A model generated the notes under the pieces. It was not told the DNA's origin. It made no database searches and saw only the letters and a program-made list of their open reading frames with translations. 64,000 nt of DNA from Thiomicrorhabdus lithotrophica. Lineage in GTDB: Bacteria > Pseudomonadota > Gammaproteobacteria > Thiomicrospirales > Thiomicrospiraceae. The stretch covers positions 2,356,001 through 2,420,000 of the forward strand of contig NZ_CP102381.1 in the NCBI RefSeq assembly GCF_029201445.1. The letters run 5' to 3'. Positions 1-64,000 of this stretch are shown one piece after another. The translations under genes and the position numbers were made by a program. The first letter of the stretch is position 1. Each line of letters opens with the position of its first letter.

Positions 1-324
1 GCTCGTCACAAAACGCGTCATCTGTTTTGATTCTGCCTGTTGAGACATAGATTTAAGCGCTTCATTTAAAGGCGTTCCCGCATCTAACAAGGTGTAAAGT
101 TCACGCGTAAAAAGAGAAAGTTCAGCGGTTTTAATCTGTGGAACAAACAGTGCATTATTGCCGCCAAGCGAATGCTTCTGATTTTTGTTGATGGGCTCAA
201 TATGGGTAGGAATCAGCCCTTGGTCTCTTAAAAGCTGTCTAATCTGTTTTTCAGAGTCACCTTCAAGTAACCCTTTTTTGGATTTACCTGAGGCGCTGAT
301 GGCCTTGTATTCATAAGCTGGCAT
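1..324 (-). CDS. gspF: Type II secretion inner-membrane protein GspF (partial)
   Basis: This is the N-terminal 108 codons of GspF, the polytopic platform protein of the type II secretion system; the rest lies beyond the left edge of the window. The translation starts MPAYEYKAISASGKSKKG and continues with the LLDAGTPLNEAL stretch, both typical of the GspF/PilC family N-terminus and its first cytoplasmic four-helix domain. The ATG is at 322-324, 29 bases downstream of the gspE stop, so the gene closes a gspC-D-E-F order on the minus strand. It is expected to bind GspE and transmit ATPase motion to the pseudopilus. The frame is open to base 1. Confidence 0.93.
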   Translation of the reverse strand, partial: MPAYEYKAISASGKSKKGLLEGDSEKQIRQLLRDQGLIPTHIEPINKNQKHSLGGNNALFVPQIKTAELSLFTRELYTLLDAGTPLNEALKSMSQQAESKQMTRFVTS

Positions 325-353
325 GATGATTTTCCATACACATAATCATACTA

Positions 354-1805
354 CTAACTCTGGGTAACACGTTGAACTTCAGCCAAATTAGTTTGCCCCT
401 TGAGAACCGCTTGATAACCATTATCTCTTAATGAATGTGAGTGTTGGCGTAATACTTTTTCAATCTCATCTTCCGGTACATTTGAGTAAATCATTGAGCG
501 TAACTGTTCGTCCATTAAAAAGAGTTCATAAAGCCCCATACGCCCTTTATAACCGGTATATTGGCATTTTTCACAACCATTAGGTTCATAAATCACGGCC
601 TCAGCCACCTCAAGCACTTCGCACTCTACCTTATCCGCCTGGTGAGGTTTTTTGCAGTCACACAGCTCTCGCACTAATCGCTGCGCTAACACGCCAACAA
701 TACTCGAAGACAGCAAGAAAGGTTCAACCCCCATATCTCGCAAACGCGTTACCGCACCCACTGCTGAGTTAGTGTGTAAGGTGGATAAAACTAAGTGTCC
801 TGTCAAAGAGGCTTGCACTGCAATGTTAGCGGTTTCAGCATCACGAATTTCACCCACCATCACCACATCGGGATCTTGACGTAAAATGGCTCTTAACCCT
901 TTTGCAAAAGTCATATCCGCTTTACTGTTTACTTGGGTTTGGTTGATGCCATCAATGTTATATTCAATCGGGTCTTCAACCGTCATAATATTGCGTTGCG
1001 CATCATTTAACTGAGTTAACCCCGCATACAAGGTGGTGGTTTTACCTGAACCGGTTGGCCCTGTCACCAAGAAAATACCGTGTGATTTAGACAGGGCTTT
1101 TTGCACCCCTTTTTCAACTTCTTCAGGCAGTTTTAGCTCTTTTAAATTTAAACGACCTGCACTTTTATCTAACAAACGTAAAACCACACGCTCACCAAAG
1201 CTAGAAGGAATCGTCGATACCCTTAAATCAACCGCTCTACCACCCAATTTCAAGGAGATTCGACCATCTTGAGGTAAACGTTTTTCAGCAATATCCAAAC
1301 GAGCCATAACCTTAATACGAGATACCAACATATTGGCCAATGCAATTTTAGGGGTCAGCACGGTTTTTAACAGTCCGTCTATACGGAAACGAATACGCAA
1401 CTGATTTTCAAATGGTTCAATATGAATATCAGAAGCACGTGAACGAATCGCCTCACTTAAGATGGCGTTAAGCAGTTTAATGATTGGTGCTTCATCTTCG
1501 CTATCCAGTAAATCTTCAGGCTCACCAACCTCAGCAAAAACGGATGCTAAATCTTCCGTTTCAATCGCTCCAATCGCCTCCATGGACTGTTTTCCATGAG
1601 TCGAATAGTTCGACTGAATTTCCATATCAAAAGCGGCTTTCTCTATCTTTTTTAGCTCAACATTGCAATTTACAAAGTGGCGTTGTAATTCCTGTAAAGC
1701 ACAGGCTGGTGTTTCATCGGTAAAATGCAAACTTAGGCCACTTTCAGTGTTACTTAATAACACCTTATTTTTATTAGCAAAACTAAACGGTAGAGAGAAA
1801 TTCAT
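354..1805 (-). CDS. gspE: Type II secretion ATPase GspE
   Basis: This is the cytoplasmic hexameric ATPase that powers pseudopilus assembly in type II secretion. At 483 aa it has the usual family length. A short N-terminal domain is followed by the SDIHIEP motif (about residue 125), the Walker A GPTGSGKTT (about residue 250), an Asp box around IMTVEDPIEY, the Walker B region DPDVVMVGEIRD and a His box (STLHTNSA). A zinc-binding cysteine cluster (CDC and CEKC pairs, about residues 383-415) lies near the C-terminus, as in GspE and PilB. A purine-rich GGGAG sits upstream of the ATG. It is flanked closely by gspD and gspF, so co-transcription is likely. Confidence 0.95.
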   Translation of the reverse strand: MNFSLPFSFANKNKVLLSNTESGLSLHFTDETPACALQELQRHFVNCNVELKKIEKAAFDMEIQSNYSTHGKQSMEAIGAIETEDLASVFAEVGEPEDLLDSEDEAPIIKLLNAILSEAIRSRASDIHIEPFENQLRIRFRIDGLLKTVLTPKIALANMLVSRIKVMARLDIAEKRLPQDGRISLKLGGRAVDLRVSTIPSSFGERVVLRLLDKSAGRLNLKELKLPEEVEKGVQKALSKSHGIFLVTGPTGSGKTTTLYAGLTQLNDAQRNIMTVEDPIEYNIDGINQTQVNSKADMTFAKGLRAILRQDPDVVMVGEIRDAETANIAVQASLTGHLVLSTLHTNSAVGAVTRLRDMGVEPFLLSSSIVGVLAQRLVRELCDCKKPHQADKVECEVLEVAEAVIYEPNGCEKCQYTGYKGRMGLYELFLMDEQLRSMIYSNVPEDEIEKVLRQHSHSLRDNGYQAVLKGQTNLAEVQRVTQS

Positions 1806-1817
1806 AAAATACGCTCC

Positions 1818-3950
1818 CTAAAACCCTAATAGCTCATCAGTACTAGTCTCATATATCATCTGATCTTTTTGACTGGCTACTTTTTCTGTTTTTACTTCAG
1901 GTTTTTCATCAAAAGGCGTGGCAGGCTCACCTTTTTTCCACTGTTCTAATGTAGGTAGTCTTGGTCGTAAACCCTCTAGCAAGTTAATATCATCCTGATG
2001 CAGCATTTCGTCTTGCTCTTGATAAACATAATTGTATTTTTTATTACTGTAATAATCACTCATGTCGTTATTACGAATAATCACAGGACGTAAAAACACC
2101 ATCAAATTTACTTTTTCACGCGAATCTTGCGATGAGCTAAATAGATCACCAATAACGGGCAAGTCACCCAGGCCTGGTACTTTTGATTTAGAGCGGGTTT
2201 CTTTCTCATTAATTAAGCCGCCTAAAACAACCATATTGCCGTCACCCACAATCACGCGTGTTTTAATTTGACGTTTGGAGGTTTGAATATCAACCGCCTC
2301 ACCTTTATCAATTACATCCGAAACTTCTTGATCAATCTCTAAATAGACCTCATTACCTTCGTTAATCTGCGGCTTAACTTTTAATTTCAACCCTACATTT
2401 TTACGCTCAATCGTAGTAAACGGATTGGTCACAGTGGTTGTGGTACTCGCATAAGAACCTGTTTGAAAAGGCACCTCTCGACCCACTAAAATTTCGGCTT
2501 CTTCATTGTCTAATGTCAAAATCGATGGTGTTGCTAAAATATTAGAATAAGAATTGGTATTTAAAGCACGAAGCAAAGCTCCCCAACCGGTATTATCAGA
2601 ATTTACTTCACCAGCACCCAAAGTAATACCACGACCAATCACGTTAGATTGCGCTAGCAAATCACCTGAATTACCAATTAAAGCAGGAAGCGCCCCCGAG
2701 AAATTCACAACACCCGCACCTGTTGTACCTGCAAGCCCCCACTCAACTCCAAGTTCAGCCGCTTTGTCAGCCGCAATTTCTACAAAAATCGCTTCTATCA
2801 ATACTTGCGCACGGCGAATATCCAACTGTTTAATAACACTTTTTAGACCATTCACAACAGTAGTCGGTGCACTAATAATTAAAGCGTTCATGCGTTCATC
2901 CGCTTCAATACTAATATGTTCTTGCAACTCACTTTTGTTCAAGATAGAAGTGTTTACTCCTGTAGCTTGAGATGGCGAACCGTCAACGGCTGGAGCGGGA
3001 ACATCTCCGCCAGCAACTTGCCCTTCAACCGAGGTTTGTAACGCGCGATTGCCCGCAATTTTTTGTAAAACAGGCGCAAGATCGGTTGCTTTGGCATAAC
3101 GCAAATAGATAACTTGGACACCACCTTCTGCATCCACCTGTACATCTAAGTCTGCAACAAGTGCTCTTAACATCATTCGCTTCAACTCATCACCGCTTAA
3201 AATAATACGGTTTGAACGAGCATCAAAACCAATCGTTACATCAACACCACCTTGGCCTTTTGGCACAACACTTTTTAAGGTTTTAGCTAAATCAACGGCA
3301 GAAGTATGTTTAATAGTGATAACTTCATAGGCACCTTTAACATCCACATCCACACGTTTTAGAATACTTTTTAAACGCTTAATATTCGAAACCGTATCTG
3401 AAACAATCAGCTTATTGCTTTCGCTTAAAGCCACTAAATGTCCTTCTTTAGCAATCAAAGGTCTTAAAACAGCGACTAACTTACTTGCTTCAACATTACG
3501 AATGGTAATAACTTCGGTTACCCAATCCTCGTCATATTCTGTCCATGTACGATAAGGAATTTGATCACGGGCTAAGTTTGTAGGCACAATTTTAATTCCA
3601 CCATCACCCGGTATCGCAACATACCCATAAACATTCAAAATCGCTAACAATGAATCATACAACTCGTCTGGATTCATTCCCTCTGGTGCAATAAATGTGA
3701 CATTACCTTTAACGCGTGGATCAATAATAAAATTTTTACCCGAAATCTTAGCCACAGCTTCAATAACCGTTTTAATATCCGCCTGTTTAAAGTTTTGTTT
3801 AAGGCTTCCTTCTGCAAAAACATTTTGCGTCATGCTTAACAATATCGCTGCACTTAATGTAGCAATCCATAACGCACTCATTAAAACTTCTACAAAAGTA
3901 CGATCTTTAAACAACTCTTTACTACTCAGAGAGTGGGCTACAGTATTCAT
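1818..3950 (-). CDS. gspD: Type II secretion outer-membrane secretin GspD
   Basis: This is the secretin that forms the multimeric outer-membrane pore of the type II system. The 710 aa protein has an N-terminal hydrophobic stretch ending in NVFAEGS, a plausible signal-peptide cleavage region after a longer than usual basic n-region. N0-N3 ring-building domains follow (KQADIKTVIEAVAKISGKNF, then repeated YEVITIKHTSA and VQVIYLRYAKA modules). The C-terminal secretin domain holds the VPGLGDLPVIGDLF signature. A roughly 45-residue tail after the barrel could be the pilotin-binding S domain. It lies 12 bases upstream of gspE and 10 bases downstream of gspC. Confidence 0.95.
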   Translation of the reverse strand: MNTVAHSLSSKELFKDRTFVEVLMSALWIATLSAAILLSMTQNVFAEGSLKQNFKQADIKTVIEAVAKISGKNFIIDPRVKGNVTFIAPEGMNPDELYDSLLAILNVYGYVAIPGDGGIKIVPTNLARDQIPYRTWTEYDEDWVTEVITIRNVEASKLVAVLRPLIAKEGHLVALSESNKLIVSDTVSNIKRLKSILKRVDVDVKGAYEVITIKHTSAVDLAKTLKSVVPKGQGGVDVTIGFDARSNRIILSGDELKRMMLRALVADLDVQVDAEGGVQVIYLRYAKATDLAPVLQKIAGNRALQTSVEGQVAGGDVPAPAVDGSPSQATGVNTSILNKSELQEHISIEADERMNALIISAPTTVVNGLKSVIKQLDIRRAQVLIEAIFVEIAADKAAELGVEWGLAGTTGAGVVNFSGALPALIGNSGDLLAQSNVIGRGITLGAGEVNSDNTGWGALLRALNTNSYSNILATPSILTLDNEEAEILVGREVPFQTGSYASTTTTVTNPFTTIERKNVGLKLKVKPQINEGNEVYLEIDQEVSDVIDKGEAVDIQTSKRQIKTRVIVGDGNMVVLGGLINEKETRSKSKVPGLGDLPVIGDLFSSSQDSREKVNLMVFLRPVIIRNNDMSDYYSNKKYNYVYQEQDEMLHQDDINLLEGLRPRLPTLEQWKKGEPATPFDEKPEVKTEKVASQKDQMIYETSTDELLGF

Positions 3951-3960
3951 TTCAATCCCT

Positions 3961-4815
3961 TTAATTCAATTGCACTAATATATTTTGTATTTGGCCGTTT
4001 CGATTAACGGTTAAATCTAAACTAGACTGCTTTAGCAGTTCTTGCCATATTGTGGGCGACTTCATCAATTCAGCTACCGAGTGGCCATTCACAACTTTCA
4101 GCTCATCGCCAGCTTGAAAACCTAACGATGTAAAAATTTCTTTTTCTCTTTGCGGCCAAACTTTTACCGCGTGCACCTTGCCACTTTTTTGAACCATTTC
4201 AAAACGCACATAACGCATGATAGAAATTGGATTTTTAAGGGCGTTTTCCTTCACGTTTTTTAATATCGTTTTCTGTCGCTGATTCAATTCAGGAGAATCT
4301 GCATTTTGCACAAACACCTCATCATCCTTAACCATTTGCAACTTTTCTAAAAGTCCATTGTGACTCAGCACCACATAATCAGGATACACCTCTTTTAGCA
4401 CCACGCCATCTTGAATGGTTTCATCAAGAGAATAACTAAAAGATTTTGAATTGTTTTCAATAATTGCAATGCTATATTCAGGCGCAATTAATACACCTAA
4501 TAACTTTAATTTAAGACGGGTTTTTTTAACATTTTGATTATCAGTAGGATTCTGCTCTTGTTGGGCTCGTTCCGCCCTACCGAATAGATATACAGGGCTA
4601 GCAACTTCAGATATTTGACTCTGAGTCATTTTGGTCTGAACTTCAGGTACAACAAGCTCAAACTGAGCATCATCATATAAAGCCCAAAAAGCTTTACCCA
4701 TCAACCAGGCCAAAATCAATGCAAGAAAAACGGCTACAAAGTTAATAAATTTATTGCCTATTAAAATATTCAACTGAACTCCAAAGTACATTAAAAGGAA
4801 TGGTTTAGTAAACAA
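3961..4815 (-). CDS. gspC: Type II secretion inner-membrane protein GspC
   Basis: GspC links the inner-membrane platform to the secretin. The 284 aa protein has one N-terminal membrane helix (about residues 23-45, FVAVFLALILAWLMGKAFWAL). It then has the HR domain recognisable by LKLLGVLIAPEYSIAIIE, and a C-terminal PDZ-like region (FTSLGFQAGDELKVVNGHSVAELM). It is the first gene of the minus-strand gsp operon, so the operon promoter should lie in the 4816-5150 gap. Start choice is not certain; the next in-frame ATG is at MYFGVQLN, eight codons downstream. Confidence 0.88.
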   Translation of the reverse strand: MFTKPFLLMYFGVQLNILIGNKFINFVAVFLALILAWLMGKAFWALYDDAQFELVVPEVQTKMTQSQISEVASPVYLFGRAERAQQEQNPTDNQNVKKTRLKLKLLGVLIAPEYSIAIIENNSKSFSYSLDETIQDGVVLKEVYPDYVVLSHNGLLEKLQMVKDDEVFVQNADSPELNQRQKTILKNVKENALKNPISIMRYVRFEMVQKSGKVHAVKVWPQREKEIFTSLGFQAGDELKVVNGHSVAELMKSPTIWQELLKQSSLDLTVNRNGQIQNILVQLN

Positions 4816-5150
4816 CTAGACATAATATAACTAATATTATCAAGAAGAAACTCACCCGAACAGGTGATTATAAGATTTACTTATTCCAAATCAATTGCGA
4901 TATTTGTCACAAAACAAAAACTTAACAAAGCCCTGGTTCATTATTTACATACAATTTCACGCAAAACGATTTAGACGGTTACAATTCAAGACTAAACACT
5001 TAAGTCATTTTAACTTTAAATCCTAGCATTAAAACAACAACGGCACTATTATTATCGAGTAATAGTAATAATGTGTTTAAAAGTTGAGCGATAACATTCG
5101 CAAATACATAAAAATATTTTTCCCTAAACCAATAAGATTAATGGAAAACC
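4816..5150. other. Intergenic region between divergent gspC and manC-type gene
   Basis: This 335-base AT-rich gap must hold the promoters for the leftward gsp operon and the rightward sugar-nucleotide gene. I see no consensus -35/-10 pair that stands out. A short inverted repeat ACTATTA/TAATAGT occupies 5045-5051 and 5060-5066, and could be a regulator site or a weak stem-loop upstream of the rightward gene. No ORF or RNA gene is recognisable here. Confidence 0.5.
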
Positions 5151-6548
5151 ATGATTAACATGATTTTATGCGGCGGTTCTGGAACACGCCTCTGGCCTTT
5201 GAGCCGTACTATGCTGCCTAAGCAGTTTGTGCGTTTGTTTAATAATCGTTCTCTGTTTCAAGATACGGTGTTAAGAAACCAATCGGTATGCTCCCATACA
5301 TTTGTTGTATCTAATAATGAACAGTTCTTTTTAGCGGTTGACCAGCTTGGACAAATCTCCTCAGCTTCTGACCAATTTTTACTTGAACCGGTTGGCAGAA
5401 ATACGGCTCCTGCGATTGCGTTAGCGTGTATGGCGATTGTGGCTGATAAAAATGCCGATGATTTAGTCTTAGTGACCACCTCTGACCATTTAGTGAAAGA
5501 TCAATCTGCTTATGAAGCTGCTGTGTTAAAAGCTAAGGCGTTAGCTGAACAAAACAATCTTGTTACCTTTGGAATTAAACCGACTTACCCAGAAGTAGGT
5601 TTTGGGTATATTGAAGCGAATGGTAATGACGTTTCGTCTTTTAAAGAGAAGCCCGATGCTGTTACTGCTCAATCCTATATTGATCAAGGTAACTATTACT
5701 GGAACTCCGGCATGTTCTGTTTTAAAGCTGGCGTGTTTTTAGAAGAACTAAAACAATACGCTCCAGAAATGTACCAAGCCTGCTTAGATGCCATGCCAAA
5801 AGACGGATGCAACAATGAGATTCGTATTGATTTAGATGCAATGAAGGCAATTCCAGAAGACAGTATTGATTATGCGGTAATGGAAAAATCACAAAAAGTA
5901 AAAGTCGTGCCTTGTGATATGGGCTGGTCCGACCTAGGTAGTTTTGATGCTTTATATGATGAAGTAAAACAACCAGGCCTGGATAATGCTGTTTTAGCCA
6001 GATTAGAAGATTCTCCAGAACCGATTTGTATTGATTCTAAAGACAACTTAATTGTGGCGCGTGAACGCCAAATTGCGTTAGTGGATGTCGAAGACTTATT
6101 GGTAGTCGATACCTCTGATGCGATTTTAATCTCTAAAAAAGGCAGTTCACAAAAAGTTAAAAACGTGGTCGCACAAATTAAAAAGCAATCACCTGAATTA
6201 ACCGAAATTCACCGCTTGGCCTTCCGCCCTTGGGGTTCGTATGAAGTCTTAGTAAACACCGAAGGTTACAAAGTAAAACGCATTATTGTTAAACCTGACG
6301 GACGCTTATCTTTACAAAAGCATTTTCACCGTAATGAACATTGGATTGTTGTGTCCGGAACAGCAACCGTTACCGTAGATGATAAACGTTGCTTAGTGCG
6401 ACCGAATGAATCGACTTACATCAAAATGGGACAAACCCACCGTTTAGAAAACGAAGGTAAAATAGATTTAGTGATGATTGAAGTGCAAGTAGGTGAATAC
6501 ACCGGTGAAGATGACATTGTGCGCATTGAAGACGTTTACGGGCGATAA
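5151..6548 (+). CDS. manC: Mannose-1-phosphate guanylyltransferase / mannose-6-phosphate isomerase
   Basis: This bifunctional type II enzyme makes GDP-mannose: it isomerises fructose-6-phosphate to mannose-6-phosphate and transfers GMP to mannose-1-phosphate. The 465 aa protein has the nucleotidyltransferase signature CGGSGTRLWPLSR at residues 7-19. FGIKPTYPEVGFGYIE (about 141-156) and WNSGMFCFKAGVF (about 184-196) follow. A C-terminal cupin isomerase domain carries RPWGSYEVL, the zinc-site region LQKHFHRNEHWIVVSGTA and the terminal MIEVQVGEY. It stands alone in its transcription direction. Its product would feed exopolysaccharide or LPS mannose units. AlgA, XanB and CpsB are the same family, so the symbol is generic. 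Confidence 0.93.
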   Translation: MINMILCGGSGTRLWPLSRTMLPKQFVRLFNNRSLFQDTVLRNQSVCSHTFVVSNNEQFFLAVDQLGQISSASDQFLLEPVGRNTAPAIALACMAIVADKNADDLVLVTTSDHLVKDQSAYEAAVLKAKALAEQNNLVTFGIKPTYPEVGFGYIEANGNDVSSFKEKPDAVTAQSYIDQGNYYWNSGMFCFKAGVFLEELKQYAPEMYQACLDAMPKDGCNNEIRIDLDAMKAIPEDSIDYAVMEKSQKVKVVPCDMGWSDLGSFDALYDEVKQPGLDNAVLARLEDSPEPICIDSKDNLIVARERQIALVDVEDLLVVDTSDAILISKKGSSQKVKNVVAQIKKQSPELTEIHRLAFRPWGSYEVLVNTEGYKVKRIIVKPDGRLSLQKHFHRNEHWIVVSGTATVTVDDKRCLVRPNESTYIKMGQTHRLENEGKIDLVMIEVQVGEYTGEDDIVRIEDVYGR

Positions 6549-6552
6549 TCAA

Positions 6553-6580
6553 TAATCGATAGTTTTAAGTTCATCGATTA
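6553..6580 (+). terminator. Possible terminator after the manC-type gene
   Basis: TAATCGAT (6553-6560) and ATCGATTA (6573-6580) are perfect 8-base inverted arms with a 12-base loop, just after the stop codon. A T-run starts about five bases later. The low GC of the stem makes its strength doubtful. Confidence 0.4.
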
Positions 6581-6769
6581 AAATGTTTTTTACAAAAAAC
6601 CAACCAATCACTAAGAAGTGTTAATAATGAGGTTTCAAAAATACAAATTTGATGTGGGAATTTAAAATGAATGGATATGACCCAGTTACTGTCAAATATT
6701 AACAACAACCAGGCCTGTATAATGACTGCGAAGTGAGCCCAACTCAACAAAACTCGTTTTAACTAAAAC

Positions 6770-7855
6770 TTAGATGTTAGGAATATCTTCCGCAGGATAG
6801 AGCAGGTTGGAATCATCATGCATTTCTTCATGAAAATCTCCCACATTACCCTCGGCAATATCACTACGAGCAAACTTTGCAATATGGAATAGAGCCTCTC
6901 CTTCATTTACTAAAGGCATACACATATGACCAATCACAACACCACTATTTGGTGAATAAACCTCTGCTTCTGATTCGCCAAATGGATCTGAAACCACGCC
7001 AATTAATGTTTTATTGGCAACCACTCTGGTGCCATCAGACACTAATGAACGAAAAATACCACTTTGGGGTGCCCGTATCCAAAAACTTGAACGAGCAATG
7101 ACAGGGGTAATTTTTCTTTCTGATTTAGTTCGGTTTTTAGTAATCATTCCTAAGTGACGCATGACATTCACAATCCCTTTTACCCCAGCTCGGATTGAAA
7201 CCTCATCAAAACGCAAGGCTTCACCCGCTTCATATAAAAGAATTGGAATGCCTTTTTTTACTGCTTCGGCTCTTAAAGAACCATCGCGCAAGTTAGAGTT
7301 CAACATCACCGGAGACCCAAAAGAGGCGGCCATCTCTTTTACGACACTATTATCCAAATCGGCTCGTATTTGCGGCAGATTAGTTCGATTAATCGCACCG
7401 GTATGTAGATCTATACCATGAGTAGCTTTTTTAACAATTTCATTTAAAAATATACTCGCTAAACGTCCTGCAATTGAACCGGATTTAGACCCTGGAAAAC
7501 TTCGGTTTAAATCACGGCGGTCTGGTAAGTATCGGCTGTGATTGATAAACCCATGCAGGTTTACAATCGGAACCGTTATCAATGTACCTTTTAAACGCTT
7601 AAGAGCTTTTACTTTTAATAGCCTACGAATAATTTCTACACCATTTAGTTCGTCACCATGAATCGCCGCACTGATAAATAAAACAGGGCCAGCTTGTTTA
7701 CCGCACAGCACCTGAACAGGCATGGTTAAGTCGCTATGGGTATATAACTTGCCTACTTGTAATTCAATCGTTTTTTGCTCACCCGGCATCACGGTTTCAT
7801 TACCGATGGTAATGGGTTTGTTACGAACAAGTTTAGGACGTTTGGCTTTCTCCAT
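6770..7855 (-). CDS. Succinylglutamate desuccinylase/aspartoacylase family zinc hydrolase
   Basis: This is a member of the AstE/AspA (M14-like) zinc-dependent deacylases, which cleave amide bonds of N-acyl amino acids or related small molecules. The 361 aa protein shows the zinc-ligand motif AAIHGDELNGVE (His and Glu, about residues 66-76), then LPDRRDLNRSFPG and DLHTGAINRTNLPQIRADL carrying the second zinc histidine. A C-terminal lipoyl/barrel-like domain (VVANKTLIGVVSDPFGE) is usual for the family. The gene starts 3 bases after rimK stops, forming a three-gene unit with the RimB-like and RimK genes. This suggests it acts on the glutamate-modified product or a related peptide, but the substrate is unknown. 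Confidence 0.85.
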   Translation of the reverse strand: MEKAKRPKLVRNKPITIGNETVMPGEQKTIELQVGKLYTHSDLTMPVQVLCGKQAGPVLFISAAIHGDELNGVEIIRRLLKVKALKRLKGTLITVPIVNLHGFINHSRYLPDRRDLNRSFPGSKSGSIAGRLASIFLNEIVKKATHGIDLHTGAINRTNLPQIRADLDNSVVKEMAASFGSPVMLNSNLRDGSLRAEAVKKGIPILLYEAGEALRFDEVSIRAGVKGIVNVMRHLGMITKNRTKSERKITPVIARSSFWIRAPQSGIFRSLVSDGTRVVANKTLIGVVSDPFGESEAEVYSPNSGVVIGHMCMPLVNEGEALFHIAKFARSDIAEGNVGDFHEEMHDDSNLLYPAEDIPNI

Positions 7856-7858
7856 AAA

Positions 7859-8770
7859 TTATCCTCGGCCTTTCGTTCTTGCTCTGTTCCCTGTTTTATT
7901 AGCATTGGCTTCCATAAACTCAATGATCATTCCAGCGATGTTTTTTCCGGTCGCGCCTTCAATCCCTTCCAAACCAGGAGAAGAGTTCACTTCCATGACC
8001 ACTGGACCATGATTTGAACGGAGTAAATCTACACCGCATACATTTAAGCCCATTGCTTTAGCGGCATTGACTGCTGTTGCTCTTTCTGCGGCTGAAATCT
8101 TAATTAACGATGCCGACCCACCTTGATGCAGGTTAGAACGGAATTCACCCTCTTTACCTTGGCGTTTCATGGCTGCGATTACTTTTCCACCTACCACAAA
8201 ACAACGAATATCCGCACCGCCAGCTTCTTTAATGAACTCTTGAACTAAAATGTTTGCTTTTAAACCGTTAAAAGCCTGGATAACAGAAGAGGCCGCGGAA
8301 TGCGTTTCAGCCAACACCACACCCACACCTTGAGTACCTTCTAATAACTTGATAACAACAGGTGCGCCGCCAACGGTTTTTAATAGGTCATCAACATCAT
8401 CAGGTGAGTGTGCAAAACCGGTGACTGGTAAGCCAATACCTTTACGAGAAAGTAACTGCAAGCTTCTTAATTTATCGCGTGAGCGACTGATTGAAACTGA
8501 CTCATTCAAAGGGTAAACATTCATCATTTCAAACTGACGTAATACCGCTGTACCATAAAATGTGACTGAAGCGCCAATACGAGGAATGACAGCATCAAAA
8601 CCGGTTAACACCTCACCTTTGTAGTGGATTTCAGGAGTCACTGAGTTAATATTCATATAGCAACGTAGTGCATCAATAACTCTAACCTCATGGCCACGCT
8701 CTTCTGCTGCCTCTACTAAACGACGAGTTGAATAAAGCTTTGGACCTCTTGATAAAATTGCAATTTTCAT
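7859..8770 (-). CDS. rimK: RimK-type ATP-grasp glutamate ligase
   Basis: RimK adds L-glutamate residues to the C-terminus of ribosomal protein S6 and can synthesise poly-alpha-glutamate. The 303 aa length and start ([29 protein letters not shown]) match the family closely. The ATP-grasp region includes [37 protein letters not shown] (substrate and ATP contacts) and the metal-binding end [14 protein letters not shown]. The ATG shares one base with the stop codon of the upstream protease-like gene (TAATG), a sign of translational coupling. The product likely tunes ribosome composition or acts on other targets. Confidence 0.92.
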
Positions 8771-9198
8771 TATTTTTTTCCTTGTAAGAATGATTTTTTC
8801 GGGTTAACAAGTAAGCCTGCTTTTCTCAACGCAGTACGACCTAACAACATTTTAAAGGCCATTGTATCCCGACTAGTTAACGAAACTGGAATCACATACT
8901 TTAAGCTTCCAATTTCAAGAGTTGTGTTAATAAAATAACGCTCAGTCACATTTCCACCTGAATCGGTGACTTCACGGGTATCCTGTATAAGCGCTTCACA
9001 GGTTTGTACTTTTGATAAATCATCTTCATCAATATGGATATAGAAGCGAACCCAAGACTGGTTATCTTTTTTGAATTCTTCTACTTCAAATGCATGTAAG
9101 GCTGAGTTTTTTGCCCCAGTATCCACTTTGCATTTTAAAGCGGTAAGACCCAAATCGGGTAATGCAACCCACTCTCGCCACCCAACAACATCAGTCAT
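8770..9198 (-). CDS. RimB-like retropepsin family protein (ATP-dependent zinc protease family)
   Basis: The 142 aa protein belongs to the small retropepsin-like family annotated as ATP-dependent zinc protease (DUF785, RimB). It has [30 protein letters not shown] near the N-terminus, where the DTGA motif is the expected catalytic Asp. A matching second half ends [22 protein letters not shown]. In other proteobacteria this family is encoded beside rimK and takes part in control of RimK activity or S6 modification. Here it is the first gene of that unit and overlaps the rimK start by one base. The biochemical activity is inferred, not seen. Confidence 0.82.
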
Positions 9199-9210
9199 AC
9201 GGTATTCCTT

Positions 9211-10578
9211 TTATTTAAGAATAAGTAATGTCGCTAACCCTAAGAAAGATAAGAAACCTACTACATCAGTAACCGTAGTCAAAATCACCGCACCTGATAA
9301 AGCGGGATCTTGGCCAAACTTTTTTAACACTAGGGGCACAACAACCCCAGATACAGCGGCTGCAACCATATTAATTAAAATGGCCAAACCAATGACTACA
9401 CTAATCATACTATCTTCAAACCATAAATAAGAAATAAGTGCGACTACTACCGCCCAAATGAGTCCATTAATAATCCCAATCCAGAATTCTTTATTAAATA
9501 ACACTCTGCGGTTGGAACCACCAATTTTACCCATCGATAAACCACGAATAGTAAGCGTTAAGGTTTGACTTCCTGCAATACCTCCCATACTGGCTACCAC
9601 TGGCATTAGAACAGCTAAGGCTACTACCTGGGCAATGACATCTTCAAATTGTCCAATAACGGCCGCCGCTAAAAATGCTGTGGCTAAGTTAATACCTAAC
9701 CAAATGGTACGACCATTTACACTGGCTTTAATTGGAGAAAACAAATCCTCTTCTTCATCCAAACCAGCCATATTCATAACTGTTTGGCCGCTCTCTTCTA
9801 GTGTTAACTCTAAAACGTCATCGGCGGTCAACTGACCCATCAATGTACCGCACTCAGTTACGACTGCTGCAAAACTTAGATTTTTAGCACGAATCTGTTT
9901 AGCCGCTTCAATCGCACTCATAGAATCTAAAACCGTCTCTGGAACCTCCATGGTTTCTGACACTAAAGACTCGGGATCGCATTTAATCAAGTCAACAATA
10001 TGCAAAGTTCCCAAAAGTCGGTTATCAGCATCCACAACCATCAATACTTGAATACCTTTATGGATTTCGTTTTTCATGCGTAAATAACGTTGTACAACTT
10101 CTAATTTAACGTTTTCTCGAATACTAATCGTATCCGTATGCATGTATCGACCAACCGCATCTTCTTCATACGCAAGCACATTCTGAACTTCTTCTCGTCT
10201 CGAGTCGTCCATGCTCTCAATAACACTAGCTTCAACTTCAGCATTAAGCGAGTGTAATATTTCAGCAGTATCTTGAGCGTCTAGGTCTTTGGTAATCTCA
10301 GTTAATTCCTCAACCTCAATGCCAATTAATAGTCCTTGTCTAGCGTCTTCCTTCAATGTTGCAAGCACTTCACCGCGAAGGGTTTCAGGCACACAAGTCC
10401 ATAGTTGTTTACGGTCTTCTTGCGGAAATGACTCAAGAATATGCGCTAACTCATTTTCACTCAGACCACCGAAAAGCGTGCAGACTTCTTGATCTTTTTG
10501 CTCTTTAACTAACTCCTGAATAAAAAGCAGTTTTTCTTCAGTTGTTGAGATCTGCTCTGGAAAAAAGTCATTTGACAT
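9211..10578 (-). CDS. mgtE: MgtE-family magnesium transporter
   Basis: MgtE is a dimeric, Mg2+-gated inner-membrane channel. The protein has the cytoplasmic N domain of superhelical repeats (FPQEDRKQLWTCVPE, LIGIEVEELTEITKDLDAQDTAEILHSL), then a CBS pair (AVGRYMHTDTISIRENVKL onward). A five-helix membrane domain follows with the family motif LMPVVASMGGIAGSQTLTLTIRG. I place the start at the ATG at 10576-10578 (MSNDFFPEQ). It has a GAGGAA ribosome-binding site, and the longer frame from 10623 would overlap the upstream gene much further. The remaining 11-base overlap with the CBS gene suggests coupling. Length is about 455 aa, typical. Confidence 0.92.
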   Translation of the reverse strand: MSNDFFPEQISTTEEKLLFIQELVKEQKDQEVCTLFGGLSENELAHILESFPQEDRKQLWTCVPETLRGEVLATLKEDARQGLLIGIEVEELTEITKDLDAQDTAEILHSLNAEVEASVIESMDDSRREEVQNVLAYEEDAVGRYMHTDTISIRENVKLEVVQRYLRMKNEIHKGIQVLMVVDADNRLLGTLHIVDLIKCDPESLVSETMEVPETVLDSMSAIEAAKQIRAKNLSFAAVVTECGTLMGQLTADDVLELTLEESGQTVMNMAGLDEEEDLFSPIKASVNGRTIWLGINLATAFLAAAVIGQFEDVIAQVVALAVLMPVVASMGGIAGSQTLTLTIRGLSMGKIGGSNRRVLFNKEFWIGIINGLIWAVVVALISYLWFEDSMISVVIGLAILINMVAAAVSGVVVPLVLKKFGQDPALSGAVILTTVTDVVGFLSFLGLATLLILK

Positions 10579-11932
10579 CAACACGTTCCTCTTCATGCAT
10601 TTCGTTTGATAGGTGAACGTCATCCGGATATTTTAATATGGCCAATATCTTTTCCGCACGATTACCCTCTAAACTTTTGACGGTAAACTCCCAATCTGCG
10701 TATTCTATTTTGTCACCTACTTTAGGAATTTCATTCAATACAGACATAATAAGACCAGACAATGTACTCACATCATATTCAACATCAAGCTTTGTTGAAG
10801 TCTGTTTTTCAAAGTCATGTAGAGCGATTAAACCCGCAACTTCAAAACCTTCAGTAAACTTAATTTTTTTACTAATCGCTTCTTCGTCTAGCTCATCGGA
10901 GATTTCACCCACAATCTCTTCTATTAAGTCTTCCATAGTTATAATTCCAGATAAAGCTCCATACTCATCGACCACTAATGCCATATGACTGCGTTCATTT
11001 CGCATTTGGTCAAACGCTTTTTGTAGGCCCATCACTTCAGGCACGATTAAGCTCTTTCTGGCCAAGGACTCAATTTCAAAACCTGACTCAACATGTACAT
11101 CTAAATTAGTATGCAGCAAATCTTTAACTAATAGTACACCAACAATATTATCTAAGTTGTCTCTAACCAGTGGAAAACGAGAGTGACCTTGTTCAATAAT
11201 TTGCTTTTTAATAGCTTCATTGTCACTATTTACATCAATCCAGTCAATTTGGCTACGAGACACCATAATATCGCGCACAATACGGGAATCAAACACAAAC
11301 ATGTTTTGAATCATACCGGCTTTAGTATTGTCTAGATTACCGTGCGTACTCGATACATCAATCAACTCACTAAGCTCTTCGTCACTAAAAATTTCTTCAT
11401 GCGACGCTTCTTTTACCCCTATTGAACGCAAGATTGCCGATGATGCCCAGTTTAACGCTTTAGTCAGCGGGTAACTGATAAGGAAAAATGCATGCAATGG
11501 AATGGCCACCCAAATAGAAACCGGTTCTGGCTTACGGATAGCATAGGTCTTTGGAACCTGTTCACCAATAACAATATGCAAAGATGAGAAAATAATAAAA
11601 CCAATCATAAACGCAGTGAAATGCAAAATCTCTTCTGGCATGCCCATTGAGTGAAATAGCGGCTCTAAAACTTTAGCAACAGCAGGCTCACCTACCCAAC
11701 CTAAACCAAGAGAGGCCATGGTAATACCCAGCTGACAAGCCGCTAAATAAGGTTCTAAGTTCTGCTTAATTTTTAAGGTCAAGCGTGCAGACAGCCCTCC
11801 CTCTTTCGCTAAATTTTCGACACGTAAGGTACGAATCTTAACCAAAGCAAATTCGGCGGCAACAAAAAATCCGTTGGCAACCAATAACACTACAATAACG
11901 ATTAAACTCGTGCTGAAACTTTCCATTATCAT
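10568..11932 (-). CDS. CNNM/CorC-type membrane protein with CBS domains
   Basis: This 454 aa protein has the HlyC/CorC architecture. A DUF21 membrane domain with about four helices (LIVIVVLLVANGFFVAAEFALV at the start, GITMASLGLGWVGEPA, FTAFMIGFIIFSSLHIVIGEQVPK) comes first. A CBS pair (VMVSRSQIDWIDV and LVVDEYGALSGIITMEDLIEEIVGEI) and a C-terminal transporter-associated domain follow. Relatives are implicated in Mg2+/Co2+ or Na+ transport, and older annotations call them hemolysins. Location directly upstream of, and overlapping, mgtE argues for a role in divalent cation balance. The exact ion is unknown. Confidence 0.88.
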   Translation of the reverse strand: MIMESFSTSLIVIVVLLVANGFFVAAEFALVKIRTLRVENLAKEGGLSARLTLKIKQNLEPYLAACQLGITMASLGLGWVGEPAVAKVLEPLFHSMGMPEEILHFTAFMIGFIIFSSLHIVIGEQVPKTYAIRKPEPVSIWVAIPLHAFFLISYPLTKALNWASSAILRSIGVKEASHEEIFSDEELSELIDVSSTHGNLDNTKAGMIQNMFVFDSRIVRDIMVSRSQIDWIDVNSDNEAIKKQIIEQGHSRFPLVRDNLDNIVGVLLVKDLLHTNLDVHVESGFEIESLARKSLIVPEVMGLQKAFDQMRNERSHMALVVDEYGALSGIITMEDLIEEIVGEISDELDEEAISKKIKFTEGFEVAGLIALHDFEKQTSTKLDVEYDVSTLSGLIMSVLNEIPKVGDKIEYADWEFTVKSLEGNRAEKILAILKYPDDVHLSNEMHEEERVDVK

Positions 11933-12299
11933 TTTTCCTATAAATGGTTAAAAATAGTATTCATACCCCTTTTGACCGTACTCACATTAAAAAAGTCACA
12001 TCAATTTGTGACTTGTTATCAATTTAATGACTCTAATGAAATTAAAATAGAAATAATAGCCTGTAATAACCGGGTCGCGAAGCCTAATAGGATGTATCAA
12101 TAAAGGTTAGTTTTTGCCTACTGTTTTATTAGGTGTTAAAAAAAGTGGAATATTTTTTAACCAATAGAAGTGCCATAATGCATGATTAAAAACTCAAGCT
12201 CCTTTGTCATATTGGCAGCATATTCTTTGAACTTTGTTTTTTAAAAAAACAACTGTAAACTTTATAAACAAATCAACCTCAAACAAAAAGTAAAATTAA
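11933..12299. other. Intergenic region with inverted repeats and a possible structured RNA
   Basis: This 367-base gap separates divergent genes. AAGTCACA (11993-12000) and TGTGACTT (12007-12014) form a perfect inverted repeat with a 6-base loop. Further right, CCTAATA (12083-12089) can pair with TATTAGG (12127-12133). It encloses a GG-rich stretch next to the sequence GGGTCGCGAAGCC at 12072-12084, which loosely resembles a riboswitch core. No protein gene is visible, and no Shine-Dalgarno precedes the gene at 12300. Confidence 0.45.
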
Positions 12300-12860
12300 A
12301 TGACTGACACTCCTGTTTTGCAGCTATCACTTACTATCATTAGCATTTTGTCGTTGTTTTTTATAAACAGATTAATGCTAAAACTGACCTCTCTATTAGG
12401 TAGCTATAAGGAAGTACCCATTGCAAGGCTCGCAAATATACAAATCTATTTAAAAATCCTATTTCTTCTAGCCATTTTGTTGGTAATTTTGACGATTTGG
12501 GGAGTCGACTATCGAGGCCTGCTAATTTTTGCCTCTTCTATTTTGGCGGTCATTGGTGTGGCGTTAGTTGCACAATGGTCTCTGCTTTCAAATATAACGG
12601 CTAGTATTATTATCTTTTTCTCTTTTCCTGCCCGAATTGGAGATGAGGTTGAGGTAGTTGACGGAAATAATGTCATCAAAGGAACCATTGCTGAAATCAA
12701 TGTTTTTCAAATTCTATTAACGGATGAAAAGGGCAACACAATCTTATACCCAACTAACTTAATACTTCAACGTCCTGTCCGTAAACTAAATCCAGAAAAC
12801 AAAACGAGAAAAGTGAATAAAGGGTCTACAATAATGACTCGTATTCAGAGAAAACCTTGA
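12300..12860 (+). CDS. Small MscS-family mechanosensitive channel
   Basis: This 186 aa protein has about three membrane helices (residues 10-28, 47-66, 70-100). The pore-type MscS segment VIGVALVAQWSLLSNITASIIIFFSFPARIGDEVEVVDG and a short beta domain (GTIAEINVFQILLTDEKGNTILYPTNLILQRPV) follow. It lacks the large C-terminal vestibule of MscS itself, so it is a minimal member of the family. It likely releases solutes or senses membrane tension. It lies 28 bases upstream of the ECF sigma gene, probably in the same transcript. No clear Shine-Dalgarno precedes its ATG. Confidence 0.85.
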   Translation: MTDTPVLQLSLTIISILSLFFINRLMLKLTSLLGSYKEVPIARLANIQIYLKILFLLAILLVILTIWGVDYRGLLIFASSILAVIGVALVAQWSLLSNITASIIIFFSFPARIGDEVEVVDGNNVIKGTIAEINVFQILLTDEKGNTILYPTNLILQRPVRKLNPENKTRKVNKGSTIMTRIQRKP

Positions 12861-12888
12861 TAACATTGGGCTTAAAACAAACGTAATT

Positions 12889-13455
12889 ATGTTAATACCA
12901 CCACAAAAATTAGAGCTTCAAGATGAATCAAGCCTTATTGAGCAAGCAAAGAATGAATTACCTCACGTTACAACTGCGTTTGAAGAGCTTGTTGTTCGCT
13001 ACGAAAAGATGGTCTATGCAATTTGTTTGCGTTATTTTGGCGATATTGACCGGGCAGAGGAAATCTCTCAAGAAACTTTTATTAAGGTGTTTCAGCAACT
13101 TAATAACTTTAGGGGCGATTCCAAATTTTCAACCTGGCTATATCGAATAACAATTAACCTATGTCACACCGCCGCACAAAAAAAATCGTCTTTATTAAGC
13201 GACCCTATCGAAGACTATATGGATGATATAGAGTTAAGCGAGGAGTTTAAGTGTGATGATGAAGAGCAATGTGTTCAATACTGTGTTAATCAACAAAAAG
13301 AACAAGAAAAAGCCATCATTAGCATGCGTTTTAATACAGATTTAAGTCTCCAGGAAATTTCCGAAGTACTTAATATTAAATTAAGCGCAACTAAAATGCG
13401 TTTGTACCGGGCGATGGAAAGTTTTAAAACATTATATGAGAAATACTGTACATGA
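12889..13455 (+). CDS. ECF-type RNA polymerase sigma factor
   Basis: The 188 aa protein is a group 4 (extracytoplasmic function) sigma70. Region 2 reads RYEKMVYAICLRYFGDIDRAEEISQETFIKVFQQLNNFRGDSKFSTWLYRITINLC (about residues 38-95, DNA melting and -10 contact). Region 4 reads AIISMRFNTDLSLQEISEVLNIKLSATKMRLYRAMESF (about 143-180, -35 contact). A short acidic linker holding several cysteines joins them. Its stop codon overlaps the next ATG (ATGA), so a coupled partner follows, the usual place for an anti-sigma factor. Flanking channel genes suggest it answers envelope or osmotic stress. Confidence 0.92.
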   Translation: MLIPPQKLELQDESSLIEQAKNELPHVTTAFEELVVRYEKMVYAICLRYFGDIDRAEEISQETFIKVFQQLNNFRGDSKFSTWLYRITINLCHTAAQKKSSLLSDPIEDYMDDIELSEEFKCDDEEQCVQYCVNQQKEQEKAIISMRFNTDLSLQEISEVLNIKLSATKMRLYRAMESFKTLYEKYCT

Positions 13456-13670
13456 TTGATAAAGCCATAGAAGAAAAAAAGTTGGAAAGTCTATTATCCA
13501 TAGATGACAGCAACCATACTTCTGAACAAAGAACCTCAATGATTATTCAAGGCGTAAATTGGTTAACCCTTGTACAAGAAATTTTAGTTCTATTTATCTA
13601 CAAGTTACCTGCAGCTGTAATCAGCATGTTGCAGGCTTCAGCAAATAAAAGGAATCCTGATGAATATTAA
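13452..13670 (+). CDS. Small hydrophobic-tailed protein coupled to the ECF sigma gene
   Basis: I do not recognise this 72 aa protein. Residues 1-30 are polar, with a SIDDSNHTSEQRTS stretch. Residues 33-63 form one hydrophobic, probably membrane-associated segment (VNWLTLVQEILVLFIYKLPAAVISMLQ). The start overlaps the sigma-factor stop (ATGA) and its stop overlaps the next gene by 11 bases, so it is tightly coupled on both sides. Position alone suggests an anti-sigma or anchoring role. It lacks the zinc-binding HxxxCxxC motif of ZAS-type anti-sigma factors, so that role is speculative. Confidence 0.65.
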   Translation: MIDKAIEEKKLESLLSIDDSNHTSEQRTSMIIQGVNWLTLVQEILVLFIYKLPAAVISMLQASANKRNPDEY

Positions 13671-14487
13671 TGAAGTAAAAGAACATATTGAGTTTACTTG
13701 GGGCGATTTTTATAATGATTTCTTAGCGTTAATTCCAGATATCTTCGTTGCATTATCCATTTTATTAATTGGGTATTTATTGGCCATTTTTGTTCGAAAA
13801 ATTGGCTTTAACTTATTCAAGAAACTCAAATTTGATTGTGTTGCAGAAAGAATAGGTTTAGATAAAAAGATTGCTGCAATAGGCGTTAAACAAAGCCCTT
13901 CTCAACTATTAGCTAGTCTGTTTTTTTGGCTTATCATGCTATTTACCTTTATTACTGCTGCTGAATATGCGGGGCTGACAGGTTTTGTGGATACCCTAAC
14001 CACTATTGCAATGTACATTCCAAATTTGATGGCCGCTTTAATTATTCTTGTCGTAGGCTTATTTGTAGCGCATTTTATTCGTAATGGCTTACAAACAAGT
14101 TTAAAAAATATTGTACCAGCCGCTGCAAAATTGATGGCTAATTTTGTATACGGCTTGCTTGTAGTTATCATTGTACTAACCGTATTAGAGCAACTCTCTT
14201 TTGATACCTCTCTCATTCAAACATTAATATTAGTTGCCTTCACAGGGTTTGCACTTGCCATTGCTTTAGCAATGGGAATAGGAAGCGCTCCTCAACTTAA
14301 AAAAATACTATCTAGTTATTATCTTAAAGAACATATAAAAGTAAATGACACCATTACCGTGGATGGCAAAACAGGAATGGTAAAAAAAATAAATGGGAGC
14401 AGCACTGAGATCGATACGGGTGAGGAGCTACTAATTATTCCAAATGACCAACTTCTCGATCAAACTTACAGCAAAAAGAATTTATAA
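13660..14487 (+). CDS. Mechanosensitive channel family protein (TM-helix repeat type)
   Basis: The 275 aa protein has about five membrane helices arranged in a repeated TM-helix pattern (ALIPDIFVALSILLIGYLLAIFVRKIG and MYIPNLMAALIILVVGLFVAHFIRNGL). A third pore-like segment (LVAFTGFALAIALAMGIGSAPQLKKILSSYYL) and a small C-terminal beta domain (VNDTITVDGKTGMVKKINGSSTEIDTGEELLIIPNDQLL) resembling the MscS beta domain complete it. This layout resembles CmpX-type proteins associated with ECF sigma factors such as SigX in pseudomonads. That link comes from family knowledge and supports a sigma-channel unit here. Confidence 0.82.
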   Translation: MNINEVKEHIEFTWGDFYNDFLALIPDIFVALSILLIGYLLAIFVRKIGFNLFKKLKFDCVAERIGLDKKIAAIGVKQSPSQLLASLFFWLIMLFTFITAAEYAGLTGFVDTLTTIAMYIPNLMAALIILVVGLFVAHFIRNGLQTSLKNIVPAAAKLMANFVYGLLVVIIVLTVLEQLSFDTSLIQTLILVAFTGFALAIALAMGIGSAPQLKKILSSYYLKEHIKVNDTITVDGKTGMVKKINGSSTEIDTGEELLIIPNDQLLDQTYSKKNL

Positions 14488-14507
14488 ATCTCATTTAGAT
14501 TTATAAA
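14481..14507 (+). terminator. AT-rich inverted repeat over the channel gene stop codon
   Basis: The 10-base arms TTTATAAATC (14481-14490) and GATTTATAAA (14498-14507) pair perfectly around a 7-base loop, and the left arm includes the stop codon. With no GC clamp and no clear T-run it may be a weak terminator or an RNA end-protecting hairpin. Confidence 0.3.
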
Positions 14508-14607
14508 TTATGTAACAAAATAGATTTTTTTGTGACTTATTCTTATCCCCAGTAGTCTAAGTTTACTGATAAGAATTAAAAGCATCAAAAGTGCTTGCTA
14601 CTAACTA

Positions 14608-14647
14608 TCATTGTTAATGTATGAAAAACCCATCTAATTAACAATGA
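14608..14647 (+). promoter_or_regulatory. 11-base inverted repeat in the ompA-like leader
   Basis: TCATTGTTAAT (14608-14618) and ATTAACAATGA (14637-14647) pair perfectly across an 18-base loop, ending 13 bases before the ribosome-binding site of the OmpA-like gene. It could be an operator or a leader stem-loop that affects translation or mRNA stability. Confidence 0.4.
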
Positions 14648-14674
14648 ACCAATCAAACTATAAGGATTTTGATT

Positions 14675-15502
14675 ATGAAAACACGTTTACTTCCAATTGC
14701 CGCATTCATCTCAGTTTCAGCGTTAGCTCCTGTTCAAGCAGCAGAAAGCCAAGCTTATGTAACAGATAGCTATGGCGAGATTGTTCGCGACAACTACGGA
14801 AGCTGTGTTCGTTCAACAAAATGGACTGCTGATACTTCTATCGCATCTTGTGAAAAATCGACATCTAAAGCGAATGTGACAAAGACAACAACAAATAAAG
14901 CCATTAAGTCAGAGTCAGCAAAAGAAATATTGCCTGCTGTAAAAGAAGACATCAAAGGCGATAAAAATGCTGCTTACGTAATAGACGCTAATGGAATGAC
15001 GGTTCGAGATAACTATGGTTATTGTGTTCGTTCAATTAACTGGACAAAAGAAATTGCGATACCAAAATGTGAAGGATGGGCAGAACCTAAGCCTGTAGTA
15101 AAGGCTAAACCAGTAATCGTTGAAAAACCAAAACCAGTTGTCGTAGCTCCTGTTGTTAAAGATGATGCACCAGCGACTTTCCGTGGTTTCTTTGACACAA
15201 ATAAAGCAGAATTAAAAGAAGCCGCGTTTGCACCACTTAACAACTATGTTGACTATCTAAATCGCAATACTGATAAGCAAGTTAATGTTGTAGGTCATAC
15301 CGACTCAACGGGTTCTGCAGCCTATAACCAAAAATTATCAGAAAAACGTGCCGAAGCGGTTAAATCTTATTTAACTGCCAAAGACATTCAACCCAATCGA
15401 ATTACAACGCAAGGTGCGGGTGAATCACAACCTATTGCTAGCAATAAAACTAAAGAAGGTCGCGCTCAAAACCGACGTGTAGAGATTGAAATACTGAAAT
15501 AA
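14675..15502 (+). CDS. OmpA-family outer-membrane protein with duplicated N-terminal module
   Basis: The true start is the ATG at 14675, preceded by TAAGGA at 14661-14666, giving a signal peptide (MKTRLLPIAAFISVSALAPVQAAES). Two similar 35-residue modules follow, each containing a YV-D-x-G-x-x-VRDNYG-x-CVRS-x-x-W core and a second Cys. The two cysteines in each module could form a disulfide. A Pro/Lys/Val-rich linker leads to the C-terminal OmpA peptidoglycan-binding domain (NVVGHTDSTGSAAYNQKLSEKRAEAV, then ITTQGAGESQPIASNKTKEGRAQNRRVEI). The protein should tether the outer membrane to the wall. It follows the ECF-channel genes and is a candidate target of that sigma factor. Confidence 0.88.
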   Translation: MKTRLLPIAAFISVSALAPVQAAESQAYVTDSYGEIVRDNYGSCVRSTKWTADTSIASCEKSTSKANVTKTTTNKAIKSESAKEILPAVKEDIKGDKNAAYVIDANGMTVRDNYGYCVRSINWTKEIAIPKCEGWAEPKPVVKAKPVIVEKPKPVVVAPVVKDDAPATFRGFFDTNKAELKEAAFAPLNNYVDYLNRNTDKQVNVVGHTDSTGSAAYNQKLSEKRAEAVKSYLTAKDIQPNRITTQGAGESQPIASNKTKEGRAQNRRVEIEILK

Positions 15503-15608
15503 TTAATTTTCTTATATAGCAGCCTGTCGGATTTTAGGTGAATCGGCTGCAAACCTTCCCTCAGCCAGTCAGATTTTCGCTACTTTTCTTAAAGTCTGAC
15601 AGACTGCT

Positions 15609-15632
15609 AGCCGTCAATATGACGGCTTTTTT
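15609..15632 (+). terminator. Rho-independent terminator after the OmpA-like gene
   Basis: The arms AGCCGTC (15609-15615) and GACGGCT (15621-15627) pair around a 5-base loop and are followed directly by a T-run. A small palindrome AGTCTG-A-CAGACT (15593-15605) lies just upstream. Confidence 0.8.
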
Positions 15633-15756
15633 ACTAAACTTGAAAACAATGCAAGTTTTATTCTTAGCAATCAAGCATCAAGATAAATACATTTTTTTGC
15701 GACTTTTAATTATAGAATTGACTCTTACGCTTCAAACCATAACAAAAGGATTTCTT

Positions 15757-16470
15757 ATGAATCATTTTTATATTGTTATTGCATTAACTTTGGCATTTTG
15801 TTCACCTGCGGTTATTGCCAATATAAACCTTCCTGACTTTACCTCTTACAAAGATGTAAAACAAAAAAAACGGGCCTTTTTTAACTATATGCTGCCTTAT
15901 GTAAAAAAGGCTAACCAAGAGATTTTGGCTGAACGTAAAGCTGTGGCAGCCATGAATATAAAAAAGCTAAACAACCAACAATCGAATCGTTTGACATCAT
16001 TACTTAAGAAATATCGCATCAACGACAAGCAAATTACAAAACATACTAAAAAGAAATTATTAAAGAAAATTGATGTTATTCCTGCATCTCTAGCTTTGGC
16101 ACAAGCGGCAAATGAATCTGCTTGGGGAACCTCAAGATTTGCTAAAAAAGCACATAACTTTTATGGACAGTGGTGTTTTACCAAAGGTTGCGGTTTGATA
16201 CCAAAGCAACGTAGTGCTGGAATGTCACACGAAGTAAAAAAATTCAAAAGCCCTTATGAATCGATTAAAGGCTACATGTTGAACTTAAACAGCCATCCAG
16301 CTTTTATTTCAGTACGAAATTATCGAGCTGAACAACGTAAAAAGCATATAAAACCCCAAGGCGTTGTTTTAGCAAAAGGGTTAGAAAAGTACTCTGAACG
16401 TAAACAGGAGTACATAAAAGAAATCATCGCTATGATTAGGTATAACAAATTAGACGTGCTTGATAGCTAG
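15757..16470 (+). CDS. Bax-like glucosaminidase domain protein
   Basis: I use the ATG at 15757, behind an AAAGGA site. The upstream in-frame stretch from 15538 crosses a terminator hairpin and is unlikely to be coding. The 237 aa product has a signal peptide (MNHFYIVIALTLAFCSPAVIAN) and a peptidoglycan-hydrolase fold of the Bax/FlgJ-like glucosaminidase group. The motif PASLALAQAANESAWGTSRFAKKAHNFYGQWCF contains the catalytic Glu (in NESAWG). FKSPYESIKGYMLNLNSHPAF and a C-terminal KYSERKQEYIKEI follow. It probably trims cell-wall glycan in the periplasm, fitting the neighbouring OmpA-like gene. Confidence 0.87.
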   Translation: MNHFYIVIALTLAFCSPAVIANINLPDFTSYKDVKQKKRAFFNYMLPYVKKANQEILAERKAVAAMNIKKLNNQQSNRLTSLLKKYRINDKQITKHTKKKLLKKIDVIPASLALAQAANESAWGTSRFAKKAHNFYGQWCFTKGCGLIPKQRSAGMSHEVKKFKSPYESIKGYMLNLNSHPAFISVRNYRAEQRKKHIKPQGVVLAKGLEKYSERKQEYIKEIIAMIRYNKLDVLDS

Positions 16471-16524
16471 TACTTAACACTTCTATACTAAAAGAAAGAT
16501 CAAATTTTCTTCCAAATATTATTA

Positions 16525-16534
16525 CCAGGCCTGG
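16525..16534. repeat. CCAGGCCTGG palindrome, intergenic copy
   Basis: An exact copy extended to ACCAGGCCTGGT, lying between the Bax-like gene and the MscS gene. It is one of the few copies outside coding sequence. Confidence 0.85.
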
Positions 16535-16605
16535 TTTCTCGTTTTTTGAGTACAGACCGTATTTATTTAATGATAATAATAAATCGAATTTGCAAGGGTT
16601 AAATC

Positions 16606-17670
16606 ATGTTGGAATCAATTCAAACTTGGCTAGGATTGCCAAATCACATGTATGTTTCAATTTCATTGATCTCATTGATCACAATGTTTTTTGCAATCAT
16701 TTTGAGTTATAGCATCAAACTGGTGTTGGTAAATTTTGCAAAAAAGCGTCAAAAAAAGAATTATGCATTTATATTTAACGCTATTCGCTTACCGATAACA
16801 GTTTCGATTATTCTAATTGGCTTGCATCAGGCTTTAGGATTAATGCCAACTCCAACTAGCTTAGATACTTTATTACCGAAAATATTTAAAAGTATAGATC
16901 TAATTATTTGGGGGCAATTCTTTTTTAGAAGTGTTCGTTTCAGTCTAAAATCAATTAGCCAAAATGCACAAGATGGTCAATTGATTCGTCCACAAACGTT
17001 ACCCCTATTTGAAAATATCAGCGCCGTTGTAATCATTCTTATTTTCACCTATCTATTATTTATTACTTGGCAAATAGATATGAGTGCTTGGCTCGCCTCA
17101 GCTGGAATAATCGGTATCGCTGTTGGTTTTGCGGCCAAAGACACCATTGCTAATTTATTATCAGGTGTATTTATTTTAGCTGACTCACCCTATAAAATCG
17201 GGGACTACATTGTAATTGATAGCGGTGAACGAGGCATGGTAACCCATATTGGCCTGCGTTCAACTCGAATACTCACACGTGATGATTTAGAAATAAATGT
17301 ACCCAACGCCATTATTGCTAATGGAAAAATCATTAATGAATCCTCTGGAAGACATATCAAATCACGAACAAGAGTTCAGGTGAGTGTGGCTTATGATGTT
17401 GACATTGATCATGTTAAAAACATTTTAATGGATGTAGCAAAAAATGAGACTCAAATTTGTACTGATCCTGAACCAAGAATCAGGTTTCGTCGTTTTGGTG
17501 CCTCTGGTCTCGAACTTGAATTACTTGTCTGGATAGACGATCCTGAAATACGAGGCCGAGTGATTGATAGCTTAAATACCCAAATATATAAACGCTTTGC
17601 TATTGAACATATTGAAATCCCTTACAGCAAGCACGACTTATATATTAAATCTTTGCCAAAAAAAGACTAA
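16606..17670 (+). CDS. MscS-family mechanosensitive ion channel
   Basis: The 354 aa protein has four or five membrane helices (roughly residues 17-38, 62-80, 97-115, 137-155). The canonical MscS pore helix and beta domain follow: ASAGIIGIAVGFAAKDTIANLLSGVFILADSPYKIGDYI. Next come GERGMVTHIGLRSTRILTRDDLEINVPNAIIANGKIINES and the cytoplasmic alpha/beta vestibule (VQVSVAYDVDIDHVKNILMDVA). It should protect against hypo-osmotic shock by releasing solutes. It is the third MscS-related gene in 5 kb and the last host gene before the island. It is longer than E. coli MscS because of extra N-terminal helices. Confidence 0.92.
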   Translation: MLESIQTWLGLPNHMYVSISLISLITMFFAIILSYSIKLVLVNFAKKRQKKNYAFIFNAIRLPITVSIILIGLHQALGLMPTPTSLDTLLPKIFKSIDLIIWGQFFFRSVRFSLKSISQNAQDGQLIRPQTLPLFENISAVVIILIFTYLLFITWQIDMSAWLASAGIIGIAVGFAAKDTIANLLSGVFILADSPYKIGDYIVIDSGERGMVTHIGLRSTRILTRDDLEINVPNAIIANGKIINESSGRHIKSRTRVQVSVAYDVDIDHVKNILMDVAKNETQICTDPEPRIRFRRFGASGLELELLVWIDDPEIRGRVIDSLNTQIYKRFAIEHIEIPYSKHDLYIKSLPKKD

Positions 17671-17806
17671 GCAAACAGCCAATACAACTATTAGATTCAC
17701 ATTAACCGTCTTTAATCATTTTTTAGTTTTAAGTGGTTTTAACATATGGAAAAATCATTGCTTTCTAAGCCAGAATCACTTATTTCTCAAAATAATGAAA
17801 TAACAT

Positions 17807-17835
17807 TTGACACTCGAAGAGCCCATCCATATAAT
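17807..17835 (+). promoter_or_regulatory. Orphan consensus sigma70 promoter (left copy of tRNA-Phe promoter)
   Basis: A perfect TTGACA (17807-17812) and a perfect TATAAT (17830-17835) are separated by 17 bases, followed by a GC-rich discriminator typical of stable-RNA promoters. It is a diverged copy of the tRNA-Phe promoter at 34920-34948. Confidence 0.85.
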
Positions 17836-17851
17836 ACGCCCATTCTATTTT

Positions 17852-17890
17852 GGCCACATAGCTCAGTCGGTAGAGCAGATTGAAAACCCA
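17852..17890 (+). pseudogene. Truncated tRNA-Phe (5' part only), island left end
   Basis: Bases 17852-17877 are identical to the first 26 nt of the intact tRNA-Phe at 34965. They cover the acceptor 5' strand and the D arm. The next bases read GATTGAAAACCC, which keeps the anticodon-loop sequence TTGAAAA but lacks three stem bases, and the 3' half is missing. I read it as the remnant of the original attachment site left when the island integrated. A shared upstream segment of about 50 bases makes the total direct repeat with the right end nearly 80 bases. Confidence 0.85.
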
Positions 17891-17937
17891 TTTCACTACA
17901 ATGCCGCACACTGACTCTATTAAACCTTAATACACCT

Positions 17938-17962
17938 AAACCCGCTTATATAGCGGGTTTTT
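17938..17962 (+). terminator. Rho-independent terminator downstream of the truncated tRNA
   Basis: AAACCCGC (17938-17945) pairs with GCGGGTTT (17953-17960) around a 7-base loop, with a T-run at the end. A transcript from the orphan promoter would end here, giving an RNA of roughly 120 nt. Confidence 0.8.
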
Positions 17963-18095
17963 GCGTTATTAATATATTAAACTGTGACCGGTTTAAATCA
18001 AATGATGTGCATCATAACTGAAATTCTGATATTTTGTAGTGACATAAAGACAACTTAATTGGAAAGTTTTAATCCAATATAAACTACGTAGATAA

Positions 18096-18476
18096 CTGCT
18101 GGAGAGTGGCGTTTCTAAGATAAATAAGGCTAAGGAGCAAAGTGACGACTTCTGGGATACATTATGCATTGACCAGGGGCATGAGTTAATAGATCGGGTA
18201 GCATCACTACAATCGTTCCTCACTGCACCCAACAATGGCTTCTTAGCGCATGAAATACTCACTCAACTGGTCCAACTTGAACCATACATTCAAGATGGCC
18301 TGCCAGACTACCAAAAGCTTTTAAGCCATATCGAAACGGCGAAGTTTTGTTTACAGCAGTTAGAGCAACTTTCTAATGAAAACAATGAGATTTATAGATT
18401 TACCCATCTAACCCCATTCATTGAATATGCCCAAACCCAAAAAGACTACCCTAAGGATAAAAGCCCCTCTGATTTT
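18096..18476 (+). other. In-frame coding extension upstream of the first recombinase ATG
   Basis: The reading frame of the recombinase gene stays open for 127 codons upstream of its first ATG, back to a TAA at 18093-18095. The translation looks like normal soluble protein (for example DDFWDTLCIDQGHELIDRV and EILTQLVQLEPYIQDG) with amphipathic helices similar in style to the downstream protein. It contains no in-frame ATG, GTG or TTG; the earliest codons are CTG CTG at 18096-18101. Either the gene uses a rare start (CTG or ATA/ATT), or its start was lost or frameshifted. The ATG at 18477 has no Shine-Dalgarno, which argues that it is not the native start. Confidence 0.6.
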
Positions 18477-20744
18477 ATGGAACAGAGTCTTTGGCATGGC
18501 TATTTAGAATCTTACCCAGTCTATACCTGTCTATTCTTTCCCTGTACTCCTAAAAATCAAGCTTTACCAGTTAGCTTTAATTTATCTCTTGAAACTCACC
18601 GTTTTCTAAAAATACAAATTTTTAAGCTTTTAGCTAATCACCAAAATATCCTACATATAAGTAACATAAAAAGCGTAACCAGATATTTGAGAAAATTTTT
18701 ATCATTACAGTCTTACCAACACTTAAACACCTCAGAGTATCTTCAAGTCAAAACAGAGTGCGCTCTTTATGAATTTTGCAAACATCTAAAGACCTCAAAA
18801 GAGAACCTAGAAGATAAAGAAAGACTATCCGATGGAAGTCAATTTGTAGCACAAGAAGCTTCTGAAGATAAACGCTGGATTAATGAGGCTGGAATTCATT
18901 TAAGAAACTTTTTCAAAATATTCTGCATCAAGCCAGGTGTTTGGCGCGAAAAAGGTACCCGAGGAGAGGACAAATCAAAACGAGCGAAATACAATCGAAC
19001 AATGGGTTTAGTTCTATCTTCAAAGGTAAAGCAAGAACACAATCTTGATAATATTGGGCTTGATAACAATACTGTAAACTTAAAAAGAATCAGACCAACC
19101 AAAGCCTCTCTAAGCAATCTCGCTTCATCTATACTCGAAGAAGAAAAGAGCGACGATATTGACGATGAAATTCAAACAGAAGAACTTATTTGGAATCAGT
19201 CAAAACCGTGCGAACTTAACAATCCGATCGCATCTCTGATTAATACCCAAAGACTACTACCCCATATTGCCCTCAATAATCAGTTACTTCGACCGAGAGC
19301 AATCAAAAAAGAGATTCAAAAAGCACTCTTTATCATTACTAGAACAGCAGAAATACTCTCCGATGGAGTTACATTATTTACTATAGAACACGTAAAAGAT
19401 TGCCTACGCTGGTTGATTTTAATTCTAACTGGCCGAGTGATAAATCAAATAGAAACAGAAGCCTTTTTCTTAAATGAGACAAACATCTTTTTAGACGATG
19501 AAAACTCCTTTATTCGAATTGTCTTTCCTCAATATATGCATAGAGAAAACCTAAGCAATAAATACGTTTACATACCTACCGAGATTGAAGAGTTGGAGCT
19601 CATCCTCCCTGAGGAGATCAGGTTAATATTAAAACCGATGATAAGTTTTTTAAAAAAAAGGAAGCCTGATAATAAATCTGAAATCCAAATAAATACCAAA
19701 AACAAAAAATCCGCTTTTAATGACTGGAATACAAGCGAGATTCGACTTCAAACTCAGCGCAGCTATGCTGAAATCACTTCTGATAGCTGGTTGCTATCAG
19801 TAATAAGCTGGCAATCAAGCGGCTTATCAAACACCCAAAAGCACTATGCATCATGCACTGTTAAAACAATGCAGACGATATTTGAAAAACATATCCAAAC
19901 TTTTTTAAATATTGATTGTAAAACCACTAAGTGGTCAAATCAAACCGATGCAAGAATTGGTTCACCATATTATTTAAATGCAAAAACCTATCGACAAATC
20001 ATCAAACAACTTTGGCAAAATGCCAATCCACTTTTCGACCAATTAAACTATAAATCGATCAAGTTGAATGAACTAAAATTCCGTTTTAACTCTCTCGCAT
20101 TTTGGATTGATAGCTACTGTTCATTTGCTGCCGCAACACGCAACATAACCGATCCTCTTATTCAAAAAGACCTGGTCAGCCATGAAGGACTGTATCGAGT
20201 CAACGATAAAAATAAATACGATGGATTCAATACTCGAATCGTATTTGTTCCAGCAACACTTTTAACCAAACTTGAAGCATACAAAAAGGTGCGTCAAAAA
20301 GTATTAATCTATCTTAGAAAAACCCAAAATCTATCTGCAAAAGATGAAGAAATCCTCAGAACAAATAAACTGTTCTTTTTCAAACAAAATACGCAAGGCT
20401 TTTTAAAAATTGTTGAATACACACGCAGTCGGTGTCGTGATGAGATTTATTGGCAAGCCAATACAGATATTGATATAGGAACCGGAAAAAATGACTTATT
20501 GGTCTACGAAAACTTGAGGGCTATAAAAACCAATGTAAACCGTCACTATCTTAGAGGAAGACTTTTAGAATTCGGAATACCTGGTTTTTTTATCGATGCC
20601 TTCATGGGGCATTGGCATGCAGGAACCCAGCCATGGGGTCAAATGAGCATTTTCAATCAATCGCATTATTTAGAACAGTTAAAAAAGTTTATTCCTAAAA
20701 TTCTAAATGAACTTGCTTTCAACGTTCGTGAGACTGGTTTATGA
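18477..20744 (+). CDS. Large tyrosine recombinase-like protein, first of a tandem pair
   Basis: The frame from the first ATG gives 755 aa, and real coding probably begins further upstream (see the preceding extension). The C-terminal 180 residues look like a tyrosine recombinase catalytic domain. Arg555 is in AAATRNITDP, HYLR gives His690 and Arg693, GHWHAG gives His712, and the candidate nucleophile is Tyr731 in SHYLEQL. The N-terminal 500 residues match no domain I recognise and are rich in Lys, Asn and Ile. The stop overlaps the next start (ATGA). The gene sits next to the truncated tRNA, so it likely takes part in moving the island. Multi-recombinase modules such as RIT elements, Tn554 TnpAB or Gamma-Mobile-Trio are possible analogues. 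Confidence 0.7.
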   Translation: MEQSLWHGYLESYPVYTCLFFPCTPKNQALPVSFNLSLETHRFLKIQIFKLLANHQNILHISNIKSVTRYLRKFLSLQSYQHLNTSEYLQVKTECALYEFCKHLKTSKENLEDKERLSDGSQFVAQEASEDKRWINEAGIHLRNFFKIFCIKPGVWREKGTRGEDKSKRAKYNRTMGLVLSSKVKQEHNLDNIGLDNNTVNLKRIRPTKASLSNLASSILEEEKSDDIDDEIQTEELIWNQSKPCELNNPIASLINTQRLLPHIALNNQLLRPRAIKKEIQKALFIITRTAEILSDGVTLFTIEHVKDCLRWLILILTGRVINQIETEAFFLNETNIFLDDENSFIRIVFPQYMHRENLSNKYVYIPTEIEELELILPEEIRLILKPMISFLKKRKPDNKSEIQINTKNKKSAFNDWNTSEIRLQTQRSYAEITSDSWLLSVISWQSSGLSNTQKHYASCTVKTMQTIFEKHIQTFLNIDCKTTKWSNQTDARIGSPYYLNAKTYRQIIKQLWQNANPLFDQLNYKSIKLNELKFRFNSLAFWIDSYCSFAAATRNITDPLIQKDLVSHEGLYRVNDKNKYDGFNTRIVFVPATLLTKLEAYKKVRQKVLIYLRKTQNLSAKDEEILRTNKLFFFKQNTQGFLKIVEYTRSRCRDEIYWQANTDIDIGTGKNDLLVYENLRAIKTNVNRHYLRGRLLEFGIPGFFIDAFMGHWHAGTQPWGQMSIFNQSHYLEQLKKFIPKILNELAFNVRETGL

Positions 20745-23700
20745 GCTTGAGAATAACTAAACTTCAATTGAAAAAAGAGAACGGTTTTTCAGCACAGAAT
20801 TACCGTAACCATCGAAACATCCTCAAGAAAGCCAGTATAGATAGTCGTTCATCAAAACTTACAACTCGTAAGAACAAAATTAAAGCCAGATTTTTAAAAC
20901 CTTACGAAAAAAACTTAAACGCGCTTCAAGTCAGATTAGAGGGCTTAGCCTATCGAGAAAAAATTCATAAAGAAATTATGAATAGAAATCAAATGTTAGA
21001 CTTTTGGTCTGGCGCATGGAATAAAAAGCTTTTAATTCAACCAGCTTCTTTGAGTCACTTATCCCGGTTTATTGAATATCGAATCAAAACAACGCAAGTG
21101 CTTTTACGTAAACCGAATTTTCAATTTGAATACAATGATGACACTCTCATTGCATGGTTATTTTATCAATGGCTAATGCTGTCAACAAATCAAAAACATC
21201 ACCCCATACCTCAGCAATTACCAACATGGTTTAAACACGATTTTTTGCACATCATGGACTTGTCAAAGCACGTAAACGTAAAGCTGAGTGCAAAACTAGA
21301 AATAGTCAATCAGCCCTTAGAAAAATTAGAAAAGGAAGTAAAATCAGAACTCAATTTATTAAAATCACAAATCAGCAAAGCACTGAGTGAAGGCATTCTT
21401 AATGCCTGCTTAGAAGAAGAATCTCAAAAAGTTATTTTTGGAGGCTCACCAAGCAACACTCAAATCCAAGAGCTTTTTACGACCACTAACCTACTGATAG
21501 AATTTGGAAATCACCTAGGTATGTGGGATCTATGTTTTATCAACTCGGTCATCATCCCCTTTCATGAAACCAACCCGTTTGCCGATGAAAATGAGTGGAA
21601 ACGCGCCTTAAGGTTTGAAAAAACCGTGCATGCCATAGAGTCAGTTCATGAAAAACACGTTAATGATATTGACTTTTTGCATGCTCGGGTCATAACAAGC
21701 CTTATGATTGAAAGTTATATCCTAGATGAAAATTTACTGAAGTCAGTACTTCAATCACTCAACTCACCACATAAACTTTTGCGCATTGGTAAACAGTTGG
21801 TCATATGGAGTGCCCCTCAAAACAAACCAAACCGTCTAGTCTTTATTTCTGAATTAACCGAGCTATATTACCGTCAATATTTAGCGGCATGTTTAAAACA
21901 AAAACATAAATTTGAGCTCGAACTTCGCTTTCCAGACTCTAAGTTTTATAGAGCAATTGGTCACTCCAAACATACCGTTAAATTAAGCACCTTTAAAAGC
22001 TGGAAGCACTCTGTAAAAGTCTACTTACAGCTTAAAGGCTATCTCGACGGTATGAGCTTAGCGTATGCCTCTGGTGACATTCAAAGCCATGCGTTATTAC
22101 CCAAGGTGCTTAATCGCTTTTTTAGCCTTGGCGTTGACGCCAGTGAATCGACAATTCATGCAGAAAACCTCTCTAATCATGGTCGATTACCTCGCTCTTT
22201 TCTTTGGACGCAACTTCGATCAATATTGAATGTCAAACACATCAATAAGACTGAAGAATATAACGTTCGACAAGGAATTAAAGGGAGAATACGAAACCTA
22301 ATAGTGACTCCGCAGTTTTCCGAAAATGAAAAATTGATTGCTCGCTATGCCTTAGCTCGAATTGACAAGAGTCATGGCTTTGAGGCGATCAGCCCTTCGA
22401 CTATATTAGGCCATATTGATGCCTTTGGACTCCCTCTCATTTTGAGTGCTGAGAGTTTTTCACTAACAGAAATCTCCCCTACTCAAAGACAAGCCATTTA
22501 CTTTAACGCTATCGAAATGAAATACGTCAACCCAAAACGTTTTTTATATTTTTTGAAGCTGTTTGAAGATTGGTTAATAAAAAACTATGGAAAGCCCAAG
22601 CAAACAAAATCCATTGAACGCATTCCTGATTATGAAGAGTTATTTTCCGATATAAAACGCCCTGAGTATTCAGTCGATGCGAACATCATCAACTTTGAAG
22701 AGTACGAAAAAACAAAGAGCCTGCTTGTTGAGGCGTATATCGCTTCAAATGGCGAAAAACTTGAATTGTTGCAAGCCTCCATTTTATTAATTTTAGGATT
22801 TAAACTCGATTTAAGGCGCAGCGAAGCAATCTTTTTGCACTCAAAAGACTATATCTTTGATCCTGAGCAAGCCAACTTATTTGTTAAGCCTCATGATAAA
22901 AGAGCCCTCAAAACGAATAATGCCAACCGAATGTATCACCTTGAAGAGCACTTAACATCTCAAGAAATAGGGCTATTTGAAGAGTACTTAGGTGAGGTGG
23001 GACGACGCTTGCAAGTTGAAGAAGCGACTTATCTATTTCCTGATAAAAAGACCACTCTTTGTCCACCCGATAGAATATTGAATCCACTGTTACAGGTATT
23101 GAGGCAGGTAACTGGTGATTCAGACTTTAAATTCCATAACCTTAGGCATTCCAAAGCGAGTTGGGATATGTTGTCTATATTCAACGCTCAGTTTAATTTA
23201 AGGCTGGAAAAGACCATATTTAACCACATGCCCAAAACAGCTCAATTTCTAACCGATTCTAAAGTACGCTGGTCTAATGCAGTTCATACCGAGCAGAGCT
23301 TTCATAAGGCTCCTTTTTATCTTCACCGTCAAATGGGACATGGTTCTCTAGTTACGACACTTAAAAACTATATACATACCATGGACTTTACGATAGCAGG
23401 ACTTCAACAGCTTCAGGCTGAACGCGTACTATCAATTGAATGGGCAAGCCGTCTAGGTATCGTTAAAAAAAGCACGCTCCATAACAAGCTCGTCAACAAT
23501 GAGCACACCATCCAAGAATATCTACTCGAGAAAGTTCTCCCTTGGTCAACGGTTAATCAAAGTAAAGACTCTCAATCAAACCAAGAGCCAGAATCAACTG
23601 AACCTTTGGACTCTTCAGAGTCGTTACCTACTCTAGGCTCGGCAATGCGTTCAGGAACATTATTACCACTTCAAGAATTACAGAAATGGAAAGCCTTTTG

Positions 23701-24346
23701 TCTTTTTGAAATATTTCATCTGATTTTAGACAACAAAGATGAAGAGCTCCGCCTAGCTCTCCAACGACTCAATCTTGAAGCCGAAAACTTACCTAAAATT
23801 CTAGAGTACTTTAGAAAGAATAAGCAGACTCGACTTAAAATGCCCATCCACGATGCCTCTTTTCATCGACTGATTGATGAATTTTTTAAATTACCAAGTG
23901 CATGGCAAGAAGCCTTGCTCAATGATAGTTTTAATTCCAGTGAACATTTTGAATCCGAAAGGACTCTCATTACTCATACTATGAGTCGAATAAGCGTTAA
24001 ACTTCAGGACACTAAATTCGATTTATCCCCGGTAAAGGAAATAGATATTATTTGTAGCAATACAAGTGAGGCACGTCCAGTTATTGAACTGATAAGAATC
24101 TTAGACTGGAAAATCAAATGTCGTTTTATGAACCCGCAAAATGGGTCTTTTTCATGGTCTGATTGGAAAAAAGATCTTTTACTTGAAGAATCTGAAATTA
24201 ATGAAGATTGCGTTGTAAAAGCCACAGTCAAAAACACTCATGGACGATTAACTATTCGTTTGAAGCGTGATGGCAAAAGCTCAGCAAAATACTTTGAACA
24301 GTATCTGCTTTTGGCATTACTGGCTATAAAAATAGACATTACTTAA
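20741..24346 (+). CDS. Giant tyrosine recombinase-like protein, second of the tandem pair
   Basis: The 1201 aa protein carries a recognisable tyrosine recombinase domain in its middle: Arg692 in LDLRRSEAIF, a Lys in the following beta hairpin (KPHDKRALK), His799 and Arg802 in FHNLRHSKASW, His867 in HRQMGHGSL and candidate nucleophile Tyr877 in LKNYIHTMDF. About 690 residues precede the domain and 320 follow, both unusual, since integrases are normally 300-450 aa. The tail contains a Ser/Glu/Pro-rich linker (about 950-970) and a basic C-terminal module. The start overlaps the previous stop, so the two proteins are probably made in fixed ratio and may act as a complex. I know of no named family with confidence. 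Confidence 0.75.
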   Translation: MSLRITKLQLKKENGFSAQNYRNHRNILKKASIDSRSSKLTTRKNKIKARFLKPYEKNLNALQVRLEGLAYREKIHKEIMNRNQMLDFWSGAWNKKLLIQPASLSHLSRFIEYRIKTTQVLLRKPNFQFEYNDDTLIAWLFYQWLMLSTNQKHHPIPQQLPTWFKHDFLHIMDLSKHVNVKLSAKLEIVNQPLEKLEKEVKSELNLLKSQISKALSEGILNACLEEESQKVIFGGSPSNTQIQELFTTTNLLIEFGNHLGMWDLCFINSVIIPFHETNPFADENEWKRALRFEKTVHAIESVHEKHVNDIDFLHARVITSLMIESYILDENLLKSVLQSLNSPHKLLRIGKQLVIWSAPQNKPNRLVFISELTELYYRQYLAACLKQKHKFELELRFPDSKFYRAIGHSKHTVKLSTFKSWKHSVKVYLQLKGYLDGMSLAYASGDIQSHALLPKVLNRFFSLGVDASESTIHAENLSNHGRLPRSFLWTQLRSILNVKHINKTEEYNVRQGIKGRIRNLIVTPQFSENEKLIARYALARIDKSHGFEAISPSTILGHIDAFGLPLILSAESFSLTEISPTQRQAIYFNAIEMKYVNPKRFLYFLKLFEDWLIKNYGKPKQTKSIERIPDYEELFSDIKRPEYSVDANIINFEEYEKTKSLLVEAYIASNGEKLELLQASILLILGFKLDLRRSEAIFLHSKDYIFDPEQANLFVKPHDKRALKTNNANRMYHLEEHLTSQEIGLFEEYLGEVGRRLQVEEATYLFPDKKTTLCPPDRILNPLLQVLRQVTGDSDFKFHNLRHSKASWDMLSIFNAQFNLRLEKTIFNHMPKTAQFLTDSKVRWSNAVHTEQSFHKAPFYLHRQMGHGSLVTTLKNYIHTMDFTIAGLQQLQAERVLSIEWASRLGIVKKSTLHNKLVNNEHTIQEYLLEKVLPWSTVNQSKDSQSNQEPESTEPLDSSESLPTLGSAMRSGTLLPLQELQKWKAFCLFEIFHLILDNKDEELRLALQRLNLEAENLPKILEYFRKNKQTRLKMPIHDASFHRLIDEFFKLPSAWQEALLNDSFNSSEHFESERTLITHTMSRISVKLQDTKFDLSPVKEIDIICSNTSEARPVIELIRILDWKIKCRFMNPQNGSFSWSDWKKDLLLEESEINEDCVVKATVKNTHGRLTIRLKRDGKSSAKYFEQYLLLALLAIKIDIT

Positions 24347-24581
24347 CTTTTTAAATTCAACGTTTGAATACGATTATTTATTGAAAGGATTGCGGATGCA
24401 CATTCAGACTTGCTCTTTTCATTTTCAGTCACCTTTAATATGAAATACATCTTAAAACCTCTATTTAGGTGGCCAAAATTACTGTACCACTACACTTAGA
24501 AATTGCAGTTATTACTTGAATCTGCGAGATAAAAAAATAATCGCATGCTATAATTTAATGTCGTTTGCTACCCTTAATGAA

Positions 24582-25175
24582 ATGAATAAAACATTTAAGA
24601 AAATCCTCAATAATGCTTCAGAGTTATTTGCCGAAAAAGGCTATGAAGGCACAATAATGGATGAACTGTGCATACGTAGCGGTGTAAACAAAGCGAGTAT
24701 CTATTATCACTTTAAAGATAAGTCTAACCTCTATGAAGTTGTGCTAACCAAGCTATTTTCAGAAGTTGCCGACCAGATTATCGTGGCGGTTTCCAGTCAA
24801 ACGGCTCCTTTAGAAAAGCTCAAATCATTTATTGAGACATTTGCCCAAGAGACTTATCAAAATAAACAGATGCCAGCCACTTTAATGCGTGAAATCGCTT
24901 CCGGCGGAAAAAACATGCCTATTCCTGCTCGCAAACAAATGCAACGAATTTTGCAAACTCTTTCATCAATTTTAAAAGAAGGTGCAGAACAACAAGTATT
25001 TAAGCAGGTCGATCCCTTAACAACCCACTTTATAATTATAGGAAGCCTTTGCTTCTTCTCAACCAGCGAGCCTATGCGCCAAGCCATAGAGTCTGAACAT
25101 CCACTAGATCCTGACTTAAATAGTACTATCGCTGAAATCTATTCCCTAATTAGTAGTGCAATCATCTTAAATTAA
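24582..25175 (+). CDS. TetR-family transcriptional regulator
   Basis: The protein of about 197 aa begins MNKTFKKILNNASELFAEKGYEGTIMDELCIRSGVNKASIYYHFKDKSNLYEVV, a textbook TetR N-terminal helix-turn-helix. A helical ligand-binding domain follows (FIETFAQETYQNKQ, IIIGSLCFFSTSEPMRQ). In-frame upstream starts exist at 24516 (TTG) and 24558 (ATG). None has a good ribosome site, so I chose the start that gives a normal-length N-terminus. It lies upstream of the RND operon in the same direction, and palindromes between them are probable operators. It likely represses the exporter operon until a hydrophobic ligand binds. Confidence 0.9.
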   Translation: MNKTFKKILNNASELFAEKGYEGTIMDELCIRSGVNKASIYYHFKDKSNLYEVVLTKLFSEVADQIIVAVSSQTAPLEKLKSFIETFAQETYQNKQMPATLMREIASGGKNMPIPARKQMQRILQTLSSILKEGAEQQVFKQVDPLTTHFIIIGSLCFFSTSEPMRQAIESEHPLDPDLNSTIAEIYSLISSAIILN

Positions 25176-25187
25176 CCATTTCTTTTG

Positions 25188-25272
25188 ACTAATTAGTTAC
25201 TTTTTTCCTACAAGCTTATTGGAATCCAGTTCGTTTTGTGTAAAATGTAACTAATTAGTTAAACTATTTAGT
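25188..25272 (+). promoter_or_regulatory. Operator palindromes between tetR and the RND operon
   Basis: ACTAATTAGT (25188-25197) and the perfect 14-base palindrome TAACTAATTAGTTA (25248-25261) share the core CTAATTAG. A third, degenerate copy AACTATTTAGTT (25261-25272) abuts the exporter start. The spacing and repetition are typical for a TetR operator set. Confidence 0.65.
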
Positions 25273-25280
25273 TGAATTGT

Positions 25281-27785
25281 ATGCAAATTAATATAAAAAA
25301 CAGACTGTTAGAGATAGAAAAAATTTTAGGAAATCTTGCGATATTTATTGCACGACATCCAAAATGGATAATTTTTTCAGTGTTTCTCTTGGTATTCCTG
25401 TCCGCAAGCCAATTACCCAAAATTACCGTTGATACTTCCACCGAAGGTTTTCTTCATGCTACCGACCCGGCAAGAGTGGCTTATGACGAGTTTAGAAATC
25501 AATTTGGGCGTGATGAAAAAATTGTCGTTGCTATATCAACCAACGATATTTTCAAGCTTGAAAAGCTAAATCAACTTAAAGCACTGCATCAACGCTTGGC
25601 AGCAGAAGTTCCACACTTATTTGAAATTACATCCTTAATTAATGCTCGCTATACCCAGGGTAATGGTGATAGCCTGTTAGTAGATGATCTCATGACTCAG
25701 TGGCCAGAATCTCAGTTAGATGCCGAGAAACTCAAACAAAAAGCGCTGAACAATCCTTTGTACCGGGATTTATTAGTCGATTCTCAAGGTGAATTTACTG
25801 TTCTAGTACTGGAATCTAATACTTATACAAACCAAGACATTGATAGTAAACGTGTGTCTGATAATAAAATCAATTCTGGAATTCCCGAAATACCAATAGA
25901 AGAAACGATACTGGAAGATGCATTTTCAGAATTTGACAGTTTGGCGCAACCGAATGAAGCTACAAAACAAAAAGAATTCATTTCTGATAAAGAAAACAGT
26001 GAGATGGTAGCCGCTGTCAGTCAAATCGTTACTGATTTCAACTCAGATGACTTTAAGATTTATGTGGCAGGTTCTCCGTCGGTAACAGCCTTCTTAAAAA
26101 GCTCAATTATGGGAGACATGCAAAAATTTATTGTGATGATTCTAGCAGCAATCTCAATCATTCTTGCTCTTTTATTTAAGCGTTTATCTGGTGTAATTTT
26201 ACCTTTAATTTCAGTTTTTTTAGCTGTCGTTGTAACCCTGGGCATGATGGCTTGGAACGGCACACCGATTAAGGTAATGACGCAAGTAATGCCTTCATTT
26301 TTACTTGCGGTCGGCATTGGTGCATCTATTCATGTTTTAGCTATTTTTTATAAAAACTACGACACCCACAAAGATAAAGAGCAAGCACTGATTTATACTT
26401 TCGAACACTCGGGTTTAGCCATTGTGATGACGTCACTTACAACCGCTGCGGGCATGCTCTCTTTTGCCCCGTCAAATGTTGCCCCTGTTGCGGATTTAGG
26501 TATTTTTTCTGCTCTTGGCGTCATGATTGCACTGCTGTTCACTTTAGTATTGCTCCCGGCTTTACTAATCATCTTACCGATTAAGTCAAAATCGATTAAT
26601 AATGATTCAGAACACCATGACTTTCTTGATAAGTTCTTAAAAACCATTGCTAGGTTTTCACAGACAAATGCGAAACCGATTGTTATTTTTTCTCTTATAT
26701 TTATGGCTTTAAGCTTAGGTGCAGCCAGTCAAATTGGGTACTCACACAATCCTTTAAAATGGTTCCCTCCGGAACATGAAACGCGTATCGCAACCGAGAC
26801 CATTGATAAAGAGATGAACGGTTCTATTTCGCTTGAGTTAGTTATCGATACTCATCAGGAGAACGGCTTATACAATCTTGAACTGCTAAAGTCTCTGGAC
26901 AAGGTCACGCTTGAATTACAGCAAATTAAAGGTGATAAATTCTTTGTTGGTAAAGCGTTAAGTCTGGTCGATGTTCTTAAAGAAATACATCAAGCTTTAA
27001 ATAAAAATCAGCCTGAATTTTACCGTCTGACTTCGAATGAAAAATTAATTCCGCAAGAAATATTGTTGTTTGAAAATTCTGGCTCTGATGATTTACAGGA
27101 TTTTGTTGATAGTCAATTTTCTAAAGCTCGTATTACCGTAAAAGTCCCCTGGATTGATGCTTTTGAATATGACGAGCTGTTAAATCAAGTTGCAGAAATT
27201 TTAAAACGCAATCTACCCAGCTCTGTTTCAATAACCACGACGGGAATGATCCCTCTGCTTGCAGAAACATCCTCCGCGGCTGTGTCCAGTTCAGGCACCA
27301 GTTACCTTATTGCTTTTGCCGTCATTGGCATCATGCTGATTCTACTATTGCATAGCGTAAAACTCGGATTGCTGGCGATGATTCCAAACTTATTACCAGT
27401 GCTGTTTGTCCTTGCCGTTATGGTTGTATTCCAATTTCCTCTTGACCTTTTTACGATGTTAATTGGGGCTATCGTCATAGGAATCGCTGTCGATGACATT
27501 GTTCACTTCATGCACAACTTTCGACGTTTTCATCAACAAGGTCACAGTACCGAAAAATCGGTTGAAATGACATTGATTAGTAGTGGACGAGCTATGATGA
27601 TTACAACTTTAGTCCTATTTGTAGGTTTTATGCTTTACCTGTTCGCATCAATGACCAATCTATTCTTATTTGGGTTGCTCACCGCGTTGGCATTTGTCAT
27701 CGCCCTAATTGCGGTATTTTTACTTGCACCAGCGCTGATGGCACTAACTTACCCTGAAAAAGCGAATCAAAGGGAAACGCTATGA
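25281..27785 (+). CDS. RND superfamily (MMPL/HAE3-type) exporter
   Basis: This large inner-membrane protein (about 834 aa from the ATG at 25281) has twelve predicted helices in the two-fold MMPL pattern. Helix 1 is near residue 35, then a periplasmic domain (TEGFLHATDPARVAYDEF). Helices 2-6 include FLLAVGIGASIHVLAIFYKNYDTHKDKEQAL. A second periplasmic domain and helices 8-12 follow, with AIVIGIAVDDIVHFMHNFRRFHQQGHSTEKSVEMTLISSGRAM. Such proteins export lipids, sterol-like or other hydrophobic compounds. Its neighbours (LolA-like, DUF1302-like) are the usual companions of this subfamily. It overlaps the next gene by four bases. Confidence 0.9.
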   Translation: MQINIKNRLLEIEKILGNLAIFIARHPKWIIFSVFLLVFLSASQLPKITVDTSTEGFLHATDPARVAYDEFRNQFGRDEKIVVAISTNDIFKLEKLNQLKALHQRLAAEVPHLFEITSLINARYTQGNGDSLLVDDLMTQWPESQLDAEKLKQKALNNPLYRDLLVDSQGEFTVLVLESNTYTNQDIDSKRVSDNKINSGIPEIPIEETILEDAFSEFDSLAQPNEATKQKEFISDKENSEMVAAVSQIVTDFNSDDFKIYVAGSPSVTAFLKSSIMGDMQKFIVMILAAISIILALLFKRLSGVILPLISVFLAVVVTLGMMAWNGTPIKVMTQVMPSFLLAVGIGASIHVLAIFYKNYDTHKDKEQALIYTFEHSGLAIVMTSLTTAAGMLSFAPSNVAPVADLGIFSALGVMIALLFTLVLLPALLIILPIKSKSINNDSEHHDFLDKFLKTIARFSQTNAKPIVIFSLIFMALSLGAASQIGYSHNPLKWFPPEHETRIATETIDKEMNGSISLELVIDTHQENGLYNLELLKSLDKVTLELQQIKGDKFFVGKALSLVDVLKEIHQALNKNQPEFYRLTSNEKLIPQEILLFENSGSDDLQDFVDSQFSKARITVKVPWIDAFEYDELLNQVAEILKRNLPSSVSITTTGMIPLLAETSSAAVSSSGTSYLIAFAVIGIMLILLLHSVKLGLLAMIPNLLPVLFVLAVMVVFQFPLDLFTMLIGAIVIGIAVDDIVHFMHNFRRFHQQGHSTEKSVEMTLISSGRAMMITTLVLFVGFMLYLFASMTNLFLFGLLTALAFVIALIAVFLLAPALMALTYPEKANQRETL

Positions 27786-28204
27786 AAAAGTTATTCATGA
27801 TGTTTTTGTTTCTCACCGTTATCGCAACATCCACTCAAGCAGAAGATACAAGACAAGTAATTTGGTTAACTGCCGAGCAAAAAAATCTGTTGATGCAGGA
27901 GATGCGTCACTTTTTGCAGGCCTCACAAACCATTTTAGGCAATTCTTTAAATGAAGATTTAGAAAGCATTGAAAAAACGGCTCGTTCGGTTGGTATTAAG
28001 GCGATGAAAGCTACCCCGCAAAGCCTTAGCAAACTTTTGCCACAGGCTTTTTTGGAAATTGGCCCAAAGGTGCATCTCGGCTTCGAAGAAATAGCCAATG
28101 AAGCAAGTGGAATAGGTGATATAGAGGTAATTTTAAAGCGTTTGACAGGATTGCAAAGCAATTGCATAGAGTGTCATGCTCAATATCAAATTAAAGTGAA
28201 ATAG
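27782..28204 (+). CDS. Periplasmic cytochrome c-prime/c556-like protein
   Basis: The 140 aa protein has a signal peptide (MKKLFMMFLFLTVIATSTQAED) and an all-helical body. A single heme c attachment motif CIECH lies close to the C-terminus (about residues 129-133), the layout of class II cytochromes c (c-prime and c556). The preceding region LTGLQSNCIECHAQYQ matches the usual pattern. Such proteins bind NO or shuttle electrons; the role here is unknown. It overlaps the exporter stop by four bases (ATGA), so it is firmly part of this operon. That is not a companion I expect for MMPL exporters. Confidence 0.8.
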   Translation: MKKLFMMFLFLTVIATSTQAEDTRQVIWLTAEQKNLLMQEMRHFLQASQTILGNSLNEDLESIEKTARSVGIKAMKATPQSLSKLLPQAFLEIGPKVHLGFEEIANEASGIGDIEVILKRLTGLQSNCIECHAQYQIKVK

Positions 28205-28215
28205 GAGATTCAAGC

Positions 28216-29007
28216 ATGAAAAAATTTATCTTTTTAACGGGTTTGTTTTTGTCTGCGTTGATGCCTCAATCTGTGTTTGCATTAACTGGTGAAGAAATTG
28301 CAATAAAAGTAGATCACAGAGATGACGGCGATAAAGGTACTGCAAAAATCGAAATGATTCTGATTGATGCTCAAGGGCAAAAGCGTATTCGAGAAATGCA
28401 AAAATTCGAAATGGATGTTGAAAAAGATACTCACAGCGCCATCTTCTTTACAGCACCTGCCGATGTCAAGGACAGTGCATTTTTAACCTATGACTACGCC
28501 TCTTCAGATAAAGACGATGATCAATGGCTCTACCTTCCAGAGCTGCATAAAACAAAACGAATCGTAAGTAGCGATAAGAGCAATGCCTTCATGGGATCAG
28601 ATTTTACTTATGCGGACATGACCAAACGAGTTGTGGAGGATTATCACTATCGTATCGTCAAAGAATCCAATGTGAACGAGCAACCTGTTTGGGTAATGGA
28701 AGCTGTACCAAAAACCGAAAAAACACGAGATGAGACGGGGTACGCCAAGTCTTATATGTTTGTTCGTCAGGACAACTTTGTCGTGGTTCGCGCCATGCAT
28801 ATGCAGACGGATGGCAAGATAAAATATATGGACGTTCGTAAGCTTGAAAAAATTGAAGGGATTTGGGTCGCGACTGAAATCGGTATGACGACCAAGAAAA
28901 ATAAAGTCACCCTGCATCAAACTTTAATGCGTTTTTCCAATATACATTTTAATCAGGATTTTGATGAAAGCTTATTTACAGTGCATCGAATTGAACGAGG
29001 CTTATGA
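28216..29007 (+). CDS. LolA-like outer-membrane lipoprotein-sorting family protein
   Basis: The 263 aa protein has a signal peptide (MKKFIFLTGLFLSALMPQSVFA). Its body matches the LolA-like family that accompanies RND/MMPL exporters: MILIDAQGQKRIREMQKFEMD, DDQWLYLPELHKTKRIVSSDKSNAFMGSDFTYADMTKR and VRKLEKIEGIWVATEIGMTTKKNKVTLH. It probably acts in the periplasm as a carrier of a hydrophobic cargo between exporter and outer membrane. It follows the cytochrome gene by 11 bases with a good AGGAG site, and its last bases overlap the next gene. Confidence 0.85.
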   Translation: MKKFIFLTGLFLSALMPQSVFALTGEEIAIKVDHRDDGDKGTAKIEMILIDAQGQKRIREMQKFEMDVEKDTHSAIFFTAPADVKDSAFLTYDYASSDKDDDQWLYLPELHKTKRIVSSDKSNAFMGSDFTYADMTKRVVEDYHYRIVKESNVNEQPVWVMEAVPKTEKTRDETGYAKSYMFVRQDNFVVVRAMHMQTDGKIKYMDVRKLEKIEGIWVATEIGMTTKKNKVTLHQTLMRFSNIHFNQDFDESLFTVHRIERGL

Positions 29008-30365
29008 TGAAAATTCCGGATTTTTTAAAATTTAAATTTTCTCTTTTATCGTTAACTTTTATTTTCTCTCTACCTGCTCTATCCGCAGAAGTTCCTGAAT
29101 TGGAGGCCGCTTTAGAAGGGTTTGAACAAACTGGTTTTGAAAATATTCAGCCTATTACACCCGTTTCTAAACCGGCATCGAAATGGCAAATCGAAGGCAA
29201 GCTAACCACGCAAGCAGCTTATGCTTATTCAGCATCTGAACGCGAGTGGAAACAAGCCAGTTTACGTGGCGATATTGGTATCGACTATCGAGATTCTGAT
29301 TGGAGATTTACGTTTAACAGTCATGCTGTGTATGACAGCATTTACGCTCTCAATGGAAAAAACAACTACTCGAAACAAGAGTTAAACAGTTACGAATCTG
29401 AGTTAGAAATTGATGAAGCGTATATTCAAAGAAAGTTAAATGAAAATATAGATGTGTCATTTGGGCGTCAGATAAAAGTCTGGGGTAAATCTGACAATAT
29501 AAGGATAACGGATGTCATAAATCCTTTAGATAATCGAATCCCAGGATTGACGGATATCGAATATCTTCGTCTGCCAGTACTCATGACTCAAGCAAACTAT
29601 TTCTGGCAAAATTGGACGTTTTCTTTTATAGCTTTACACGAACAACGCCCAAGTAAAATAGCTCCGACAAACAGTGATTTTTTACCAACAATACAAATGA
29701 TTGGGTATCCCATTACTCTACCTAAATTAAGTGATGAATCTAACTGGAAAACGACCCCAGCATTTTCTGCTGAAGGTCGTTTTTCTGGGTGGGATATTTC
29801 TTTTTATGCGGCAGAGGTTCAACAAAGTCAGTGGACTCTCAATCCAAACCAAACCGAGCGAGCATTTGAACAAACCCTAATGCAAGGTATTGCTGGAAAT
29901 TATGTATTGTCCGATTGGCTGATAAAGGCTGAAGTTGCTCATTTTAATAATATTCACTACTCTAACTCGCCAGAAACCTTTGAACGGTGGGATAGCCTAT
30001 TAGGCGTTGAATATCTGAGCATACCTAACTGGAGTTTTTCAGCTGAAATGGCTAACCGGCACATCTCAGACTACTCAAAATCTTTATCTTCGTTTCCCGA
30101 TTTAATCGCTGAAGATACATGGCAAACAGCACTGCGAGGAAGTTATGACTTTCACCATGAAAGAGGCAAGATTAGCTACCTATTATCAATGAATGGGCTT
30201 AATTGGGAAGATGGTGGTTTTCAGCGCTTTTGGGTTGACTATGATCTCAATGACAACAGCAATATTACCATTGGAGTGATTGATTATATTGGTGGTGATC
30301 ACGCTTATTGGCAGGCGATTCGTAACAACGATCGATTATTTGCTGAATATCAGTTATATTTTTAA
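29004..30365 (+). CDS. DUF1302-like outer-membrane beta-barrel protein
   Basis: The 453 aa protein has a signal peptide (FSLLSLTFIFSLPALSAEV) and alternating aromatic strands typical of an outer-membrane barrel. It ends in a terminal aromatic residue (AEYQLYF), the signal for barrel insertion. Motifs include DIGIDYRDSDWRFTFNSHAVYD, FGRQIKVWGKSDNIRITDVINPLDNR and WTFSFIALHEQRPSKIAP, which resemble the DUF1302 family. Together with the exporter and LolA-like protein it could form an envelope-spanning lipid or hydrophobic compound route. It overlaps the preceding gene by four bases. Confidence 0.82.
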   Translation: MMKIPDFLKFKFSLLSLTFIFSLPALSAEVPELEAALEGFEQTGFENIQPITPVSKPASKWQIEGKLTTQAAYAYSASEREWKQASLRGDIGIDYRDSDWRFTFNSHAVYDSIYALNGKNNYSKQELNSYESELEIDEAYIQRKLNENIDVSFGRQIKVWGKSDNIRITDVINPLDNRIPGLTDIEYLRLPVLMTQANYFWQNWTFSFIALHEQRPSKIAPTNSDFLPTIQMIGYPITLPKLSDESNWKTTPAFSAEGRFSGWDISFYAAEVQQSQWTLNPNQTERAFEQTLMQGIAGNYVLSDWLIKAEVAHFNNIHYSNSPETFERWDSLLGVEYLSIPNWSFSAEMANRHISDYSKSLSSFPDLIAEDTWQTALRGSYDFHHERGKISYLLSMNGLNWEDGGFQRFWVDYDLNDNSNITIGVIDYIGGDHAYWQAIRNNDRLFAEYQLYF

Positions 30366-30383
30366 CTAAAAAAGGAGTTGGAA

Positions 30384-30800
30384 GTGGGTCAGAAAAACAC
30401 TGTTTATGGGTTTGGAGATGCAACTTATCAAGCTATTGGTGAATATAATGGTCTGGTAAAACTTGTTAATGACTTTTATGATGCCATGGAAACTCTGCCA
30501 GAAGCCGAAAATATCAGAAATATGCACCATAAAGATTTAACAGAATCGCGAGACAAATTAGTACACTTTTTATCTGGCTGGATGAGAGGCCCTAACATTT
30601 ACCAAGCAAAGTACGGTTCTATCAATATCCCAAAAGCGCATTCTCATTTAAATGTAGGCGAACAAGAACGAGACGCTTGGCTCCTCTGTATGGAAGTTGC
30701 GCTTGAAAAACAATCATATTCTGAAGAATTAAAACAATATTTACTAGATCAGCTCGCTAAACCAGCCGAAATGATTAGACGAGCAACCCAAGGGGGATAA
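30384..30800 (+). CDS. Group II truncated hemoglobin
   Basis: The protein of about 138 aa matches truncated hemoglobin O-type proteins: YQAIGEYNGLVKLVNDFYDAMETLPEA, then HFLSGWMRGPNIY, a proximal-His region PKAHSHLNVGEQERDAWLLCM, and a helical tail. I choose the GTG at 30384, which has AGGAG seven bases upstream. The TTG at 30378 directly abuts that site. It would bind O2 or NO in the cytoplasm. It is the last gene of the exporter operon, 18 bases behind the porin. Pairing with a c-prime-type cytochrome in one operon hints at a heme/NO or redox link. Confidence 0.88.
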   Translation: MGQKNTVYGFGDATYQAIGEYNGLVKLVNDFYDAMETLPEAENIRNMHHKDLTESRDKLVHFLSGWMRGPNIYQAKYGSINIPKAHSHLNVGEQERDAWLLCMEVALEKQSYSEELKQYLLDQLAKPAEMIRRATQGG

Positions 30801-31042
30801 CAGAAGATTAAGATTATTATGCGAAACCTTTACACAACAATCCTTGAAAGCGCTTGCGAATTCAAGCTACTCTAAAACAATTAAGATTTTTTATTTGCAT
30901 TTAATATTAGGAATTTAATCCTAAATAGCAATGAGGTTAATACAAGTGATATTCTTTAAATTGTAGAAGTTCAGACTTAATCTGACAGTTCCTCATTTAA
31001 AGCAGTTTCTCAATAAGCTTCATGATATTTTTGAGTTTCTAT

Positions 31043-31429
31043 TTAGTTTAACTTTCTATGTAGCCACCCAAGCCCTGTTGAAAACAAGAACAGAAAAGCT
31101 GAGAGGTAAAACTCTGTCTGATGTGGATTCTGCCTCAATGAGTCAAACTCTTCTGCATTACACTCAATAGCAGGAGAAAAACTCAGTAACCCTGAAAATT
31201 TTCCCTGATTTGGATAGTGCAGCATACCTTTAAAACATTGAAGCCCACCTGCACTCTCTTTAAGTATCTGATAATGCTGGGCGACTTTATGTTGAATTGC
31301 TGCACTTTCTTGATAAAACTGTTTGCCACTGTAAATTGACATAACAAGCGTACTTAGCATGACAATGCTGAGAAGCATCAACATAAAACGTTGAATCCAT
31401 AATAACTCTGTTTTGTTTTGATAAGCCAT
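31043..31429 (-). CDS. Small two-helix membrane protein of unknown function
   Basis: I do not recognise this protein of about 128 aa. The start is the ATG at 31429, with an AGGAG site seven bases upstream; the longer frame from 31459 lacks one. One helix spans about residues 12-33 (WIQRFMLMLLSIVMLSTLVMSIY) and a second lies near the C-terminus (FYLSAFLFLFSTGLGWLHRK). Between them is a roughly 70-residue loop with two cysteines (LQCFKG, AIECNAEE), probably periplasmic and possibly disulfide-linked. It is transcribed leftward, opposite to the exporter operon. Its place in the island suggests accessory cargo. Confidence 0.6.
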   Translation of the reverse strand: MAYQNKTELLWIQRFMLMLLSIVMLSTLVMSIYSGKQFYQESAAIQHKVAQHYQILKESAGGLQCFKGMLHYPNQGKFSGLLSFSPAIECNAEEFDSLRQNPHQTEFYLSAFLFLFSTGLGWLHRKLN

Positions 31430-31554
31430 AAAGCTCTCCTTTAATTGATTTAATAACACCCTTCTCTATGAAGATACCTTACTTTTTCATTCCGTCAATT
31501 TTTGAAAAACTTGAGAAGTTTTGAGAAAGGTGTATTGCTTTTTTAAGGTGTTGA

Positions 31555-32502
31555 TTAATTCAAGCGATTGAGATAATGCTTGTTAGAACCAATATTGAGT
31601 TCTGTAAAGTGATAATAATCTGGCTTATCATTAAACGCCATGCTTCTTAAAGACGCTGAGGTACTTAACCGGTCGGACATTTTTATAGCATTACCTGATA
31701 CAAAACGACAGACACCCTGTTTTTCTGTCCAGGTTAATAGGTATTGCAACGTCTCAGCCCCTTCTTTCCAATATTCGTGCAAGGTATTGAGAGGCTCAGC
31801 AAGCAGCATGAGCGTAAATTGCTCATGATCGATCAATCGTCCTGTTGAGGTGTGCTGAGTGGGTCCAATAGTTTTAACCTTTCCCACGTCATGAAATAGT
31901 GCCGCAATAACGGCAACTTCTTTTTCCTTCCTTGAAACATCAATAAGTGACTCTACCGTTTGTTGGGTCATCAATGCACACTCTAACGAGTGCATCAGTA
32001 ACCCTCCTGGAAAACTATGGTGATGACGTTTGCTGGCAGGTATGCTCACAAAGGCCGTCATCAGTGGTTTATCCATCAACACTTCTCTAGCAAACATCCT
32101 TAACGGAATGACCTTTAAACTCTCTACCAACTCAAAAAGCTGATACAACGAGTCAAAGTCATAACAGGCCTGGTAGATTGGAAAGAGTTGTTCAAGCGTT
32201 AAGGTGCTTTTGAATAGTCGCCAGTTGAGTACAGAGCCATCACTTCGTTGTTCTAACCAAAGATAAAGTGATTCACTATTTTGCAAATTCAGGCTTTCAT
32301 ATCGCTGATTGATTTCAGCGTAATCTTCACTATCGACCTGTATGTAGTGTGTGATGTAGTTTTGGTCAACAAGACTCACCTGACACCAACCGTAATCGGT
32401 ACAACCTAACTCTTGACCAAAAATACCAGCATAGCCAATAAGCTGTTTACCATTGCCGACTTGCAGACGTTTTTGTTGGTTGTAAAGCATAATTGGGTTC
32501 AT
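31555..32502 (-). CDS. TraI_2/HD-domain protein
   Basis: The 315 aa protein has an HD-type metal-binding motif (AALFHDVGKVKTIGP, about residues 201-214) preceded by SKRHHHSFPGGLLMHSLECALMTQQTVESLI. This arrangement is typical of the TraI_2 (DUF1528) module of conjugative relaxase-like proteins in integrative elements. It is shorter than full relaxases and lacks their C-terminal region, so it may be a stand-alone nuclease or phosphohydrolase. It starts in overlap (ATGA) with the preceding small gene, which in turn overlaps the integrase, forming a coupled integrase-led operon. Confidence 0.75.
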   Translation of the reverse strand: MNPIMLYNQQKRLQVGNGKQLIGYAGIFGQELGCTDYGWCQVSLVDQNYITHYIQVDSEDYAEINQRYESLNLQNSESLYLWLEQRSDGSVLNWRLFKSTLTLEQLFPIYQACYDFDSLYQLFELVESLKVIPLRMFAREVLMDKPLMTAFVSIPASKRHHHSFPGGLLMHSLECALMTQQTVESLIDVSRKEKEVAVIAALFHDVGKVKTIGPTQHTSTGRLIDHEQFTLMLLAEPLNTLHEYWKEGAETLQYLLTWTEKQGVCRFVSGNAIKMSDRLSTSASLRSMAFNDKPDYYHFTELNIGSNKHYLNRLN

Positions 32503-32843
32503 TGGTAGACCTCCATCATAATCTGTTCTTTAAGCTGACTGACAAGGTGTTCAAGAACATCGTCTTGGCTTACTGGCTTTTCTTCTAGAGTAGCTAACAC
32601 CCAATACTTAATAGCATCTCTGTTATTCGCGCATTGACCTTGTCCTAATACGAAGGTTAGGTAATCACCCTCTTGAATGTTAAACAGGTACATAAGATTA
32701 TTTACAAGACGGTTAACCACTCTTGGGTCTTCAATCGCAATCAGTGCCTCTATATCTGAAGGCATCGATGGATGTTGCCTTTTTAAAAAAGGCGGGATAT
32801 GTTGATGTGATGTTGCTTGTGGTGTAGTTTGATGTAAATTCAT
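32499..32843 (-). CDS. Hypothetical island protein between integrase and TraI_2 genes
   Basis: The start is the ATG at 32843, which shares a base with the integrase stop (TAATG) and has a GGGAGG site upstream. It gives about 114 aa. The N-terminus is polar (HQTTPQATSHQHIPPFLKRQ), followed by a helical domain (DIEALIAIEDPRVVNRLVNNLMYLFN) and a central NNRDAIKYWVLATLE segment. I recognise no family. Coupling to both neighbours suggests it works with the integrase or the TraI_2 protein, perhaps as a DNA-binding accessory. Confidence 0.6.
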   Translation of the reverse strand: MNLHQTTPQATSHQHIPPFLKRQHPSMPSDIEALIAIEDPRVVNRLVNNLMYLFNIQEGDYLTFVLGQGQCANNRDAIKYWVLATLEEKPVSQDDVLEHLVSQLKEQIMMEVYQ

Positions 32844-34147
32844 TAGTAACGTCCTCCCATTGAAGAAGTTTGACTGGGTGTTAAGAACTGATCCCAAAAA
32901 GCCACTTCTTCGGCTTCACTTTGTTGCGCTTGATTAACCGATACGCTTAATTCTTCATCAGCTTGTTTTTCAGCCTCGTTTACTGGCTCATGAAAACCAT
33001 CAATATTGGAAGCCAATAATCGCTCCATAGCCGAACCGTCTTTACGAGTGAGGTTGGGCACATAACGTGCATAGACGCTGAAGAGCATGGTGGTGGTACT
33101 GTGTCCCATCTGTTTGGCAATCCAGTTGGGGTTTTCTCCTGCCGCTAACCAGAGCGTGGCAGCTGTGTGGCGAGTTTGATAAGGTTTACGGTACTTAATT
33201 TTGAGATAAGCCAGTAGTGGTGTCCAAACACGTCTTAAAAAGTTAGGTGTATGAACCGGTGAGCCGTTATTGGCGTGAAATACCATCTCACACGATACAT
33301 CACGGTTTTGATAACGTTCCTGAAGCGTGTTATAAACCAAAGTCGACATCTCTATCTCACGTTGAGAGCCATCGTTTTTGGTGTATTCCCACCGCCCCAT
33401 TGAGAAGGTTTCTCGCACGAGAATCTCACGTCGTTCAAAATCAACATTCTCCCATTTAAGACCGTCAATCTCCCCAGTGCGCATCCCTGTAAAGAATCTC
33501 ACAAGCAAATAATCACGCCAATCAGGTCGAACGTTCGCCAATATCAAGTTCACTTCTTGAATTGAAAGTGGCTGAATATGAACTTTCTCTTCTTTAAGGG
33601 GCTTGATATTTAAATGCGGTGGCGTAAACTTGTATCGGTCAGCTGCTTCATTCATAATCATATTCAGACACTTGATAAACTTGTTTATCGTCTTTGGCTT
33701 TAATTTACCGTCCGATTGTTTGGCGACGTTAGAACGGTACTTTAAAATGTGAGCTTTGGTGATTTGGCTGACTTCCATTTCTCCAAAATGCGGAATAAGT
33801 CGCTTATCGATATAACGCTGATAAGTTTCGGCTGTTGAAGTTCGCCATGTTGGTTCCATCTCTGAATACCACTCGATTGCAAACGCTTTAAACAAAGGTG
33901 TTTTTGTGTAACCAGGCTTTTGCTTTGCTTGAATCTCGGCCATCTTATTTACCATTGAACTGTTTGGGAAATATTTACCGTACTCAAACGTTCCCAAAGT
34001 AATCTCAGCTTCAATACGTGCCAATATAGTTTCCAGCCTTTTGCGGTTAGGTTTTGTGTCAGGTAACGTAGTTTGCTCTCGGCAACGCTCACCAAGAAAT
34101 CTAAAATCAAAAAACAACGTATCCTTTCTAGTTCTTACACTTCCCAT
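32843..34147 (-). CDS. Tyrosine recombinase (phage-type integrase)
   Basis: This integrase of about 434 aa has an N-terminal arm-binding domain (DTLFFDFRFLGERCREQTTLPDTKPNRKRLE) of the type seen in DUF3596 integrases. A SAM-like core-binding domain (about 100-190) and a catalytic domain follow. The catalytic Arg lies in FFTGMRTGEIDGLKW. YQTRHTAATLW supplies the Arg of the second box (with His two residues on, in an otherwise family-like RHT pattern), QMGHSTTTM supplies the His, and VYARYVP supplies the Tyr. The second ATG (34147) has the better-placed AGGAG. It is read away from the tRNA-Phe end, behind an Xis-like gene, and is expected to integrate and excise the island. Confidence 0.92.
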   Translation of the reverse strand: MGSVRTRKDTLFFDFRFLGERCREQTTLPDTKPNRKRLETILARIEAEITLGTFEYGKYFPNSSMVNKMAEIQAKQKPGYTKTPLFKAFAIEWYSEMEPTWRTSTAETYQRYIDKRLIPHFGEMEVSQITKAHILKYRSNVAKQSDGKLKPKTINKFIKCLNMIMNEAADRYKFTPPHLNIKPLKEEKVHIQPLSIQEVNLILANVRPDWRDYLLVRFFTGMRTGEIDGLKWENVDFERREILVRETFSMGRWEYTKNDGSQREIEMSTLVYNTLQERYQNRDVSCEMVFHANNGSPVHTPNFLRRVWTPLLAYLKIKYRKPYQTRHTAATLWLAAGENPNWIAKQMGHSTTTMLFSVYARYVPNLTRKDGSAMERLLASNIDGFHEPVNEAEKQADEELSVSVNQAQQSEAEEVAFWDQFLTPSQTSSMGGRY

Positions 34148-34167
34148 ATACATTCTCCTCTTTAAAC

Positions 34168-34413
34168 TTAATGGGTAACGCTATTGCAATAACCACCATT
34201 AGCCATTGGTATTGCAAAATCAGATGAAGACGAAGCTTTATACATGTCCTCTTCAATACTCTCCCAAATAAACAAAATCTTGCGCTGACCAAATGGTCTA
34301 ATGTAATGACGTCCCTCAATTAAAACGCTATCTTTTAATTCATTTCGAATTGTTCTTGGGTTGTACTTAATTCGTTCAGATAATTCTTCAGTAGTTAAAT
34401 AAGTCATACTCAT
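34168..34413 (-). CDS. Excisionase-like small DNA-binding protein
   Basis: The 81 aa protein begins MSMTYLTTEELSERIKYNPRTIRNELKDSVLIEGRHYIRPFGQRKILFIWESIEEDM. This is a winged-helix/MerR-like N-terminal fold typical of excisionases and small recombination directionality factors. A GAGG site lies nine bases upstream of the ATG. It is immediately upstream of the integrase on the same strand, the common xis-int order. It likely bends DNA at the attachment site to favour excision. Confidence 0.75.
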   Translation of the reverse strand: MSMTYLTTEELSERIKYNPRTIRNELKDSVLIEGRHYIRPFGQRKILFIWESIEEDMYKASSSSDFAIPMANGGYCNSVTH

Positions 34414-34450
34414 GTTATTATTCCTCTATTAAGATAATTAAAAACTATAA

Positions 34451-34536
34451 AAAGATAAATATATGTATCTTTTAGGTTTCATTATATGGACCTAACAAAC
34501 CATGTCAAGCATTAAATGATATAAATATGTATCTTT
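34451..34536. promoter_or_regulatory. Paired operator sites between xis-like and XRE genes
   Basis: A near-perfect 22-base dyad with arms AAAGATA and TATCTTT spans 34451-34472. A second version ending in ATATGTATCTTT lies at about 34515-34536. Both flank the divergent promoters and are likely binding sites of the XRE regulator that faces right. Confidence 0.6.
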
Positions 34537-34553
34537 TTTTTATCGAGGTAAGC

Positions 34554-34808
34554 ATGATTAGATTCAAGCTGAAAGAGTTAATCTCAAAAAAAGAGTTTTA
34601 TGATGGCAAGAGAATTACCCTTAAAAAGATTGCTGAGGTTACAGGTATAAACAGAATGACATTAACAAAAATCAACACAAAAGTTGGTTACAGCACTTCA
34701 ACTGACACTCTCAATAAACTATGCGATTTCTTTGATTGTGAGATTTCAGAATTGGTTGAATATGTTTCAGAGGATCAAATGCAGAAAAAGACCGATAAAG
34801 AAGAGTAA
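34554..34808 (+). CDS. XRE-family (Cro/CI-like) transcriptional regulator
   Basis: The ATG at 34554 follows GAGG by five bases, so the longer frame from 34527 is unlikely. The product of about 84 aa carries a Cro/C1-type helix-turn-helix (LKKIAEVTGINRMTLTKINTKVGYSTSTDTLNKLCDFFDCEISELVEYV), as in small element-borne regulators. It is divergent from the xis-int unit, with two matching dyads between them, and probably represses excision functions. It ends about 50 bases before the GGGCAC repeats at the right end of the island. Confidence 0.88.
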   Translation: MIRFKLKELISKKEFYDGKRITLKKIAEVTGINRMTLTKINTKVGYSTSTDTLNKLCDFFDCEISELVEYVSEDQMQKKTDKEE

Positions 34809-34858
34809 AATTAGATAATTTAGTCCTTTTGTCGATTTAACAAAATTGACGAATACCT

Positions 34859-34886
34859 GGGCACAAAATGGGCACCATTTGGGCAC
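34859..34886 (+). repeat. Three GGGCAC direct repeats at 11-base spacing
   Basis: GGGCAC begins at 34859, 34870 and 34881. The exact 11-base period places each on the same face of the helix. They lie close to the right attachment site, so they are likely arm-type sites for the integrase or a directionality factor. Confidence 0.7.
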
Positions 34887-34919
34887 AGCGAATAAAATCG
34901 CATTATTTCAAAATAACAT

Positions 34920-34948
34920 TTGACAGCCGCGGAGCCCATCCCTATAAT
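34920..34948 (+). promoter_or_regulatory. Consensus promoter of the tRNA-Phe/tRNA-Leu unit
   Basis: TTGACA (34920-34925) and TATAAT (34943-34948) are separated by 17 bases. The spacer differs from the left copy in its first part (GCCGCGG against CTCGAAG), so the element probably brought this promoter with it. Confidence 0.88.
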
Positions 34949-34964
34949 ACGCCCATTCTATTTT

Positions 34965-35040
34965 GGCCACATAGCTCAGTCGGTAGAGCAAGGGATTGAA
35001 AATCCCTGTGTCCCTGGTTCGATTCCAGGTGTGGCCACCA
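34965..35040 (+). tRNA. tRNA-Phe (anticodon GAA)
   Basis: This 76-nt gene has a complete cloverleaf and encoded CCA. The acceptor arms GGCCACA and TGTGGCC pair, the D arm is AGCTCAGTCGGTAGAGCA, the anticodon loop is TTGAAAA between AGGGA and TCCCT, and the T arm is CCTGGTTCGATTCCAGG. It is the restored copy at the right end of the island. Its first 26 nt and promoter are repeated at 17799-17877. Confidence 0.97.
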
Positions 35041-35078
35041 TATTTTATAAGTTGTTTGAGTAATTAGACAGCTTATTC

Positions 35079-35162
<84 letters not shown>

Positions 35163-35167
35163 ATTCA

Positions 35168-35202
35168 AAAACCCCGATTGATTCGTCAATCGGGGTTTTT
35201 TT
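35168..35202 (+). terminator. Terminator of the tRNA-Phe/tRNA-Leu unit
   Basis: ACCCCGATTGA and TCAATCGGGGT form a strong hairpin with a 4-base loop (35171-35196), followed by a T-run. Confidence 0.93.
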
Positions 35203-35272
35203 ATGTCTAAAATTTACTTGCCGGCTCGTTAAATTCTTTATGTATTTGTTTAATTTAAAAACTCCGAAGTTA

Positions 35273-35282
35273 CCAGGCCTGG
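35273..35282. repeat. CCAGGCCTGG palindrome between tRNA-Leu and amylosucrase
   Basis: An exact copy, extended to ACCAGGCCTGGT, in the short convergent gap after the tRNA terminator. It lies about 290 bases outside the right end of the island. Confidence 0.85.
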
Positions 35283-35322
35283 TTAATGAACATTACATAC
35301 TTAAAAGCCTTTCAATAAAGGC

Positions 35323-37278
35323 CTACATTTCTCTTAACCAATGAAATCCAAAACCTGGAATAACCAAGGTATTATTGTAAATTTCAGGTTTCTGACGGCT
35401 CTGCAAATCAAAGAGCTGGCCTTGATCATAAGACCCCCAACTACTGACGTCTTCTAGGTCTAGTTTTTGTGGACGGTTGTTAAAGTTTGCCACCACTAAA
35501 ACTCTATCACTCGATTTTTGCGGATTGAAGCGACTAAACACAAATAAATTCGGGTTGCCAACATCTACCAATTCTCGGTTATTAAAGTCCGAAAATACAT
35601 TGACCTCTTTACGAACAGAAATCATCTTTTTAATGCCATTAAATATTTCGTATTCAACAGTGCCAGTTAGGTGGCGTTTTTCTGCTTTATCCCAGTTCAT
35701 ACACGGACGATGCACCCAGCGATTGTCATCCATTTTATGAGGATCATCCAGATAGGAATCATCGTTTAATGTGCCAATTTCATCGCCATAATAAAGCAAC
35801 GGAATACCACCAAAAGAGAGAATCATACTGTTAAGTAAAAGAATCTGTTTGACGGCGTCTTCTTGGGCTTCAATATCTCCTGAATCTACAGCGTATTGCA
35901 AACCAATTAATGAGGCTAATGAACCTGATATACGGGAATCGCCCGTTTTAAAATTCTCTGCAAATGGCAGACCACGAGCGTGAGATCCTTCGTAACGTCC
36001 AGTGAGATAATCAATAAGAAAACGACGATGTGAATGCGGCTCATAGCCCGCTTGAATAATGTCTTTGTCATCAAAACCCAAACCAATGTCATCATGACAA
36101 CGAATATAATTTAGCCAAGTTGCTCGCTCTAACTTACTAGGTAAACTTTTGATACCTTGAGTTAATAAGTTAGCATTTTTAGTGGCCATAGCATCCCACA
36201 ATAGAGCCATATAAGTCGCGTTGTAAGCTATTTCACACTCTTTAGCAATCACAGCATCCTCTCCAAAATACTTGGTAACTTCTGATGGCGCGACAATCGC
36301 TTCAGCAATAAATAACACTCCTGGTGCCACAACCTGACAACAGTCCTTAAGCAGCTGTAAGATGAGATGCGCTTCATGTTCGTTTTGGCAGGTGCTGCCA
36401 ATCTTTTTCCACAAAAAAGCCACCGCATCTAAACGCAAAATATCGGCACCTTTATTTGCCCAGTAGAGAATCACATCAAGCATTTCAATGAATACCATAG
36501 GATTGTTGTAGTTCAAATCCCATTGATAATTATTAAATACCGTCATGACCCAACGTTGCATCTTGTCATCCCAGGTAAAATTACCCGGCGCAGTTTCAGG
36601 AAAAACTTCCAGCATGCTCTGCTCGAACATATCTGGGATATTTCGATTCTCAAACGTATAGTAGTAGTCTTGATAGACTGGATCACCATCACGGGCTTTT
36701 TCTGCCCACTCGTGTTCATCTGAAGTGTGATTCAATACCACATCCAAAGCCAACAGCATATCGCGTTCACGCATATCTTCAGAGAGGTTTTTTAAATCAT
36801 CTAAAGAACCAACACGCTCATCAACTTCACGAAAATCACTAACGGCATAACCCCCGTCACTCTGACCTTCTGGGCATTTCATAATAGGCATAATATGCAC
36901 TAGGTTTACACCTAGTTCTTGCAAATAACTTAAATGAGGTTGCATTTCTTTTAAATCTTTGGCAAAACCATTGGCATAAAGCGCCATGCCAACCCATTTT
37001 TGATTTAAAAACCAGTTATAGTCTTGCTCACGCTCAATGTCCTGATCTTTTAGCTCATCCGAACGTTTAATGTATTTTCTGGCCATGGTTTCAACCAGCT
37101 TTAAAGCTTGCTGGTCAAAATCTGGACGATTACCGTATAGTTTTGAAAATAAACCATGAATCGCATAAAAATTTGCACCTAAACGAGTATAAAAATGGCG
37201 CAAATCTTTTTTATAAATGTCAGGTTTAATTTGATTAAGAATATCGTTTAACAATGAGTGAGAAATTTCTTCGTACAT
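35323..37278 (-). CDS. ams: Amylosucrase (GH13 subfamily 4)
   Basis: Amylosucrase splits sucrose and uses the glucosyl unit to build alpha-1,4-glucan, releasing fructose. The 651 aa length and the helical N-terminal domain (FYTRLGANFYAIHGLFSKLYG) fit the family. The barrel motifs are present: LALDVVLNHTSDEHEWA (region I), ADILRLDAVAFLWKKIG (region II, with the nucleophile Asp), LFIAEAIVAP (acid/base Glu) and IRCHDDIGLGFD (region IV). It lies 31 bases downstream of the sucrose-phosphatase/fructokinase fusion, as the last gene of a sucrose operon like those of halophilic methanotrophs. Confidence 0.92.
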   Translation of the reverse strand: MYEEISHSLLNDILNQIKPDIYKKDLRHFYTRLGANFYAIHGLFSKLYGNRPDFDQQALKLVETMARKYIKRSDELKDQDIEREQDYNWFLNQKWVGMALYANGFAKDLKEMQPHLSYLQELGVNLVHIMPIMKCPEGQSDGGYAVSDFREVDERVGSLDDLKNLSEDMRERDMLLALDVVLNHTSDEHEWAEKARDGDPVYQDYYYTFENRNIPDMFEQSMLEVFPETAPGNFTWDDKMQRWVMTVFNNYQWDLNYNNPMVFIEMLDVILYWANKGADILRLDAVAFLWKKIGSTCQNEHEAHLILQLLKDCCQVVAPGVLFIAEAIVAPSEVTKYFGEDAVIAKECEIAYNATYMALLWDAMATKNANLLTQGIKSLPSKLERATWLNYIRCHDDIGLGFDDKDIIQAGYEPHSHRRFLIDYLTGRYEGSHARGLPFAENFKTGDSRISGSLASLIGLQYAVDSGDIEAQEDAVKQILLLNSMILSFGGIPLLYYGDEIGTLNDDSYLDDPHKMDDNRWVHRPCMNWDKAEKRHLTGTVEYEIFNGIKKMISVRKEVNVFSDFNNRELVDVGNPNLFVFSRFNPQKSSDRVLVVANFNNRPQKLDLEDVSSWGSYDQGQLFDLQSRQKPEIYNNTLVIPGFGFHWLREM

Positions 37279-37308
37279 AGGCTCTTAACTAGTTTGTATT
37301 GAATCAGT

Positions 37309-39054
37309 TCAAAGTAGCGACTGATAAAAGGATTTATGTTTGGGAGTGGCACCACGTATGCCAATGATTTTGCTCGCAAGCGACTGTGCTGTAGCAAGGG
37401 TTTGAGAAATAGACCAGTTTTTTATTAAACCATGCATATAGACTGCGGTAAAGGCATCACCCGCACCAACTGCATCAATAAAGTCTTCAATCGTATCTGG
37501 CGTTTCTGTAAAAAAGCCCTCTGCAGTCAATACGGTTACTCCATCAGCACCTTGAGTGACAATAACTTGCTCATTCGCAAAGACTTTTTGAAAAGCAAGT
37601 ATCGCCTCTTCTAGATTGGTTTGCTGAAAACCTAATTCGCGTAATTCATCAATATTAAGTTTGACCCATTTTGCTTGTTTAATCCATTCCGTTAGACTCT
37701 CTTTATCCCACCATGGTGCTCGTAAATTCACATCTAAAAAAACATCCCAATCACCAGAATCAACTAGTTTTTGAAACTGTATTTTTGCATAATCACTTCT
37801 TAAGGCAAGTGATCCATGATAGAGAATACCTTTGGGATGTGGTAATACTGTTTCAGCTTGATTGATGAAATCGTAAGCACTGTTAATTTTAATATCATAA
37901 TCAGGCTCATCACCAATAAACGTCACCTGCACTTGACCCGTTGAATGGGCTTCATCCCGTTGTATATTGTGAGTCGCAATACCCCATTCTTCGGCTTGCG
38001 TAATAATTGTTTCACCTAAAGTGTCTTTGCCCACTCTTGAAATAAAGATGGGGTTATCGCCCAAAGCTTGTAAATGCCAACAAATATTAAACGGCGCCCC
38101 GCCAAGGACTTGCACCTCTTTACCTTGCTGACTAAAGCAGTCAAACAGAACCTCTCCAAATAAGGTGATGGATTGCTCAATCGGTTGATTCAAATAATTA
38201 ATCTGCGATTTTAATTCGGGAAGATAATGCGCAACCCCTTGCAACACGCCAGCGCTATAGTTGCCATTGTCATGAGTCGTATTGATGGCTTGGTAAAATT
38301 GCTTTTCTGTACCATTTTGCTCAACCAACGCTTGCGCCTGTTGCTTTAACTCAGGCGTGGCATTCGCCACCAAAACCGATTGAATTGGACTAATAAGCAC
38401 TTCAAGGTCATTACCGCTGTCACCGGCAAATACGACCTCTTGGTCAGCATAGTGTAAGTAACCCTGTAAAAACTCGATAGCATGCCGCTTATTCGCTTTA
38501 GGTGGCAAGATGTCCAACAAACCTGTCTGAGTAGTTTCATCAATACTCCAAATCAAATTGGTTTGAATACCTAAAGGCATCAATCGTTGCTTCACTTCTT
38601 TTAAACAACTTTCTTCATCCATTTGCTTAAGATCAATGTAAAAACTCAGCTTATGAGAATTTTGTTTTTCAAGTTCTTGTTTTACCAGGCCTGGTAGGCC
38701 CTCCAAAACATCATAAATTTGTTTTGTTTTAATTTGTTTTGTTTTGTTTAAGACATCACTGCTTTGCCAATCTTGATCAATCTCGTTTTCCCAGGCCTGT
38801 ATAGCGTGCCATTTCTTATTTTGATAATGATAAATGCGCGTGCCCACATCAGTAATCGCGTAATCCGCTTGCGGCAAATGATATTCCGCCATTGCGTCTT
38901 GCATTAACTCTATATGTCGACCCGTTACATACACTAAACTCACCGCTGGCAAATCACAAAAACGACTAAACCGTTCACGAGCATTTTCGGCCTCTTGTTG
39001 AACCCCATTGGGAATCACCGTGCGATCCATATCAGTACAAAGTAGCAACTTCAT
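37309..39054 (-). CDS. Sucrose-phosphate phosphatase / PfkB fructokinase fusion
   Basis: The 581 aa protein joins two enzymes. Residues 1 to about 260 form a HAD-type sucrose-6-phosphate phosphatase: LLLCTDMDRTVI with the catalytic Asp pair, VYVTGRHIELM, and VVFAGDSGNDLEVL. Residues from about 280 form a PfkB sugar kinase close to fructokinase: LFGEVLFDCF, VLGGAPFNICWHLQALG, ISRVGKDTLGE, and the anion hole and catalytic base in DAVGAGDAF at about 528-536. The fused protein can release sucrose from sucrose-6-phosphate and phosphorylate the fructose freed by amylosucrase. In methanotrophs spp and fruK are usually reported as separate genes. It overlaps sps by four bases. Confidence 0.9.
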   Translation of the reverse strand: MKLLLCTDMDRTVIPNGVQQEAENARERFSRFCDLPAVSLVYVTGRHIELMQDAMAEYHLPQADYAITDVGTRIYHYQNKKWHAIQAWENEIDQDWQSSDVLNKTKQIKTKQIYDVLEGLPGLVKQELEKQNSHKLSFYIDLKQMDEESCLKEVKQRLMPLGIQTNLIWSIDETTQTGLLDILPPKANKRHAIEFLQGYLHYADQEVVFAGDSGNDLEVLISPIQSVLVANATPELKQQAQALVEQNGTEKQFYQAINTTHDNGNYSAGVLQGVAHYLPELKSQINYLNQPIEQSITLFGEVLFDCFSQQGKEVQVLGGAPFNICWHLQALGDNPIFISRVGKDTLGETIITQAEEWGIATHNIQRDEAHSTGQVQVTFIGDEPDYDIKINSAYDFINQAETVLPHPKGILYHGSLALRSDYAKIQFQKLVDSGDWDVFLDVNLRAPWWDKESLTEWIKQAKWVKLNIDELRELGFQQTNLEEAILAFQKVFANEQVIVTQGADGVTVLTAEGFFTETPDTIEDFIDAVGAGDAFTAVYMHGLIKNWSISQTLATAQSLASKIIGIRGATPKHKSFYQSLL

Positions 39055-41213
39055 CTCTCACTGTGCTCCTGCTCTGGCGGGCAACACTTACCAAAGAAAT
39101 CAAAGTGTTCTAAGGCTTCTAAAATACCTTCTTCATAACTTTTCTTAGCATAGTAAATCTTCTCAAGCTCAGGAAGGTGTGAGAGATCTTCTTTATTTCG
39201 GTTTGCCACCACAACCGCTAAGGTATTACCGCGCATCATATTTTCATCGGCACCAGAACCCCCTATCACTAGAATATTTTCTAATGGTATTTGCCAACGG
39301 TCTGCCACATAACGTAGCGCCATCCCTTTAGAGGCTCGCATCGGCAATATGTCTAAATATTTATCAAAAGAGAGCTGAGTATTGGCTGACTCATCTTCTT
39401 GATGCAAAATGCCATTGATATGATCAAGATCAGTCACATCGTCATTTAAGAAATAACTGATTTTAAAGGGAGTTTGCTCTGATTTTGGTTGTAAATGCAA
39501 ACCAGGGTGCTCATCCAGTAACGCTTTAATTTTGTGCCTGCCCCAGTGGAAATCAATGTGTTTCGCCCAAAACTCATCTTTTGTGAGCTTGGGAGCGTAG
39601 AAAATTTCGGTACCCGAGCTGGTAATTAAGGTATCCGGTTCAGGAAGCTTGTAGTGCTTGAGTAAACGCAGTGCTGAATCCATTCTTCGGTTGGTAGCAA
39701 CGACAAACAGTGTCGATTTACGATGCTCTTTTAATAATGCAATCAGCTTGCTTAGCGCTTCAGGATTACCAATCAAATTGTGGTCAAGACTAGTGACTAA
39801 AGCACGATCTTTATAAAGTGCCGAGCGTCTGGTAATTGGCGTTCTTGGTAAGCGCTCTGATTTTTCGATAATCGGAGTAATTAATTTCAAATACCTTTCA
39901 GCATGCGCTTGCCATGCATAGTGTTGCTTAACCCCAGTTAAAGCCTGTTGAACCATTTGCTGTTTAAGTTCAGGTTGGTTAAACAGTTTAAGTAAAGCTT
40001 CAGTAATAGTCTGTGGCTCTAATGGATCTATCAGCAATCCATTTTGACAGTTCTCAATAATATCTCTAGGGCCGCCATCTTCTGTTGCCACAAGCGGTAA
40101 GCCAGATGCGGCTGCCTCAATTAAAGTTAAACCAAAGGGTTCTGTTAATGCCGGGTTAACAAACACACCACCTGAAGCCGCCGCTATACGATAAATAAAC
40201 GCGACTTCATCTCGATTATGATGCTTTGGCAAAGAGACTTTGCCATACAAATCGTAACGATCAATCATCGCCCAGATTTCATGAAATACTTCCTGGGCTC
40301 CTGCTTCTAAGTCATCCACATCATCTCGGTTACCCGCAATAATCAATAAATTGGCTTTTTCTTGTAACTCGGTTGATTGTCCATAAGCTTCAATTAAAGC
40401 CGCTATATTTTTACGTGGATCAGGTCGGGATAAAGCCAGAATAACGGGTTTACTTGAATCGATTAATGAATAGGTTAACTGCTGATAAAGCTCTGAGGTG
40501 ATTTCATCACCTCTTGGTGGCTGAAACTGATTGAGATTGGTGCCCGGCGGAATAACTCGCATTTGCTCTGGCTGATAAAAGTCATAAATTTCATACTGCT
40601 CTTCTATCTCTTGATGGGTGCTGGTAATCACCCTTTGCGCTGTTGCCAAAACATGCTCTTCCGCATTTATGCGTCTTGACATGTTGTACTGACTTTCAAT
40701 ATCTTCGGTAGGCACACCATTAGCAAACAGCCTGGCGCGTTTAACGCGGCCTAATGAATGACCTGTATGAATAAGTGGAATAGATAATTGATTGGCTAAC
40801 TGGCTACCCACGTAACCAGCATCTGCATAATGACTGTGGATAATATCGGGGTAATGCTCTTGATGGCGAAAATATTCCATCATGTTGTCAGTAAAGGTAT
40901 CAAGGTAATCCCACAACTGCTCTTTGAATATATACCCTTCTGGACCGGCTTCCATTCTCACTATGGACAATTTGTCGTTGACTTTCTCACTAGGTTGCGC
41001 ATATTCAGAACTAACGGCATCATCCTTAACAAACCGTGTAAAAAGTTCTACTTGGGCTACTTCTGGTCGCTCCGATAATGCTTGAGCCAGCTCAAGAACA
41101 TACAGCGTTTGACCACCAGTATCGGCATCACGCCCTAACTCTAAATTATCCGCTCGAATAAGACCATGAACACTAATCAGAGCGATATACAAATCTGCTT
41201 GTTTTTTATTCAT
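39051..41213 (-). CDS. sps: Sucrose-phosphate synthase
   Basis: This enzyme makes sucrose-6-phosphate from an NDP-glucose and fructose-6-phosphate. I start at the ATG at 41213 (MNKKQADLYIALISVHGLIRADNLELGRDADTGG); the upstream frame begins with TTG and lacks a ribosome site. The GT4 glycosyltransferase part has HSHYADAGYVG, VKRARLFANG, LALSRPDPRKNIAALIEAYG and the nucleotide-sugar motif EPFGLTLIEAAASGLPLVAT. A C-terminal HAD-like domain (about 460-720) ends with ASKGMALRYVADRWQIPLENILVIGGSGADENMM. This domain resembles the phosphatase and may be regulatory or active. It is the first gene of the sps-spp/fruK-ams operon. Confidence 0.92.
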   Translation of the reverse strand: MNKKQADLYIALISVHGLIRADNLELGRDADTGGQTLYVLELAQALSERPEVAQVELFTRFVKDDAVSSEYAQPSEKVNDKLSIVRMEAGPEGYIFKEQLWDYLDTFTDNMMEYFRHQEHYPDIIHSHYADAGYVGSQLANQLSIPLIHTGHSLGRVKRARLFANGVPTEDIESQYNMSRRINAEEHVLATAQRVITSTHQEIEEQYEIYDFYQPEQMRVIPPGTNLNQFQPPRGDEITSELYQQLTYSLIDSSKPVILALSRPDPRKNIAALIEAYGQSTELQEKANLLIIAGNRDDVDDLEAGAQEVFHEIWAMIDRYDLYGKVSLPKHHNRDEVAFIYRIAAASGGVFVNPALTEPFGLTLIEAAASGLPLVATEDGGPRDIIENCQNGLLIDPLEPQTITEALLKLFNQPELKQQMVQQALTGVKQHYAWQAHAERYLKLITPIIEKSERLPRTPITRRSALYKDRALVTSLDHNLIGNPEALSKLIALLKEHRKSTLFVVATNRRMDSALRLLKHYKLPEPDTLITSSGTEIFYAPKLTKDEFWAKHIDFHWGRHKIKALLDEHPGLHLQPKSEQTPFKISYFLNDDVTDLDHINGILHQEDESANTQLSFDKYLDILPMRASKGMALRYVADRWQIPLENILVIGGSGADENMMRGNTLAVVVANRNKEDLSHLPELEKIYYAKKSYEEGILEALEHFDFFGKCCPPEQEHSER

Positions 41214-41578
41214 ACTTTTCGCTTTTTTGACTACTCTTTTTAAATTAAAAATCAATTTAGTTAAAAGGCTAATAAGATGTTTTTATTTTGTAATGTTCGT
41301 TAAACACTTGTTATTTATAACATAATCTAAAAGAAGATTCTGACCGTTAAAACCTAACTAAATATAAAAACCCGCTATATAAAAGTATTTAAGAAAGGGT
41401 TCATACAAATGACCAGGCCTTCATACCTCCTTGCAGGATGCGGCAACTTATTAGCACTTAAAAGCACATTTTTACAAGCAAAATAAACAAACACATTAAA
41501 AAGAATCGTTAGAGTTGTTTGCTTAGGATGTAAGCCACGGATTGCTTAGTTACATTGAACCATTGGCTAGCTTTTGAG
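41214..41578. other. Intergenic region between sps and pgl
   Basis: This 365-base AT-rich stretch should carry the promoter of the sucrose operon (read leftward from about 41300) and the 3' end of the pgl transcript. A partial CCAGGCCTTC copy lies at 41413-41422. The inverted repeat over the pgl stop is listed separately. No coding or RNA gene is evident. Confidence 0.5.
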
Positions 41579-41587
41579 CTAGCCAAT
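41562..41587 (-). terminator. Inverted repeat over the pgl stop codon
   Basis: ATTGGCTAGC (41562-41571) and GCTAGCCAAT (41578-41587) are perfect arms around a 6-base loop. On the transcribed (minus) strand the first arm contains the TAG stop of pgl. No T-run follows, so it may be an mRNA end stabiliser instead of a strong terminator. Confidence 0.5.
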
Positions 41588-42316
41588 TGCTGCCTGATCT
41601 AAATAGACTTTAGTTTTTTTACCGTTGATCAAAGAAATCGGCAAAGGCTTATTGTCATGCAACCATTTTGAAACCGCTTCTTGTTTATTCGCTCCGGTAA
41701 CTAACTTGATTAGTAACCGGCTTTTTGAAAAAGCCACGTAATTTAAACTGACCCTTTGAGATGGAGCTTTTGGAGAGTTGTTTTCAATGATTATAGGCGC
41801 GCTAACAAAGGCATTTTCACACACCTCTTCACAACAGATAGTTTGAATGTATTCAGACTCATTATGCCCTGGAAACAAACTCGCTGTGTGGCCGTCTTCA
41901 CCCATACCCAGTAGGCATAAATCAAATTCAGCCACGCTATCAAACAAGCAGGCGTACTGCTTTGCCGATTTTTCGGCACCCGCTTCAGTGTTAATAAAGT
42001 GAATGTTTTTAGCAGGAATATCGTTATTGTTTAACCAGTGTTTTAGAAGCGCTTGAGAGTTGCGTTCAGAATCATTGAAATGAAGTACTCTCTCATCACC
42101 CATATAGATATGCCATTTTGACCAATCGGCTTTAGCTTTAGATAACATTTCATAACAGCGGTTAGGCGTTGTTCCACCCGCAGTAATAAAATGAAAAGCG
42201 CCACGTTCTTCAATGGCCTTTTTTGCCTCAGCTAAAATTTCAAGCGTTACCCGGTGAGCAAGCTGTTCTGCATTATCAAAAACATGCCAATCATCTGGTA
42301 AATTATCTACAGCCAT
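41579..42316 (-). CDS. pgl: 6-phosphogluconolactonase
   Basis: This cytosolic enzyme hydrolyses 6-phosphogluconolactone to 6-phosphogluconate in the oxidative pentose-phosphate route. The 245 aa protein has the DevB/SOL-type signatures FITAGGTTPNRCYEML, WHIYMGDERVLHFNDSERNS and FDLCLLGMGEDGHTASLFPGH. It follows zwf by 20 bases and gnd lies upstream, so gnd-zwf-pgl form one operon read leftward. Confidence 0.93.
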   Translation of the reverse strand: MAVDNLPDDWHVFDNAEQLAHRVTLEILAEAKKAIEERGAFHFITAGGTTPNRCYEMLSKAKADWSKWHIYMGDERVLHFNDSERNSQALLKHWLNNNDIPAKNIHFINTEAGAEKSAKQYACLFDSVAEFDLCLLGMGEDGHTASLFPGHNESEYIQTICCEEVCENAFVSAPIIIENNSPKAPSQRVSLNYVAFSKSRLLIKLVTGANKQEAVSKWLHDNKPLPISLINGKKTKVYLDQAAIG

Positions 42317-42336
42317 AAATCACCTTTCAAGAAGTG

Positions 42337-43821
42337 CTATTCCGCACAATGTGGATTAATGTAGGTACGCCATTTTTGATCACTATGTTCAAACAGTTTT
42401 TGCGAACCTTCTGGTCCCCAACTTCCTGAACAATAGGTATCAATATAATCGGTTTGACTTGCCCACTCTGTTAATACAGGATCAACCACATCCCATGCCG
42501 CTTTTACTTCATCAAAACGTAAAAATAGTGATCTATCACCTTTTATAACATCCAATAATAGCTCTTCATAGGCATCAATTTTTGAATTTTCGTCATATTT
42601 CATGGCGGCATCAAGACTAATTTGTTCGGTTTTAATCTCCAGGCCTGGTTGTTTGGCAATCATCTCAATTTTGATCGATTCATTTGGCTGAATACCAAAT
42701 ACGATCCAGTTAGGTTCCATTTTCTTGACTTGAGAATCACGGAAAAACTGTTTTGGAGGATGCTTGAAACAGATTGAAACCAAGGTTTTAGACTGTTTCA
42801 TATTTTTACCCGTTTGGATATAAAATGGTACACCTTCCCAACGCCAATTATCAATATAGAGCTTTAAAGCCGCATAGGTTTCTGTGACCGAATCTTTTGC
42901 TACTCCAGGCTCATCTAGATAACTATGAACCCGATTGCCATGCACAATCCCATCCGTATATTGAGCGCGATACGCCTGCCCTTTAACTTGTTTCTTTTGA
43001 ATAGGGCGAATCGATTTAAGCAATTTCACCTTTTCATCTCGTAAAGATTCAGCATCCATTGATGCTGGCGGCTCCATTGCAACGAGTGCTAATAACTGCA
43101 ATAGATGACTTTGAATCATGTCACGCAAAGCACCGCTGTGATCATAGTAGCCGGCACGCGTGCCAACACATTTATCTTCAGCATGCGTAATTTGAATATG
43201 ATCTATGGTGTTACGATTCCACAACGGTTCCATTAAGGCATTGGCAAAGCGGAATACCATAACGTTTTGCACCATACCTTTTCCAAGGTAATGATCTATT
43301 CGATAGGTTTGCTCTTCAGACAAAGCTTGGCTAATTTTATTTTGTAAAGCAGCGGCGCTTTCCGCATCGTAACCAAATGGTTTTTCTAGTACCACACGAC
43401 GCCAGCCTTTTGATTCTTCTAACAAACCATGCTGCTTAAGTTCACTGGTAACTTGGCTAAACAAATCGGGTCCTAGAGAAAGATAGAAAGCGATATTAGG
43501 TGAGTACTTTTTATCCGTCAGCGTTTCTGCCAAAACGGCATAAGCATCAGACTGAGAAATATCAATCTGCACATAATCCATACGGTCTGCAAAGGTTGCA
43601 AAAATCTTATGATCAATTCCGCCACGTGCAATCGGTTCAATATACTTTTCTACCTCAGCTTGCCAATCAGTCTGCTGCCAATTACGGCGACCAATCGCAA
43701 CGATTCGCAATCCTTCAGGCAAACGGCCAACCGCCTCAAGGTGATAAAATGCTGGCATTAATTTGGTAAGCGATAAGTTACCTGTTGCACCAAATACAAC
43801 ATAAGTGTTGGCTTCAACCAT
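42337..43821 (-). CDS. zwf: Glucose-6-phosphate 1-dehydrogenase
   Basis: Zwf oxidises glucose-6-phosphate to 6-phosphogluconolactone with reduction of NAD(P)+. The 494 aa protein has the nucleotide-binding start [21 protein letters not shown] and the active-site signature [21 protein letters not shown] (a conserved Asp-His pair). [11 protein letters not shown] and the C-terminal domain ([35 protein letters not shown]) follow. It lies three bases after gnd. Its supply of NADPH and pentoses ties the sugar-storage genes nearby to central carbon metabolism. Confidence 0.95.
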
Positions 43822-43824
43822 TGC

Positions 43825-45282
43825 TTAAACCTCGTAAGTGGTAGAGCTAACATTCCCGCCTGATTGAATCCAATCAGTATGGAAGAACTCTCCACGTGGA
43901 GCATCTAAACGTTCATAAGTATGCGCCCCAAAGTAATCACGCTGTGCTTGTAATAAGTTTGCTGGAACCACTTCACTACGGTAACCGTCAAAGAAGGCTA
44001 GAGCAGAGCTTAACGCAGGGGTTGGAATTTGTTGTTCAATACCAAACACCACCGCTTTACGCCAATGCGATTCCGCCCCTTTAATTGCTGACTCAAAGAA
44101 AGAAGCTTGTAGTAGATTTGCCAGGCCTGGTTCTTTTTCATAAGCGTGTTTAATCTCTTCTAAGAAACGGCTACGAATAATACAACCACCACGCCACATC
44201 AAAGCGATACCGCCATAATTCAAGTTCCAATCATACGCTTTAGCCGCTTCTGCCATTAACATGTAACCTTGAGCGTAAGAGATGATTTTAGAGGCATACA
44301 ATGCATCATGAATGGATGCGATAATCGCTTGTTTTTCGTCTTCTGAATAAATTTTTGCCACTGCGGTACGTGGGTAAATCTTAGAGGCCTGTACACGCTC
44401 TGTTTTCAGTGCCGAAAGACAACGAGCGTAAACCGATTCGGTAATTAACGTCACAGGAATACCTAACTCCAACGAACTAATTCCTGTCCATTTTCCTGTG
44501 CCTTTTTGCCCAGCGGCATCTAAAATCTTGTCTACTAACGGCTCACCATCAGTATCTTTAAAGGTCAAAATCTCTGCGGTGATTTCAATTAGGTAAGAGT
44601 CCAATACGCCTTCATTCCAGGCCGAAAAGACTTTTTGGCATTCGTCAGCACTCATACCTAAGCCTTCACGCATAAGCTGATACGCTTCGGTAATTAATTG
44701 CATATCACCGTATTCAATGCCGTTGTGAACCATCTTCACATAGTGACCCGCTCCATCATCACCTACCCAGTCACAACAAGCTTCTTCACCAGATTTAGCG
44801 GCAATCGACTGAAAAATAGGTTTAACGCTTTCCCAAGCCTGCTTATTTCCACCTGGCATAATCGAAGGTCCAAAACGTGCGCCTTCTTCTCCTCCAGACA
44901 CACCTGTTCCAATAAATAGAATGCCTTTTTCAGCGAGTTCTTTGGTTCTGCGGTTAGAGTCAATATATAAAGAGTTACCACCATCAATAATAATATCGCC
45001 TTCGTCAAGCAATGGAACTAACTGCTCAATAAATGAGTCAACTACCTCACCTGCTTTGACCATCAACATAATTTTGCGTGGCGCAGCTAATGAGTCAACT
45101 AACTCTTGAAGCGAATATGCGGCACTAACAGGAAAGCCTTGCGTTCGGTTTTCAATGAAGTCATTGGTTTTTTGTTCTGAGCGGTTATACACACAGACAT
45201 GAAAACCATGCTCGGCCATATTCAAAACTAAGTTTTGTCCCATTACGGCAAGTCCAATCAAACCAATATCTGCAGCTGACAT
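43825..45282 (-). CDS. gnd: 6-phosphogluconate dehydrogenase, decarboxylating
   Basis: Gnd converts 6-phosphogluconate to ribulose-5-phosphate, CO2 and NAD(P)H. At 485 aa it is of the long (homodimer, NADP-type) class. Motifs are IGLIGLAVMGQNLVLNMAEHGF at the nucleotide site, GTGVSGGEEGARFGPSIMPGG (substrate loop) and VKMVHNGIEYGDMQLI with the catalytic Lys. WRGGCIIRSRFL and a C-terminal tail reaching into the partner subunit follow. It leads the gnd-zwf-pgl operon. Confidence 0.95.
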   Translation of the reverse strand: MSAADIGLIGLAVMGQNLVLNMAEHGFHVCVYNRSEQKTNDFIENRTQGFPVSAAYSLQELVDSLAAPRKIMLMVKAGEVVDSFIEQLVPLLDEGDIIIDGGNSLYIDSNRRTKELAEKGILFIGTGVSGGEEGARFGPSIMPGGNKQAWESVKPIFQSIAAKSGEEACCDWVGDDGAGHYVKMVHNGIEYGDMQLITEAYQLMREGLGMSADECQKVFSAWNEGVLDSYLIEITAEILTFKDTDGEPLVDKILDAAGQKGTGKWTGISSLELGIPVTLITESVYARCLSALKTERVQASKIYPRTAVAKIYSEDEKQAIIASIHDALYASKIISYAQGYMLMAEAAKAYDWNLNYGGIALMWRGGCIIRSRFLEEIKHAYEKEPGLANLLQASFFESAIKGAESHWRKAVVFGIEQQIPTPALSSALAFFDGYRSEVVPANLLQAQRDYFGAHTYERLDAPRGEFFHTDWIQSGGNVSSTTYEV

Positions 45283-45341
45283 ATCTATTCCTTATTCCAT
45301 TCTTTATAAATTAGGTGGCCATTCTGTAATTGTAAGCGAGT

Positions 45342-47093
45342 TTACCAACGATTAGTTATCCAAACAGCTTGATATGGCGCAAGAACCATTTCACCATATA
45401 AATCCGTAATCATTTGATCTGTGATAATCTCTTTCCATTCATCCATATCAATCAAGTTTAGCTGAGCCAAGCTAAATGTTTGTGATTGATTCGTGACATT
45501 ATTGATAACAAAAACGCTTTGGTGACGCGTTAAACTCTGTCGCCAAAATCCAAATAAGGCATCATCCAAATGCAAGGTAAACTGAGTAGCATTGGGGTGA
45601 AATGCTGCATGCTTTTTACGCAAAGCGATTAAGCGGTTTAAACCACTTAGTACAGCATAATGTTTAGAGTTTACATCCTCTAAAAGAGGCGTTAATGCAT
45701 CCTCTTGCCATTGATGACGATTTATATCTCGATTATGCTCTGTTTTTTCCAAACTTTCATAATCATTTTCAGTTGCAAAGAAAGAATGTATGTAAATGGC
45801 TGGCACGCCCTCTAAGGCAATTGCAATCGCATGGGCACACAACATTCGCTCTACCTGGTAATCATCTTCACCTTCGCAAGTGCCTTTAAACGCATCAAAC
45901 AGTGCAATATTGATTTCATAAGGGTGTTTTTCTCCATTCAGGCCTGTTCTCCATGAAACCTGAGCACCAAACGATTGCAGCGCATGAATCATATTTTGAA
46001 GCTCTTCAGGGTCAAGAATACCTTCTGCAGGACGCACACCAATTCCATCATGACTGGCAATAAAGTTTAAGAAAGTGGTTCCGAGTTGTGCTGGTGGCAT
46101 CGACATTAACCAGGTTTTAAGGTGTTTAGCCGATCCGGTTAATAAAGCGTTAACTAAAAGCGGTGGTAGCGAAAAGTTATAAACCATGTGCGCTTCATTT
46201 CCATTACCGAAATAGGTCAAATTCTCACGTTTAGGCACATTCGTTTCTGTGATGATTATGGCATCTGACAAGCGGTATTCAATTAAAGCTCGCATTAGCT
46301 GAATAGCCTGATGTGTTTCAGGTAAATGTATACAACTGGTGCCAATAATTTTCCATAAAAAGCCGATGGCGTCTAAACGGAAAATACTCGCGCCTTTATC
46401 AATGTACATAGAGATAAGTCGCATTACCTCAAGAAAGACTTCCGGGTTAGAAAAGTTTAGGTCAATTTGATCATGACTAAAGGTACACCAAACATATTTA
46501 TCACCTTCTGGCGTTCTTGTTAAGCGTAGTAGAGGCGTGGTTCTTGGTCTAACAACTTCTGACAAATCATCTTCAGGGCTGGCTTGCACAAAATAGTTTT
46601 CATACTTTTTATCCCCAGATTCAAACGCTTTGAACCAAGGATGCTCACTTGAACAGTGATTAACGACCAAGTCGGCCATGATTTTGTAAGCTTGACTAAT
46701 TTCACCTATATCGTTCCAATCACCTAAGTCGGGATTTATAATTTCATAATCTGAAACCGCAAAACCACCATCTGACGTATAGGGGTAATAAGGCAAAATA
46801 TGCACCATGGAAACACTCTCTTTTAAAAACCTATCAAGGATTTTCTTAAGCGTTTTTAGCGGTTTTTCAGAATCATTAACAACGCTGTCGCCATAGGTAA
46901 TGACCATAACATCCTGTTCACTCCAGTGCGATTGATGCGAAACCGGCATAACACAGTCCGCTTTATCAATCCCTGACTTAGCGGCAAACTGATGTGCAAG
47001 AGCAATGGCATCTTCGTTTGGATAAAGCGCTTCTACTAGTGGAGAAATACGCTCGATAAGTGCTGAATAAGCTTGATCTGATGTCATTTGCAT
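45342..47093 (-). CDS. GH13_18 sugar phosphorylase, probably glucosylglycerate phosphorylase
   Basis: The 583 aa protein belongs to the sucrose-phosphorylase-like glycoside hydrolase subfamily, which cleaves an alpha-glucoside with phosphate to give glucose-1-phosphate. Seen motifs are VHILPYYPYTSDGGFAVSDYE, IMADLVVNHCSSEHPWF, ASIFRLDAIGFLWKIIGTSC (nucleophile Asp), IIITETNVPKRENL (acid/base Glu) and FIASHDGIGVRPAEGIL. The length exceeds sucrose phosphorylases (about 490-500 aa) and fits glucosylglycerate phosphorylases. It is 22 bases downstream of gpgS, which makes the precursor of glucosylglycerate, so that substrate is most likely. Sucrose or sucrose-6-phosphate remain alternatives, as a sucrose operon lies nearby. 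Confidence 0.85.
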   Translation of the reverse strand: MQMTSDQAYSALIERISPLVEALYPNEDAIALAHQFAAKSGIDKADCVMPVSHQSHWSEQDVMVITYGDSVVNDSEKPLKTLKKILDRFLKESVSMVHILPYYPYTSDGGFAVSDYEIINPDLGDWNDIGEISQAYKIMADLVVNHCSSEHPWFKAFESGDKKYENYFVQASPEDDLSEVVRPRTTPLLRLTRTPEGDKYVWCTFSHDQIDLNFSNPEVFLEVMRLISMYIDKGASIFRLDAIGFLWKIIGTSCIHLPETHQAIQLMRALIEYRLSDAIIITETNVPKRENLTYFGNGNEAHMVYNFSLPPLLVNALLTGSAKHLKTWLMSMPPAQLGTTFLNFIASHDGIGVRPAEGILDPEELQNMIHALQSFGAQVSWRTGLNGEKHPYEINIALFDAFKGTCEGEDDYQVERMLCAHAIAIALEGVPAIYIHSFFATENDYESLEKTEHNRDINRHQWQEDALTPLLEDVNSKHYAVLSGLNRLIALRKKHAAFHPNATQFTLHLDDALFGFWRQSLTRHQSVFVINNVTNQSQTFSLAQLNLIDMDEWKEIITDQMITDLYGEMVLAPYQAVWITNRW

Positions 47094-47115
47094 ACCTTGT
47101 CTCTCATTTTTATTA

Positions 47116-48351
47116 TTAGGGTTGATATTCCTGCATATCAGCTTCTACAGCTTCAGTAATCTCTTTTAATATTTCAGGAAAAGCCGATGAGACTCTGTTC
47201 CACGAAGGAATGAATGGGGTTTCCATCGGTGCTTCTAAAAAATGTTGTCCGGCTTTAATAATGTTCTCGCAAAACATTTCTACAGCAATTTCCTCTTTAT
47301 GAACATCCAATTCTAGACCATTCATAATGGCGTCATTTCTGTAAGACTCAATTAAATCTAACGCAATACGATAGTAAGTTGCCTTCAAAGTTCTAAAGCC
47401 TTCTGTGGTAAAGGTTACACCTTCTGCCGCTAGCTTACGGTAAAATGCTTTTGCTATATCTATCGACATTTTAGACAAGCCTTTTTGAGCATCATCTGCC
47501 GATAAATCTTGGTGCTTATGATCGTAGATATCCGCAATATCTACCTGACAAATGCGATTAGAACTAATGTTACGTTTCATCTCTGACAGCACTCCAATCT
47601 CAAGCCCCCAATCCGAAGGGATACGTAAATCAGAAATCACCCCTGTTCTAAACGCAAACTCACCAGCTAATGGATAACGATATGAGTCGATATGACTCAG
47701 GTATTCATCTGCACGTTCATTCTGCTCACCAGCAGTTTTTTGCAGCGCACGAATCAATGGCGTGACCAATAAGCGTGTGACTCGACCGTTCATGGTTTGA
47801 TTAGCGATACGTGTATAGAACCCTTTTGCAAACGCGTAGTTAAATTGCGGATTCGCAACGGGATATATCAAACGAGCCAATAATGAACGTTCATAGGTGA
47901 TAATGTCACAGTCGTGTAAAGCAACAGATTCAACTTTATCAGAACCTAAAACGTAACCAATCATGTACCAAACATTTCGCCCTTTACCAGGTGCTTCAGG
48001 TGCAATTCCTTCATCAACCAATTTTTTATGAATCGCTTTCATTCTTGGGCCATCATTCCAAATCACCTTAACGTTTTGTGGCAAAACTGAAAAATACTCT
48101 AACGCATGTCGGTATTCAGCCTCATTGGCTCTATCCAAACCAACAACAATTTCTTCAAGATAAGGTACGGATTTTAGCTCTTCAACAATCTTAGCCAATG
48201 CAGGTGTTTGTAACTCAGAATACAGGCTCGGCAAAATCAATCCTAAAGGCCGAGTTTTACTGTATTTAAGTAAGTCAGCCTCCATATCCTCAATGGGTCT
48301 ATCTACAAGATTATGTAAAGTTGTAATAATGCCGTTCTGATAAAAGTCCAT
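47116..48351 (-). CDS. gpgS: Glucosyl-3-phosphoglycerate synthase
   Basis: GpgS transfers glucose from an NDP-glucose to 3-phosphoglycerate, the first step to the compatible solute glucosylglycerate. The protein (about 411 aa from the ATG at 48351, behind an AAGGG site) is of GT81 type: LGLILPSLYSELQTPAL, VVGLDRANEAEYRHAL, APGKGRNVWYMIGYVLGS, and a metal-binding VALHDCDIITYERSLLARLIYP. IPSDWGLEIGVLSEM follows. It lies between the phosphatase gene (upstream) and the phosphorylase gene (downstream), giving a synthesis-and-recycling unit. Confidence 0.92.
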   Translation of the reverse strand: MDFYQNGIITTLHNLVDRPIEDMEADLLKYSKTRPLGLILPSLYSELQTPALAKIVEELKSVPYLEEIVVGLDRANEAEYRHALEYFSVLPQNVKVIWNDGPRMKAIHKKLVDEGIAPEAPGKGRNVWYMIGYVLGSDKVESVALHDCDIITYERSLLARLIYPVANPQFNYAFAKGFYTRIANQTMNGRVTRLLVTPLIRALQKTAGEQNERADEYLSHIDSYRYPLAGEFAFRTGVISDLRIPSDWGLEIGVLSEMKRNISSNRICQVDIADIYDHKHQDLSADDAQKGLSKMSIDIAKAFYRKLAAEGVTFTTEGFRTLKATYYRIALDLIESYRNDAIMNGLELDVHKEEIAVEMFCENIIKAGQHFLEAPMETPFIPSWNRVSSAFPEILKEITEAVEADMQEYQP

Positions 48352-48389
48352 ATACATCCCTTCCCATCTTTGGGAGATTTTTTAATTCC

Positions 48390-49232
48390 TTAATCTAATT
48401 CAAGCCAATCTAATACAGCTCGATTCCACCCTTCTGGGCCGTTCTCTTGAGTAATAAATACTTTGTTATGGTTAATGACTGGGGCTGGGTTAACCGGTGA
48501 GCGAATAATCACCGGATAGTCACTAGCCTCTAATAACGGAACATCATTATTTCCATCACCCAAAGCCATCGTTTCAACTGGCTCTTGCCAGGCCTGCTGA
48601 TAATAATCAGCCAAAACCTTTAGCGCTAAGCCCTTGTTACTTTGCCCCATAAGGTGAACAAACCGCCCACCTTTAATGAGCTGTAAACCATGCAACGCCA
48701 TGGCTTCTGTTAGCTTAATTAAGTTTTCTTCACTGTCTTTCCACAGCAAAGGTTCTGAAAATTCTCGCTGTTTAGCTTTGACTGCTTTTTCAAGCGTTAA
48801 CCCAGTGCAGTCTGCAACTTGCTGCGCACTCATTTCTGAAAAACCGATAAAAGATAAACCTAACTGCTTTTTATAAGCTTGTGCGAGCTGTAGTATTTCC
48901 GGCATTAATACCAGGCTTAGACTCATATACTGAAAGTCGTCTTGCCATTGTTGCGCAACTTGTTTTTGCAACACCTGGTTTTTATGTAAAATTTCAATGT
49001 CTAACGACCCAGAAGGCCAAAAGATACCTGCGCCATTTTCAACAATAAATGGGTAAGTATTTTCTAACTCAGCTCTCAAGTCTATGACTTCTGCGGCTGT
49101 TTTACTAGTCGTTAAAATCCACGGAACCTTACATTTCGTTAATTTATTGATTGCGGGTAATGCTGCAGAACAATCATAATCATGATGATCAAGCAGAGAG
49201 CCATCCAAGTCGGTAAACAATAGTTTTCTCAC
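48390..49232 (-). CDS. Glucosyl/mannosyl-3-phosphoglycerate phosphatase (HAD IIB)
   Basis: The 280 aa protein matches the mannosyl-3-phosphoglycerate phosphatase (YedP) family. The N-terminal LLFTDLDGSLLDHHDYD carries the catalytic Asp pair, then ILTTSKTAAEVIDL, FIVENGAGIFWP, and MALGDGNNDVPLLEASDYPVII close the active site. With gpgS directly downstream, it most likely removes phosphate from glucosyl-3-phosphoglycerate to give glucosylglycerate. It is the first gene of this three-gene unit. Confidence 0.9.
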   Translation of the reverse strand: MRKLLFTDLDGSLLDHHDYDCSAALPAINKLTKCKVPWILTTSKTAAEVIDLRAELENTYPFIVENGAGIFWPSGSLDIEILHKNQVLQKQVAQQWQDDFQYMSLSLVLMPEILQLAQAYKKQLGLSFIGFSEMSAQQVADCTGLTLEKAVKAKQREFSEPLLWKDSEENLIKLTEAMALHGLQLIKGGRFVHLMGQSNKGLALKVLADYYQQAWQEPVETMALGDGNNDVPLLEASDYPVIIRSPVNPAPVINHNKVFITQENGPEGWNRAVLDWLELD

Positions 49233-49818
49233 GCTATATAAACCCTTATGTTACTTATTCTTATATACTCGCTAATCTCACTCACCTTATCAACTACCTA
49301 TTATTCAGCTTTGAACTTGTTGCAAGGTTTATGCCATTCGATTTTAACAATGACAAAAACCACACAAAAAAATAAGCAAAAACAACCTACAACTTCCTTA
49401 AATATCATATAGTTAATTCATAATAAGACTTAATTTACTATTTATTCAGACATGCCTTTAAAATAATATCCGTTTAATTCTTAGACTTAATAAACCCCAA
49501 AACAGCTTTTTTTGCTCCAAAACAATGCAATGCAGCCAACCCTCACATGCAAAAAGTTGAAATCAAACATATTAAAACAACCCTATATTTAACAATAGGT
49601 TATAGACAACACAACGTCATACTATAAATAAAAATATAGAACATCAATATTTACATCACCAAAACAGTGCAACTCAGTGTTTTACCTTATCAATTTTGCG
49701 TACAAACCCTCACTATAAAAGCGAAAAAAACCACCATTAAACACCTATCCTTTTGATATATAAGCATTTAATTATTTAAGTGTCAGACTTGCTCATTCTT
49801 CTAAAAAGGGAGGCTATT
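49233..49818. other. Long AT-rich divergent intergenic region
   Basis: These 586 bases separate the leftward glucosylglycerate unit from the rightward ATP-grasp unit and should hold both promoters. The stretch is very AT-rich. A weak hairpin of AACCCTAT/ATAGGTT type lies around 49580-49605. I see no ORF with a ribosome site, no RNA gene and no CCAGGCCTGG copy. A strong GGGAGG site lies at its right end. Confidence 0.5.
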
Positions 49819-51267
49819 ATGAAAATTCAAAACAACTACCCACACCATGCATTCTTTGATGAAGCTATTTCATCTGAAGAAACACCGAGAGATGCCTCCA
49901 AAGAACTCTTTGACCATCTAAACAACATGGGAATAGATGAGCTTAAGGAACGCCAAAAGACAGCGGAGAAAACCATCGCTCAAATGGGGATTTCATTCAC
50001 GGTTTATAGTGACAAAGGGAATATTGATCGACTGTGGCCATTTGACTTAATTCCTCGCGCGATAGAAGCATCAGAATGGGAAAAAGTCTCTCTTGGCCTA
50101 AAGCAACGCTTAAAAGCGCTAAACCTATTTATTGAAGATATCTATAACGATCAAAATATCTTAAAAGATGAAGTGGTTCCTGAAGAGATTATCCTTAGCT
50201 CTAAAGACTATCGTCCAGAGAGCCGTGGCATGAAACTAAAACACCAGGCCTGGGCATGTATTTGTGGCTCTGATTTAGTGCGAGATCATAAAGGTGAGTT
50301 TTATGTTTTAGAGGATAACTTACGTGTGCCTTCGGGCGTTTCATATATGTTAGAAAACCGCTCGGTTTCAAAACTCACTATGCCCGAAGCCTTTCAGGAT
50401 ATTAACATTCAGCCCATGCATCAATACCCTTATGAACTATTGAAGATGTTGCGCTCCATTTCTCCTACTGATTCTGAAGACCCTGAAATAGTCGTTCTAA
50501 CACCCGGCGTATTTAATTCAGCTTATTATGAACACGCTTATCTCGCTCATGAAATGGGCGTTGAACTCGTTGAAGGAAGTGATTTGGTGGTGGATGAAAA
50601 TGACTGTGTTTACATGCGGAATATCGACGGGCTTCAAAAAGTAGACGTCATTTATCGCCGTATTGATGATGCGTTTATTGACCCTGAAGTGTTTCGTGAA
50701 GACTCTACATTAGGCGTACCTGGACTAATGCGTGCATGGCGTGCAGGAAATGTAGGGATTGCCAACGCCCCTGGTTGTGGGGTTGCAGACGATAAGGTTC
50801 TCTATGCCTATGTTCCAGATATCATCCGCTACTATCTTGCTGAAGAACCTTTAATCTCTAATGTTCCGACCTACCTATGCAGTAAAGAATCAGACTGTGA
50901 ATACGTACTGGAAAACTTGAATGAATTGGTTGTAAAACCTGCAAATGAATCGGGAGGTTACGGCTTACTCATTGGCCCTAAAGCATCACAAGATGAACTG
51001 GACACCTTCAAAGAACTCATCAGAGAAGACCCAAGAAATTATGTTGCTCAACCAACGCTCAATATATCTACGGTACCGACGCTTTGCGATGAAGCGTTAG
51101 AACCTCGTCATGTTGATTTAAGGCCTTTTATTCTGCATGGCGAACAGAGTTACGTCACTTCTGGAGGACTGACTCGGGTGGCCCTTGTCAAAGGCTCATT
51201 GGTGGTCAATTCATCGCAAGGCGGTGGTAGTAAAGACACTTGGATTATCGAACTGGAGGATAAATAA
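49819..51267 (+). CDS. Circularly permuted ATP-grasp type 2 protein
   Basis: I start at the ATG at 49819 behind AAAAAGGGAGG; the GTG at 49780 is not needed. The product of about 482 aa is of the DUF404/DUF407 circularly permuted ATP-grasp family, with GMKLKHQAWACICGSDLVRDHKGEFYVLEDNLRVPSGVSYML, VLTPGVFNSAYYEHAYLAHEMGVELVEGSDL, VVKPANESGGYGLLIGP and HVDLRPFILHG as landmarks. Such enzymes probably ligate an amino acid to a peptide or other acceptor, but the substrate is unknown. The stop codon overlaps the next start (TAATG), and the neighbouring alpha-E gene is its constant genomic partner. Confidence 0.9.
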   Translation: MKIQNNYPHHAFFDEAISSEETPRDASKELFDHLNNMGIDELKERQKTAEKTIAQMGISFTVYSDKGNIDRLWPFDLIPRAIEASEWEKVSLGLKQRLKALNLFIEDIYNDQNILKDEVVPEEIILSSKDYRPESRGMKLKHQAWACICGSDLVRDHKGEFYVLEDNLRVPSGVSYMLENRSVSKLTMPEAFQDINIQPMHQYPYELLKMLRSISPTDSEDPEIVVLTPGVFNSAYYEHAYLAHEMGVELVEGSDLVVDENDCVYMRNIDGLQKVDVIYRRIDDAFIDPEVFREDSTLGVPGLMRAWRAGNVGIANAPGCGVADDKVLYAYVPDIIRYYLAEEPLISNVPTYLCSKESDCEYVLENLNELVVKPANESGGYGLLIGPKASQDELDTFKELIREDPRNYVAQPTLNISTVPTLCDEALEPRHVDLRPFILHGEQSYVTSGGLTRVALVKGSLVVNSSQGGGSKDTWIIELEDK

Positions 51268-52232
51268 TGTTATCTCGAGTTGCAGAAAGATTATATTGGC
51301 TTGCTCGTTACATTGAGCGTATTGAAAACACCGCACGCTTGGCACAAGTACATTCTCAATTGATGCTAGACATGCCTAAATCGGTAAAACTATCTTGGTA
51401 TACTTTGATTGAAATCACCAGCAATGAAGATTTTTTTGACGAGCATTACGATGCCAAAACTGAAAAAAATTGCTGCTGGGCTATTTTAGGAGACAGAGAC
51501 AACTCGGCTTCTTTGATGTCCTCATTATGGTGGGCACGTGAGAATGTTAGAACCACAAGAGACAGTCTGCCTAGAGAGGCCTGGATTTACGTAAACGAAC
51601 TGTATTTGCTCGTGAATGAAAACAAAGAGGACTTTTACGTTAGAAGTAAACGCAATGCCTTATTAGAACAAATCATTCGCTCATGCCAAGCTATAGCAGG
51701 TATGTTAGATGGCACCATGAGCTTAAATACCACTTTTAAGTTTTTACAGCTCGGCACCGCTATTGAACGTGCAGACATGACCTCTCGTATTCTTGATGTC
51801 GGTGCCTTCTTTGTGGCACAAGAAACCGAGGCACAAGAAATGAAGCAATTTGAAAGCATTCTATGGGCAAATATATTAAAATCTGTCAGCGCCTATTTTA
51901 TGTATCGCCAAGCGGTTCAAATGGAAATTAACGGCAAGTCGGTGATTCGTTATTTAGTTAACGATCCGAATCTGTTTAGGTCAATTAATCACTGTGTGAG
52001 CATGATGCAAACCCAAATTAATGTGCTACCTTCATCGCCAGAAGTCAATCAATCAATCCTTGAACTACAGCAATTAATTGAACAGAAAATCCCTTTTGAA
52101 TTAGGCTCACCTGTTTTACACAACTATTTAGATGATGTGCAGATGCAGCTGTCAAAAGTTCATAATGAATTTTATAGCACGTGGTTTCACCCAAGCACTA
52201 CCCAAGAAACCACTCAACAACAAAACCAATAA
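51267..52232 (+). CDS. Alpha-E domain protein (DUF403)
   Basis: The 321 aa, largely helical protein starts MLSRVAERLYWLARYIERIENTARLAQVHSQLMLD, the diagnostic opening of the alpha-E family, and continues with SLWWARENVRTTRDSLPREAWIYVNELY. It has no catalytic motif that I can identify. It almost always accompanies the circularly permuted ATP-grasp protein, and here the two genes overlap. It is expected to form part of the same peptide-ligase system. Confidence 0.9.
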   Translation: MLSRVAERLYWLARYIERIENTARLAQVHSQLMLDMPKSVKLSWYTLIEITSNEDFFDEHYDAKTEKNCCWAILGDRDNSASLMSSLWWARENVRTTRDSLPREAWIYVNELYLLVNENKEDFYVRSKRNALLEQIIRSCQAIAGMLDGTMSLNTTFKFLQLGTAIERADMTSRILDVGAFFVAQETEAQEMKQFESILWANILKSVSAYFMYRQAVQMEINGKSVIRYLVNDPNLFRSINHCVSMMQTQINVLPSSPEVNQSILELQQLIEQKIPFELGSPVLHNYLDDVQMQLSKVHNEFYSTWFHPSTTQETTQQQNQ

Positions 52233-52244
52233 AGGTTAACGAAT

Positions 52245-53285
52245 TTGAAGCGTTTTTATTGTCAATGTGAACAAGAAATTTTTATTAATAACGCTTTTTG
52301 TGAAAAGTGTGGTCGTGATTTAATTTACGATCCGCAAGCACAAACAATGTGGAGTGGTGTGTTAACGGATAAAGGCTTTATTGCCCACAGTAAAGATCAA
52401 ACAAACCATAAAATCCAAATGATTTTACACCCCTGCGCAAACCGCAATTCATCGGTTCATTGCAATTGGTCTGTGTCATGTACTAATGGATGCCAGTGCG
52501 TTTCTTGTAAAAGTACGCGTACAGTGCCTGATCAGTCCTTACCCAAAAACCCTCAGCGCTGGCTAATTCTAGAACGTGCTAAACGCCAGCTATTTACCAC
52601 TTTGTTAAGCCTGAATCTGCCCATAGAGGATTTTCACGTTAAAGAAAATGGCTTAGCCTTTGATTTTTTAGAAGACAAGCGCACTAATCCTAATGTCTCT
52701 ATTGAGCACGTTTTAACCGGACATAATAACGGTGTTATCACCATTAATGCAGCAGAAGCCGATGAAGGTTTTTTGCACACCATGAAAGAAGAAATGGGTG
52801 AACCCTATCGAACTATTCTTGGTCATTTTAGACATGAAGTGGGTCACTATTACTGGAACATCGTTATTAAAGACGATTACCAGTTAAGCCAATTTAGAGA
52901 ACTCTTTGGCGATGAACGTGCAGACTATACAAAAGCGTTAGAACATTACTACAATCAAGATAAACCCAAGTTTAAAAGTAGCCAATTCATCACCCCCTAT
53001 GCAAGTAGCCATCCTCATGAAGACTGGGCTGAGACTTGGGCGCATTACTTACATATTGTTGATACACTCGAAACGGCTGTCAGTTATGGCATAAGTGCCT
53101 ATGAACCCAAAATTAATGACTTTGACGACTGGTATTCAGAGTGGGCACGCGTGGCACAAACCATGAATGCCTTAAACCGTAGTATGGGATTATCAGACGC
53201 CTACCCATTTATTCTGACTGAAATTGTACGCAAAAAACTGCAATTCGTAGACTATTTAATAGATGGTTTTGCTCATAAAGCTTAG
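52245..53285 (+). CDS. Zinc-ribbon metallopeptidase-like protein (DUF2248-type)
   Basis: The gene starts with TTG at 52245 behind an AAAGG site, giving 346 aa. Residues 1-28 form a zinc ribbon (FYCQCEQEIFINNAFCEKCGRDL). More cysteine pairs follow at about 77-90. The catalytic motif HEVGHYYW (about residues 205-212, HExxH) is in the middle, with a third ligand likely in the GDERADYTKALEHYY stretch. It appears to be a putative zinc-binding metallopeptidase family member. It follows the ATP-grasp/alpha-E pair by 12 bases, where a transglutaminase-like gene is commonly found. This suggests that it serves as the protease partner. Confidence 0.85.
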   Translation: MKRFYCQCEQEIFINNAFCEKCGRDLIYDPQAQTMWSGVLTDKGFIAHSKDQTNHKIQMILHPCANRNSSVHCNWSVSCTNGCQCVSCKSTRTVPDQSLPKNPQRWLILERAKRQLFTTLLSLNLPIEDFHVKENGLAFDFLEDKRTNPNVSIEHVLTGHNNGVITINAAEADEGFLHTMKEEMGEPYRTILGHFRHEVGHYYWNIVIKDDYQLSQFRELFGDERADYTKALEHYYNQDKPKFKSSQFITPYASSHPHEDWAETWAHYLHIVDTLETAVSYGISAYEPKINDFDDWYSEWARVAQTMNALNRSMGLSDAYPFILTEIVRKKLQFVDYLIDGFAHKA

Positions 53286-53311
53286 TTGACTATTCACTTC
53301 TATTCTATTTT

Positions 53312-53337
53312 CAAACTAACCAGGCCTGGTTAGTTTG
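53312..53337. repeat. 26-base perfect palindrome centred on CCAGGCCTGG
   Basis: Arms CAAACTAACCAGG and CCTGGTTAGTTTG are perfectly complementary without a loop, in the gap between the metallopeptidase and lipoprotein genes. As DNA it could bind a dimeric protein, and as RNA it could fold into a strong hairpin at the end of the upstream transcript. Confidence 0.85.
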
Positions 53338-53409
53338 TGGTATCCTTTGGTTTTTAAATTTGCGCACAATATTTACATTGCAAATAACCCATAATTACCA
53401 GGAAGACTC

Positions 53410-53874
53410 ATGCTTAGAGCGCGCCAGACAAAATTTCAAATCAGCATTTATGCACTATCATTTGCGCTTCTACTTTCTCTAAGCGGTTGTTTTGGAATTA
53501 CCCAACCTTCTGATGATGACGTTACCTCTATGGCGACAGAGTATTTTAATCAGGAGTTTGACAACCTATTTAAAGCCGAGGAAGTGTTAAAACAAAATGG
53601 CTACAAACAAAACGATACACACTATGTTGCAGAACTAAAGATTATTGCCACAGCACAACAGTCTTTAGAAGATTACGCTAAAAGCATAATGAATGATTCA
53701 TCGCTTTCTAGTCTTGAGAAAATCACCAATAGCATGGCTATTGGCCTATTTAAAATCACCCTGCCTGAATTTACAGAAGGTGATCAGATTGAATTTGACA
53801 AAAACTATCTATTTATTAAAACTGACAATGGCTGGCTGCTTAAAAAAGAGCTCCAACCAGAAGACCAACTCTAA
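53410..53874 (+). CDS. Small lipoprotein of unknown function
   Basis: The 154 aa protein has an n-region with Arg and Lys (MLRARQTKFQIS), a hydrophobic core (IYALSFALLLSLSGC) and a lipobox LSGC with Cys at about residue 27, so it should be lipid-anchored in the envelope. The mature part is acidic and helical (ATEYFNQEFDNLFKAEEVLKQ). A compact C-terminal segment (QIEFDKNYLFIKTDNGWLLKKEL) may form beta structure. I recognise no family. An AGGAAG site precedes the ATG. It lies 17 bases upstream of luxS and is likely co-transcribed. Confidence 0.78.
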   Translation: MLRARQTKFQISIYALSFALLLSLSGCFGITQPSDDDVTSMATEYFNQEFDNLFKAEEVLKQNGYKQNDTHYVAELKIIATAQQSLEDYAKSIMNDSSLSSLEKITNSMAIGLFKITLPEFTEGDQIEFDKNYLFIKTDNGWLLKKELQPEDQL

Positions 53875-53891
53875 CAATAAGGACATAAACC

Positions 53892-54413
53892 ATGCCATTA
53901 CTAGACAGCTTTACCGTTGACCACACTATCATGAATGCGCCTGCGGTGCGTGTTGCGAAAACAATGACTTCTCCATCAGGCGATACGATTACCGTTTTTG
54001 ACCTGCGCTTTAACAAACCAAATGAAGCTATGATGAGTGAAAAAGGAATTCACACTCTAGAGCATCTTTTTGCTGGTTTTATGCGTAACCACCTAAATGG
54101 TGATGGGGTTGAAATCATTGACATTTCACCAATGGGTTGCCGTACTGGTTTTTACATGAGCTTACTCGGTTCACCTGCAGAAGATAAAGTAGCAAAAGCT
54201 TGGTTAGCAGCGATGAAAGACGTGCTAACAGTAGAGCGAATGGAAGATATTCCTGAACTGAATGAATACCAATGTGGAACTTTTGTTATGCACTCTTTAG
54301 AAGAAGCAAAAGAGATTGCTCAAGAAATCATTGACCACGGTATTGGCGTAAACAAAAACACCGATATTGCATTAAGTGAAGACACATTAAAATCGCTTGG
54401 TAACGAAGTTTAA
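53892..54413 (+). CDS. luxS: S-ribosylhomocysteine lyase LuxS
   Basis: LuxS cleaves S-ribosylhomocysteine into homocysteine and the precursor of autoinducer-2. The 173 aa protein has the metal-binding motif [15 protein letters not shown] (His residues at about 54 and 58), the signature [17 protein letters not shown] with the catalytic Cys, and [13 protein letters not shown] with the third metal-site Cys near position 128. It is followed 12 bases later by the nucleosidase that supplies its substrate. Confidence 0.96.
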
Positions 54414-54425
54414 ACAGGGATAATC

Positions 54426-55118
54426 ATGAAAATTGCCATTATTGGAGCAATGGAAGAGGAAGTCACTCTTCTACGCAGCAAACTCGATAATCAAACCACT
54501 GAGCTACATGCAGGGTTTGAATACTACCTAGGTCAAATTAACGGAACGGAAATTGTTCTATTACGTTCAGGTATTGGTAAAGTAAACGCGGCAATCAGCA
54601 CCACAATTTTACTGAACCTTTACAACCCAGACTATGTGATTAACACAGGGTCGGCTGGTGGCTTCCATACGGACTTGAACGTGGGTGATATTGTGATCAG
54701 TAGCTCTGTCTGTCATCACGATGTAGACGTTACCCCGTTTGGTTACGAACTCGGTCAAGTACCAGGCCTGCCAGCGTGTTTTTTACCAGATGAAAATTTG
54801 GTAAAAGCGGCGCAACACAGCATTGAAGCACTTCAAGAAGTGGTTCATATGCACGGCTTAATTGCGACTGGCGATCGTTTTATGCACCAACCTACTGATG
54901 TGACCAATACACGCAACAATTTCCCTGAAATGATTGCCTGCGAAATGGAAGCCGCAGCAGTGGCACAAGCCTGTCACACTTTTGAAAAACCCTTTGTGAT
55001 TATCCGTTCTTTATCCGATATTGCCGGTAAAGAAAATGCTGTCACTTTTGAAAAATACCTAGAACAAGCCGCAACCCACTCGGCTAAAGTCATTTTAGGT
55101 ATGTTAGATCGTATTTAA
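54426..55118 (+). CDS. mtnN: 5'-methylthioadenosine/S-adenosylhomocysteine nucleosidase
   Basis: The enzyme (also called Pfs) removes adenine from MTA and SAH, recycling methyl-cycle by-products and producing S-ribosylhomocysteine for LuxS. The 230 aa protein has IAIIGAMEEEVTLLRSKL at the start, IVLLRSGIGKVNAAISTTILL, VINTGSAGGF, and the catalytic region EMEAAAVAQACHTFEKPFVIIRSLSDIAG. The luxS-mtnN pair gives a compact activated-methyl-cycle unit. Confidence 0.96.
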   Translation: MKIAIIGAMEEEVTLLRSKLDNQTTELHAGFEYYLGQINGTEIVLLRSGIGKVNAAISTTILLNLYNPDYVINTGSAGGFHTDLNVGDIVISSSVCHHDVDVTPFGYELGQVPGLPACFLPDENLVKAAQHSIEALQEVVHMHGLIATGDRFMHQPTDVTNTRNNFPEMIACEMEAAAVAQACHTFEKPFVIIRSLSDIAGKENAVTFEKYLEQAATHSAKVILGMLDRI

Positions 55119-55141
55119 TCTAAACACGCTCTAACAAAACT

Positions 55142-55178
55142 AAAACGCCCGCATTTTACTAAAATTGCGGGCGCTTTT
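55142..55178. terminator. Strong bidirectional terminator between mtnN and the Tad operon
   Basis: CGCCCGCA (55146-55153) pairs with TGCGGGCG (55166-55173), extended by AAAA/TTTT on both sides, so it can stop both the rightward luxS-mtnN transcript and the leftward Tad transcript. Confidence 0.92.
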
Positions 55179-55198
55179 ATTTAAGGTTATAAAACTTA

Positions 55199-55208
55199 CC
55201 AGGCCTGG
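55199..55208. repeat. CCAGGCCTGG palindrome downstream of the Tad operon
   Basis: An exact copy, extended to ACCAGGCCTGGT, that ends one base before the stop codon of the TadG-like gene and 20 bases after the bidirectional terminator. Confidence 0.85.
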
Positions 55209-56582
55209 TTAAACTTCTTGCCAACCTCCCCAAAACATCCAACCGACATATCTCATCTTTTTCATTTCACAATCCAAACCTTCATAAGATCGCTCCCAGT
55301 CCAAGATAGGCCCAAAGAAAAATGCCATCATACGCTGAAAAAAGTTCATCGATACGGCACTACGGCGTTCAATTTCTAAACAACTTTCATACCTCGGTGT
55401 CACACCATCGTTATAAGACAAACAACGAGACATCCCAACATTTCCGCTGCTGGTATCCGCCACGCAAGTGCCCTTGTAACCGACATAGATACCATCATGC
55501 AAAACAACATCATTACTGGAAGAGGCACTATTACACGCAGGATAGGTCGTAGGTATAAACATAAATCCTGGTTTTTCACAGACATAATAAGACTGTGAGG
55601 AAGTGGGGGTAATATCATTTTTTTCAAATGCACTAGTACCGTTTTGTTGTTTGGCTTTTAAATCCGTACTGCTACAGCCAAACATACAGAAAAAACCACC
55701 AAACATTCCACTAAAGCCACTGGTTGATTTAAGCGGATCTTCTCCATCCTTCACACTGACCGGCTGGTGATTCAACACTCGATCAAACTTTTCCCCACTA
55801 TAACTGGCTGAATAAAAGTTAAAGAAACTGGTGGTTTGAGGAGGCCGACCAATCCAAGCATCATTCAATTCAATATATGGGTATTTAGTACTAGTAGAAT
55901 CACTCAGTTTTTCTTCAGAGTAACCATAATTACAATAGTTTTTTCTTGCAACGGAGTCTTTAACAGCAATGGCTGCGGCATCACCTGATGGAATAGGCGA
56001 TAAGTCGGCTTCTGTAAGCTCCTTATCAAGGCAAGCGGTATATCGGGTTTTACAATAACACCCCGAGTCTGCATTTTGATCGGCCTGACCTAGGCCATAT
56101 ATCGCTTTCCCTTGCGGGGTATAAACCCCCATAAAGCTGTCGGTGCTCCAAAGCTGAACTGCCACCGCGCTAAAATCTGGTGGATTGGTTGCTCCTCGTG
56201 GATTTGAGGCATTACTGCTTAAAGCTTCAAAATTGCCAGCCGCATTTAATTTACCAAAGGTAATCTGTTTCTTGATATTCACCGCCTGATCATCTGAAGC
56301 AGTGGTGTACATTTCTACTTTTGATAGAAGATTATTAATCACTATATCGGTTTGATTGCTAGGAATCGTGCCTGCATCAATACCTGCTTTGGTAATGGCA
56401 AGTTCTGAACGCAGCGCAACACTGGCGACTGTAAGAGCATAATTGTCTAACTCTCTATCCAATATTTTGGCATTGCCATACTGCAACATTTGTTGAAAGC
56501 TACCTAGACCAAGAGCAATCGCCATTGCACCAAGCACTGAAATGGCGCCTTTTTGTTTCGTTAAATAATGTGGCGTCTTCAT
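55209..56582 (-). CDS. TadG-like, cysteine-rich Tad-system protein
   Basis: The 457 aa protein begins KTPHYLTKQKGAISVLGAMAIALGLGSFQQMLQYGNAKILDRELDNYALTVASVALRSE, the membrane-anchoring TadG-like (TadE/F-type) N-terminus. A long presumably extracytoplasmic region follows with many cysteines (for example DSGCYCKTRYTACL, FFCMFGCSS, YVCEKPGF, YKGTCVAD, LDCEMKK). The cysteines suggest a disulfide-bonded fold unlike a usual TadG, which carries a von Willebrand A domain. It overlaps tadD by four bases at the end of the tad operon. It may be a minor pilin-associated or surface adhesin component. No further domain is recognised. Confidence 0.72.
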   Translation of the reverse strand: MKTPHYLTKQKGAISVLGAMAIALGLGSFQQMLQYGNAKILDRELDNYALTVASVALRSELAITKAGIDAGTIPSNQTDIVINNLLSKVEMYTTASDDQAVNIKKQITFGKLNAAGNFEALSSNASNPRGATNPPDFSAVAVQLWSTDSFMGVYTPQGKAIYGLGQADQNADSGCYCKTRYTACLDKELTEADLSPIPSGDAAAIAVKDSVARKNYCNYGYSEEKLSDSTSTKYPYIELNDAWIGRPPQTTSFFNFYSASYSGEKFDRVLNHQPVSVKDGEDPLKSTSGFSGMFGGFFCMFGCSSTDLKAKQQNGTSAFEKNDITPTSSQSYYVCEKPGFMFIPTTYPACNSASSSNDVVLHDGIYVGYKGTCVADTSSGNVGMSRCLSYNDGVTPRYESCLEIERRSAVSMNFFQRMMAFFFGPILDWERSYEGLDCEMKKMRYVGWMFWGGWQEV

Positions 56583-57217
56583 TGTTTCTCAATTAGAGTA
56601 TTGACCAATGCTAAATTATTGCTCGCTTTGGTGTTTAAAGGATCCTTACCTAGGGCTTGTTTAAAATAGACTTTTGCTTGTGAATAATCGTTTTGCAAAA
56701 TAGCCGCAAAACCCAAATTATTTAACCCACTAACTTGCTGAGAGATCTTGTCAGAACTTAACCAGGCCTGGTAGATAGGTTCTGCAATATCAAACTCTTC
56801 TTGAATGAGTGCCAAACGCGCCAATTCAGCTTCATCTGAAACCAGTCTATCGTTCGATTTATTTACATGTAACCAAGCAACTAATGCCAATGCGTTTTTT
56901 TGCTGTCCTTCATAAACTTTTGCCAACATACGATAAAGCCGTAAATCGTCATACTGCGCTTTTCTCAGTTTTTGCAATAAGGTTTCTGCCCTTTCATAAC
57001 GCTGTCTATCAATTTCCCACTCGGCTAAATCTAATGCAAACTCATACTCTTCCTGTGCATTTAAGTTGCTGGCCAGTGGCGGTGTTTGAGGTTGTTCAAA
57101 AGCCTTGTTTTCTAACTGACTCAACTTAGTGGGCGATTGTGAGCAACCAGTGGCCATTGCGGACAGAAGCGCAACTAAACTCAATTTAAGCCATCTTGAC
57201 TGTCTATACACTGACAT
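56579..57217 (-). CDS. tadD: TadD-like TPR lipoprotein
   Basis: The 212 aa protein has a lipoprotein signal (LSLVALLSAMATGCSQS) and tetratricopeptide repeats (YERAETLLQKLRKAQYDDLRLYRMLAKVYEGQ, GLNNLGFAAILQNDYSQAKVYFKQALGKDPLNTKASNNLALV). TadD acts as an outer-membrane-associated pilotin-like factor for the RcpA secretin. It overlaps the TadG-like gene by four bases and shares a base with tadC (ATG at 57217, with the previous stop at 57217-57219). Confidence 0.88.
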   Translation of the reverse strand: MSVYRQSRWLKLSLVALLSAMATGCSQSPTKLSQLENKAFEQPQTPPLASNLNAQEEYEFALDLAEWEIDRQRYERAETLLQKLRKAQYDDLRLYRMLAKVYEGQQKNALALVAWLHVNKSNDRLVSDEAELARLALIQEEFDIAEPIYQAWLSSDKISQQVSGLNNLGFAAILQNDYSQAKVYFKQALGKDPLNTKASNNLALVNTLIEKQ

Positions 57218-58113
57218 TAAAACCCTCTCCCTAATAACACCATACGTTCTCCTACCAATAAGATGAGATAAGGCATCATTAAAAATGGCATAATCACCAC
57301 AGCCATTTTGGCTGACGTTTTTGCGGCCTTCTCTTCCAGTAACTGCTCTCTTGTCTGATACATACGTCGTGAAAACTCGCTCAATGCCTCACCAATCGAA
57401 CTACCTAGCTTTTCATTTTGAATGAGCACTTGAACCAAGTTCTGAATATCTTTAGCAGGGTTACGCTGGGCAAACTGTCTTAAAGCTTCTGTTCTCGGTA
57501 CACCTATTTGAATTTGATCTAACAGGTACTCAAACTCAAAACACACTTCAGGATGAACCGTTTTCAACTCCTTAGAAACACGTTTAATGGCGACAAGATA
57601 ACTCAACCCCGCGTTCATACAGATATTACACATATCCAAAAAGTCAGGAAGATGGGTGTTAATTTCAGCTTGACGCTTATTTCCTAAATAAATCAATACC
57701 CTTTCAGGTAAAAGCATCACCACAATCGGTGCAAGAATGACCAACTCCAAACGAACACCGTACCAACTCCATAAACTCATCATGATTAACGCTGTCGCCA
57801 AAATGACCGAATATTTCAAAAAGAAATAAGCACCAATATGATTTTCGCCTCGAAAACCCGCACTGACTAGTTGCTGTTGAGTCACTTCAATATCTTTACT
57901 GTTTTTTGGCCCAATAATCCGCCCAATCGTACACCACCAACATTTTGAATAACGACGGCTTTCAGAAGAGTATTGACTCGCCAACCCGACTCTTGATTTC
58001 AATCGCTCTTTTTGGATTTGTTTTGCTTGTAACAATAATGCTCGACTCACCAACAACCAAGTAAAGATAAATACCGTAACTGCAACAACCAATAACAAAA
58101 CAGCTAACTCCAT
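57217..58113 (-). CDS. tadC: Tad pilus platform protein TadC
   Basis: The 298 aa protein is a type II secretion F-domain inner-membrane protein with helices at the N-terminus (LLLVVAVTVFIFTWLLV), mid-region (YSVILATALIMMSLWSWYGVRL) and C-terminus (VIMPFLMMPYLILLVG). The family segment INTHLPDFLDMCNICMNAGLSYLVAIKRVSKEL and the AKTSAKMAVVIMP end are typical of TadC. With TadB it forms the platform for pilus extrusion. Three bases separate it from tadB. Confidence 0.92.
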   Translation of the reverse strand: MELAVLLLVVAVTVFIFTWLLVSRALLLQAKQIQKERLKSRVGLASQYSSESRRYSKCWWCTIGRIIGPKNSKDIEVTQQQLVSAGFRGENHIGAYFFLKYSVILATALIMMSLWSWYGVRLELVILAPIVVMLLPERVLIYLGNKRQAEINTHLPDFLDMCNICMNAGLSYLVAIKRVSKELKTVHPEVCFEFEYLLDQIQIGVPRTEALRQFAQRNPAKDIQNLVQVLIQNEKLGSSIGEALSEFSRRMYQTREQLLEEKAAKTSAKMAVVIMPFLMMPYLILLVGERMVLLGRGF

Positions 58114-58116
58114 GAG

Positions 58117-59058
58117 CTAAAACCTCATCTTTAACATTTGGCGCAAAATCAAACTACCCATGCCAATCATAAATAGTGAAAATAGAAAGAGATTGAAACC
58201 TAGAGGGTCATGCAAAAAAAAGTTCATGGATTCTCGGTCAAAGAAATATTTGTAAGCAATATATAGAACTGGCGCACCACCAATAAACCAGGCAGTAAAG
58301 CGTGATTCTGCTGTCAATGTCTTCAATTTAGCCTGAAACACTTCTCGTCGTCTCATCAACTTAGCGAGTTCAGAGAGAATGGCCGCCAACTGGCCGCCCG
58401 TTTCCCGTTGTATAATTAAGGTAATGACAAAAAACTGAGCTTCTGGAAGAGAGACTCTACGCTGGAATTCACGCAAAATATCTCGCATATTAATCCCAAG
58501 TGTGAGCTGTTTATTAACCTCTCTCATTTCTTCAGCCAATGGTCCTGTCATATCTTCACCAATCGCATTGATTGCCCCATCGATACCGTAGCCTGATTGC
58601 AATGAACGTACGATTGAATCCAACATTTCTGGAAATTGTTTACGTAGCTCCTTTTGTCGCTGATTGATTTTAAACTGAATATAGCCCATAGGCATAAATG
58701 GTAAAATCAACGCTAATAAAATATGCTCTTCTGTTAATACATTAAATTTAGTGGCTAACACAAAGGAACTAATGAAAAGTAGAATGGCTTGAATAACAAC
58801 TAGACGAATAATGTCTTTTTTATGTGTAATACCTGCTTTTTTAAACAGGCTTGATAACCATAAATACCAGCCCTTATCCTTTTGTTGAAGAAGCTGCTGT
58901 GCCATATTCATATTGTCGTTTGTTACAACACCTACTCGATGCATTAATTCATTAACACGTTTTTGTCTATGACGTTTCTGCTTAAGCGAAATCGCAAAGC
59001 TCATAATGACGAATGGCAGCATAATGGCTAAACCAACAATAACAAAACCTAAGTCCAC
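58117..59058 (-). CDS. tadB: Tad pilus platform protein TadB
   Basis: The 313 aa protein is the larger of the two GspF-like platform proteins. The N-terminal helix (LGFVIVGLAIMLPFVIMSFAISL) is followed by a central helical pair. The F-domain reads FPEMLDSIVRSLQSGYGIDGAINAIGEDMTGPLAEEMREVNKQLTLGINMRDILREF and GGQLAAILSELAKLMRRREVFQAKLKTLTAESRFTAWFIGGAPVLYI. It overlaps tadA by a single base and completes the ATPase-platform set. Confidence 0.93.
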   Translation of the reverse strand: MDLGFVIVGLAIMLPFVIMSFAISLKQKRHRQKRVNELMHRVGVVTNDNMNMAQQLLQQKDKGWYLWLSSLFKKAGITHKKDIIRLVVIQAILLFISSFVLATKFNVLTEEHILLALILPFMPMGYIQFKINQRQKELRKQFPEMLDSIVRSLQSGYGIDGAINAIGEDMTGPLAEEMREVNKQLTLGINMRDILREFQRRVSLPEAQFFVITLIIQRETGGQLAAILSELAKLMRRREVFQAKLKTLTAESRFTAWFIGGAPVLYIAYKYFFDRESMNFFLHDPLGFNLFLFSLFMIGMGSLILRQMLKMRF

Positions 59059-60467
59059 TAAAACACCTCTTTAGAAAAACTAAACAAGTCTTGTGGCAGA
59101 CGATAACCTACCGCTTCACATTTTTTACCGCAAGTTGGACGTAAGCCAGTCGCTTTAAATTGACCTAGCATGGTATCGGTTTGCTTGTCATATTTATTCT
59201 CGTAGACAAAAATTTCTTGTAAAACAACGTTATCCTCTTCAATACCGACCACTTCGGTTACTGATTCAACACGGCGTTTACCATCCTTACCTCGGTTGAC
59301 ATAAATAATCAGGTCAATCGCACTGGCAATCTGTTTGCGAATTGAGGGAGCAGGAATATCCACACCGCTTAAGTTAATCATCAATTCTAGTCGAGCAATA
59401 CTATCTCTAGGGCTGTTTGCATGCAGCGTGGCTAATGAACCATCATGACCTGTATTCATTGCCTGTAACATATCAAGCACTTCGCCACCACGCACCTCCC
59501 CCAATACAATTCTGTCAGGACGCATACGTAATGCATTTTTAAGTAATTCACGTTGCGTGACTTCACCGACACCTTCGGCATTAGGAGGACGTGTTTCAAG
59601 CCGAACCACATGTGTCTGCTGCATTCGCAACTCGGCACTGTCTTCAATAGTAACGGTACGTTCATTTTCAGGGATTAGGCCTGACAACATATTTAGCGTT
59701 GTCGTTTTACCTGACCCTGTACCACCACAGACCAACATGTTTAATCCCGCCTTTACAGCGTAATCCAAAAAGGTAAACATCTGTTCGGTCATCGAACCAA
59801 AGGCAATCAAATCTTTAGGGCGTAAATGTTGTTCGGGAAAACGGCGAATTGAGACACTAATGCCGTCAACCGCCAAAGGAGGAATGATAATATTAATACG
59901 TGAACCGTCAGGCAGTCGTGCATCCACTAAAGGCGACGATTCATCAACACGACGTCCCGTTGAATAGAGCATACGATCCACTTTATTACGTAAATGCTCT
60001 TCACTAATAAACCTAACATCGCTCAGCTCAAGCTGCCCGCTGCGTTCTACATAAATTTGTTTGTAACCATTAATCAAAATATCTGAGATACTTGGATCAG
60101 AAAGCAGAGGTTCAATCGGTCCTAGGCCATAAATCTCATCTAATAATTCAACACCTAACTGACGTACTTCAACTTCTGAAAGAGGGTAACCTAACTCACT
60201 TGCATACTCTCTAACCAACTCTTCTAAACGAGGACGAAGTTCTTGACGAGTTTCTTGGCTATCAGCTTCATAAAAAGCCTCATCTTCTGCTGCCTTTTTT
60301 TGACAGCGAGTTTTAATCTCTAGCAGAGTCGGGTTTTGTGCGAGACTTGAATCCGCTATGGCACGACGAGCAACAGCATCGTTTACTTTAGGCGCTGGAG
60401 ACCCATTGTCATTAGTCAATGGTTTACGCTGCTGTTCAACTTGTATTAAACGGTCACGTAAACTCAT
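59058..60467 (-). CDS. tadA: Tad pilus assembly ATPase TadA (CpaF)
   Basis: The 469 aa hexameric ATPase drives Flp pilus extension and possibly retraction. An N-terminal helical domain (about 40-110) leads to [26 protein letters not shown]. Catalytic motifs follow: Walker [17 protein letters not shown] (about residues 239-254), the Asp box [14 protein letters not shown], Walker [39 protein letters not shown], and the C-terminal [25 protein letters not shown]. It lies one base after tadZ. Length and order agree with CpaF. Confidence 0.95.
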
Positions 60468-61727
60468 TTATGGCACCAATATTTTATCGGTAATAATAAC
60501 TGGCTCTTTAACCTCTTTTGGCTGCTTTATTCTGCTCAACAAAGACGATAGCAGTTTATTGACTAAGGATGGTTGCAGCATTTTCTGCTCTATAGGCAAA
60601 TGATAGCTGCCATTATGTAGCATATTCGCAATGCCGCTTAACTGCCTATTTACGATTGAAGAAGGGTTGTAATCTTTTAACAAAACCCCTTCCTTAAGAG
60701 ACTCATTAAAATCCACATAGGCATTGGTGACATGAATAACAGTATCAATATCTAATGAGCCAATCACCTCATCCAACATTTCATCATCATGGCTTGAACT
60801 ACGGTTTAATATCAATTTAATAGACTCTCTTATATAACCCAATTTTTGGGTCAGCTGAATAACTGAATTAACCGCACGCAAAGAAGAAAGAGAAGGCTCG
60901 GCAATCAGTACAATATTGTCTGACTCATCCAAACAGCTTAAAGTCATATCTGACAAGTCACTCGCACAGTCAATAATGACATGATCATAATAACGACGCA
61001 GTGATTGGATAATGGTTTTGATAATATCGCCATTCAAATTATCGAGCTCACTCACTTCTGTAGGAAGAGAAAGCACATATAGTCCAGATTCATGGCGACT
61101 TAATGATTTATAAATTAAATTTTCATCAAAACGGTTTAAGTTATAAACAAAGTCTGTCAATGAATAAAGACGCTTCCCTTCCATATTGAGATATAGAGCG
61201 GTATCTCCCAACGGCATATTCAAATCAACCAATACGGTTCTTCCTTCCGTCATCTCATTAAGATGGGAGGCTAAATTGGTGGCTAGTGCAGTACAACCCA
61301 CGCCACCTTTCAAACTGAATAAAGAAGAAACATTACCATTTTTACCCTGGCGTCGGCGGTCTTGCATATGCAAGATTGAGAGTATATGCAGTACTTCATT
61401 CGGGCATTCAATAAAACCTTGCACGCCTTGATGCGAAGCTTCGATAATAAAGTCCGCATCCTTTTCCTTTAGCAAAACATAAAGCTGAACACCTTTCGCA
61501 ATTGTCAGCAATTGATTAATTTTACTTAAGACTTCATGCGAATCACCTTGATACTCTAAAAGAACCAACTGAATATCTTCTGGCCAGATATGTGGCACTT
61601 CTTGCATAAACTCAGTGTGATATTTAGACATAATTGAAACACGAACAGCTTCTCTCAAATCTTCATCCGCACCAAAATACAATGCTTGCTTTAATGCCAT
61701 GGAGTTTGTCGATAATTCTTGCGTCAT
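60468..61727 (-). CDS. tadZ: Tad pilus localisation protein TadZ (CpaE)
   Basis: The 419 aa protein has an N-terminal receiver-like domain (about 25-125, LVLLEYQGDSHEVLSKINQLLTIAKGVQLYVLLKE). It then has a ParA/MinD-type domain starting SLFSLKGGVGCTALATNLASHL. The deviant Walker A keeps the signature Lys of KGGVG but replaces the second Lys with Cys, as in other atypical TadZ ATPases. VIIDCASDLSDMTLSCLDESDNIVLIAEPSLSSLRAV follows. It marks the pole or site of pilus assembly. It overlaps the secretin gene by one base. Confidence 0.9.
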   Translation of the reverse strand: MTQELSTNSMALKQALYFGADEDLREAVRVSIMSKYHTEFMQEVPHIWPEDIQLVLLEYQGDSHEVLSKINQLLTIAKGVQLYVLLKEKDADFIIEASHQGVQGFIECPNEVLHILSILHMQDRRRQGKNGNVSSLFSLKGGVGCTALATNLASHLNEMTEGRTVLVDLNMPLGDTALYLNMEGKRLYSLTDFVYNLNRFDENLIYKSLSRHESGLYVLSLPTEVSELDNLNGDIIKTIIQSLRRYYDHVIIDCASDLSDMTLSCLDESDNIVLIAEPSLSSLRAVNSVIQLTQKLGYIRESIKLILNRSSSHDDEMLDEVIGSLDIDTVIHVTNAYVDFNESLKEGVLLKDYNPSSIVNRQLSGIANMLHNGSYHLPIEQKMLQPSLVNKLLSSLLSRIKQPKEVKEPVIITDKILVP

Positions 61728-63307
61728 TATGGTGTCTCCAAGCCAATCTTGACCGATAGTTCAGGCAACGCACTTTGCCCCTCGGGCAAAAGCTCGGCAA
61801 TCTTGCCATTCCAAAAACCGTCAGAGATACTCGCACGCACTAAGTTTTCACCTGGTAACGTGATTTTGGCGCCCTTTTCAATCGGCTCAACAAAGGTTGG
61901 TGTAACCAAAATAGCTAATTCTGACTGATCTTTTTCATAGCTAGTTGAGCGAAATAAGGTACCAATGATAGGAATCTCAGATAAAAATGGGACTCTAGAA
62001 ACAGAACTACGTAAATTGTCTTGAATCAAGCCTCCAATGACAAAACTCTGTCCAGCAGCCATCGTAATAGTAGTGTTGGTTTTCCGAGAACGGAAGCCAG
62101 GAACTTGAATAGTCCCAAGCTGATAACCCGCAGTTGCGTCAATATTGCTGACTTCAGGTGCAACCGTCATTTGAATCTGACCCGATTCCGTAATAATCGG
62201 GCTAAAACGCAAACGTATCCCAAACTCTTTATATTCAATCGTAATGGTGTTTTCATTCTGTGCTACAGGAATAGGCACTTCACCCCCGACCAAAAAATCT
62301 GCTGTTTCACCAGACTGAACAATCAGTTCTGGTTTAGCTAGAACACGTGCTAAGTTATTGCCTTCCAATATAGAAAGAACCCCAAACAAATCACCACCCG
62401 TTGGGTTGACACCAATTTGAAAACCATCGGAGTGTGGAAAAGACATGGATGCCGCTGTACCAGCTGCAACTTGATCTACATTCAATAAAAAGCTAGCTGT
62501 AGTCCCTAAGTTACCAGGAGGAAAAATACCAAACTGATCTTTTTTATCACGTAATGCTATACCACTTCTAAATGGATTACCTTTAACTACCTCAGCCACA
62601 CGAACCGATAATTTAATTTGCTGTGGCCCGGTTATGTTAATCATATTCACCACACTCAGACCTAATGCGGACACAACCGAATGAATACGTTTTTTTTGTG
62701 CTTTGTTAGGAACGGTACCTTTTAGCAACACCATATAATTACCCGCTAAAGGCTGAATTTCTAGTTCTCCGCTGGCAGTTTCTGTCTGTAAAATCTGCTT
62801 ATCTTTACGCTTTTCGGTCTTAGCTGTACCTTCACCATCGATTTGATTACCAATCTCATCGATTTGACGGCGCACAGCACCTTCAGAATTAACCCAAATA
62901 TTCTTTAAATCAAATTTAACCGTTCCCTGCGGGTTTAAGTCGGCAAGTAAGGTTTTTAAGGTACTGGTGATTTCTTCACGGCGAGACTGATCCGGTGAGA
63001 CGTTTAATACCACTTGATGATCAGTATTTGGCTTATCCCGGTAAGTCACAATTAACTGCGTTCGCCCAGCGCCTTTTCCAGTAATTAACAACTCTCGACT
63101 ATTTAAAACCTTTGCGGTCGCCAGCTCTGGATTGGCAATTAACGCTCGTTTTAAAGCTTTATCAAACTTAATAATCGTGCTGTCTGTCTCCGTTAAGTTA
63201 TAAACCTTAGCCAGTACGGCATAGACACTCGATGGCATGGCCAATACCGCCAAACTAAAGGCACCAATAAACGCTTTGCGTGTTAACCCCTGCTTGCTTA
63301 TTCTCAT
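61727..63307 (-). CDS. rcpA: Tad pilus secretin RcpA (CpaC)
   Basis: The 526 aa outer-membrane secretin has a signal peptide (KAFIGAFSLAVLAMPSSVYAVLA), a BON-like periplasmic domain (TVPNKAQKKRIHSVVSALGLSVVNMI) and a CpaC-type secretin domain. This includes VAEVVKGNPFRSGIALRDKK, LVQSGETADFLVGGEVPIPV, VPGFRSRKTNTTITMAAGQSFVIGGLIQDNLRSSVSRVPFLSEIPIIGTLF. The VPFLSEIPIIGTLFRS signature is diagnostic. It overlaps cpaB by four bases. It forms the pore for the pilus with the help of TadD. Confidence 0.93.
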   Translation of the reverse strand: MRISKQGLTRKAFIGAFSLAVLAMPSSVYAVLAKVYNLTETDSTIIKFDKALKRALIANPELATAKVLNSRELLITGKGAGRTQLIVTYRDKPNTDHQVVLNVSPDQSRREEITSTLKTLLADLNPQGTVKFDLKNIWVNSEGAVRRQIDEIGNQIDGEGTAKTEKRKDKQILQTETASGELEIQPLAGNYMVLLKGTVPNKAQKKRIHSVVSALGLSVVNMINITGPQQIKLSVRVAEVVKGNPFRSGIALRDKKDQFGIFPPGNLGTTASFLLNVDQVAAGTAASMSFPHSDGFQIGVNPTGGDLFGVLSILEGNNLARVLAKPELIVQSGETADFLVGGEVPIPVAQNENTITIEYKEFGIRLRFSPIITESGQIQMTVAPEVSNIDATAGYQLGTIQVPGFRSRKTNTTITMAAGQSFVIGGLIQDNLRSSVSRVPFLSEIPIIGTLFRSTSYEKDQSELAILVTPTFVEPIEKGAKITLPGENLVRASISDGFWNGKIAELLPEGQSALPELSVKIGLETP

Positions 63308-64000
63308 TGTGTAAATACCTCTTGGACTTGATCACCTTGCATAATTTGGATCACGTCTCTATTTCGTTTTGCTTTATATTTAGGCGGTCTCTGCTTACTA
63401 CGCTCTATCACCTTGACATTGACCCCATCGGTTTCAACCAGAGCCACGTCCGCTGGCCCTCTCAAAGCTAAATGAATCGCCCCCACATTCATGGCTAGCG
63501 CCAGTTGCTCAGCCTGTGTGGTATTGACATTTAAGGCCACCATAGAAGCTTTTACAAAGGCTTCGCCTTCATGATTGTCTTGCTCTTCTTCACGCTCTTC
63601 ATAATTTTTCCGACCCATTCGGTTTGTCTGACCAATCGACAGCACCTCAATATTCTGCAATATTGTTCTACTTACCATACGTTTACCATCAGCACTTTCA
63701 AACACACTGATGACATCGACATGGTCACTTGGGTTAAGCATACCCAATAAGCCGCTCTCAGCAGAAACAGGGATACGCATAGCACGCATACCTTCTTCTA
63801 ATAACGATTCAACCCGTCCTTCATCATCATCTTTAAGGCCAACTTTTTTCTCAATTAGCCACTCTCCTGCATAAATTGGTTGTTTGGCGATGCGTCCCAC
63901 AATCTTTTCTGGATTTACTACCACGCCTGAGGCAACAACGCCTTCAGTCGGCACATTGAGTACTTTGACATCATCTATATTGATTTTTTCGCCACGGTAG
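63304..64000 (-). CDS. cpaB: Flp pilus assembly protein CpaB/RcpC (5' end cut by window edge)
   Basis: The frame continues beyond the apparent GTG start at 63954. The codons up to base 64000 read YRGEKINIDDVKVLNVPTEGV, matching the SAF-domain region in the middle of CpaB, so the start lies beyond the window. Visible motifs include EKIVGRIAKQPIYAGEWLIEKKVGL, AMRIPVSAESGLLGMLNPSDHVDVI and LALAMNVGAIHLALRGPADVALVETDGV. CpaB/RcpC is a periplasmic protein thought to work with the secretin. It is the most upstream Tad gene seen, and the prepilin and peptidase genes may lie past the right edge. Confidence 0.9.
   Translation of the reverse strand, partial: YRGEKINIDDVKVLNVPTEGVVASGVVVNPEKIVGRIAKQPIYAGEWLIEKKVGLKDDDEGRVESLLEEGMRAMRIPVSAESGLLGMLNPSDHVDVISVFESADGKRMVSRTILQNIEVLSIGQTNRMGRKNYEEREEEQDNHEGEAFVKASMVALNVNTTQAEQLALAMNVGAIHLALRGPADVALVETDGVNVKVIERSKQRPPKYKAKRNRDVIQIMQGDQVQEVFTQ

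Follow-up and report, generated by a model that had tools for sequence, protein, structure and literature searches.

What do two very large, overlapping recombinase-like genes do at one end of an island that already carries a conventional integrase at its other end? The question arises from a 64,000-nucleotide stretch of Thiomicrorhabdus lithotrophica DNA (i.e., the window; Table 1). An 80-nt direct repeat (17798-17877 and 34911-34990; 94% identical) brackets both the pair, encoding proteins A and B, and the integrase, which confirms the original prediction that they lie at opposite island ends. As in tRNA-targeting islands, the integrase gene sits beside a tRNA gene and a direct repeat of the tRNA sequence lies at the far end. 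A TraI_2 domain scored above its cut-off in the window, and the island may be a candidate integrative mobilizable element; we take this TraI_2/HD-domain protein to be of the MOBH type. ORFs 56 to 74% identical to the 81-aa excisionase-like protein adjoin the integrase in other loci, and L209 and L210 have, in the equivalent position, genes 92% and 60% identical, respectively, to that of the 132-aa protein. The conventional integrase cassette already accounts for excision of the window island. L205 and L206 have hairpins like the one upstream of A in the corresponding position; by eye, none was found in L204. The left flank of the window island (MscS) does not adjoin tRNA-Phe in relatives, and a clean empty site for this island was not obtained.

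Table 1. Features of the island and its A/B gene pair (positions in the window)
Feature	Position	Strand	Evidence or remark
attL-like remnant: truncated tRNA-Phe (promoter and 5' half)	17798..17890	+	80-nt direct repeat
Terminator-like hairpin and T-run between attL and A	17940..17963	+	Read in sequence
ORF A: recombinase-like, without conserved nucleophile Tyr	18096..20744	+	~882 aa; probable CTG start
A domain 1: probable recombinase/topoisomerase-like fold holding Y584	19284..19931	+	Residues 397-612
A domain 2: predicted recombinase catalytic fold (R682, K705, N813xxR816, H839, S851)	19938..20717	+	Residues 615-874
ORF B: large tyrosine recombinase, full catalytic set	20741..24346	+	1201 aa
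B core-binding and catalytic domains	22316..23428	+	Residues 526-896; VIA-align Z ~15 to XerA/XerH
Island cargo: TetR regulator, transporter-like protein, following genes	24516..30365	+	ORFs; Pfam TetR_N; rest by reading
TraI_2/HD-domain protein, relaxase-like	31555..32502	-	PF07514, E = 7e-8, 32.2 bits (cut-off, 23.9)
132-aa protein between integrase and TraI_2 gene	32499..32897	-	Positional equivalents in L209, L210
Conventional integrase, Arm-DNA-bind_2 and Phage_integrase	32843..34153	-	Pfam
81-aa excisionase-like protein of integrase cassette	34168..34413	-	Function inferred
Small HTH-like regulator of integrase cassette	34527..34808	+	Similar small ORFs by integrase elsewhere; function inferred
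attR: repeat copy and intact tRNA-Phe (34965-35040)	34911..35040	+	Repeat and tRNA call

Both ORFs proved to be large and real, with the ATGA overlap and the sizes first proposed (i.e., at least 755 and perhaps about 880 residues for A, and 1201 for B), the frame of A reaching 882 aa. Read from its first ATG, A would span 18477-20744 (755 aa); its frame is open from 18096, with no ATG, GTG, or TTG upstream of 18477. The N-terminal extension upstream of the ATG is genuine, because the alignment with A of the genus relative G767 (34% identity over 875 columns) starts as early as residue 18, well before the ATG (residue 128), and because Pro45 within the extension is kept in 22 of 23 cases. On the basis of the spacing between A and the tRNA remnant (192 to 216 bp in three genus relatives; 206 bp in the window), the start is probably the CTG at 18096.

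Protein B is a genuine tyrosine recombinase with respect to both its fold and its R-K-HxxR-H-Y set. Residues R692, K724, H799xxR802, H867, and Y877 are invariant in all 24 aligned B proteins, that of the window included. Its match to PF00589 fell below the cut-off in the window (E = 0.0014) and above it in both of the relatives scanned. In the N-terminal domain (residues 280-470), likeness to a recombinase fold is seen from secondary structure only.

Protein A departs from this pattern. Among 48 A proteins, R682, K705, R714, R816, and H839 are invariant, the HxxR histidine is replaced by Asn in 44 (N813xxR816 in the window), and no Tyr is conserved in the nucleophile region after H839. This set includes the window, one near-identical pair (L053 and L079), and three partial copies (L077, L087, and L017); it omits fusions, L068, L065 on account of its masked bases, the majority of the truncated or broken copies, and duplicates (L074, L083, L109, and others). 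Loci L069 to L113 were retrieved with a search pattern that ends in GHW, so the conservation of G838, H839, and W840 is biased in those loci. Since its nucleophile is not conserved, A does not appear to be a second conventional catalytic recombinase, and the R-HxxR-H-Y set originally assigned to both proteins holds for B and fails for A. Arg II of A was assigned to R816, whose distance from N813 agrees with HxxR, and not to an "LR" arginine. It is improbable that A is itself catalytic through a shifted Tyr (850 or 858) or Y584 of domain 1: the invariant R, K, R, and H and the presence of Y584 in 47 of the 48 proteins would suit such activity, but column 850 is Tyr in only 23 of the 48 (Met in the window), column 858 (Tyr in the window) in 24, and the Asn replacement of the HxxR histidine adds to the difficulty. 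The tyrosine probably picked as the A nucleophile in the original prediction is a Tyr in only 24 of the 48 proteins. Ser851, present in 46, is at most a speculative substitute for the nucleophile.

Structural comparison nonetheless places A close to recombinases. Its predicted domain 2 has a tyrosine recombinase catalytic fold (VIA-align Z = 13.2, rmsd 2.7, and 168 aligned residues to 4a8e); the top 43 of 50 structure matches were all integrases/recombinases or DNA topoisomerases, and its profile scored 53% against an integrase set. Domain 1 resembles DNA topoisomerases 6z03 (residues 399-627) and 3igc (residues 397-581) with a Z of 7.1, which alone could be chance; its profile scored 10% against the B catalytic block, 4.5% against the B N-terminal block, and also 6% against the helical core-binding block of B (reversed controls, ≤1%). 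These models (mean pLDDT, 64 for A and 63 for B) suggest that A probably has two recombinase-like folds. Other searches gave less: plain Foldseek with the A model found a best match of E = 1.2, a XerA_Arch match lay below the cut-off in 3 of 32 A proteins, and whole-protein hhalign between A and B was weak (1 to 3%). The profile and structure searches thus delivered a tyrosine recombinase for B and, for A, a recombinase fold lacking a conserved nucleophile. None of Pfam, NCBIfam, and PADLOC names A among the proteins scanned, and NCBIfam and PADLOC gave no match for the window A (755-aa form) and B. If A and B hold two tyrosine recombinase folds each (all four in one chain when fused), they might together make up a preassembled synaptic tetramer with unequal subunits, in which B has the standard site and a composite site may exist around Tyr584 of A. 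We consider this arrangement unlikely; if it is true, Tyr584 of domain 1 and Arg/Lys/Arg/His of domain 2 would form the composite site.

Searches with A or B gathered 65 loci (seven duplicates dropped; three near-identical Marinomonas copies counted apart). Nine were left unscored, i.e., three fusions, four loci cut at contig ends, L066 (whose A fell below the line), and L094, in which an A fragment has no neighboring B. In all 56 scored loci, including some with broken A or B frames (e.g., L088, L100, L103, and L105), the two genes are adjacent on one strand, and in 52 they overlap. Given this adjacency, their pairing is beyond chance, which gives a positive answer to the question of co-occurrence. 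Some loci carry whole or partial fusions in A-to-B order. Catalysis by A aside, the proposed two-recombinase system is thereby upheld, as a conserved and sometimes fused pair that is unnamed in the libraries scanned. A conserved third gene was found in part: a profile for a small ParB-like gene (i.e., P) matched in 38 of the 56 scored loci, while P is absent from the window and from its three tRNA-Phe genus relatives. All nine matches of the P profile in the PDB were ParB, Spo0J, SbnI, or sulfiredoxin (best E = 0.0026). Matches below the cut-off were obtained in 2 of 17 cases each for Pfam ParB_N (best E = 0.0085; unrelated single matches were equally strong) and for Noc (best E = 9e-4).

Whether such pairs mark island ends elsewhere can be answered affirmatively for the window's genus. 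A truncated tRNA-Phe remnant was present in 4 of 32 genus genomes, the window's own included, and in all four the A/B pair lies 192 to 216 bp inside it (Fisher, 4e-4). In this genus, the integrase stands at one end of the island and the module marks the other. A second partial tRNA-Phe copy on another contig of the draft genome G754 was taken as an assembly break. No convincing direct repeats were seen at the ends of relatives' islands, and attachment sites are therefore known only in the window's genus.

Among 398 sampled genomes of the phylum, A occurred in 15 of the 19 with one integrase subfamily, that of the window integrase, and in 6 of the 379 without (p = 3.4e-19), the two genes lying ~3 to 73 kb apart on one contig. 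The integrase matched at E ≤ 1e-30 in 32 of the 398 genomes; the 19 used had E ≤ 1e-98, a line drawn after the gap had been seen, and the use of one and the same sample in the A and integrase surveys was deduced from matching counts and handles. Among the four genomes with this integrase but no A, three had a B match and one (G533) had none. A-like sequences were present in 21 of the 398 genomes, three of them weak (17 to 22 bits; G389, G568, and G696), and distant matches extended to 31 plasmid records for A of L069 and 24 records for B of L073, although neither A nor the trio has a name in the libraries scanned. The window B had no match on plasmids and no relative in viral contigs, and A of L069 had no match in phages.

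Evidence of mobility comes from outside the genus. Three Marinomonas species are 82% identical before ~7.6 kb and 99.5 to 99.6% identical from ~8.0 kb onward, just before a P-like ORF. On five Acinetobacter plasmids, distant relatives of the module start at a sharp boundary, without the integrase cassette: the sequences on the left are unrelated as far as one shared point ~153 bp before a small gene, which is followed by fused A-B. The trio in these elements rests on position, because the P profile, applied to one of the five (L202), did not match its small gene. No terminal repeats were found in the Acinetobacter elements. Stretches L202 and L213 diverge at 15985/15184, and L202 and L212 are alike beyond that; a 10.2-kb unit with two fixed ends was dropped, since L212 resembles L202 past the supposed right end.

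We propose, with a confidence slightly above even, that P-A-B is a mobility module located at one end of mobile islands, with A and B as its recombinase pair. The two proteins would act as a single heteromeric enzyme: B would perform the cutting and rejoining of DNA, A would fill the remaining half-sites or impose an order on strand exchange, and the ParB-like P, where present, would guide the complex to the end of the element. In the window lineage, the module is coupled to the integrase-excisionase-HTH cassette at the other end of the tRNA-Phe island; given its lack of P and its CTG start only, the window copy may be specialized or decaying. The unsettled right end of the Acinetobacter elements and the missing P match weaken this proposal, and the sequence comparisons revealed neither a circle nor an empty site nor a target duplication. 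We judge P-A-B to be a candidate new family of multi-recombinase mobility modules, which could serve as a marker for finding island ends.

The same genes might instead form a maintenance module for multimer resolution and for segregation of the excised island or the plasmid, with the integrase alone performing integration. The resemblance of P to ParB/Spo0J/Noc would fit such a role, as would the seemingly complete integrase cassette in the window and the presence of the module on plasmids, where three stretches tested gave no match to the window integrase. We nevertheless consider it unlikely: the sharp left boundary and unrelated flanks in the five Acinetobacter plasmids fit a mobile unit better, and two of these plasmids carry their own separate partition genes. 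Plasmid modules without that integrase would equally suit a separate element that inserted into an ordinary integrase island and has been carried there as a passenger. The window copy without P is compatible with that history, and in G767, where the integrase is 93% identical to that of the window and A and B are only 34% and 40% identical, respectively, the module appears to change independently. However, the constant spacing of 192 to 216 bp to attL in four islands and the close pairing with one integrase subfamily suggest a part of the island backbone, and we regard passenger status as rather unlikely. A device for competition with, or defense against, other elements is very improbable; BREX genes lie close downstream on two module-bearing Acinetobacter plasmids and a Qat gene lies under one megablast match to the L202 stretch, but these genes look like separate cargo, and the lack of a PADLOC match for the window pair also argues against such a function.

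The A/B pair was anticipated as the best candidate for an undescribed mobile system, and this description appears to stand: no library scanned names A, and no account of the module was found in a literature search of titles and abstract openings, a scope that leaves unpublished status unproven. Kinship in principle with RIT, Tn554, or Gamma-Mobile-Trio modules is sustained as an analogy, while the GmtY feature and the features of strand-biased circularizing integrative elements (SE) that were tested were not found. The Gamma-Mobile-Trio reportedly has a gene content of GmtX, GmtY, and GmtZ. The GmtY model NF040693 (441 positions), which was in the library scanned and whose matches in the same genome (27 and 22 bits) lie elsewhere, did not match A or B at E ≤ 1, and no NCBIfam hit named GmtX or GmtZ was obtained for A, B, or P (the presence of these models in the library is unconfirmed). 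Like the module here, this recombinase-containing trio marks islands, in its case islands rich in defense and offense genes (cited in PMC12715929).

RIT elements share the overlap of recombinase genes, but they encode three recombinases, all of which show a possible catalytic motif (PMC3414803); the A/B loci have two genes, one without a conserved nucleophile, and not three adjacent catalytic recombinases. Tn554 and its actinobacterial relatives combine one abnormally long recombinase with one of usual size and often TnpC, and thus resemble the module in having two adjacent recombinases, one of them very long, and in many cases a third helper (PMC3414803). By description, both Tn554 recombinases have a potential catalytic motif (PMC3414803), whereas here both proteins are long, A lacks a conserved Tyr, and P looks ParB-like. 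GInt islands (ginABCD) similarly carry at one end, ahead of their cargo, several recombinase genes and a gene for a small protein that putatively binds DNA; one of the recombinase-like proteins is degenerate (PMC5385486). They are set apart by description, with three contiguous integrase genes plus GinD, compared with P and two very large recombinase genes here (two adjacent genes in 56 of 56 scored loci).

The left end of SE carries an operon of IntA, Tfp, IntB, and Srap with suspected translational coupling and, as with A beside B, a motif-less recombinase-fold protein beside a large active recombinase (PMC10214605). Two SE-like gene sets of pSEA1 were compared, one identified by its blaGMA-1 neighbor and the other by gene order. 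The A, B, and P profiles gave no match to Tfp, IntB, or Srap with hmmsearch and hhalign, in which distant kinship may be missed because the templates are single sequences; the B profile scored 87% against one of the two IntA proteins and 7% against the other (hhalign), and the P-A-B operon has no IntA gene. P-A-B adds a sequence-distinct example of an active recombinase with a recombinase-fold partner lacking the catalytic tyrosine, as in SE and GInt; if such pairings of active and dead recombinases arose repeatedly, what the dead partner does could be tested directly.

The original prediction placed two large tyrosine recombinase genes, coupled by an ATGA overlap, at this location; ORFs A and B do overlap by this motif. 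ORF A contains no ATG, GTG, or TTG between 18096 and 18477. Its upstream extension is coding, which gives the longer product of about 880 residues: the alignment with the A protein of the genus relative G767 (34% identity over 875 columns) begins at residue 18, and 22 of 23 cases keep Pro45. A CTG at 18096 lies 206 bp from the tRNA-Phe remnant, and the distance from remnant to A start is 192 to 216 bp in three genus relatives. A terminator-like hairpin stands between the remnant and A here and in two related islands (L205 and L206), arranged as if insulating the module from the tRNA promoter. Pfam gave a weak Phage_integrase match for window B and nothing notable for window A, while NCBIfam and PADLOC yielded no match for either.

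Positions of ORFs A and B and of other features in the window and in related loci
Feature	Sequence	Position	Remark
Terminator-like hairpin	Window	17940-17963	
ORF A	Window	18096/18477-20744	Frame open from 18096
ORF B	Window	20741-24346	
TraI_2/HD protein	Window	31555-32502	Near integrase
Tandem integrase genes	L207 (genus relative)	13568-17593	Near fused A-B gene
HTH, P, A, B, excisionase-like gene, integrase	L062	7091-14400	Last two divergent
Part of left end of Acinetobacter element	L212 (plasmid)	2805-2835	31 bp

B is a tyrosine recombinase, as predicted. All 24 B proteins of one alignment, the window protein among them, keep R692, K724, H799xxR802, H867, and Y877; in a second alignment (n = 30), the first R never varies and the remaining catalytic residues are conserved in at least 90%. 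Both scanned B relatives passed the Pfam PF00589 cut-off (2/2), the B profile matched an archaeal Xer chain (E = 2e-6), and the AlphaFold2 model of B (mean pLDDT, 63) resembled Xer recombinases over residues 525 to 895 (Z about 15). Of 369 genomes in the class, 7 were matched in the search with B, its own genome counted.

The same complete R-HxxR-H-Y set had been proposed for A, where it fails. Among 48 A proteins, R682, K705, R714, R816, and H839 never vary; Asn replaces the His of HxxR in 44, and the region around the nucleophile position has no conserved Tyr (column 850, Tyr in 23 and Met in the window; column 858, Tyr in 24, including the window protein, and likely the nucleophile originally chosen). 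A is thus a recombinase-like protein that lacks a conserved nucleophile. Its model (mean pLDDT, 64) resembled archaeal Xer over residues 622 to 874 (Z = 13.2), and plain Foldseek on the A model returned no significant match. Residues 397 to 627 matched DNA topoisomerases (Z = 7.1, by itself possibly chance); their secondary structure is consistent with such a match, and their profile weakly matched the catalytic block of B (10%), though also its helical block (6%; reversed controls, ≤1%). Y584, Tyr in 47 of 48 proteins, lies in this segment. B residues 280 to 470 show similar secondary structure. A probably, and B possibly, comprises tandem recombinase folds; confidence of both models is modest.

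A and B form one unit. After removal of duplicates, 65 loci were retained; in the 56 with separate genes, A and B are always adjacent on the same strand (56/56), overlapping in 52. A-B fusion ORFs occur in L020 and L059, the C-terminal part of A is joined to B in L019, L066, and L107, and ORFs matching both profiles were found in two more copies from the genus (1800 and 1807 aa) and in one from an Acinetobacter plasmid (1683 aa). The small ParB-like gene P was matched in 38 of the 56 loci, mostly immediately ahead of A. All nine PDB chains found with the P profile (9/9; best E, 0.0026) are ParB, Spo0J, SbnI, or sulfiredoxin, and its matches in Pfam and NCBIfam fall short of the cut-off. The P profile found no P gene in the window or its three related tRNA-Phe islands. 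In genome G478, two module copies (L056 and L057) face outward ~37 kb apart, and an integrase lies in the interval.

The module is a marker of island ends. About 17 kb of the window lies between the copies of an 80-nt repeat (tRNA-Phe promoter plus 5' half). The integrase shares the side of the intact tRNA with one excisionase-like and one HTH-like gene, and A/B is at the remnant, confirming the predicted opposition of A/B and conventional integrase; no empty site was obtained for this island. The remnant occurs in 4 of 32 genus genomes, with A/B just inside it in all four, and A/B lies elsewhere in two further genus genomes. Searches of 398 genomes of the phylum found A in 21 (own genome counted), a close relative of the window integrase in 19, and both in 15 (Fisher p = 3.4e-19), each of the 15 carrying such a pair on a single contig with about 3 to 73 kb between the two; three of the four remaining integrase genomes contain a B match. 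The integrases of the window and G767 share 93% identity, against 34% for A and 40% for B, so the module evolves faster than the integrase or is exchanged independently of it. The tandem integrases of L207 are 34% and 48% identical to the window integrase. The TraI_2/HD protein recurs beside the same integrase in several loci, so window-type islands may be mobilizable by conjugation. In L062, HTH, P, A, and B form an uninterrupted run on one strand, with the excisionase-like gene and the integrase diverging from it, the gene order expected if a window-type island had circularized.

The module also seems to move without a window-type integrase. Three Marinomonas loci, each from a different species, share 82% identity up to about 7.6 kb; from about 8.0 kb the figure is 99.5 to 99.6% as far as the stretch extends, and the right end lies beyond it. 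The jump falls just ahead of a P-like ORF (21 bits). A V. cyclitrophicus plasmid carries P (47 bits), A, and B. In two Acinetobacter plasmids, a small gene (137 or 223 aa) that the P profile did not match precedes A plus B or a fused A-B. Left flanks of five Acinetobacter plasmids are unrelated until a common boundary, which precedes the small gene by about 153 bp; on the right, L202 and L213 part after 10.2 kb, and L202 and L212 are alike farther. No terminal repeats were seen in the Acinetobacter elements, and no further integrase is annotated in the plasmid stretches, whose gene tables are incomplete. BREX genes lie downstream of the module in two of the Acinetobacter plasmids. In L212, a 31-bp stretch of the element's left end is repeated (97%) ~2.2 kb upstream on the same plasmid, possibly an earlier insertion or attachment site.

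The pairing of A and B, their residue conservation, their end position, and the signs of transfer emerge from sequence comparison. In the mechanism that we propose, B would be the DNA-cutting subunit, A would act as a non-nucleophilic partner within its complex, and P would guide that complex. With P missing and CTG as its start, the window copy is of doubtful activity.

Neither A nor B matched the NCBIfam model of the Gamma-Mobile-Trio recombinase GmtY, and A, B, and P showed no homology to Tfp, IntB, and Srap of two SE-like pSEA1 gene sets, used as single-sequence templates. The nearest analogues are the strand-biased circularizing integrative elements (SE) and the ginABCD islands (GInt), the latter likened to the module by description. 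Tfp of SE lacks the catalytic motif and lies beside the large IntB, with coupling suspected (PMC10214605); in GInt, each of the four genes is essential (PMC5385486).
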